The position numbers and the translations under genes were made by a program. The notes under the pieces were generated by a model. It did not search any database, was not told where the DNA came from, and worked only from the letters and a program-made list of their open reading frames with translations. Of a DNA stretch of 36,908 bases, positions 1-36,908 are shown in pieces. Numbering within the stretch: the stretch's first letter is position 1; each line of letters starts with the position of its first letter. This DNA comes from Chloroflexota bacterium (GTDB lineage Bacteria; Chloroflexota; Limnocylindria; Limnocylindrales; CSP1-4): positions 68,779-105,686 of the forward strand of contig JANYJG010000005.1 in assembly GCA_025358515.1 (NCBI GenBank), read 5' to 3'.

Positions 1-885
1 CGATTCGTAGGCTGCGCGGCGTTCGGCTTCCGTTTGGGACTGCGAGGCAAGATCGCGTCCGATAGCGGCCGATCGCTCCTCGGCCTCGCGCAACGCCGTC
101 AGGGCGGCGTCTGTGTGAGCCCTGCCGGTCCTGAGGTGCCCTTGGGCGTCCCCGGCCCGACGCGCCGCATCCTGCCAGCGAGCACGAGCCAGGGCGATGA
201 CTCCCAGGCCATACTCGTGGCCGGCGTTCTGGCGGGAGGTCTGCTGCTCGGCCTGAGCCGCCAGCCGGCGAGCCTGAGGTCGCAGTTCGGCAAGGACGTC
301 TTCGACGCGAGCCAGGTTGACTTCCGCCTCGGCCAGCTGATCCTCCGCCTTAGCCTTGCGGCGCTCGTGGCGCCGGACGCCGGCAACTTCCTCGAAGAGA
401 GGTCGGCGTTCTTCCGGCCGCAGGGCAAGGGCCTGATCCACCATGCCCTGGCCGATGAACAGGAAGGCGTTGTCGGCCAGGTGGGCCGCGTCGAGCAGAT
501 CCACCAGGTCCTTCAGGCGAACGCGCTGCTTGTTGAGCAGGTAGTCGTTCTCGCCCGACCGGAACAAACGCCGGCCGAGCTCGACCGTCTCGAAGTCGAT
601 CGGCAGCAGGCGGTCGGAGTTGCCAAAGACGAGGGTGACGTCCGCCATGCCCACGGCGGATCGCTTCTCCGAGCCGGCGAAGATGACATCCTCCGACTTG
701 CGCAACCGGAGGGCGCGGCCCTGTTCGCCGAGGGCCCAGCGCAGAGCGTCGGCGAGGTTACTCTTGCCCGAGCCGTTGGGGCCGACGACCGCGCTGATGC
801 CCGGACCGAACTCGACCAGGGTCCGCTCCCCGAAGGACTTGAAGCCCTGGAGGCGCAGCGCCAGGAGCCGTACCGGTGCGGTCAT
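1..885 (-). CDS. smc: Chromosome segregation protein SMC, N-terminal part (runs off window start)
   Basis: Minus-strand translation from ATG at 885: MTAPVRLLALRLQGFKSFGERTLVEFGPGISAVVGPNGSGKSNLADALRWALGEQ..., with Walker A GPNGSGKSN and the SMC-type FKSF N-terminus. Absent from the ORF track because it has no stop in the window. Confidence 0.93.
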   Translation of the reverse strand, partial: MTAPVRLLALRLQGFKSFGERTLVEFGPGISAVVGPNGSGKSNLADALRWALGEQGRALRLRKSEDVIFAGSEKRSAVGMADVTLVFGNSDRLLPIDFETVELGRRLFRSGENDYLLNKQRVRLKDLVDLLDAAHLADNAFLFIGQGMVDQALALRPEERRPLFEEVAGVRRHERRKAKAEDQLAEAEVNLARVEDVLAELRPQARRLAAQAEQQTSRQNAGHEYGLGVIALARARWQDAARRAGDAQGHLRTGRAHTDAALTALREAEERSAAIGRDLASQSQTEAERRAAYES

Positions 886-946
886 CGAGAGGCCCGGGCG
901 CGCCGGCCGTCGCTTGAACAGACGCGGTCTCGGCGATCAGTGCCGG

Positions 947-1903
947 TCACGACCGCCGGCCGAGTGGGCCCGAAGGTGCGTCCCCGCCAGAGGCCGCGCG
1001 ATCGTCCGCGGCGTCGGGTGGGGCGTTGGGCGCGGAGTCATTGGCGGAGTCGGAAGGCTCCGTTCCGTGCCTGATCAAGTCCCAGGCCTCTAACTCCAGC
1101 CAATGGTCGCTCGGTTCGTCTCTCGATTGGTGCGTGGTCTCGAATACGTCGTCGTCCGAGCCGAACGAGGACAGCTCAGGTGCGCCGATGGCGCGATCGC
1201 CCAGGTCACCGGGTGCCTCGCGCAGAGACTCGATGGCTCGCGCCGCGGCGGATGTCTCGGCGATACGGCGCGAATGGCCCTCGCCAACGCCGATCACTTG
1301 ACCGCCGACGGCGACTTCGACCCGAAAGATTTTGTCGTGGTCCGGGCCGACGGCCTGCAGCAGGTGATAACGCGGCCGCTCTCCGGAAAGCCGCTGGGTG
1401 AACTCCTGTAAGCGGCTCTTGGGGCTCTTGAGCGAGCCTATGGGCCTGTCGCTGGTCAATTCCGGACCGGCCAGGGCGACCACGAATCCGGCCGCGGCCT
1501 CATACCCCAGGTCCAGGAACACGGCACCAACGACCGCTTCGAATCCAGAAGCCAGAAGGGCCGGGCGCCTTCGGCCGCCACGCTGCGACTCGCCCTCTCC
1601 AAGCAGCAGGTATTCGCCAAGCATCAGTCGGGCGGCAAGCCGAGCCAGGCCCGTGGTACTCACTATCGATGCCCGCCGAGCGGAAAGAACGCCCTCGTCG
1701 TCGTCGGGATGACGGCGGTAGAGGGCGTTCGAAATCGCCAGACTCACCACCGAGTCGCCAAGGAATTCGAGGCGCTCGTTGTGGCCGATTGCCAGATCCT
1801 GATGCTCGTGCAGATAGCTGCTGTGGATCAGGGCCTGCTGCAGGAGGTTCAGGTCGCGGACCGGGAGCCCCAGCCGCTCGGATAAAGCGGCTACGGGGCG
1901 CAT
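947..1903 (-). CDS. rnc: Ribonuclease III with ~90-aa acidic C-terminal extension
   Basis: HNERLEFLGDSVVSLAISNALY signature and a dsRBD-like C-half; located next to smc and acpP. Confidence 0.95.
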   Translation of the reverse strand: MRPVAALSERLGLPVRDLNLLQQALIHSSYLHEHQDLAIGHNERLEFLGDSVVSLAISNALYRRHPDDDEGVLSARRASIVSTTGLARLAARLMLGEYLLLGEGESQRGGRRRPALLASGFEAVVGAVFLDLGYEAAAGFVVALAGPELTSDRPIGSLKSPKSRLQEFTQRLSGERPRYHLLQAVGPDHDKIFRVEVAVGGQVIGVGEGHSRRIAETSAAARAIESLREAPGDLGDRAIGAPELSSFGSDDDVFETTHQSRDEPSDHWLELEAWDLIRHGTEPSDSANDSAPNAPPDAADDRAASGGDAPSGPLGRRS

Positions 1904-1918
1904 CAGTCTTTGAGTCGG

Positions 1919-2155
1919 TTAGGCGGCGTGCTCGTCGATATAGTCGACGGCGTCCTGCACTGTCCGGATCTTCTCGGCATCTTCGTCGGAGATCTCGGTG
2001 CCGAACTCTTCCTCGAGGCTCATGATCAGCTCGACGAGGTCCAGCGAATCGGCGTTCAGATCATCGACGAATGAGGCTTCCGGCTTGGCTTCCTCCTCGT
2101 CGACGCCGAGCTGCTCGACGACTATCTTCTTGAGGCGCTCGTAGGTGGTGGCCAC
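1919..2155 (-). CDS. acpP: Acyl carrier protein
   Basis: (GTG start) [78 protein letters not shown], with the DSLD phosphopantetheine site. AGGAGGG lies upstream of GTG at 2155; the ORF-track start at 2233 is too long. Confidence 0.97.
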
Positions 2156-2198
2156 TGATGCCCTCCTGGGATGCCAAGAAATGGAATGATATTGACGG

Positions 2199-2702
2199 TC
2201 ACTGCGACTCCGTCTCCGGGGCGCGGCGCGCACCGGCGACGGAGTCGCGAGTGATCCTCCCGAGTACTCCGTTTACCAAACGCCGGGTCGGTTCGCCACT
2301 GTAAGTGCGAGCCAACTCGACCCATTCGGCAACGGCCACCCGGGATGGCGTGCCGGAGTGTAGCACCTCGCCGATGCCGCCACGTAGCAGAGTACGGTCC
2401 ATCCGGGCGAGCTGAACGACGGGATACTGGGGCGCAACCTTTTCGATGAGCGCGTCGATGCTATCGCGGTTCTCGACCACGCCCGCAACAAGTGATCGGG
2501 CGAATTGGCAGGTCGTTTCGTCGGCGCCACCTTCAGCCAGATGGCGCTCCAGGATGGCGTCCGCGGTTCGTTGCCCGAACTCTGCCTCGAACAGCGAGGA
2601 AAGTACGAGTCGGCGAGCCAGACGACGGGCGGTGATATCGTCGGAGCTTATGCCCTCGCGCGGGGTCCCGCCCACAGTCACACCGCCGGCTCTCTGGGTC
2701 AC
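2199..2702 (-). CDS. nusB: Transcription antitermination factor NusB
   Basis: [16 protein letters not shown]... [66 protein letters not shown] matches NusB family motifs. Confidence 0.94.
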
Positions 2703-3121
2703 GATCCCCAGCCCCCTACACCGTCAACGACAACCGTCACTTCGCCTAGGCCAAGCCCGAGCAACCGCTCCACTGTGGCGACCACGGCCTGACGCACCTG
2801 GGCCGCAAGCGGCCGCAACTCATAACCCGGTCTGGCCACGATCCAAACCCTGACGTAAACCTTTCCCTGGCTGACGCGGGCCCGAACCGGCGCCCCTGCC
2901 AGCCACGTCAAAGGCCCGCCACGGCTCACCTTGAGGACTCCGGGAACTTCCAGGGCGGCGTCCCTGACCATCTCGACGACCACCCCATGACTGACGGTCA
3001 GCGGTTCGGCAGCACTGCCGGAAGCGGCAGCAGGCGCCGGCGTGGAGGGCGCTGCTTCCCCGAGCCCGGAAGCGGCACCGCCTGGGCTCTCGATCACGTC
3101 TTCGGCTTCACGACCATTCAT
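2699..3121 (-). CDS. Asp23/Gls24 family envelope stress response protein
   Basis: LTVSHGVVVEMVRDAALEVPGVLKVS...VRARVSQGKVYVRVWIVARPGYELRPLAAQVRQAVVATVERLLGLGLGEVTVVVDGV. Confidence 0.85.
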   Translation of the reverse strand: MNGREAEDVIESPGGAASGLGEAAPSTPAPAAASGSAAEPLTVSHGVVVEMVRDAALEVPGVLKVSRGGPLTWLAGAPVRARVSQGKVYVRVWIVARPGYELRPLAAQVRQAVVATVERLLGLGLGEVTVVVDGVGGWGS

Positions 3122-3134
3122 GTCGCCTCTCCGA

Positions 3135-4181
3135 TCAGGCTCGCGCCTTGCGGGGTTGACCGCGAAAGGCGTCGGCGATCAGTTCCGGAATTCGGGCTCG
3201 GGCGGCTGTCGCCCCGGCCTCGACCGCGAACTCGACCATTCTGCGCTTCGCCGAACCATGCGTTATCAAGACCATGCCTTTGACGCCGAGCAACGGCGAC
3301 GCGCCCATCGTCTCGTAGTCGAACGTCGTGCGGATCCGGCCGATGGCGGGGCGCATGAGCAGGTAGGCGAGCCTGCCTCGAACGCCACTTTCGAACTCCC
3401 GGCGCCACAGGTCGAAGATGAATCCCGCCAGGCCCTCGAAGAACTTCATGGTCACGTTGCCGACCATTGCGTCGCACACGGCCACGTCGACAATGTGCTT
3501 GGTGAGGTCCCGGCCCTCGACGTTGCCGATGAAGTTCAGCGTGCCATCCGCGTCGAGCAATTGGGTCGCCTGCTGCACGGCCTGATCGCCCTTGCCCTTC
3601 TCTTCGCCTATGGATAGGAGGGCGATGCGCGGCTTGGGAACGCCCAGGACTCGCTCGGCGTAGAGCGATCCCATGTGGGCGAACTGGTACAGGTTCTGCC
3701 CGGTCGAGTCCAGGTTGGCGCCGATGTCGAGCAGCACGAAGGGCCCGGTTTCGGTGACCATCTGGACCGCCAGGGCCGGCCGATCCACTCCGGGCAGCCG
3801 CCCCAGACGCAGCACCGCCGCGGCCATGCCGGCACCGCTGTGCCCTGCGGTCACTAGCGCGTCGGCCCGTCCCTGCTTGATCAAGTCCATTGCGACCATG
3901 ATCGATGAATCCTTCTTGGCCTTGAGAGCCAGGGCAGGAGCCTCGTCCATGCCCACGACCTGGCTGGCCGGGACGATTTCGACATTGGCCGGGATTGGCC
4001 CGCCCGCCGCTTCGTTGATGCGCTCGGGGACGCCGACGAGCAGCACGCTGTCCCCGGGGTGCTTGCGCGCCCAGGCGATGGTGCCTTGGACTACCTCAAG
4101 GGGTGCGTGATCTCCGCCCATGGCGTCTACCGCGACCCGCACGGAGTCGACCGAAGTTGTGCGAACCGTGCTCAGATCCAC
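3135..4181 (-). CDS. plsX: Phosphate acyltransferase PlsX
   Basis: VRVAVDAMGGDHAPLEVVQGTIAWARKH...VTAGHSGAGMAAAVLRLGRLPGVDRPALA. GTG codons at 4181 or 4142 are plausible starts. The track start at 4346 lies inside rpmF and is too long. Confidence 0.94.
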   Translation of the reverse strand: MDLSTVRTTSVDSVRVAVDAMGGDHAPLEVVQGTIAWARKHPGDSVLLVGVPERINEAAGGPIPANVEIVPASQVVGMDEAPALALKAKKDSSIMVAMDLIKQGRADALVTAGHSGAGMAAAVLRLGRLPGVDRPALAVQMVTETGPFVLLDIGANLDSTGQNLYQFAHMGSLYAERVLGVPKPRIALLSIGEEKGKGDQAVQQATQLLDADGTLNFIGNVEGRDLTKHIVDVAVCDAMVGNVTMKFFEGLAGFIFDLWRREFESGVRGRLAYLLMRPAIGRIRTTFDYETMGASPLLGVKGMVLITHGSAKRRMVEFAVEAGATAARARIPELIADAFRGQPRKARA

Positions 4182-4185
4182 CGGC

Positions 4186-4386
4186 TCAGGCCGGTTGCTG
4201 TGGCTTTTCCTGCTTGATTTCGATCGTGGGCCGGCCGTTGTAATAGCCGCAGACCGGGCAGGCATGATGAGCTTGCTTGGGCTGGTGGCAATGGGTGCAC
4301 GGCTCGAGAGTCGGAACGGAGATGGCGAGGTGGGCGCGTCGATCACCCTGCCGCGCGTGCGAAACTCGCCTCTTGGGGACTCCCAT
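4186..4386 (-). CDS. rpmF: 50S ribosomal protein L32
   Basis: MGVPKRRVSHARQGDRRAHLAISVPTLEPCTHCHQPKQAHHACPVCGYYNGRPTIEIK, with the zinc-ribbon C-x2-C...C-x2-C (CTHC/CPVC) pattern. Confidence 0.96.
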   Translation of the reverse strand: MGVPKRRVSHARQGDRRAHLAISVPTLEPCTHCHQPKQAHHACPVCGYYNGRPTIEIKQEKPQQPA

Positions 4387-4515
4387 TTGATTGATTTCTC
4401 CTTGTCGCTCAGGCGTGGAGCCCGAGGGTTCAGCCGGTTAAGGGCGCCGGGGCGCGGCTAGTCGCTCCGTGACGGGGTACGGCAAAGCATACCCTAGCGG
4501 GGCCGACGCGCGAGT

Positions 4516-5110
4516 CTACTTGCTCTTAGCCCCGCCGTCATCCACGAACTGGCGCAGCCCCTCAAGACGCGGATCGATGCCCTCGTCGGGATGGTCGTGG
4601 GGACCGCTCCCCAGTTCCAGACCGCAGACCATGCACAGGCCGGGGCAATCTTCACGGCAGAGCGGCGCAATCGGCTCGGCCAGCTCGATGGCGTCCCGGA
4701 CGGCGCCCTCCAACTCCAGCTCGTGGTGATCGGTCAGGCGCAGGGCATCCGGTTCGGTGGCTGTATCGACAGGCTGGCCGCTGACCGGGTCGATTACCGG
4801 GAGTGCCTCTTCGTCGATCTCAATCTCAACCGGCCAGTCCAGGTCGCGCAGACAGCGGCTGCAAGTCTGGGCGATCCCCGTGCTGAGTCGCGCGTTGACG
4901 AACAGACCGCGGTTGGTCCGGGTCAGTCGCAGGCGACCGGACAGGTCACGCGTTTGGCGCAGTCCCTCCACCATGTCCATGGGCGGCGCGGTGATTTCCA
5001 GATCGCGCAACGTTCCGATGGGTTCGGCAAGTAGACCCGCGACGTTGAAGGTGAGCGCGTCAGCCGCGGATTGGCTGGGTTGTGCCCGATTGGTCGTACT
5101 CGTCGAGTTC
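4516..5110 (-). CDS. YceD/DUF177 family protein (5' boundary uncertain, see findings)
   Basis: ALTFNVAGLLAEPIGTLRDLEI...CSRCLRDLDWPVEIEIDEE...PIAPLCREDCPGLCMVCGLELGSGPHDH, with cysteine motifs typical of DUF177; next to rpmF. Confidence 0.85.
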
Positions 5111-5593
5111 TCCCTCTTCGGTCTCGGCTTGGGGTTCTGCTGGAATCGCCCGTCGGTCGTCGAGAAGTTCGAGCCCGCGCCGGATCGTCTTGAGCGTCCG
5201 CATGACTTCAGCCTCGAGGCCCGAAAGAACCTCGGCGGAATAGTTGTCCGCACCCCGCATGACTTCGGCCGAATCGGATTCGGCCTGGCGAATGATCTCC
5301 TGGCTGATTTCCTCGGCTTGGCGGGTCAGCTCACGCTCCTCGATGAGGTACGTGGCCTGCTCTTGGGCCCGAGCCAGAATCTGCTCTGCTTCCGCGCGAG
5401 CCTGCTCTAGAAGTCGTTCCACTTCGGCGTTTACGCGCCTGGCAGACTTGATCTCCTCTGGGATAGTGACCCGCAGCTGATCGATGTACTCGAGGGCTTC
5501 CGCCTGATCGACGATCACGCTACTAGTCAAAGGAAGCCGCCGGCCATTCGCGACAAGCGCTTCCAGTCGCTCGATGAGGACGACGATATCGAT
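5060..5593 (-). CDS. Coiled-coil, ATP synthase subunit B/DivIVA-like protein between coaD and DUF177 (proposed extended start)
   Basis: Track ORF 5060-5530 (TTG start) extends upstream in frame to IDIVVLIERLEALVANGRRLP-LTSSVIVDQAEALEYIDQLRVTIPEEIKSARRVNAEVERLLEQARAEAEQIL...; AGGAGG at 5603-5608. Confidence 0.75.
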   Translation of the reverse strand: MDIVVLIERLEALVANGRRLPLTSSVIVDQAEALEYIDQLRVTIPEEIKSARRVNAEVERLLEQARAEAEQILARAQEQATYLIEERELTRQAEEISQEIIRQAESDSAEVMRGADNYSAEVLSGLEAEVMRTLKTIRRGLELLDDRRAIPAEPQAETEEGELDEYDQSGTTQPIRG

Positions 5594-5642
5594 CGGTCGG
5601 GCCCTCCTGGGGCAAAGTCTCGGAGGTTGCCGTTGTCGGTTG

Positions 5643-5648
5643 ATTATA
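5643..5648 (-). promoter_or_regulatory. Putative -10 box (TATAAT) for the coiled-coil/DUF177 genes
   Basis: Minus-strand GGCTATAATCA. TATAAT is a perfect consensus and contains the coaD stop codon. No strong -35 is visible. Confidence 0.45.
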
Positions 5649-6147
5649 GCCGGGCGGCGGGTGCCTCCAGATGCCGAACCACGGCAGGTGGAACCATCAG
5701 ACTCACATCGCCTCCGAAGGCGAAGATTTCCTTGACCAGGCTGGAACTCAAGTAGCTGTGCTCCAGCGCGGTCATGAAGAAGACCGTGTCTACCTGGGGT
5801 GCGAGTTTGCGGTTGGTGTGGGCCATCTGAAGCTCCGATTCGAAGTCGGAAACAGCGCGCAGACCGCGCACCACGAACGTCGCCTCGAGACGGCGGCAGA
5901 AGTCGACGGTCAGGCCTTCGAACGATTGCACCTGGATGCGGCTCGCCACGTCGACAGGGCAGGATTCAGCCACGGCCTCGCGAATGACCGCCAGACGTTC
6001 TTCGGTCGTGAAGATCGGACCGGTCTTGTTCGGATTGACCAGCACCGCGAACACGACTTGGTCGAAGACGGCACATGCCCGCGTGATCACGTCGAGGTGA
6101 CCATAGGTGATGGGATCGAACGAGCCCGGATACACGGCGATCTTCAC
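5644..6147 (-). CDS. coaD: Phosphopantetheine adenylyltransferase
   Basis: MKIAVYPGSFDPITYGHLDVITRACAVFDQVVFAVLVNPNK...FVVRGLRAVSDFESELQMAHTNRKLAPQVDTVFFMTALEHSYLSSSLVKE. Confidence 0.97.
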   Translation of the reverse strand: MKIAVYPGSFDPITYGHLDVITRACAVFDQVVFAVLVNPNKTGPIFTTEERLAVIREAVAESCPVDVASRIQVQSFEGLTVDFCRRLEATFVVRGLRAVSDFESELQMAHTNRKLAPQVDTVFFMTALEHSYLSSSLVKEIFAFGGDVSLMVPPAVVRHLEAPAARL

Positions 6148-6749
6148 CTGGTCTCTCCTTTGACCCCAATCACTTCGGCGTCCGACCGACGATAGAACGT
6201 CAGGGCAGTCTCCCCAAAGCGCCGGTTACGAACCGATGCTAGCAGTCCCACCGGATCGGGTGGCGGCGTGCGCCAGAAATGCTTCGCGACAACCCACGCC
6301 GTTGGACTGAGGGTCGGCGCCGGGGCCGCGGCCAGCCGAGCCAACGCTTTATCCAGCAGGCCCGTTTCAGCGTAGGGCGGATCCAGGAGCACAAGGTCGA
6401 AGGGGCCGTCCGATGGCGCCCGATCCGCCAAGTATGCAAGGACATCCGCCCGAATTACCGTCCCACGATCCGCCAACCGGGTTCGGGTTAGGTTTTCGCC
6501 GATGATCCGCACGGCGATCGAGTCACATTCCACGAAGACGGCCCGGGCCGCGTCGCGCGACAAAGCCTCGATCCCACCCGCGCCGGATCCGGCGAAGAGG
6601 TCCAGCACGGCGGCGCCGCGCAGGTCCGGCTCCAGGATCGCGAACAGGGTTTGCTTGACGCGATCGGCGAATGGCCGCGTGCCCTCGCCGGGGGCAAGCA
6701 AACGCAGTCCCCTGGCTGTTCCGGCGATGACCCTGCCGGCTTCGCTCAT
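6144..6749 (-). CDS. rsmD: 16S rRNA (guanine966-N2)-methyltransferase RsmD
   Basis: RVIAGTARGLRL...TRPFADRVKQTLFAILEPDLRGAAVLDLFAGSGAGGIEALSRDAARAVFVE...DLVLLDPPY, with the DPPY motif. Confidence 0.94.
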   Translation of the reverse strand: MSEAGRVIAGTARGLRLLAPGEGTRPFADRVKQTLFAILEPDLRGAAVLDLFAGSGAGGIEALSRDAARAVFVECDSIAVRIIGENLTRTRLADRGTVIRADVLAYLADRAPSDGPFDLVLLDPPYAETGLLDKALARLAAAPAPTLSPTAWVVAKHFWRTPPPDPVGLLASVRNRRFGETALTFYRRSDAEVIGVKGETR

Positions 6750-9139
6750 GGTTTGGCCACGCGGCGCGTGGTGCTTCGCGTGGTGCGTTGCGGGGTCGCG
6801 GGTTTGGCCGCGGGTGTGACGGGCGACTCGTCGTCACTCGGGGTCGCGTCGGCGACGTCCGCCAGAACCTCGCCCGCACCGACCCGGGCCAGCCAGCCGC
6901 GGTCCAATTCCACCGCCAGAGCCTCGTTGCCGGGCCGCAGCGCGCCAGACTCGTCCACGAGACCCTCCGCCACCTCCCTGGCCAGCGCGGCCCGCTCCCG
7001 ATCCCGCGGATCGCGCAGCGAGGCAATCCGCAGTGTCGGCAGGCCGCTCTGGTTCAGCCCCAGTAGCTCACCCTCACGGCGCAACTCGAGATCCAGTTCG
7101 GCCAGTTCGAAACCGTCGTCGTGTGTCGCCAGCGCGTTCAGCCGAGCCCGAGCCGTCTCGTCCAACGAATCGGACACCAGAACGCAGTACGACTGCGCCT
7201 CGCCGCGACCCACCCGACCCCGCAACTGGTGGAGCTGGGCCAGCCCGAAGCGGTCCGCGTCCAAAATCAGCATTACCGTCGCCTCGGGGACGTCTACGCC
7301 GACCTCCAGAACAGTGGTTCCGACGAGCACGTCCAGCTCGCCCCGGCGGAATAGGTCCATCGTCGCGTCCCGAACCGCGGCCTTCAACTGGCCGTGAACG
7401 ACGCCGATGCGCGGCGCCGGCTGCGCCTCCAAACCGGCCCCAGCCGCCGCCTCGGCCAGCTGCGCCGGCAGGGCCGCGGCCACCTCATCGGCGGACCGCG
7501 CAGCGGTTTCCTCATCCTCCTCGACGAGCGGAACCACAACGAAGGCCCGATGGCCGGCTCGCACCTCGCGGACGATGAGCGGGTATGCACCCTTGCTGGC
7601 GTCTCCGGCTACGCCTGCCAGATCCGCGAAGCGACGGATGCCCGTTCCAATGCGCAGCCGCCCGGCCGGTGGTGTCCGTAGGTCCGAGACGTCGAGGTCG
7701 GACAACAGCAGCTGGCCCAGCGTTCTTGGGATGGGCGTCGCCGTCATCAGCAGAACGTGAGGTGAGCGCCCTTTGGCCCCCAGTGCCTCACGCTGAGCAA
7801 CGCCGAATCGATGCTGCTCATCGACCACAGCCAACGCCAGGTCGGCGAACTTGACCGATTCGGTTACCAGAGCGTGGGTGCCGACCACGATGCGGCCGAC
7901 CGTCAGGCCCAGCAGACCGTCTCCAACCGTCGGAGCTGCAATGGCCTCTAGAGCCTCCTTCTTCTGCGCCGCCGGCAACGAGCCGGTGAGGAGCGTCACG
8001 TCGTGGCCCAGCGGGTGCACCAGGTGACGCAGGGCGACCGCGTGTTGGCGAGCGAGCAGGTCCGTCGGCGCCAGCAGCGCGCCCTGGCGGCCCGCATCCG
8101 CCACAAAGGCCAGCGCCAGGGCCGCCACGGCTGTCTTGCCGGAACCCACGTCACCCTGGAGCAGCCTCATCATGGGCCGCGGTCGCGACAGGTCGGCGAC
8201 GATTTCTACGACCGCGGCGGCTTGGTCCGGCGTCAGCAGTGCGTTCTGGGTTGTGCCGGTCCTGGCCCGCACCTGCTCGGTCAGGGCATCCTCCACCAGA
8301 CCGACGGCCTCAGCGACACGCTTCGGGTCAACCGTCACGGGATCGCCGATGGCCCAGCGGCGCTGCCTGTCGCGAGCCACCATGCCAACCTGCAATGCCA
8401 GCAGCTCGTCGAAGCCGAGGCGGGCGAGCGCGGCGTCGCGAAGGGCGAAGTCGTCCGGATAGTGGGCGTTCTCCAGCGCTGCGACGATGCCCATCGAAGG
8501 CCCGGGCATGTACTCGGGGTAGGTCGCGCCGACAACGTCTAGCGCCTGGCGAATCGCCCGCCGCAACGTGACTGCCGTTAGACCCGCGCTCAGGCGGTAC
8601 ACCGGCACGATCCGCCCGGCATGGAGAAGCTCGGTTCCGTCTTCCGGCTGGAAGTCGGCATTGTCGAATGAAGTGATGAAGCCGCGCCGCCGGATCTTGC
8701 CGCTGATCACGATCCACTGGCCCTCGCTCAGCCGGGACTTGATGTAACGGCGCCCGAACCAGTTGGCCTCCACGTCTCCGGTGTCATCGCCCAGGTACAC
8801 CGTCGTCCGCTCGACGTGTCGCCGGAATGTCGGCGCAACCCTGATGCCGCGGACCTGGAGACGCGCGCTGGCACGCTCTCCTTCCTCTATCCCCGACAAG
8901 TCCCGGGCCGTGCTCAGTTCCCGCAGGTCGTCGTACCGGCGAGGGAGATGGAACAGCAAGTCCCGAACGGTCCGGATCCCCAAGCGCGAGCCGGCGCGCC
9001 GAAGCGCGAGGGCGCCGACGATGCCGCTGTCCCCTATCGGTGTATCGAGCTGGACTGGCCCGCGGGGTCGCTTGGCGGCCCTGGCCGCCGATTCGCGCGC
9101 CGGGCCGCCCGGAGAATCCACCGACCCCCGCCTGGCCAT
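6746..9139 (-). CDS. recG: ATP-dependent DNA helicase RecG
   Basis: RRYDDLRELSTARDL wedge-domain region; LLQGDVGSGKTAVAALA; VVDEQHRFGVAQRE; LLMTATPIPRTL; HQLRGRVGRGEAQSYCVLVSD. Confidence 0.97.
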   Translation of the reverse strand: MARRGSVDSPGGPARESAARAAKRPRGPVQLDTPIGDSGIVGALALRRAGSRLGIRTVRDLLFHLPRRYDDLRELSTARDLSGIEEGERASARLQVRGIRVAPTFRRHVERTTVYLGDDTGDVEANWFGRRYIKSRLSEGQWIVISGKIRRRGFITSFDNADFQPEDGTELLHAGRIVPVYRLSAGLTAVTLRRAIRQALDVVGATYPEYMPGPSMGIVAALENAHYPDDFALRDAALARLGFDELLALQVGMVARDRQRRWAIGDPVTVDPKRVAEAVGLVEDALTEQVRARTGTTQNALLTPDQAAAVVEIVADLSRPRPMMRLLQGDVGSGKTAVAALALAFVADAGRQGALLAPTDLLARQHAVALRHLVHPLGHDVTLLTGSLPAAQKKEALEAIAAPTVGDGLLGLTVGRIVVGTHALVTESVKFADLALAVVDEQHRFGVAQREALGAKGRSPHVLLMTATPIPRTLGQLLLSDLDVSDLRTPPAGRLRIGTGIRRFADLAGVAGDASKGAYPLIVREVRAGHRAFVVVPLVEEDEETAARSADEVAAALPAQLAEAAAGAGLEAQPAPRIGVVHGQLKAAVRDATMDLFRRGELDVLVGTTVLEVGVDVPEATVMLILDADRFGLAQLHQLRGRVGRGEAQSYCVLVSDSLDETARARLNALATHDDGFELAELDLELRREGELLGLNQSGLPTLRIASLRDPRDRERAALAREVAEGLVDESGALRPGNEALAVELDRGWLARVGAGEVLADVADATPSDDESPVTPAAKPATPQRTTRSTTRRVAKP

Positions 9140-9142
9140 TGC

Positions 9143-11077
9143 CTACTCGGCCGCTATCAGGAAGCGGTAGTGAGGCTGCCCACCGGCGATGACCTCGACT
9201 TCCACGTTTGTGCGCCACTCGCCAATGCGCGCGGCCACAGCGTCCGCGTCGTCGTTTTCGACTCCGGCACCGTAGTACACCGAAATAAGCTCGAAGCCCG
9301 GTTCCAGCGCCTCCAGGGCTGCCAGAATCGCTTTCACCGAATCGTTGTTTACCGCCAGAAGACCGTCATCCGGATCGAGCACGATGGTCTGGCCTTTGCG
9401 GACCTTGTGGCCGCCGACCACGGCGTCTCTGACGGCCTCAGTGACCTGCAGCGTCTGCACCGCTCGCCCGGCCATGGTCATGACTTCCGCGTTGGCCGTG
9501 GCATCGCGATTGGGGTCCAGGGCAAGCAGAGCGGCGAAACCCTCGGCCGCATTCCGGGTCGGGACCACGCGGACCTTGTGCGTGGTCAACTCCGAGGCCT
9601 GACGCGCCGCCAACAGGACATTCGGGTTGTTGGGCAGGAGCAGGATCTCATCGGCGTGGATCCGCTCCACGGCATCGAGCAGCTCGCCCGTGGAGGGGTT
9701 GTTGCTCTGCCCTCCTCGAACGACTGCAGCGACACCGTATGAGGCGAATATACGGGCCAGGCCGTCTCCGGCAGTGACCGCGACCACAGCCAGCCGCGCC
9801 GGCGCCATGGACTCCAACGACGTGTCGTCCTGGGCGGCGCCGCCGGTCGGGCCCCCGAGTCCGTTTCCGTCCGACCCGGCGGAGCCACTCGATGCAGGGC
9901 CGCCGGTCGAGGCTGGTCGGTAGGTGCCGATGTCGACGTGCGGACGTCCGTCGAGGTGGCCAGCGTGACCGAACGATTCGCGATGGCCCTGAGGTTCCAC
10001 GCGCGCGCCCTCCGACATGCCGGCGGCCTGAGGGGTGCCAACCCCTGACTCCGTGTGGCGTTCCATGACACCCTGAGCCTGCGCGTCGAGGTTCTCCACC
10101 GTGATCCGAGTCAGCGACCCGAGGCCCAGACCCATGGCGATGACCAGATCGGGTCGATCGTTGTGGATGTGGACTTTCAGCGATCGCGCGTCACCGGCCA
10201 CCAGGACCGATTCGCCGATCCCCTCCAGGGCGGCCCGTAGCCCCTCCACGTCGATCAGCGTCGCACGTGACTGCAGCATAAACATCGTCTCGTAGCCGAA
10301 CCCCTCGTTGGCGGTCGGCGACGCTGGTGCGGTCGGCTGCGACGCTGGTGCGGCCGGCTGCGACGCTGGTGCGGGCCGCGTGACGTCCGGTTGCGACGCG
10401 ACGGCCGCCGATCCGACCTTTATCCCGGCGCTCGTGTGCGACCGCAAATACAACAGCGTTCCCTCCAGGAGGTAGTAAAGGCCCTGACCGCCGGCATCGA
10501 CAACGCCCGCGTCACGAAGCACCGGCAGCAGCGACGGCGTTCGGGCCACGGCCTCGCGGGCTCCGTCGACGGCCGCCGTAAGCACGTCCTGCAGGTCTCC
10601 GCCCTCGTCAGCGGCAGCGACGGCGGCTTCCGACGCTTCCCGGATAACGGTGAGGATCGTGCCTTCGACCGGCTTGACGACCGCCTTGTAAGCGGTAGCG
10701 GTTCCCTGGTTCAGGGCACGCGCCAACTCCTGGCCCCCAAACGTGTGCCTGCCACCGAGTCCCTCCGCCATACCTCGGAAGATCTGCGAAGAAATCACGC
10801 CGGAATTGCCTCGAGCGCCCATCAGCGCCCCAAAGCTGATCGCGGCGGCCACCCGCTCCGCCGACCACTCCGACAGTCGCGCCTTGGCGAGACTACTTTC
10901 CACCTCGGCCAGAGCTGCCCGTACGGTCGCCAGCATGTTGCTGCCGGTATCGCCGTCGGGCACAGGGAAGACGTTCAGGGCGTCGACCTCGTCAACGTGG
11001 GCGGCCAGGTTGTCCACCGCGGCCCTTAACGCCGCCAGCAGCCCGGCTCCATCGCCGGATCGACGCGTCATCGGCAT
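9143..11077 (-). CDS. DAK2/DhaL-domain protein (FakA/YloV-like fatty acid kinase family)
   Basis: NVFPVPDGDTGSNMLATVRAAL...FGALMGARGNSGVISSQIFRGMAEGLGG is the DAK2 signature; encoded between recG and asp23/rpmB. Confidence 0.9.
   Translation of the reverse strand: MPMTRRSGDGAGLLAALRAAVDNLAAHVDEVDALNVFPVPDGDTGSNMLATVRAALAEVESSLAKARLSEWSAERVAAAISFGALMGARGNSGVISSQIFRGMAEGLGGRHTFGGQELARALNQGTATAYKAVVKPVEGTILTVIREASEAAVAAADEGGDLQDVLTAAVDGAREAVARTPSLLPVLRDAGVVDAGGQGLYYLLEGTLLYLRSHTSAGIKVGSAAVASQPDVTRPAPASQPAAPASQPTAPASPTANEGFGYETMFMLQSRATLIDVEGLRAALEGIGESVLVAGDARSLKVHIHNDRPDLVIAMGLGLGSLTRITVENLDAQAQGVMERHTESGVGTPQAAGMSEGARVEPQGHRESFGHAGHLDGRPHVDIGTYRPASTGGPASSGSAGSDGNGLGGPTGGAAQDDTSLESMAPARLAVVAVTAGDGLARIFASYGVAAVVRGGQSNNPSTGELLDAVERIHADEILLLPNNPNVLLAARQASELTTHKVRVVPTRNAAEGFAALLALDPNRDATANAEVMTMAGRAVQTLQVTEAVRDAVVGGHKVRKGQTIVLDPDDGLLAVNNDSVKAILAALEALEPGFELISVYYGAGVENDDADAVAARIGEWRTNVEVEVIAGGQPHYRFLIAAE
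10319..10381. repeat. Three tandem ~21-bp units inside the DAK2 gene
   Basis: Plus-strand units cgacgctggtgcggtcggctg / cgacgctggtgcggccggctg / cgacgctggtgcgggccgcgt, encoding an (x)APASQP linker on the minus strand. Confidence 0.85.
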
Positions 11078-11087
11078 GCTCGCACGG

Positions 11088-11531
11088 TCACCGCTTAGAG
11101 CGGCCTCTCGCTGCCGTCTCCTCCGCGCCTGCTTCAGCCGGCAACGGCTCTACCTCGGTAACCTCTATTTCGTGCGCCCTTTCGACGGCGGCGGGCAGGT
11201 GACGCAATCCATCGACGTGGATGGCGAGCGTCGCAACCTCCACCCCGACGGCCTGACGCAGCGAATAGCGGACGGCCGAATCGACCTGACGAGCGACCTC
11301 CGCGACCGGGACACCGAAGGCGACGGTCACATACAAGTCCAGGATCAGGCCACCATCGTTGGACAGTCGAATACCCGACCTATCGAGGCCGAGCCAGCGC
11401 AGCAGCCGTCGCGAAAAAGACGGATCGGCAAAGCCGGTCACGCCATAACTGCTCTGGACGGCTGTCCGGACGATATCGGCGATGGCTCGGCGGGTCACGA
11501 TTGACCGGCCTGCCACCGAACGCTTGGACAT
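11088..11531 (-). CDS. Asp23/Gls24 family protein (second copy)
   Basis: VTRRAIADIVRTAVQSSYGVTGFADPSF...DGGLILDLYVTVAFGVPVAEVARQVDSAVRYSLRQAVGVEVATLAIHVDGL. Confidence 0.82.
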   Translation of the reverse strand: MSKRSVAGRSIVTRRAIADIVRTAVQSSYGVTGFADPSFSRRLLRWLGLDRSGIRLSNDGGLILDLYVTVAFGVPVAEVARQVDSAVRYSLRQAVGVEVATLAIHVDGLRHLPAAVERAHEIEVTEVEPLPAEAGAEETAARGRSKR

Positions 11532-11569
11532 ACGTGCGCGACCTCCGAGTCTGGGAGGCTGAGACGGTG

Positions 11570-11578
11570 TGCTATCAT
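11570..11578 (+). promoter_or_regulatory. Putative extended -10 (TGCTATCAT) upstream of rpmB
   Basis: tgctatcatac about 60 nt before the rpmB ATG; an identical 11-mer lies upstream of rpsF. Confidence 0.5.
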
Positions 11579-11638
11579 ACCGCCCCGGTCGTCCCCGGTT
11601 GGGGTTGCCTTCATTTACTACGTATTCGAGAGGACCTT

Positions 11639-11836
11639 ATGGCTCGCTCCTGTGCTGTCTGCGGGAAGGTCTCAATGGACGGCTTCAACCCGCAGTCGTC
11701 CGGAATGAACCGGGTCCGCGCACATCGTCGCTACCAGCCGAACCTGCAGAAGACCACGATCCAGGTCGGCGGCAGGCCCGTCAAGGCACTTGCCTGTACG
11801 CGCTGTCAGCGCACTCTTTCCCGCGCCGCTCACTAG
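11639..11836 (+). CDS. rpmB: 50S ribosomal protein L28
   Basis: MARSCAVCGKVSMDGFNPQSSGMNRVRAHRRYQPNLQKTTIQVGGRPVKALACTRCQRTLSRAAH. ATG at 11639 with upstream GAGAGGA; divergent from asp23. Confidence 0.95.
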   Translation: MARSCAVCGKVSMDGFNPQSSGMNRVRAHRRYQPNLQKTTIQVGGRPVKALACTRCQRTLSRAAH

Positions 11837-11935
11837 AACACCCCGCCGGGTCTTCCGGCCAGCGCACCTTCGCGGCGTCGAGCCTCAGGCTCGGCGCCGA
11901 TTGCGTTTTCGGGGCCTTAGGCGCGCCGCCCAATG

Positions 11936-12412
11936 TCATTCTTGGGTAGAAGCCTTGGGCAGGATGGCTAATTCGTCGCTGTCCAGCCAGATCGTGAACG
12001 GGCCGTCGTTTACGAGGTCCACCTCCATGTGCGCCCCGAATCGGCCCCGCTCCACTGCCACGCCCCCAGCGGCCATGGCGTCACAGAAAGCGAGGTACAG
12101 TCGCTCGCCAAGCACCGGCCCGGCGGCACCCCTGAAGGACGGTCGGCGCCCCTTGCGGGCATCCGCATAGAGCGTGAACTGACTGACCACCATGGCCGCG
12201 CCCCCGACGTCGGAAATGGACAGATTCGTCAGGCCGTGTTCGTCGGCGAAGATGCGCAGCCCCACGACCCTGGCCGCAAGCGCCGCCGCAACTCTTTCGT
12301 CATCCTTGGGGGCCACGCCGAGCAGGATCAGTAGCCCGGCCCCGATGGCTCCGACGCGCTGTCCGTCGATCCGGACTTGCGCGCTCGATACTCGCTGAAG
12401 AAGCGCCCGCAT
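11936..12412 (-). CDS. dtd: D-aminoacyl-tRNA deacylase
   Basis: MRALLQRVSSAQVRIDGQRVGAIGAGLLILLGVAPKDD...GGAAMVVSQFTLYADARKGRRPSF. Confidence 0.96.
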   Translation of the reverse strand: MRALLQRVSSAQVRIDGQRVGAIGAGLLILLGVAPKDDERVAAALAARVVGLRIFADEHGLTNLSISDVGGAAMVVSQFTLYADARKGRRPSFRGAAGPVLGERLYLAFCDAMAAGGVAVERGRFGAHMEVDLVNDGPFTIWLDSDELAILPKASTQE

Positions 12413-12422
12413 CCGCCGGGCC

Positions 12423-13724
12423 TCAGCGGCTCACTAAGCCGGCCGCGCCCCGCCAAAGGCCGCCCAGAAGGGCAAGCCATGGGACGAGGTACAGGGCACT
12501 CTGCGAGCCGCCGAGCCAGCCCATGGTGTTCATGCCATAGGCAAACAGGGCCCCGACACTCGCCACGACCAGGCCTTGGATCACTAGCTCCCAGCGCACG
12601 TGCCGGCCGAGGCGGCGCAAGGCGCCGACCTCGCCTTCGTCCTCGGCCTCCACGACGGCCTCGATTTCCTCGTCGGCAACCTGCCCGATGAAGCGCCTCG
12701 CCCACCGAGGTCCGTGCAGGACGGCTACATAGGCGGCGACGGCATACGCGACTCCGCCGACGATATCGAAGACCCAATGCTCGCCCAGGTAGACGATGGA
12801 GAACCACACGCATGCCGTGTAACCGAGCATCAACCAGCCGGCCCGCGGGAAGGCCCGCCGGGCGAACAGGAAGGCCAGGAAGGGGTAAGCGGCGTGCAGC
12901 GAGGGGAAGGCCGCCACGTCGTTGGAGCTGATGCTGTATAGCGAGTACGAGTAGAAGTAATTCCCGAAACCGAATGTGTGAGCCAGGCCCTGAAATCCCG
13001 TGTCTCGAAGGTGGAGGATGCCGCTGGCGTAATTGAACTTCTCGGCCCACCACGGCGGCGCAACGGGCAAGAGCAGATAGGTCACGAACGCGGCCATGGA
13101 CAGAACGATCAGCGCGGCCACAAAGTCGTAATAGTGGCGCCGCTGGTGGATCCACAGCAGGAAGCCGGCTGCCAGCGGCAGCGGGAAGTGAAGGAAGTAG
13201 AAGACAACCGATATGGTGGCCAGGTTGTCGTAGACAGGATTGGCCTGGGTCCACACCGGGCCGGAATGGAAGAGGCCCTGCAGCCAGACCGTGGGCAGAC
13301 TACCCAGGCCGATGACTCTCTCGATCGAGATCACGTCGGTGACGTGAATCGGCAAGCCGAACTTGTCGGCATAGCCGCGCATCAGTTCATAGGCGAAGAA
13401 CAGCGCCAGGAACGGGATCCAGTCGCGCACGAACAGCTTGCCGCGGCCCAGCAGCAAGGCCGCGAGGCCGAACGCAACAACAACGAGTTCCGGAGTGACG
13501 GAGATGCCCCGCGCGATCATGAGGAACGACAGCAGCACGGCGTAGGACGCAACCGCGGCCAGCAGCACCTTGTCGTTACGGCGACCAAGGTGGGCGTGGG
13601 GTACGCCGGAGGCGCCATCTATGGCGTCCGAATCGATGGTCCTCGGTGGCTCTTCCGGCCCGTCCGGCATCGCGCCGCTGGCGGCGGGCATGACGGCGCC
13701 GCCTGAGGGCGTTTCGTCAGTCAT
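12423..13724 (-). CDS. PAP2-superfamily / inositolphosphotransferase-like integral membrane phosphatase
   Basis: Multiple TM stretches; AAFPSLHAAYPFLAFLFARRAFPRAGW and GEHWVFDIVGGVAYAVAAY match PAP2 catalytic motifs (PSLHA, GEHWxxDxxxG). Confidence 0.85.
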   Translation of the reverse strand: MTDETPSGGAVMPAASGAMPDGPEEPPRTIDSDAIDGASGVPHAHLGRRNDKVLLAAVASYAVLLSFLMIARGISVTPELVVVAFGLAALLLGRGKLFVRDWIPFLALFFAYELMRGYADKFGLPIHVTDVISIERVIGLGSLPTVWLQGLFHSGPVWTQANPVYDNLATISVVFYFLHFPLPLAAGFLLWIHQRRHYYDFVAALIVLSMAAFVTYLLLPVAPPWWAEKFNYASGILHLRDTGFQGLAHTFGFGNYFYSYSLYSISSNDVAAFPSLHAAYPFLAFLFARRAFPRAGWLMLGYTACVWFSIVYLGEHWVFDIVGGVAYAVAAYVAVLHGPRWARRFIGQVADEEIEAVVEAEDEGEVGALRRLGRHVRWELVIQGLVVASVGALFAYGMNTMGWLGGSQSALYLVPWLALLGGLWRGAAGLVSR

Positions 13725-14427
13725 GCCGTTTAGCCTCCAACCGAGCCGCCCTGAAGCCCTCGTCGGCGAGGGTCTTTATGCGGGTTATCTCATCGCTGAT
13801 GTCGCGACCCTTCTTCCATAGCGTGGATCCGACGACCAGCACGTCCGCGCCCATCCTGCCGCACATGGCCGCCGACTGGCGATTGACGCCGCCATCCACG
13901 TGCACCTCGCCCGGAACTGCCCGTCCGGCAAAGATCGTGTGCGCCGGCAGGATCTTCTGGGCCGCATCCGCCATGAACTCCTGACCACCGAAACCGGGCT
14001 CAACGGTCATGACCATGACGATGTCAAGCAGATCGCGAAATGGATCCAGGGCACTGAGCGGAGTGGCGGGCTTTATAGCCAGTCCCGCCGCCCGTCCGGC
14101 CTTGCGAATCTTGATCAGGGTGGGCTCGATGGGCTCCTCGACCTCCACGTGGAAGGTGATGGAGTCGCAACCGGCGTCGATGAATTGGTCCATGTAGCGG
14201 CCCGGCTCGGAGATCATGAGGTGAGCGTCGAAGGGCTGTTTGCCGATCTTCCGAAGGCGCTTGATGATGCCGGGCCCAAGAGTGATGTTGGGCACGAAGT
14301 GGCCGTCCATGACGTCGATGTGGATCCGGTCCGCGCCGGCCTTGAGAACCTTGCGGCATTCGGCAGACAGGCTGGACAGGTCCGAGTCCAGGATGCTGGC
14401 GGATACCAGAACTCGTGACTTACTCAA
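13717..14427 (-). CDS. rpe: Ribulose-phosphate 3-epimerase
   Basis: VSASILDSDLSSL...GADRIHIDVMDGHFVPNITLGPGIIKRLRK...VMTVEPGFGGQEFM...VHVDGGVN. Confidence 0.97.
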   Translation of the reverse strand: MSKSRVLVSASILDSDLSSLSAECRKVLKAGADRIHIDVMDGHFVPNITLGPGIIKRLRKIGKQPFDAHLMISEPGRYMDQFIDAGCDSITFHVEVEEPIEPTLIKIRKAGRAAGLAIKPATPLSALDPFRDLLDIVMVMTVEPGFGGQEFMADAAQKILPAHTIFAGRAVPGEVHVDGGVNRQSAAMCGRMGADVLVVGSTLWKKGRDISDEITRIKTLADEGFRAARLEAKRHD

Positions 14428-15767
14428 CGCGACCGGCCCTTGGGTGTGGCCCCGGCGACGGCGTTAGCCAGCGCGGCCGGCAGGTTCTCCGCGCTGCGAT
14501 CACCGCGCAGGGCGGCCTCGCTCTGGCGGACGATGGCATCGTGGCGGCGCGCAACCGCAACCGGCGTGGGCTCCCCTGCCCGATTCGCGGCCAGCTGGCC
14601 GCAGGCGGCCCCGGCGTCCTGGCCTCGATTGGCGCGGATAGTGACGCCGATGCCACCCTGTTTGACTCGCGCGGCGAACTCGGCGACCCGCACGGGATCG
14701 CTGCCCTGCCAGGGCGTGTGCGCAACCGGGTTCATCGGAATCAGGTTCACGTGCGCTAGGTCCCCTCGCAGGAGTTTGGCCAGGGCGTCGGCATCGACTT
14801 CTGAATCGTTCACGCCGGAAATCATCACGTACTCGTAGCTGACGCGCCGGCCGGTCACGCGCGCATGGTCCCTGGCCGCGGCAATGACTTCCGCCACGGG
14901 CCAGCGACGGTTCAGCGGCACGAGGACGTCCCGTAGCGGGTCTCGGGCGGCATGGAGACTGATCGCCAGGGTGAACTGCGGTCCCAGGGCCGTCAGACGC
15001 CGGATCCCTGGCACCACGCCCGACGTCGAGACCACCACGTGGCGTGCCCCCAGACCGAACCGATCCGGGTCCGCCAGCGCGGCCACGGCCTCCAGGACAC
15101 GGTCCAGGTTGAGCAGCGGCTCGCCCATGCCCATGAAGACGACGTTGGTCAGGTGAGCTCCGGGCCTCGTCTTGGCCATGTGCCGGGCTGCGTGCCGGAC
15201 CTGATCCAGGATCTCGGCGGTGGTCAGGTCGCGTCCAAACCCAAGCTCACCGGTGGCGCAGAACGGACATCCGACGGCGCATCCGGCCTGGCTCGAGATG
15301 CACAAGGTGTGGCGTTCGCGATGGTCCGGCCGGCCGCCGGGGCCCTGGAGACCGCGGGCCGGATAGTGCATCAGCACGGACTCGATGAGGGCGCCGTCGG
15401 AAAGCAGGTGCAGCGTCTTCTCGGTCAGGCCGCCATCGGCGACCTTGATTTCGTCGGCAACGATGGTGTCCAGGCGAAACGCCCGGTCAAGACGCGTCCT
15501 GAGCGCAGCCGGCAAAGTCAGCAGCTCGTCGGCCGAAGTGGCCAGTTGACGCCACACGCCGTCGCGAATCTGGGCGGCGCGGTATGCCGGCTGACGCTCG
15601 TCCTTTAGCCACCGTTCCAGCTGGCTCTGATCGAGCCCGGCCAGTCCCGGGCGCGAATCGATAGCGGCGTGGGCAGGCCTCGGCCGGGGCGCGGGAGTCG
15701 CGGAGTCGGCGGGCGGCTCGCCGATTGGGTTGCCGATCGGATTACCGGTGTCATTGGGAAGGCTCAC
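14424..15767 (-). CDS. rlmN: 23S rRNA (adenine2503-C2)-methyltransferase RlmN
   Basis: Radical-SAM CISSQAGCAVGCPFCATGELGFGRDLTTAEILDQV; GMGEPLLNLDRVL; VSTSGVVPGIRRL; LAISLHAARDPLRDVLVPLNRRWP. Confidence 0.97.
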   Translation of the reverse strand: MSLPNDTGNPIGNPIGEPPADSATPAPRPRPAHAAIDSRPGLAGLDQSQLERWLKDERQPAYRAAQIRDGVWRQLATSADELLTLPAALRTRLDRAFRLDTIVADEIKVADGGLTEKTLHLLSDGALIESVLMHYPARGLQGPGGRPDHRERHTLCISSQAGCAVGCPFCATGELGFGRDLTTAEILDQVRHAARHMAKTRPGAHLTNVVFMGMGEPLLNLDRVLEAVAALADPDRFGLGARHVVVSTSGVVPGIRRLTALGPQFTLAISLHAARDPLRDVLVPLNRRWPVAEVIAAARDHARVTGRRVSYEYVMISGVNDSEVDADALAKLLRGDLAHVNLIPMNPVAHTPWQGSDPVRVAEFAARVKQGGIGVTIRANRGQDAGAACGQLAANRAGEPTPVAVARRHDAIVRQSEAALRGDRSAENLPAALANAVAGATPKGRSR

Positions 15768-15848
15768 AGGCCCGCGATTATCGCACGCCGCCGGGGATGT
15801 TCCGCGCCGCGGCGACCCGCAGCAATGGGAAGGGCGTCCGTCTGAGTC

Positions 15849-16829
15849 CTATTCAACAACCTTTACGCCGATTACCTGGTAGCCGCGGCGGAACTCGGCC
15901 GAGGTCATACGCCGCTTACCCGCAGGTTGCACGTCGCCCAAACACAACCGACCCTCGCCAGTTGACAACGCCAGGCCATCTCCTTGTGCAGCCAGCCTGC
16001 CTGCTTCTTCGCCGGGCTCGCCGGGGGCGATAGTCGCGGACCACACGATCAGCCGGCCCACCACGGAGTCGAGGTACGACCCAGGCCAGGGTTGATACGC
16101 CCGAATCTGCCGCTCCAGCTCCACTGCGGCACGTTGCGGGTCCAGCCGGCCGTCCTGGCGGCGCAGCGGGCGCGTCAGAGTCACTCCCTCGGAAGGCTGA
16201 GGCGTTGCCGCCAGCCGGCCGGCCAGCCAATCCGGTAGAGCGCGGCGGAGCAGCCCTGCGGCGGCAACGGCCGCCCGTTCTTCCAGGGCCGGCGCGGTAT
16301 CGTCCCCTCGCACCTCCAGCGGCTCCACCGCCACGACCGGGCCGGCATCCATTTCTTCGGTAACGACCATGAGCGTCACCGCCGAGTGCCGGTCCCCCGC
16401 CAGGATCGTGGCCGGAATCGGCGCCGCTCCCCGGTGACGCGGCAGCGCCGAGGGGTGCAGGTTGAGGAAGCCGCGGGGTGGCAAGTCCAGCAGCACCCGA
16501 GGGATCAGCTGGCCGTAGTCCGCCAGCACGATCAGGTCCGGGGCGATCGCTTGCAAAGCCGCCACGGAGTCTGGCGTTCGAACGCGAGCCGGCTGGATGA
16601 GCGGCAGGCCCAATTCCCTCGCTCGCGCCGTCACGGGGGTCGCGGTAGGGATTGCCTTGCGCCCCACCGGCCGATCCGGCGCGGACACCACGGCTTCGAT
16701 CCGAACGCCCGGCAAGGACGCCAGCGCATCGAGGATGGGGACGGCGAACGAGCCGCTGCCGAAGAAGACGGTCCGGGCCACCAGCGAGGATCCGGGGGTT
16801 GATCTCCCCGTCCCCGCCAGGTCGCTCAC
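15849..16829 (-). CDS. fmt: Methionyl-tRNA formyltransferase
   Basis: VFFGSGSFAVPILDALASL...LPPRGFLNLHPSALPRHRGAAPIPATILAGDRHSAVTLMVVTEEMDAGPVV. Confidence 0.96.
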   Translation of the reverse strand: MSDLAGTGRSTPGSSLVARTVFFGSGSFAVPILDALASLPGVRIEAVVSAPDRPVGRKAIPTATPVTARARELGLPLIQPARVRTPDSVAALQAIAPDLIVLADYGQLIPRVLLDLPPRGFLNLHPSALPRHRGAAPIPATILAGDRHSAVTLMVVTEEMDAGPVVAVEPLEVRGDDTAPALEERAAVAAAGLLRRALPDWLAGRLAATPQPSEGVTLTRPLRRQDGRLDPQRAAVELERQIRAYQPWPGSYLDSVVGRLIVWSATIAPGEPGEEAGRLAAQGDGLALSTGEGRLCLGDVQPAGKRRMTSAEFRRGYQVIGVKVVE

Positions 16830-17344
16830 CCTACCGCGACGCGGGCTGCCGCCTCGGAGCCTTCTTCGTCGTCGTCGTCATGCTCGGTGGAGATCAGGTC
16901 GTCCATCGAATCGAGGTAGTCGATGTACAGCTTGCCGTCCAAATGGTCGATCTCGTGCTGGAACGCCCGGCCCAACAGGCCGCTGCCTGCAACCTTGATC
17001 TTTCTGCCGGCGCGGTTCTGGGCCACGACCCAAACCTTCTCGCGGCGCGTAACGTAGGCGACGTAACCTGGAATAGAAAGGCAGCCCTCGAGGTCGCGAT
17101 CGTCGCCGTCGGAACGGACGATGCGCGGGTTCACCAGCTCGTGCAGTTGATCCTCGACCTTAATGACGCAGGCTCGAACGGGCTCGCCCAGCTGCGGCGC
17201 AGCCAGACCCACGCCCGGAGCCTGGCGCATGGTCTCTCCCAGGTCGTCCAGCAGTTCGTGCAGGTACTTGCCGAAGCTGTCGACGGGGTGGCCTTTCAGG
17301 CGTAGCCGAGGGTCACCTAGCAGAACAATGGGTCGGACGCTCAT
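16826..17344 (-). CDS. def: Peptide deformylase
   Basis: APGVGLAAPQLGEPVRACVI; EGCLSIPGYVAYVTR; FQHEIDHLDGKLYIDYLD. All three PDF motifs are present. Confidence 0.97.
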   Translation of the reverse strand: MSVRPIVLLGDPRLRLKGHPVDSFGKYLHELLDDLGETMRQAPGVGLAAPQLGEPVRACVIKVEDQLHELVNPRIVRSDGDDRDLEGCLSIPGYVAYVTRREKVWVVAQNRAGRKIKVAGSGLLGRAFQHEIDHLDGKLYIDYLDSMDDLISTEHDDDDEEGSEAAARVAVG

Positions 17345-17392
17345 GGGCCGGAGTATACCGATTGATCGGCCGGAAGCGCCCTGGGCACTTGC

Positions 17393-19930
17393 CTACAGCA
17401 GCGAATCTGGATCGACGTCGATCGACCAGGGGGCGCCCGGCGGCGGGTTGAGCAGTTCGACGGGGCGGTTGCCCCGCAGGACCACGTTCCAGCGCCAACG
17501 GCCGGCACGACGGGCGATGTACGCCGGAGCAGGCCCGAGGATCGCTACGGGGATGCCTGCCCCGGCCGGAGCAGCCGAAACGGCGGCGTGTCGCAGACGA
17601 TCGGCCATTGCCGCGGCCTCGTGCTCGGCAGCCAGATGATCGGGCAGACCGACGGTCAGTTTGATCAGACGGCCATAGGGCGGCGAACCGAAGCGTCGGC
17701 GAATCTCCAGCTCAGCGTCATAGAACGAAGCCGCGTCGCCGCTTTCCACAGCCCGGATCGCGGGATGCTCCGGCTGGTAGGTCTGAATAATCGCCAGACC
17801 TGGCTTGTCTCCCCTGCCCGCTCGGCCCACGGCCTGAGTAAGCAGCTGGAACGTCCGCTCGGCGGCGCGCTCGTCGGGCAGGTTGAGGGCCACGTCCGCG
17901 GAAACCACGCCGACGAGTGTCACCTCGGGAATATCCAGGCCCTTGGCCACCAGGCTGGTACCGACGAGGACGTCCAGGCGGCCCTCGGAAAAGGCATCGA
18001 GGACCCTCTGCAGCGAGCCCTTTTGCTCGGCCACGTCGCGGTCCAGCCGGCCCACCCGCAGGTCCGGGAAAGCGGCCTTGACCTCCTCCTCCACGCGCTG
18101 CGTGCCGCCGCCCAGGTACCGGATGCGGGGTGAGCGGCATTCGGGGCAGCGGGTGGCCAGGGGCGAAGCGGTACCGCAGTGATGACACCGGAGCGTGATG
18201 CCGGCCTGGTGGAAGACGAGGCTGCGCTCGCATTCAGGGCAGCGCTGAACGTGCCCGCAATCGCGGCATAGAACGACCGAGGCCGTGCCTCGTCGGTTCA
18301 TCACAAGGATTGCCCGCTCACCGGCCGGCAGCGCCGCCAGCGCGGCGTGCAACGCACCGGAAAGCAGGCCGCGATTTCCGCCGGCCAGCTCGGCCCGGAG
18401 GTCCACGACAACGACCCGGGGCGGCGCGCCGCTGGGGCGCTCCGGCAGGACGGCGTGACGGTAGGCGCCAAACCGGACGCGGCCGACGCTCTCCACCGAC
18501 GGTGTCGCGCTGCCTAGAACCACCGCCGCCCCCGCCAGACGGGCCAGGGCCAGGGCCGCATCGCGGGCCTGCAACCGCGGCGTTCGGTCGCTCTTGTACG
18601 CGGCTTCGTGTTCCTCGTCAACCACGATCAGGCCCACGTCGGCGAGCGGCGCGGTCAGAGCCAGTCGCGTGCCCACCACTATGTCCGCCCCGCCGGCACG
18701 GATTCGGCGCCACTCGTCGGCGCGCTCACCCTCCGACAGACCCGAGTGCAGCATGGCTATCTCCGCGTCCAGGTCGGCGCGGAGCCGATCCACCAGCGGC
18801 ATCGCCAGGGCGATCTCCGGCACGAGGATGAGGGCTGGCCGGCCCGCGGCAATGGTTTCGGCGATGGCTTCCGCATACACGGCAGTCTTGCCGGAGCCTG
18901 TCACGCCCTCGAGGAGTAGCGGCGTTGCGTCGCGACCTCGCATTGCGGTCAGGATTGCCGCCAGAGCCGCCTGCTGAGGGGCCGTGAGATCCGAGCCCTC
19001 CGGCCGGGTTCCCCGCCGGCCGGCTCGCCGCTTCTCCAGCGGACGGCGCGGTCGCTGCCTGACCTCCGCCGCCACCAGCCCTCGGCGAATGAGGCCCGTG
19101 GCAGTACCGGGGCCGTGGCGCTCCGAGGCTACGGCGCCCGCAAGCCCGCCGGCGTCGGCAGCCGCGAGGTCCGCCAGAAGCGCCCGCTGCCGCGGCCCCA
19201 GCCGCCCGGCCGGGAGCCGCCCGGCAGGCACCGGCGCAGAGCCCGCGGCCACCGCCCTGCCCTCGTCGGACAGCGTCAGCCAGCGCTCGTAGCGCGGACC
19301 CGCGGCCGCCGCCGTCAACGTCCATTCCAGCCTGACCAGGCCCCGGGCCGCCATTCCGCGGAGCCGGCGAAGCAGCGGCGCCCGTCCCTCGTCGCCCGCG
19401 AGATCCCGCACCGATCGCGGCCCGTTGGCCAGCCGGTCTCGAATAGCCTCCTCTGCCGCGTCTACCGGTTGAGCTGCGAGCACCGTCTCGGTCTGATCCG
19501 ATGGCAGCCATTCGGCCATCAGCTCCAACCGTTCGAGCATTCCGGGCGGCAACATCGAACGCAGCACCGCCGCCGGCGGGGCCAGGTATTCCTGGGAGAT
19601 CCAGCGCGCGAAACCGAGCGACAAGGGCGGCAGTAGCGGGCCGTCCGCCCGGACTCGGGCCAAGACCGGTTTGGCCGCGATTGCTGGGTCGACCTCGGCA
19701 GATCCCAGGACCACGCCTAGCGCCTGTCGACCTCGCCCGAACTCCACCAGCACGGCCTCGCCGGCCGCGATGCCGGCCAGCCGGGGCGGGACCAAATATG
19801 TGTAGGTTCGCGAGGCGCCTGGTGCGTCAACCGCCACTTCAATGGCCTGCTCCTCACCGACCTGGCCGGCCGGTGCCTGCGAGAGGTCCACCAGGTCCAG
19901 ATCGAGAGTCGGATCGAGATCGTCGGCCAT
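17393..19930 (-). CDS. priA: Primosomal protein N' (PriA helicase)
   Basis: LLLEGVTGSGKTAVYAEAIAETIAAGRPALILVPEIAL; VDEEHEAAYKSDRTPRLQARDAAL; zinc-binding CRDCGHVQRCPECERSLVFH...CHHCGTASPLATRCPECRS. Confidence 0.96.
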   Translation of the reverse strand: MADDLDPTLDLDLVDLSQAPAGQVGEEQAIEVAVDAPGASRTYTYLVPPRLAGIAAGEAVLVEFGRGRQALGVVLGSAEVDPAIAAKPVLARVRADGPLLPPLSLGFARWISQEYLAPPAAVLRSMLPPGMLERLELMAEWLPSDQTETVLAAQPVDAAEEAIRDRLANGPRSVRDLAGDEGRAPLLRRLRGMAARGLVRLEWTLTAAAAGPRYERWLTLSDEGRAVAAGSAPVPAGRLPAGRLGPRQRALLADLAAADAGGLAGAVASERHGPGTATGLIRRGLVAAEVRQRPRRPLEKRRAGRRGTRPEGSDLTAPQQAALAAILTAMRGRDATPLLLEGVTGSGKTAVYAEAIAETIAAGRPALILVPEIALAMPLVDRLRADLDAEIAMLHSGLSEGERADEWRRIRAGGADIVVGTRLALTAPLADVGLIVVDEEHEAAYKSDRTPRLQARDAALALARLAGAAVVLGSATPSVESVGRVRFGAYRHAVLPERPSGAPPRVVVVDLRAELAGGNRGLLSGALHAALAALPAGERAILVMNRRGTASVVLCRDCGHVQRCPECERSLVFHQAGITLRCHHCGTASPLATRCPECRSPRIRYLGGGTQRVEEEVKAAFPDLRVGRLDRDVAEQKGSLQRVLDAFSEGRLDVLVGTSLVAKGLDIPEVTLVGVVSADVALNLPDERAAERTFQLLTQAVGRAGRGDKPGLAIIQTYQPEHPAIRAVESGDAASFYDAELEIRRRFGSPPYGRLIKLTVGLPDHLAAEHEAAAMADRLRHAAVSAAPAGAGIPVAILGPAPAYIARRAGRWRWNVVLRGNRPVELLNPPPGAPWSIDVDPDSLL

Positions 19931-19958
19931 CGCTTAGAGCCTTCCGCCCGCAGAACTC

Positions 19959-20606
19959 CTAAACAGTCACCGGACGGCGCGACTCGCGTCGCTCCTCGTG
20001 GGTGATGATCGCCTCGATCCGCTCCGCGGTATGGTCCACGCGGTCCTCTTCGTTCAGGACAACATAGTCGTAGTCGTCCTTGCGAGCCAACTCGATAGCG
20101 GCGTTTCGCTGCCGGACTTCGAGCTGTTCGTCAGACTCGGTGCGCCTGTCCCGAAGATGGTGAAAGAGCGTCTCAAGGGATGGCGGCACGACGAAGATCA
20201 GCAGAGCATCGGGCACCAACCCTTTGATCACCTGCGCGCCCTGGACGTCGATCTTGAGAATGGCGTGCTGGCGCCGCGCCAGCGCACTGCGCACGCCGGC
20301 CCTGGGCGTCCCGTACCAGTTGCCATGGACTTCATTCGCTTCCAGCAATTCGCCCGCGTCGCGGATGGCCAGGAACTGCTCCACGGTCAGGAAGTTGTAG
20401 CTCACGGCGTCGATCTCACCGTGCCGCCTGGCTCTGGTCGTGCACGTGACGACATAGTGATAAGGAGGCAGGTGGCGCCGCTCCTGGAGTGCGGCAATGA
20501 TCGTGTCCTTGCCGACCCCAGACGGTCCGGAGATGATCACCAGCATCGGATGCGGAGGGCCTGGCTCGTCGCCGGGCACTGCGCCGACGGTCGGGGTCGA
20601 GTTCAC
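19959..20606 (-). CDS. gmk: Guanylate kinase
   Basis: MLVIISGPSGVGKDTIIAALQER...YHYVVTCTTRARRHGEIDAVSYNFLTVEQFLAIRDAGELLEANEVHGNWYGTPR. Confidence 0.96.
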   Translation of the reverse strand: MNSTPTVGAVPGDEPGPPHPMLVIISGPSGVGKDTIIAALQERRHLPPYHYVVTCTTRARRHGEIDAVSYNFLTVEQFLAIRDAGELLEANEVHGNWYGTPRAGVRSALARRQHAILKIDVQGAQVIKGLVPDALLIFVVPPSLETLFHHLRDRRTESDEQLEVRQRNAAIELARKDDYDYVVLNEEDRVDHTAERIEAIITHEERRESRRPVTV

Positions 20607-21598
20607 TCGGTCTCGTCTCCACCGGCGGTACCGGCCGAACCCATTGCGGCAACGGGCGGCGCACTTACGCCGGACTGTGTGGCCAGAGGGGCCCGCAATG
20701 CCTCCAGCGTCGCCTCCAATTCGGGCGGAAGTGGTGCCGTCGCCCTGATCAGATGGCCATCGCCCGGTGCCTGAACCTCGATCCGCCAGCTGTGCAGGAA
20801 GAGCCGCGTCAGACCCTCCGGTCCGCGCCGAGACGTCCCCGTGCCGTAGACCGGGTCTCCCGCCAGGGGGTGGTCGATGGCCGCCAGATGGACCCGGATC
20901 TGATGAGTTCGACCCGTGATCAGGTCCAGTTCCAGGAGCGTCCAGCCGTGGAACCGCTCCTTGACTCGGTACCCGGTCACGGCCTCGCGGCCGTCCGGAA
21001 CCACGGCCATGCGGGTTCGGTGGTGCGGATCGCGTCCTATCGGGGCCTCCACGCGACCGGCAGTGGCCGCAACCGCTCCCTGAGCCAGTCCCAGATACGT
21101 CTTCTTGACGCCGCGAGCCTTGAGCTGGGCCATCAGGCTGGCCTGGGCGCGGTCGTTCTTGGCGACCATCAAGAGGCCGCTCGTGTCGCGGTCCAACCGA
21201 TGCACTATGCCGGGGCGTTGGACGCCGGCAATGCCGCCGTATTCGGTGTCCCGGGCGAGCAGCGCGTTTACGAGAGTCCCGTCCCAGTGGCCGGGTGCGG
21301 GATGGACGACCAGGCCCGCCGCCTTGTCGACGATGAGCATGTCCTCGTCCTCGTAGACGACGGACAGCGGGATCGCCTCCGGATTCAACTCCAGGGGCCT
21401 GGGATCGGGAACTTCCAGCTCCAGGATCGCCCCCGGGACTACGCCCTCGTTGGCCTTGAGGGCCTCACCGTTCATGGTCAGGAGACCCTCGACGATGAGT
21501 TTCTGGACGTAGCTGCGGGACAAACCGGAAGCATCGGCCACGAAACGATCGACGCGGCCTTCGGCGTTCTCGGGCACGGCCATAGTCAACGTCTTCAT
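20603..21598 (-). CDS. RluD-family rRNA pseudouridine synthase
   Basis: S4-like N-terminus; GIVHRLDRDTSGLLMVAKND; LITGRTHQIRVHLAAIDHPLAGDPVYG. Confidence 0.95.
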   Translation of the reverse strand: MKTLTMAVPENAEGRVDRFVADASGLSRSYVQKLIVEGLLTMNGEALKANEGVVPGAILELEVPDPRPLELNPEAIPLSVVYEDEDMLIVDKAAGLVVHPAPGHWDGTLVNALLARDTEYGGIAGVQRPGIVHRLDRDTSGLLMVAKNDRAQASLMAQLKARGVKKTYLGLAQGAVAATAGRVEAPIGRDPHHRTRMAVVPDGREAVTGYRVKERFHGWTLLELDLITGRTHQIRVHLAAIDHPLAGDPVYGTGTSRRGPEGLTRLFLHSWRIEVQAPGDGHLIRATAPLPPELEATLEALRAPLATQSGVSAPPVAAMGSAGTAGGDETE

Positions 21599-22227
21599 CA
21601 GACGACCGAACGATCGACGCTATCGCCGTTCGCAGCGCCGTTCGCAGCGTCGGCCGTGGTGGCGCCGTGAGTTGTTTCGCGGGATTGCAGGCGAGGCGTC
21701 ACGAACCACATCAGGATCATGAGAAGGATCGCTACGGTCACGGCCGAATCCGCGATGTTGAAGATGTACCAACGCCATGTCCCGATGCCGATGTCGGCGA
21801 AGTCGATGACATAGCCGAACTTGATCCGGTCGATGAAGTTGCCGGTGGCGCCACCGAGCAGAAGGCCCAAGGTAATCGTCAGCAGCCAGCTCCGGCCGCC
21901 CTGCCGCAGCTCTACGACGACCAGGACCAACGCCACCAGGATCGTCACCGCCGCAAAAACTGGCGCCGAACCCTGAAGCAGTCCGAAGAGCCCGCCGCCG
22001 TTGTGGATCAAGTCGATGCGGAGCCAGTCACCCACGACCTGCGTCGGCTGACCCTGTCCGAATCTTGGGTTGGCCACGACCCAGTTCTTGAGCAACTGGT
22101 CGCCGACCGCGATGGCCGCGGCGAGCAGCCCGAAAGCGAGCCATCTGACCGCTCGGTTGGGCGTCGCGTCGGCATTTCGTGCCGGTCCAGCCGGGAGTGT
22201 CGTTGGGTGCGTTTCGCTAGCGTCCAG
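21598..22227 (-). CDS. lspA: Lipoprotein signal peptidase (signal peptidase II); proposed CTG start at 22227
   Basis: FIDRIKFGYVIDFADIGIG...WYIFNIADSAVTVAI carries the LspA catalytic Asp motifs. The in-frame upstream extension LDASETHPTTLPAGPARNADATPNRAVRWLAFGLLAAAIAVGDQ restores TM1 and the conserved DQ..K. The track start at 22095 (TTG) truncates it. Confidence 0.9.
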   Translation of the reverse strand: MDASETHPTTLPAGPARNADATPNRAVRWLAFGLLAAAIAVGDQLLKNWVVANPRFGQGQPTQVVGDWLRIDLIHNGGGLFGLLQGSAPVFAAVTILVALVLVVVELRQGGRSWLLTITLGLLLGGATGNFIDRIKFGYVIDFADIGIGTWRWYIFNIADSAVTVAILLMILMWFVTPRLQSRETTHGATTADAANGAANGDSVDRSVV

Positions 22228-22258
22228 GGACTAGCCCTCCAATGGTGTTCCGGTAAGC

Positions 22259-25200
22259 CTAAGGGGCAACGGGCTTCCCTGCCAGGCAGATGGTTACGTT
22301 GCCCGAGTCGAGCTCAACGCTCAGACCCGTCCTGCCGTCCGCGATTGGGCCAAATGAGATGCGGCTGCGCGTCTCGACCTCCACGAAGCAGACGAACGGC
22401 TCCAGGGTTGCCTTCACGGCATCGGGCGCCTGAACCGATATCTGGACTTCGTCGTCCAGCTCGACGTTGGCGTCCTTTCGGGCATCTTGGATGGCACGCT
22501 GCAGCTCGCGAGCGTCGCCCTCGGCCCGTAACTGCGGCGTCAGTTCCGTGTCGATCACGACCACCAGGCCCTCGTGGTGGGCCACGGCGGTGCCAGGGCG
22601 CGGCGTCGCCATGACCTCCACCTCATCGGCCGCCAGCGTGACGCCCCCCATCCTGACCGAACCATCGGGCAGGAGCTCGAAACGGTTCTCGCGGGCCGCG
22701 GCCATCACTGCCGGGATTGCGGCCCCGAGCTTCTTGCCGATCTTGGGCAGAAGCGGTTTCACCCGCCGGTCGACGAGCTCCGATTCGTCGCCGATCAGGA
22801 CGATCTCCTTGATGTTGACCTCATCCTTGACCAGATCGAGCAGCGCATCGCGCTCGACCAATCGCTCCGCACCAGGTATCGCCAGCCACATCCGCGACAA
22901 GGGCTGACGAAGCTTGATACCGGCCTGACTTCGTAGAGTTCGTGCCAGGTCCACGATCCTCATGGCAACATCCATTGACTGCTGGAGCGCGCGGTCGTTG
23001 AGGTGCTTCAACTCTTCCGTCGGCCATACCGTCAGGTGGACGCTATCGGGCGCTCCCGGCACCGCGCCCGCCACCACCAGGTTCTGGTAGATGGCCTCGG
23101 TGAGGAACGGCATGATCGGGGCCGCGATACGCGCCAGGGCCACCAGCGTCGCATGCATCGTGGCGAAGGCGGCGGCCCGGTCCGTGGGATCCGCGCTTCG
23201 GGCAAAACGCTTGCGGGACCGGCGCAGGTACCAAGTCGAGAGATCCTCGATGAAACCGTCGATGGCTCGGGTGGCATCGAGGGCCTCGTATGCCTTCAGC
23301 CGCAGCTCTACTTCGTTGGCCAGCCGTGCAACTCGCGCCAGGATCCAGCGGTCCAGGGGTCCGCGTTCAGCCACCGTCGGCGCGGGCTGGTTGGGCTCCC
23401 AGTCGGCCTGCCGAGCGTAGGTTACGAAGAATGAGTACACGTTCCAGAGGACCAGCAGCCGCCGGCGTGCCTCGTCCGCAGCGTGCCAGCCGAAGAGGAT
23501 GTTGTCCTCCGGCCGGGCGTTGGCGAACATCCAGCGCATGACATCCACGCCCATTCGATCCGCGGCCTCGTCAAACTCGATGGCGTTGCCCGCACTTTTG
23601 TGCATCGGGCGGCCGTCTTCGCCAAAGACGAGGGCGTAGCCAAAGAGAGTCTTGAAGGGCGACTCACGGCGGAGGACGGTACCCATCGCCAGCAGCGAAT
23701 AGAACCAGTTGCGGAACTGCCCCGGAAAGCTCTCCGTAACGAAGTCCGCCGGGAACCACTGCTTCCAGAATTCGGGGTCCTCGCGGTAGTGCATCGTCGA
23801 GAAAGGCACGATGCCCGCGTCCAGCCACGGATTGCCGACATCGGCGATGCGCGATACGGGCTTGCCGCAGCCGGAGCAGCGGATCTTCACGGCGTCGATG
23901 TAGGGCCGGTGCGGAGTGTGGCCCTGGAACTCGTCCCAACCCTCCATGGCCAGCTCGGCCAGCTCCTCGCGGCTGCCCGCGACGGTGACCCCGCCGCAAT
24001 CGGCGCAGTCGTAGATCGGCAGCGCCAAACCCCAGTAGCGTTTCTTGCTGATCATCCAATCGTGCATGTTCACGAGCCAGTCCAGCTCGCGTTCGTAGCC
24101 GAAGCCGGGGATCCATTTGATCCCGTCGACCGATTCCATGATCTGGTAGCGCAGGCTGGCGTCTACCTGTGCCTTGGTCAGCTGACCGCGCGGAACGTCG
24201 TAAACGGGGCCCATGCTGATGAACCACTCGTCCACGAGGCGGAAGACCAGGGGCATACCGCACCGCCAGCAATGCGGGTAGCGGTGGGTGATCGTCTCCA
24301 GGCGGTAGAAGCGGTGCTTGTGCTTGAGCGACTCGAGAACCGGCTCCGCTACGTCGCGCACGTCCCGACCGGAAAGGGCGCCGAAGCCCGGGAGGACGAC
24401 GCCGTTCTCGTCCAGCGGCGCGATCATCGGCAGGCCCAACGACTTGCCCAGGGCGAAGTCCTCCGTGCCGCAGCCGGGCGCGATGTGGACGATGCCCGTT
24501 CCCTCGTCCTCGCCAACTTGATCCCAAACGACCACGCGATGCTCGTACGGAGCGCCCGCAGGGCCGGCCTGAGCGCCGTCGGCGTGGGCGCCTGCGGTGG
24601 CAACACCCGCGAACGCCGCCTGAACGGCCGGCAACTCGTCAAACGGGCCCGCATATCGCCAGCCCGCCAGGTCGCGTCCAAACTTCTCCTCGACGATCTG
24701 GAACGGCCCTACCAGAGCTTGCTTGAGCGTGCCCCGGCCCAGCCAGAAAATATCGTCGCCCTGTCTGACCTTCACGTAGCGCAGATTCTCTCCGACTGCC
24801 GCGGCGACGTTGGATGTCAGCGTCCAGGGCGTCGTGGTCCAGACCAGCAGTGCCTCGCCGGGCCTGTCCAGCAGTGGGAAGCGGACCGTCAGGCCGGGGT
24901 CTTCGCGATCGGCATAACCCTCGGTCATCTCGTGCTGGCTGATGCCGGTCCCACAGCGAGCGCACCACGGCATCGTGTCGTGGCCCTTGTATAACCAGCC
25001 GCGGCGGTGGCACTCGGCCAGGAACGACCAGATGAGGTAGTTGTTCTCGTTGGAGAAGGTGAAGTAGCTGCCGCCCACGTCGGGCATGCCCAGGCGCCCG
25101 ACCAGCATCTCAGCCGTGTCGGTGACAGGCCCGTTCGCGCCCGCGATCGTGACCTGCTTGGCGGGGTCATCTGCCAGTTCCTCGCCCAGACGCCGCAGAT

Positions 25201-25645
25201 CGTGCGGATCGTTCCAGTCCATCCACATGCCCAGGCGGATCGACTGCTCCGTCTGGCGCGCGGCATATGTGAGCACTCGCTGCTTGCACAGGCTCACGAA
25301 TTCGGCGATTCCGTAGCTCTCGATGTCGCGCTTGCTGGTAAAGCCCAGGTCCCGCTCGACATTGACTTCAACCCACAAGCCTTGACAATCGAAGCCGTTC
25401 TGGTAGCGCTGGTCGCGGCCCTGCATCGCCCAGAATCGCTGGAATAGGTCTTTGTACGAGCGGCCCCAGGCATGGTGAACGCCCATCGGGTTGTTGGCAG
25501 TTATCGGACCGTCGAGGAAGCTCCACCGCTCATGGCCGGCGTTCTGGGCCCGCAGACGCGCGAACGTCTTGCGCTCGCGCCACAGATTCAGGATCTCGTG
25601 TTCCTGGGCGACTAGATCTGGCTTGGAGCCGGTAGGTCGGAACAT
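22259..25645 (-). CDS. ileS: Isoleucyl-tRNA synthetase (long form with divergent class I signatures)
   Basis: 1128 aa; NGFDCQGLWVEVNVERDLGFTSKRDIESYGIAEFV, editing-domain VWTTTPWTLTSNVAAAVGE, GRPMHKSAGN in place of KMSKS, anticodon-binding C-terminus. Confidence 0.93.
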   Translation of the reverse strand: MFRPTGSKPDLVAQEHEILNLWRERKTFARLRAQNAGHERWSFLDGPITANNPMGVHHAWGRSYKDLFQRFWAMQGRDQRYQNGFDCQGLWVEVNVERDLGFTSKRDIESYGIAEFVSLCKQRVLTYAARQTEQSIRLGMWMDWNDPHDLRRLGEELADDPAKQVTIAGANGPVTDTAEMLVGRLGMPDVGGSYFTFSNENNYLIWSFLAECHRRGWLYKGHDTMPWCARCGTGISQHEMTEGYADREDPGLTVRFPLLDRPGEALLVWTTTPWTLTSNVAAAVGENLRYVKVRQGDDIFWLGRGTLKQALVGPFQIVEEKFGRDLAGWRYAGPFDELPAVQAAFAGVATAGAHADGAQAGPAGAPYEHRVVVWDQVGEDEGTGIVHIAPGCGTEDFALGKSLGLPMIAPLDENGVVLPGFGALSGRDVRDVAEPVLESLKHKHRFYRLETITHRYPHCWRCGMPLVFRLVDEWFISMGPVYDVPRGQLTKAQVDASLRYQIMESVDGIKWIPGFGYERELDWLVNMHDWMISKKRYWGLALPIYDCADCGGVTVAGSREELAELAMEGWDEFQGHTPHRPYIDAVKIRCSGCGKPVSRIADVGNPWLDAGIVPFSTMHYREDPEFWKQWFPADFVTESFPGQFRNWFYSLLAMGTVLRRESPFKTLFGYALVFGEDGRPMHKSAGNAIEFDEAADRMGVDVMRWMFANARPEDNILFGWHAADEARRRLLVLWNVYSFFVTYARQADWEPNQPAPTVAERGPLDRWILARVARLANEVELRLKAYEALDATRAIDGFIEDLSTWYLRRSRKRFARSADPTDRAAAFATMHATLVALARIAAPIMPFLTEAIYQNLVVAGAVPGAPDSVHLTVWPTEELKHLNDRALQQSMDVAMRIVDLARTLRSQAGIKLRQPLSRMWLAIPGAERLVERDALLDLVKDEVNIKEIVLIGDESELVDRRVKPLLPKIGKKLGAAIPAVMAAARENRFELLPDGSVRMGGVTLAADEVEVMATPRPGTAVAHHEGLVVVIDTELTPQLRAEGDARELQRAIQDARKDANVELDDEVQISVQAPDAVKATLEPFVCFVEVETRSRISFGPIADGRTGLSVELDSGNVTICLAGKPVAP

Positions 25646-25734
25646 GGTCCTCGGTCTTCGTGCACGGGCGGTGCTCGGGCGGCAATCGGCCTGGTTGGTT
25701 CACTATCGTACTTAACTGCGGGTGGCTGCGGCCG

Positions 25735-27450
25735 TCAGACCTTCTCCGTGACCCGATACTCCAGGTACCGGCCGGTCAGCAAGCGAGTCTGCGCGTCCAG
25801 TGCCGGCAGGTTCGTGAACACGATCCCGACCACCGGCAGACACAGCCACTGCAGCCACGACACCAGCCTCATTCCGATCCCCCACTCGGCCGGTCGCGGC
25901 GGGGCCAGCTGATCTTCTATGAAGATCAGAACCAGAAGCGAGGAAAAGGCCCCGGTCAGCAGCCAGGCCGCGAAGACGGGCAGGTTCTGTCCCATCACCG
26001 ACGGGCGGAACGAGTCGTTGAGGATCAGCGGCAGGTTCGCCCCGAACAACATGATGAACGGCGCGATGGCCCAGTTTATGTGGTCCAGCCAGAGCGATAG
26101 CAGCCGCGAAACGCGCATCCGAAGCGGAATCTCAGAGTGCCGCATGGCATTGTCGATGAAGAACGGAATGTCGGTCACGCCCCATGCCCAGCGCCGGATC
26201 TGGACGTATTGCTGCACCAGACTGCGCGGATAGGTACGCGCCCGAACGGCGTCGCCGTACATCGGGATGAAGAGCGGCACCGCGCGGAATTGGCCGTTGA
26301 AGTGGAAGAAGCTCTTCCAGTAGAAGCGGCTGTCCTCTGGAATCGCGTCCGTGGCCCAGTAGTCGACCTCATGGACTGTCTGCAGAGAAACGGCGTACGA
26401 GCTGAAGCTGACCAGGCGTTCGGGCGTCAAATGGCGCCACATCTGGATGTGAGTCGAGCCCACGGCCACGAGCCGCACCGGTAGCGGGCACTGCCACAGG
26501 TTGTTGTGGAACATCGGCACCGGCTGATACAACCGCCGATAGCGGTCCTCCTCGGTGGCGAAAATGTAGGTGAGGTAGCCGAAGTACTGGGGGTGAACTC
26601 GATAGTCGGAGTCGAGGTCGGTGACGATGACTTTCGCGGGGTCGAAGCCAAGGCGGGCGAGCTCGCCGTACAGCCAGCGGCCGCCGTACGCCATCGCGCT
26701 CGACTTGCCCACCACGACGCCGGGTTCAAGCGGATCGAGGATGTGGAAGAAGTGGAGGAACTTGTCGCCGAACACATCGCGCAACCGGGCGACGTTCTCG
26801 CGGCCCTGGAGATCCGTCTCACGGGTGATGATCGCGACCATCCGCAAGTCGCGCGGATAGTCCGACTCGGCCAAGGCCCGGACGGTCTGGTACAGCTTCT
26901 CGTACGGCTCCGTATATGTCGGGACGAGGGCAACGTGCCACAGCTGGCGTGGATCCGGAATCTCCTGGCCTGAGGCGAGCAGCTTCTCCAGGCCGCGCCT
27001 TTCTTCGATCAGGCGACGCAGCTCGCGCCGGCCGCCCCGGGCCTCAATGCGCTTGCCTGAAGCCCCAAAGGTGTCCGCCCGAACGCGGACCGCATCGATC
27101 AAGCCCGCGAGTTCGTCGAATCGACCCTGCGGATCGGACAAAGAGAAGGCCTTCTGGCGCCAGTCGATGGCCATGACGCGGCGGATACGCCGGAACGAGA
27201 CGGCAACGCTGACGGACAGCTCCACTGCGCGCCACAGCCAGTAGAAGTCGAAGCTCAGCACGAACAGGCCAACGAGCCATGGGTAGCGCAGCGACACGGG
27301 GATCGGCGCGAGGATCAGGATCCACGTTACCAGGCCGGGGATGATCTCAAGCGCCCGGAGCCCGATTCGGTCGGCCAACCGCCGGGCGGGAACCTCCGCC
27401 GGCTCTACCGGCCGGACCGCCGAGGAATCCCGATCCTCGGCTTCATTCAC
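25735..27450 (-). CDS. Membrane glycosyltransferase, GT2-like
   Basis: N- and C-terminal TM helices; VIVTDLDSDYRVHPQYFGYLTYIF; YVQIRRWAWGVTDIPFFI (QxxRW-like motif). Confidence 0.75.
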   Translation of the reverse strand: MNEAEDRDSSAVRPVEPAEVPARRLADRIGLRALEIIPGLVTWILILAPIPVSLRYPWLVGLFVLSFDFYWLWRAVELSVSVAVSFRRIRRVMAIDWRQKAFSLSDPQGRFDELAGLIDAVRVRADTFGASGKRIEARGGRRELRRLIEERRGLEKLLASGQEIPDPRQLWHVALVPTYTEPYEKLYQTVRALAESDYPRDLRMVAIITRETDLQGRENVARLRDVFGDKFLHFFHILDPLEPGVVVGKSSAMAYGGRWLYGELARLGFDPAKVIVTDLDSDYRVHPQYFGYLTYIFATEEDRYRRLYQPVPMFHNNLWQCPLPVRLVAVGSTHIQMWRHLTPERLVSFSSYAVSLQTVHEVDYWATDAIPEDSRFYWKSFFHFNGQFRAVPLFIPMYGDAVRARTYPRSLVQQYVQIRRWAWGVTDIPFFIDNAMRHSEIPLRMRVSRLLSLWLDHINWAIAPFIMLFGANLPLILNDSFRPSVMGQNLPVFAAWLLTGAFSSLLVLIFIEDQLAPPRPAEWGIGMRLVSWLQWLCLPVVGIVFTNLPALDAQTRLLTGRYLEYRVTEKV

Positions 27451-28420
27451 TCGTGTACACCGGCGTCACCCAGTGCCGGAAGGCATCGAGGCGACCCCGA
27501 ACCGCGTCGAAATACGTCTTGCTGATCTGGCGCGCGATCGGGCCGACCTGGCCGTCTCCCACGGCCCGATGATCGACCGACGCAACCGGCGAAACCTGCG
27601 CGCCGGTGCCACACAGAAAGACCTCGTCGGCTATGTAGAGCTCGCTCCGATCGACCTGGCGCTCCTTGACTGGGATGCCGAGGTGAGCGGCGATCTCGAT
27701 TATGCCGGCGCGGGTTATTCCTTCAAGGATATCCTCTGTGACCGCGGGCGTAATCAGGACGCCATCGCGAACCAGGAAGAGGTTCTCGGCGGATCCCTCG
27801 GCCACGTGGCCGTCCGACGTGAGCACGATCGCCTCGTCGAAGCCGTTCAACATCGCCTCAGTCTTGGAGAAGGCCGGGTTGACGTAGCTGCCGACAATCT
27901 TGCTGCGCGAGGGCATCGAGACGTCGCTGGTGCGTCGCCATGAGACCGTGCCCGTAGATATGCCCTTCTCGGTGTCGATGTAGTCGCCCATCGGCGTAGC
28001 CAGGATGTAGAAGTCGTGGGTCAAGCCGTGCAGCTTGACGCCGATCGCTTGCGTGTCCTTATAGACCGAGGGCCGGACGTAGGTGTCCTCGCGGAATCCG
28101 TTGCGGCGCAGGACCTGCAAGAGAAGGGCGCTGAACTCGTCAACGGACGGCAATTCCGCCATCAGCATGATCTTGCTGGAGTTGCGCAACCGGACGAAGT
28201 GCTCCTGCATCCGAAGCGCGTACAGCTGGCCTTCCTCGGCGTTCCAATACGCCCTAATCCCCTCGAAGACCGCGGTGCCATACAGGAATGCGTGGGTCAT
28301 GATCGGGATGTTCGCGTCGGCCAACCTTACGTACTGCCCCTGGAAGTAGCAGATGAAGTTGGACTGATCCGGCTTGCCCGCCGCGTTTGCGGCAGGAGCT
28401 TGGGCGTGCTCCGTGACCAT
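27443..28420 (-). CDS. ilvE: Branched-chain amino acid aminotransferase
   Basis: ICYFQGQYVRLADANIPIMTHAFLYGTAVFEGIRAYWN...GFDEAIVLTSDGHVAEGSAENLFLVRDGVLITP...EILEGITRAGIIEIA-type class IV PLP fold. Confidence 0.95.
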   Translation of the reverse strand: MVTEHAQAPAANAAGKPDQSNFICYFQGQYVRLADANIPIMTHAFLYGTAVFEGIRAYWNAEEGQLYALRMQEHFVRLRNSSKIMLMAELPSVDEFSALLLQVLRRNGFREDTYVRPSVYKDTQAIGVKLHGLTHDFYILATPMGDYIDTEKGISTGTVSWRRTSDVSMPSRSKIVGSYVNPAFSKTEAMLNGFDEAIVLTSDGHVAEGSAENLFLVRDGVLITPAVTEDILEGITRAGIIEIAAHLGIPVKERQVDRSELYIADEVFLCGTGAQVSPVASVDHRAVGDGQVGPIARQISKTYFDAVRGRLDAFRHWVTPVYTSE

Positions 28421-28468
28421 TATCGACGCTCCCTGGTACTGGTCACCGGCGTAGACCGGCGAAACCGC

Positions 28469-28474
28469 AGTATA
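28469..28474 (-). promoter_or_regulatory. Putative -10 box (TATACT) upstream of ilvE
   Basis: Minus-strand ccgcTATACTgcgg about 49 nt before the ilvE ATG; sits in a small inverted repeat. Confidence 0.4.
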
Positions 28475-28536
28475 GCGGCCTCACCTCGTGGCTCCGAAGT
28501 TGGCCTCATGGGCGGCCGACTGACGCAGTTCGCGCC

Positions 28537-29580
28537 TCAGCCCCTGGTGCCGATGAGCGTACTCACGACGATCGTCAGGTAGATCAGATAGAAGACGCCA
28601 CCAATCAGCAACCAGCGGGCTTCGAGCCTGCGCCGGATAACCATCGGAATGACAATCGCGGCCGAAGAGGCGAACGTGATACCGGCCGAAGCGAAGGCAA
28701 CGCCGGCACCGGAGACGGACCAGATGGCGGGGGCGAATATCAGGCCGATAGAGGTCGGGATGACGCTCTGGAAGACCATCGCTCCAGTAATGTTGCCCAG
28801 GGCCAGGGTGTCCTTGCCTTGCCGGACCCAGATGACGCTATTCATCTTTTCGGGCAGTTCGGTAGCGATCGGAGCCACGACGAGCGCGAGCAGCGTTCCG
28901 TTGACGCCCAAAGCCGCTGACAAATGCTCGACCGCACCCACGAAGCCCCAGGCGCCGCCGATGATGCAGGCCAGAGCAAACAGAACCTGCAAGGTAACGA
29001 TGCGCAATCGGGGCGCCACCGGATGGGCAGGCGCGCGGCGATCCAGGCGATGAAACCGCAACGGGGCCAGGTTCGCCTCCTCGGCGGCCTCGGCTCTCAG
29101 GTGCCCTATCACGTACCAGGCATACAGACCCAGCAGCAGCACCGCAATCAATCGGCGCGGCGCCTCGTAAGAACCTGGCAGGAAGGCCGCGCCGATGGCA
29201 ATGGCATATGCAAGCCCGAAGTAGGCTATGTCGTGGCCCAGAACGCCCGTGTTCACCGCCAGCGACGCTCCCGCATCACGGCGTTTCCGCAGCAGCAGCA
29301 CGGCTGCCCCGGTGACGAACATCGCCAGGGTCGCGAGCATGAACGGGGCGCCGAGGATGGCGCCCACACCCACCTGGCTGGCCGCTATTCCGCCCCCAAA
29401 AAGGATGGCGATGAGCGGAATCATCGTCTCCGGCAGGGCCGTCCCAACGGCAGCCAAGACGGACCCGATCGCACCTTCTGCCAGCTCGAGCTTGTGCCCG
29501 AACCATTCGATACCGTTCGTGAACAACTCGGAGCCGGCCAGAATGACGCCGAACGAGACGAGCAGCAGGACTATGTCCAC
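28537..29580 (-). CDS. CaCA-family sodium/calcium exchanger-like membrane protein
   Basis: GSELFTNGIEWFGHKLELAEGAIGSVLAAVGTALPETMIPLIAI and a second inverted half VVAPIATELPEKMNSVIWVRQGKDTLALGNITGAMVFQS, matching the duplicated alpha-repeats of the family. Confidence 0.9.
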   Translation of the reverse strand: MDIVLLLVSFGVILAGSELFTNGIEWFGHKLELAEGAIGSVLAAVGTALPETMIPLIAILFGGGIAASQVGVGAILGAPFMLATLAMFVTGAAVLLLRKRRDAGASLAVNTGVLGHDIAYFGLAYAIAIGAAFLPGSYEAPRRLIAVLLLGLYAWYVIGHLRAEAAEEANLAPLRFHRLDRRAPAHPVAPRLRIVTLQVLFALACIIGGAWGFVGAVEHLSAALGVNGTLLALVVAPIATELPEKMNSVIWVRQGKDTLALGNITGAMVFQSVIPTSIGLIFAPAIWSVSGAGVAFASAGITFASSAAIVIPMVIRRRLEARWLLIGGVFYLIYLTIVVSTLIGTRG

Positions 29581-29599
29581 TTATGGCCTCCCTCGATGG

Positions 29600-29621
29600 G
29601 CACGCGGCAATCGCCGCGTGC
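29600..29621. other. Perfect 9-bp GC-rich hairpin between rpsR and the exchanger gene
   Basis: gcacgcggc-aatc-gccgcgtgc, no T-tract; directly before the exchanger GGGAGG/GTG. Confidence 0.7.
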
Positions 29622-29629
29622 GGGAGACG

Positions 29630-29914
29630 TTATGGTCGGACGTGCTGAGGGGCGTACGGGAGCAGGGCAACGATGCGAGCTCGCTTGAGGGCAACGGCCA
29701 ACTGGCGCTGATGATTGGCACAGGTGCCGGTCTTGCGTCGCGGCTCGATCTTGGCGCGTTCGGAGAGATAGCGGCGAAGCCTGTTTACTTCCTTGTAGTC
29801 GATGTAAACCGTCTTGTCCGCGCAAAACGTGCAGACCTTGCGGCGTCGGCGATCCCGATACATGTCGTCACGCTTGCCGCCGCGGGTCTTTTCTCGGGGG
29901 CTAAAAGGTGGCAT
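29630..29914 (-). CDS. rpsR: 30S ribosomal protein S18
   Basis: [66 protein letters not shown]. Confidence 0.97.
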
Positions 29915-30001
29915 TGGGTTTCGATCCTTTTGTCATTGCGGCCGCGTACGAACACGGCATTTGGTGTCGTCAGTGCGCTTGGCGTGGGGCCAAGCGTGGT
30001 G

Positions 30002-30451
30002 TCAGAACGGAAGTTCGTCCAGGTCGCTCGAACCGAAGTCGTCCGAGGGGCTGGCGGGATCTACCTGAGCGCCGCCTCGCGCGGGTCGAGCCCCGGCCGA
30101 CTCTGGAGCGCCGTCTTCCCGCGGGCGCGGGTCGAGCGCGGTCACCGTGCTGGCGACCAGCTCCGTTGTGTAGCGCTTCTGGCCTTCCTTGTCCTCCCAC
30201 GACCGCGTCTGGAGACGGCCCTCCACGTAGACCTTGCGGCCCTTGCGTAGGTGCTCGGCGGTGCGTTCAGCCAAAGCGGCCCAGGCAACTACCCGGAACC
30301 ACTCGGTCTCTTCCTTCCACTCGCCGCTCGCGTCCTTGTAGTTGCGGTTGACGGCGACCGTGAACTGGGTCACCGCCTGCCCATTGGGCGTATAGCGCAT
30401 CTCCGGATCGCGACCAAGATTGCCGATGATCATCGCCTTATTAAGCGACAT
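30002..30451 (-). CDS. ssb: Single-stranded DNA-binding protein
   Basis: MSLNKAMIIGNLGRDPEMRYTPNGQAVTQFTVAVNRNYKD...EWFRVVAWAALAERTAEHLRKGRKVYVEGRLQTRSWED and an acidic tail ending DLDELPF. Confidence 0.97.
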   Translation of the reverse strand: MSLNKAMIIGNLGRDPEMRYTPNGQAVTQFTVAVNRNYKDASGEWKEETEWFRVVAWAALAERTAEHLRKGRKVYVEGRLQTRSWEDKEGQKRYTTELVASTVTALDPRPREDGAPESAGARPARGGAQVDPASPSDDFGSSDLDELPF

Positions 30452-30483
30452 CGAGCGTGCCTCCAGCTCCGCGTTTGCGGGCC

Positions 30484-30918
30484 TCAGTCGATGGCGGCGG
30501 GGGCCGCGTCGGTCTCCGATTCGTCGATGAGCTCAACCTCTTCGTCCGGCTCATCATCGTCGACCGGCGGGGCGACCTCGGCGTCGGACTCGGCATCGGA
30601 CTCGGCGTCGCGACCGCGCGAAGCCTTGACCGGGCGCTCGACGCGGGTAACGAGATGACGCAGGACCTCTTCGCTGATTAGCAGGCCCCGCTCGAGTTCG
30701 GAGATCGCCGTCGCCGGCGCTTCGAACAGGATGACGTAGTAGGAGCCCTCGCGATGATGATCGATGGGATAGGCCAGTCGGCGACGGCCCCAGGGAGCCT
30801 GCTTGACGATCTGGCCGCCTCCGGCTGCGATGGCACGGGCGGTTCGCTCGAGTGTGGCCTGAACCTTGTCATCCGCAAGGTCCGGACGGAGTACGAGCAT
30901 GAGTTCGTAACGGCGCAT
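30484..30918 (-). CDS. rpsF: 30S ribosomal protein S6 with acidic C-terminal tail
   Basis: MRRYELMLVLRPDLADDKVQATLERTARAIAAGGGQIVKQAPWGRRRLAYPIDHHREGSYYVILFEAPATAISELERGLLISEEVLRHLVTRVE. The start at 30918 fits S6; the track start at 31008 is too long. Confidence 0.95.
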   Translation of the reverse strand: MRRYELMLVLRPDLADDKVQATLERTARAIAAGGGQIVKQAPWGRRRLAYPIDHHREGSYYVILFEAPATAISELERGLLISEEVLRHLVTRVERPVKASRGRDAESDAESDAEVAPPVDDDEPDEEVELIDESETDAAPAAID

Positions 30919-30998
30919 GCGCCTATAACCCCTTCCTATGGGTGTGCCCCGATTCGCGAGCGGCAACGCCGGTCGGTCGGAGCCGAAAGGACCCGCGT

Positions 30999-31007
30999 AT
31001 GATAGCA
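30999..31007 (-). promoter_or_regulatory. Putative extended -10 (TGCTATCAT) upstream of rpsF
   Basis: Minus-strand TTTGCTATCATACGCG about 80 nt before the rpsF ATG; same 11-mer TGCTATCATAC as upstream of rpmB. Confidence 0.5.
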
Positions 31008-31246
31008 AACGGCCGCCCCGGACGCTTCACAAGGCAGGCCGCCCCAATATTGCCGAGGGCGTGGCGGGCGGTCCGGCCCAAATTCGGTACCACTGGCTGT
31101 CGCCAAAAGGCACCACAGGCCCCTTTGTACTCCTCTGAGCCGACCTCCGCGGTCATACCATCGTATTTGGCGTCGACCATGTTCGGCGGCCGGTCAATGG
31201 AGACGCAGCCGCAACGGACACTGCCGTCGTAATGAAAGGAGGCAAC

Positions 31247-31396
31247 GTGTTCTTGTTCCTTCGCCGCGGGGAAGGACAGGGTCTCGCGGAATACGCACTC
31301 ATTCTTTCTCTTATCGCGATCCTGGCCATCACCGCTGTGGCGTTCATCAGCGGCCGACTTGACTCAATGCTCAGCCAGATCGGGCGCAGTTTATAG
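31247..31396 (+). CDS. Flp/Fap (Tad-type) pilin, 49 aa; not in ORF track
   Basis: GTG start with AAAGGAGG upstream: MFLFLRRGEGQGLAEYALILSLIAILAITAVAFISGRLDSMLSQIGRSL*. Flp hallmark G|QGLAEY followed by a hydrophobic helix. An in-frame ATG at 31232 is the alternative start. Confidence 0.88.
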   Translation: MFLFLRRGEGQGLAEYALILSLIAILAITAVAFISGRLDSMLSQIGRSL

Positions 31397-31414
31397 TCGA
31401 GACGGAGAGTCACC

Positions 31415-31449
31415 AAGGGCGGGCTGCATATGCGGTCCGCCCTTTTTTT
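31415..31449 (+). terminator. Rho-independent terminator downstream of the Flp pilin
   Basis: aaGGGCGGgctgcatatgcggtCCGCCCttttttt: 6-bp GC stem (8 with AA/TT) plus T7 tract, 19 nt after the pilin stop. Confidence 0.88.
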
Positions 31450-31489
31450 GTGCGCCCCTGGAAGGTTCGCCTGAGGCTGCTGAACGCAT

Positions 31490-31544
31490 TGGTGCCGGAG
31501 CAGGGGCTCGAACCCTGATGCCCTTGCGGGCCGCGGAGTTTAAG
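31490..31544 (-). pseudogene. Truncated 3' half of tRNA-Leu(UAA), anticodon loop to CCA; candidate att remnant
   Basis: Minus strand: CTTAAAC TCCGC GGCCCGCAAGGGCAT CAGGG TTCGAGC CCCTG CTCCGGC A CCA, i.e. anticodon loop, 3' anticodon stem, class II variable arm (GCCC-GCAA-GGGC), full T-arm, acceptor 3' strand and CCA. Expected 5' partners GCGGA and GCCGGAG are absent upstream. Confidence 0.8.
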
Positions 31545-32185
31545 GGCGCACCAGATGGGTCGCAGGGGTCCGTCAGCGTCCAACCTGAGCGTGAACGCGT
31601 CCGATTTGGCGCCTGTGCATCCGCCTGTGGTCGTCGGCGAAGATGCCAGCGAAGCTGCCACGAAACGCTTGCCAGGTCGTCATCTTGGAGGTTCCACTGG
31701 AGTAGAGCCGAGGCTTTCCAACTGAGATACGAGATCGAGCCGACCGGCTTAGCTGACCTCGGGAAGGTTGGATAGCCCGGAGTCGAGAGGAGTCGGGCCG
31801 ACACTATACGGGTGAAGGTGCGAGCCGCCGCCATTGCGACCGAACACGTCGGCTAGGCGACGGGCTATTAACGCAGCAGGGCGATTGAGTCGGCCGGTAG
31901 GCTTCGCCGATGGGGAAGACGCCGTCATGGCCTGGATCGCGACTCGGCCAAGCCCGTCGGTGTCGGGTCGCACCGCATATCTGCCGATCGACGAGGATTT
32001 CCCACCGCCCTGCACACTATCGTCCGGAATGACGGCCGCAAATGCGCTAGGCTGCGCGTCCGTCCTGGTCTAAACGACGCAGGGCGAGGCAGGACCGGGA
32101 AGGGCCACAGAGGCGCTCCGGGTTAGCCCGAAAACGATACGGCAGCAGCCCGGGAGGGGGCGTCTGCGCGGCGCCCGAATATGCG

Positions 32186-35100
32186 ATGCGTCTAGGGCAT
32201 TTCCGGATCGGTCACATCCTCTTGAGCACGGCCTCGTTCGCGGCGATCATCACGCTCGTGGCCACGAGCTTCGCGGTGGTGCCGGCGGTGGCGGCGGACA
32301 CGTCGGACGCCTCGGGTGCCGTCCTGCCGTACCAGGCCAGCGGCTACCACTATCTCGTGGTGCCGATCGCCGGCGGTCCTGCCGGGTTCCAGGATCCAGG
32401 TTTCGACGAGTCGGCCTGGAGCACTGGCCAGGGTGCCTTCGGTTCCGGTGGATACTGCACGCCCCATCAGCTCGACCGTACCAACTGGCCGGTCGGCACC
32501 GACATCCTCGTCCGTCACGATATCGACCTGCCAGCGGGCACGACCAACGTCGTCGTCAACGGTGGCATCGACAACGACATCTTTATGTACTGGAACGGTC
32601 AGCTCCTTGGGACGCCGCGTGTCCACGAGGGCTGCGCCGCCCCCGGCGACTTCTCGATCGCCGTTCCGCAGGACGACCTGGTGGCGGGCAAGAACGTCCT
32701 CGCCATCCGCGCTCGCGACCGTGGGGATCAGAGTTGGCTCGACGTCAGCGTCACCGCAGTGGCACCCAAGGAGAGCCCGGCCCCGGTTGCGAAGGCTGGC
32801 GCCGACATTTCGGTGACCGAGGGTTCGGTCGTCACGCTCGATGGTCGGGCCTCGACTGACCCTGCCAGCAAGCCGCTCACCTACGCCTGGTCGCTGATCA
32901 GTCGCACCGGGCCGGCAGTCACTCTGTCGGCTTCGACCGGCTCCACGGCCAGCTTCCAGTCTCTCGACGACGGCCTCTACCGCTTCCTTCTCACGGTCAG
33001 CAACGGCGAGAAGAGCGCGACCGACGAAGTGGACGTCAAGGTGACAAACGTGGCACCGGTCCTCTCGGTCCAAGCCGAGCCCGCGTATGCCCACGGGGTC
33101 GCCCTGATCACCACGAGCTTCACCGACGCCGGCATCCTCGACACGCAGTCCGGTGCCATCGACTGGGGCGACGGCAGCACGCAGAAGAACCTGCCATTGG
33201 CCGTCCAGGGCGCGGGCTGGGGAACGCTCGTCGCGTCCCATGTTTATGCCAGCGCCGGCAGCTATAGCCCCAAGATCACCATCACCGACGACGACGGCGG
33301 ATCGGCGTCCGGCTCGGTTGCGTCGTACCACGTCATCGACCCGGTCGCGATGTGGGCGAACAGCAGTGCATCCGGCAACGGCATCGATTGGACGGGCGGT
33401 TCGGCCACAATCTCCGGGCTGACCCACGCGAACTCGAGCATTCGTATCCGGGGCGCTGCCAAGACCTTTACTGGCCCGACCGAATACGCGGGCGCCCTCG
33501 ACATCGCCGGTAACAGCCCGACCTTCACCCCAGCCCCAGTCAAGACAGCGGTAAAGCCGCTGCCGATCGGGTACAACATGGCCGACTACCGCCCCGGCGG
33601 TCGGGCGGCGCGTGAGGCCGGCAGCGCCTACCACGACGCCTCGTCGAGCTGCGGCAAGAACGGCACCTGGCAGATCAATGGCCAGACGCTTACGTCCGGC
33701 ATCTACTACGCCAACTGCAGCGTCAAGCTCAACGGTCATCCCCTCGGCGGGACGATCACGCTCATCGCCGAAGGCGACATCACCGTCTCCGGATCGTCCG
33801 CCCAGTTCGACCCATATACCGACGGGCTGCTCTTCCTCTCGGGCAGCGGCTCCACTTCGGCGATCCGCGTCGACGCGGCCAAGTCGAGCTTCCTTGGCTA
33901 CAACTACGCCGCTTCGGGCAAGATCGTCCTGACCGGTTCGGGCAATACCTTCTATTGCGGCCTCCTGGCCAACCAGATCGACATTTCGGGCAACGACCTC
34001 AATGTACGCGGCTCCGGCTGCACCCGGCCCGTCCGCACCGTGGCCTCGCCGGCGCTGGTTCCCACGCCGGCAGTCACGCTCTCGGTCGATCACGCGGATG
34101 CCTTGCCGGGCGACCAGCTCCACTTCTCTGCGACCGTCTCCAACAGCGGCGCCACCCTGGTGGTGCCGGGCGTGATCGGTCTGGAGAACCTGGGCACCGC
34201 GTCGGTCAGCGTCACCGGGCACACCCTGGGCTTGCAGTACCTCTCGGTGGCCGACGGTGCCTGGCACAGCGTCCCGGGAACAATCACACCGGTCCTTCGG
34301 CCTAACGCCACAGCCGGCGTCACCTACTCCACGAGCGCTGACACCATCGACGGGACCAAGCTCGGCCCCGGAACACTCGCCTCGTGGAGCTTCGCACCCG
34401 TCGTGAAGCTGAACCCAACTGACGTCGTCATGCTGCTCGATCCCGCCCGAACGGCGGAGGTCCGGATCGTCTCGACCTTCACCACGGATCCGCCGACCGC
34501 TCCTGTCCGCCGGCTCTTCCGCTTCGGCGACGACGTCTCCACCCAACTCCGAACCCTCGGCGCGAGCGTGCGAAACGTCGCGCTGACCGTTGTGCCGCCG
34601 GTTGGCGACGCGAAGTCCTTCGACGCGAGCTCCGTGCCCGCCCTCGCCTCGCTCGCCCCGGGCGCGCAGGTGACGATCTCGCTCGATTCGGCCGTGCCCG
34701 GACCGGCGGCCCGCACAGCGGGTGAGAGCGACTCGGTCTATCTCGCCCGCATCACCTCGTTCGACCGTTCTGCCCTCACAGGAACGGCCTTCGCCCGCGC
34801 CGATGCCGGGATCGGCACCGTTGTGGCCCCGGCGGCCAATGCCACCGCGACTCGGCACGTGCCCGTGGTTCAGCTTGCGCTGAGCGGGCCGGGGAGCATC
34901 GAGCCAGGCAAGACCGCGGTCTATTCGTTGGCCTTCGCGAACGTCGGCTCCACCGACGCGAGCGGCATCGCGGTCACTGATTCCATCACAGGCGCAGGTT
35001 CATTGCCCGTCGTGGGTGCCCCCACCACGCTCGCGCCCGCAGAACGGACGACCGCGACCGCCTCGTACGCGGTCCCGGCCGACGCCGAGCCAACGATCCT

Positions 35101-36908
35101 GTCCGATTCGGGCAGTGCCACCTGGAAGGACGCCCGCGGCAACACCTACGGCCCGCTCGGCGGGGTCGTCTCGACCCGCGTCATTCCGGCCCGCAAGCTC
35201 ATCGTCACCAAGACCGACGTCTCCACGATCGATGCGGCAGGCCACGTCGTCGTCAACTACGACATCGCGATCACGAACATGGGCAGCCAATCGGTAACGG
35301 GCGTCGTCCTCACCGACAGCCCGGACCCGAACTCCACTCTCGTGTCCGGCTGGGTGAGCGCGAGCCAGGGCCTCGTGACCTCAGGTAACGGCTCCGGCGA
35401 CCACGCCGCAGGCGTGAACCTCGGCACGATTGCAAGTGGCGGCTCGGCAACCGTCGATCTCCGGGTGATCGTTACCGGCGCCCTTCCGGCGGGTGTCACC
35501 ACCATCGCCAATCAGGCGACCGTCAGCAGTAACGAGCTCGACCCGGTTCTCTCCGACGACCCAGACTACCCGGGTGCCTCGGATCCGACGCTGACATCGG
35601 TCTCCTCGTCCAGTGGCCCGGGTGGCTCTGGCGACTACGCGCATCCGAACATCGGCAGCCCCACGCCGCCAGATGGCTCCGTCGTAACGGCGCCGACTCT
35701 GATCAGCGTCCCGATCAGCGCTGACAGCTCCTTCACCCCCGCGTCCTGGGACATCTCGTACCGCCCCGCCGGCGGGACCGTCAACACCTCGATTGGCAAC
35801 GGCGATCTTGCGACGCCGGGCGCCGTTAGCGCGTCTGGCACCCTCGATCCGACGCGGCTTCCCAATGGCGTCTATCTAGTGACCGTGACGGCCCATGCGT
35901 CCGACGGCACGAACCAGGCGGCCACGACGAGTGTGATCGTCGATGGCAACCTCAAGCTCGGCCGCTACAGGGTCACCTACCAGGATGCGAACGTTCCGGT
36001 GGGCGGCATCCCGATCCAGGTTCTGCGCACCCATGACAGCTTCGACAAGACCAAGGGCGACTTCGGCATCGGCTGGCAGATGGCGCTCGGCAATTTCCGG
36101 GTCGAGGTTAGCCGACCGCTCGGTGCGGGCGGCTGGAGCCAGGAGGCCTTTGGCTGCGGCGCCGTCCTGTGCTCGATTCGCTACAAGAGCGCCATCGCCC
36201 ATTTCGTGACGGTGGTTTGGCCCGATGGCCATCAGGAGATCTTCGATCTCACGCCGCTCGATAGCAGCACATATCTGGGCGGCGTGTTCACCGCCACGGC
36301 GTTCACATCGCGAGCTGGGTCTACGTCCAAGCTCGAGGCCCTCGACAACTCGCTGATGTTCCTCGGGGACGGCAACCTCTCCGGCGTGGATTTCGGCAGC
36401 GGCGGCGCATACAACCCGACGCGCTTTCGCCTGACCGCCAAAGACGGCACAGTCTACGTCCTCGACACCGTCAGCGGCCTCGTTTCGGAGACCGACCGTG
36501 TCGGCAACAGCGTCACCGTCGACTCGGCCGGCATCCACTCGAGCCTCGGGCCCTCGATCACGTTCGTGCGCGACAGCGCCGGGCGGATCAACGAGCTCGA
36601 CAAGCCCGATGGCGCCAAGGTCACCTACGCCTACGACTCCGCGGGCAATCTCGGCTCGGTCACTGACGAGCGCAACAAGACAGTCACCTACCACTACGAC
36701 GCAGACCACAACCTGACCGAAACCCTCGACCCGGACGGGCATCCTCTGCGCTCCCTCACCTACTGGCCCGACGGGCGGCTCAAGACCGTGACCGACGGCG
36801 CCGGGAACGTGAGCACCATCACTCTCGATCCGAACGCCCGAACCGAGATAGTCACCGGTCCGGATCCGCGGCTGACCACGATCACCTCGATGAACCCACG
36901 CGGCGACA
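32186..36908 (+). CDS. Giant secreted multidomain protein: signal peptide, beta-sandwich-like N-domain, PKD-like domains, polymer-like beta region, DUF11-like repeats, RHS/YD-repeat shell (3' end outside window)
   Basis: Open frame from ATG 32186 to the window end (~1574 codons). MRLGHFRIGHILLSTASFAAIITLVATSFAVVPAVAADTSD (Sec signal); VTEGSVVTLDGRASTDPASKPLTYAWSLI...DGLYRFLLTVSNGEKSATDEVDVKV (PKD); LIVTKTDVSTIDAAGHVVVNYDIAITNMGSQSVTGVVLTDSP (DUF11); GIPIQVLRTHDSFDKTKGDFGIGWQM and DKPDGAKVTYAYDSAGNLGSVTDERNKTVTYHYDADHNLTETLDPDG (RHS/YD). Confidence 0.9.
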   Translation, partial: MRLGHFRIGHILLSTASFAAIITLVATSFAVVPAVAADTSDASGAVLPYQASGYHYLVVPIAGGPAGFQDPGFDESAWSTGQGAFGSGGYCTPHQLDRTNWPVGTDILVRHDIDLPAGTTNVVVNGGIDNDIFMYWNGQLLGTPRVHEGCAAPGDFSIAVPQDDLVAGKNVLAIRARDRGDQSWLDVSVTAVAPKESPAPVAKAGADISVTEGSVVTLDGRASTDPASKPLTYAWSLISRTGPAVTLSASTGSTASFQSLDDGLYRFLLTVSNGEKSATDEVDVKVTNVAPVLSVQAEPAYAHGVALITTSFTDAGILDTQSGAIDWGDGSTQKNLPLAVQGAGWGTLVASHVYASAGSYSPKITITDDDGGSASGSVASYHVIDPVAMWANSSASGNGIDWTGGSATISGLTHANSSIRIRGAAKTFTGPTEYAGALDIAGNSPTFTPAPVKTAVKPLPIGYNMADYRPGGRAAREAGSAYHDASSSCGKNGTWQINGQTLTSGIYYANCSVKLNGHPLGGTITLIAEGDITVSGSSAQFDPYTDGLLFLSGSGSTSAIRVDAAKSSFLGYNYAASGKIVLTGSGNTFYCGLLANQIDISGNDLNVRGSGCTRPVRTVASPALVPTPAVTLSVDHADALPGDQLHFSATVSNSGATLVVPGVIGLENLGTASVSVTGHTLGLQYLSVADGAWHSVPGTITPVLRPNATAGVTYSTSADTIDGTKLGPGTLASWSFAPVVKLNPTDVVMLLDPARTAEVRIVSTFTTDPPTAPVRRLFRFGDDVSTQLRTLGASVRNVALTVVPPVGDAKSFDASSVPALASLAPGAQVTISLDSAVPGPAARTAGESDSVYLARITSFDRSALTGTAFARADAGIGTVVAPAANATATRHVPVVQLALSGPGSIEPGKTAVYSLAFANVGSTDASGIAVTDSITGAGSLPVVGAPTTLAPAERTTATASYAVPADAEPTILSDSGSATWKDARGNTYGPLGGVVSTRVIPARKLIVTKTDVSTIDAAGHVVVNYDIAITNMGSQSVTGVVLTDSPDPNSTLVSGWVSASQGLVTSGNGSGDHAAGVNLGTIASGGSATVDLRVIVTGALPAGVTTIANQATVSSNELDPVLSDDPDYPGASDPTLTSVSSSSGPGGSGDYAHPNIGSPTPPDGSVVTAPTLISVPISADSSFTPASWDISYRPAGGTVNTSIGNGDLATPGAVSASGTLDPTRLPNGVYLVTVTAHASDGTNQAATTSVIVDGNLKLGRYRVTYQDANVPVGGIPIQVLRTHDSFDKTKGDFGIGWQMALGNFRVEVSRPLGAGGWSQEAFGCGAVLCSIRYKSAIAHFVTVVWPDGHQEIFDLTPLDSSTYLGGVFTATAFTSRAGSTSKLEALDNSLMFLGDGNLSGVDFGSGGAYNPTRFRLTAKDGTVYVLDTVSGLVSETDRVGNSVTVDSAGIHSSLGPSITFVRDSAGRINELDKPDGAKVTYAYDSAGNLGSVTDERNKTVTYHYDADHNLTETLDPDGHPLRSLTYWPDGRLKTVTDGAGNVSTITLDPNARTEIVTGPDPRLTTITSMNPRGD

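Follow-up and report, generated by a model that had tools for sequence, protein, structure and literature searches.

A displaced tRNA-Leu(UAA) 3' fragment as the integration scar of a small mobile element in a Chloroflexota genome

Introduction

Tyrosine integrases that target tRNA genes use an attP site holding a piece of the gene, so that integration rebuilds the gene and displaces its original tail (PMC4383910). A large class of such insertions is centred on the anticodon, with 2083 islands of this site type recorded by Islander (PMC4383910). The actinomycete integrative and conjugative elements (AICEs) are defined by an integrase, a Rep protein and a Tra protein of the FtsK/SpoIIIE type; the class was reported as confined to Actinomycetales, and a Frankia AICE whose integrase is truncated is still excised (PMC3218068).

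The locus described here belongs with these systems. When a small mobile element inserted into a leucine tRNA gene, the tail of that gene was displaced and remained as the tRNA fragment; as a scar it is of the textbook type. The best explanation, to which we assign a probability of about 0.95, is that a small integrative element inserted into the tRNA-Leu(UAA) gene at the anticodon loop by means of its own tyrosine integrase.

Results

The tRNA fragment and its intact counterpart

The window, that is, the whole stretch of 36,908 nucleotides that was analysed, corresponds to C170:68779-105686 of a draft genome (G000) of 264 contigs and 2.78 Mb with an estimated contamination of 5.8%. Its right edge is the end of contig C170, so that no island could have its far end inside it. 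The features considered are as follows.

30484-31008, minus strand: rpsF (ribosomal protein S6), native chromosomal flank (PF01250, E 2.4e-29)
31247-31396, plus strand: small Flp-type pilin gene, native chromosomal flank (read from the sequence)
31490-31544, minus strand: displaced tRNA-Leu(UAA) 3' fragment at the element/chromosome boundary, the fragment-side att site (55/55 identity to C28:32405-32459)
31545-31720, minus strand: conserved element end, the att arm beside the fragment (aligns with G001, G013, G015 and G011 at about 74-79% identity)
31637-31664, minus strand: probable arm-type integrase sites, tandem TGGCAGCTTCG / TGGCATCTTCG (putative role)
32186-36907, plus strand: giant RHS/YD-repeat surface protein gene, N-terminal 1574 aa with PKD, DUF11 and RHS repeats, element cargo (PF22352/PF18911, PF01345, PF05593)

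An earlier, sequence-only reading had recognised the 3' half of a class II tRNA at 31544-31490 on the minus strand, and its coordinates proved exact: the fragment starts at base 1 of the anticodon loop and runs through CTTAAAC (the loop), TCCGC, the variable arm, the T arm and the 3' strand of the acceptor to end exactly at CCA. Homology stops at the anticodon loop, as had been stated, with an unpaired GCGCC on the 5' side, and neither a complete tRNA nor a 5' half for the fragment was detected in the window by ARAGORN or Rfam. A search of the same genome returned a single further exact copy of the 55 bp, at C28:32405-32459, and this match is far beyond chance because of its identity of 55/55 (E 2.4e-22). 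The copy forms positions 33-87 of an intact tRNA-Leu(UAA) gene at C28:32373-32459.

A fragment with so clean a start in the anticodon loop, a possible site of introns and splits, might also work as one half of a tRNA gene that is split or holds an intron, the finding that the earlier reading had named as contradicting a scar. On checking, the window was found to be without a 5' half, a complete tRNA-Leu(UAA) gene with the identical 55 bp exists, and relatives with an empty site have one complete gene here; this candidate is ruled out by the intact gene, its probability being close to nil.

The scar reading placed an intact tRNA-Leu(UAA) with the same 55 bp to the right of the window. Such a gene was found, in a compatible orientation; it lies on a separate contig, C28, which is presumed to join C170. 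In two relatives (G001 and G008) the fragment and the other tRNA copy or part are both on single contigs.

Genes following the intact tRNA

Downstream of the intact tRNA-Leu(UAA), contig C28 carries, in this order, genes for an integrase, an excisionase-type protein, RepSA, an SCO3933-like protein, a DUF6188-like ORF and the C-terminal piece of an RHS protein. The tyrosine integrase gene (PF00589-type) begins about 165 bp past the CCA. The xis-like gene encodes 128 aa with an HTH and an excisionase-family domain (TIGR01764, HTH_17), and the next gene matches RepSA, the pSAM2 replication initiator, over positions 4-435 of 438 (PF20199) with one TAG inside. The SCO3933-like protein (159 aa) shows weak similarity, and the DUF6188 match, in the ORF just after the RHS end, is likewise weak. 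An integrase near the intact tRNA had thus been rightly predicted, and the xis-like and RepSA genes directly follow it, but both int and repSA are interrupted, by two in-frame stops and one, respectively, and for this reason the copy looks decayed. The integrase is open in G019 (94% identical) and G011 (75%), and RepSA genes are open in G011 and other relatives; the copy in the genome under study has therefore probably decayed.

With respect to the AICE definition, an integrase plus excisionase (PF00589-type, TIGR01764) and a replication protein of the RepSA/RepAM/Prim-Pol group (PF20199) are present. As to a Tra protein of the FtsK/SpoIIIE type, the sole match above the cut-off among the assembled contigs of the genome, which do not include the middle of the element, was the chromosomal FtsK; each of the 21 genomes of the genus has one strong FtsK, and the only other substantial match was on contig C25 of G012. 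Because no FtsK-type Tra was found for it in these sequences, the element is not classified as an AICE. Judged by its gene content, it appears AICE-like in integration and probably also in replication.

Empty and filled sites in relatives

Comparison of the locus with related genomes, which the earlier reading had proposed, yielded sites of both kinds, empty and filled. An uninterrupted run of genes for tRNA-Phe, Gly, Gln and Cys, an intact tRNA-Leu(UAA) and rpsF is present in G012 and in G031, a member of another genus. In G012, rpsF lies 565 bp from tRNA-Leu, and the aligned pilin flank adjoins the intact tRNA-Leu with matching DNA; the left side of the window, with rpsF and pilin, is thus native chromosome, as had been supposed. 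The arrangement in both genomes is that predicted on removing the element from the genome under study.

A filled site lies on a single contig in G001 (10380 to 15155), where the 5' part of the tRNA (with a scaffold gap) is followed by the remnant of an integrase, a fragment (tRNA positions 35-87) and rpsF, the two tRNA pieces spanning 4.8 kb. On an 11.8-kb contig of G008, both tRNA copies (1425 to 11760) flank a different element. In G013 and G015 the fragment starts from position 33 on the rpsF/pilin side, and in G011 both ends surround a 6.8-kb element on a single contig, with int, xis and RepSA open and a scaffold gap interrupting the fragment.

The element of about 10 kb in the tRNA-Leu site of G008 (L082:1425-11760) has an integrase 49% identical, an AAA_25 ATPase and weak matches to small and large terminases, and it resembles a phage satellite. 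A related integrase, of 48% identity, is found beside tRNA-Leu(CAA) in a Chloroflexi genome labelled palsa (L108:9785-11143).

Conserved ends of the element

The sequence beside the fragment on the element side (31545-31720) is kept in G001, G011, G013 and G015 and is therefore the element's own end. Within it, an 11-bp unit, TGGCAGCTTCG, is arranged in tandem about 95-120 bp outside the fragment, and it recurs in tandem at the other end, about 70-90 bp past the intact tRNA. The 16-mer TTCGTGGCAGCTTCGC (31649-31664) was found again in this latter interval on C28, where the unit occurs twice. These repeats are kept at both ends in relatives, and they are probably arm-type sites of the integrase.

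The conserved junction also bears on whether the fragment could be a random tRNA-derived duplication or an assembly chimera formed without any mobile element, as might be suspected in a draft metagenome assembly, tRNA repeats being known to break assemblies and N gaps lying within these very repeats in several relatives. Four genomes (G001, G011, G013 and G015) share the element-side junction, on its other side lies the chromosomal sequence that natively follows tRNA-Leu in G012, and the same base of the anticodon loop starts the fragments of several genomes. Such an artefact is accordingly very improbable.

The giant RHS gene and the continuity of the element

Between the fragment and the RHS gene lies a non-coding end sequence of about 640 bp, and the RHS gene itself runs open off the end of C170. 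The RHS piece on C28 is a C-terminal part of 442 aa that is also open at its contig end and carries PF05593 and TIGR03696; YD repeats (PF05593, also matched by the window piece) and the RHS-associated core precede a short variable tip, for which no Pfam family was matched. With C28 in reverse orientation, the RHS pieces at the two contig ends face each other, and the tRNA and its fragment then lie in the same sense. We infer that the two pieces form one gene and close one and the same element, which would leave at least 12 kb between tRNA and fragment (5.4 kb from C170, 6.6 kb from C28). The earlier placement of the giant RHS gene inside an integrated element is supported in that the gene lies to the right of the scar, while its RHS-to-RHS link to C28 is a presumed one.

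Alternatively, the scar would be real while the RHS gene of C170 and the RepSA and integrase genes of C28 represent two insertions, in a tandem array or composite island. No end overlap joining C170 to C28, or to the RHS contigs C43 and C60, was found, the RHS pieces of these extra contigs are mostly 72-87% identical to the C28 piece, and on contig C84 of G019 the integrase end of a Leu element adjoins a tRNA-Leu 3' fragment after non-tRNA sequence, as in a tandem array. Against this stand the facing RHS pieces of C170 and C28 and the match of the fragment-side end of G000 to that of G011, which a single contig links to int, xis and RepSA within 6.8 kb. Two insertions are thus unlikely, though they deserve more weight than a split tRNA or a chimera, and a single element remains the preferred reading.

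In the G019 case (L093:2232-2289), the fragment covers tRNA-Leu positions 30-87 and the sequence before it contains other GGTAGCA-type repeats; the arrangement could mark either two elements in tandem or an element in circular form. In the genome under study, RHS pieces lie on L101 (C43), L102 (C60) and L039:17019-18981 (C28) and are mostly 72-87% identical; together with the DUF6188-like ORF, they could possibly represent toxin and immunity cassettes of RHS type in tandem. That RHS regularly accompanies the element was not supported: no RHS gene was found in relatives' loci at the tRNA-Leu site, and the RHS homologues of six relatives lie in loci that are not beside the Leu fragment or element genes.

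Distribution of RepSA and exchange of integrases

In a phylum-wide, non-exhaustive sample of 400 genomes from 224 genera, RepSA was detected in four, all members of this Chloroflexota genus, within which 13 of 21 genomes carry it. Among close relatives, the records that bear a name describe Chloroflexi genomes with the label fen or palsa. In a plasmid collection, RepSA relatives came from actinomycetes only, at less than 60% identity, and among viral contigs no related element with RepSA or integrase was found.

Within the genus, RepSA is 80-83% identical between the tRNA-Leu and the tRNA-Cys elements, against about 49% for their integrases, and some RepSA genes accompany serine recombinases; the integrases have therefore seemingly been exchanged and the replication module kept. 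The RepSA genes beside serine recombinases (L144:8315-9792, L147:8356-9894 and L142:2254-4206) represent RepSA elements with a swapped integrase type, and one of these loci touches a tRNA-Pro 3' fragment (positions 45-77). On balance, we lean towards a family of RepSA-bearing integrative elements that lacks an FtsK-type transfer gene and has spread within one peatland Chloroflexota genus, holding its replication module, exchanging integrases (two tyrosine types and also serine recombinases) to reach different tRNA genes (those for Leu and Cys, and probably also those for Pro and Glu) and accommodating cargo such as RHS next to the displaced fragment.

Insertions in the neighbouring tRNA-Cys gene

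The adjacent tRNA-Cys gene offers a parallel, with displaced fragments starting at position 32, and the tRNA cluster is a double insertion hot spot. Fragments of tRNA-Cys 3' sequence were located in six relatives, with two in G007 (L083:3995-4039, L085:9486-9442, L095:8003-7959, L096:4944-4988 and 5578-5620, L097:12681-12658, and L086:9669-9654); the clear cases start from anticodon-loop position 32, and that of L086 comprises the last 16 bases only. In G004, G007, G010, G011, G016 and G017, element genes lie upstream of an intact tRNA-Leu by rpsF; these elements turned out to sit in the adjacent tRNA-Cys. In the genome under study, the stretch after tRNA-Cys (L039:11985-12140, equal to C28:31985-32140) contains GGTAGCAACGTGGTAGCAACA, which aligns with 46/64 identity to the G019 tRNA-Cys element at its integrase end; the GGTAGCAACGTGGTAGCAACA stretch appears to be what is left of a second element that once sat in this neighbouring gene.

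Discussion

A tyrosine-recombinase scar in the anticodon loop with an intact tRNA at the far end was the central proposal of the sequence-only reading, and it is borne out by the integrase, the identical 55 bp and the empty and filled sites. Integration and the ends of the element can be read directly from the identical 55 bp, the integrase beside the intact copy, the relatives' empty and filled sites and the conserved element ends. In the proposed course of events, the attP of the element would have carried positions 33-87 of tRNA-Leu(UAA), and the tyrosine integrase would have recombined it, at the anticodon loop, with the single tRNA-Leu(UAA) gene detected. Given such an attP, integration would have rebuilt a complete tRNA (on C28) and displaced the chromosome's own 3' fragment (31544-31490), which would end up beside pilin and rpsF. 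The resulting order would be intact tRNA-Leu, int, xis-like, repSA, SCO3933-like, RHS cassette(s), att arm and tRNA fragment. Judging from gene content, excision, replication and transfer would be expected, and movement might proceed by RepSA-type rolling-circle replication after excision; the present copy may now be stuck because int and repSA contain in-frame stops.

With the sides of the window assigned to chromosome and to mobile DNA, the giant RHS gene becomes readable as cargo. RepSA elements of the pSAM2 type are now placed in a Chloroflexota genus, after the class had been reported as confined to Actinomycetales, and, since they lack an FtsK-type Tra, one must ask by what means they move. 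As a scar the fragment is ordinary, and the element family is mildly new within a known kind, the element being unusual mainly for a RepSA otherwise known from Actinobacteria, the giant RHS gene and the broken mobility genes.

Like pSAM2-type AICEs (PMC3218068), the element has a tyrosine integrase in a tRNA gene, an excisionase-like gene, RepSA (PF20199) and an SCO3933-like protein; unlike them, it resides in a Chloroflexota genus, its int points against xis-rep, it carries RHS cargo, an FtsK/SpoIIIE-type Tra is lacking, and int and repSA contain in-frame stops. With RHS/YD-repeat polymorphic toxin loci it shares the long YD-repeat protein, the RHS core, the short variable tip, the downstream ORF weakly similar to DUF6188 and related RHS cassettes on other contigs, but here the gene is carried in the cargo position of an integrative element of the RepSA type and its tip is without a Pfam match. 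From the tRNA-gene islands of Islander (PMC4383910) nothing essential separates it, apart from its two ends being on two contigs. The block common to both ends, from the anticodon loop to CCA, places it in the anticodon-centred class, and the signature of these islands is present: an intact tRNA and a matching displaced 3' fragment (55/55, position 33 to CCA), which would stand in the same sense once the two contigs are joined, an integrase inside the interval beside the intact copy (with stops here, open in G019 and G011), and an uninterrupted site in relatives (G012 and G031).
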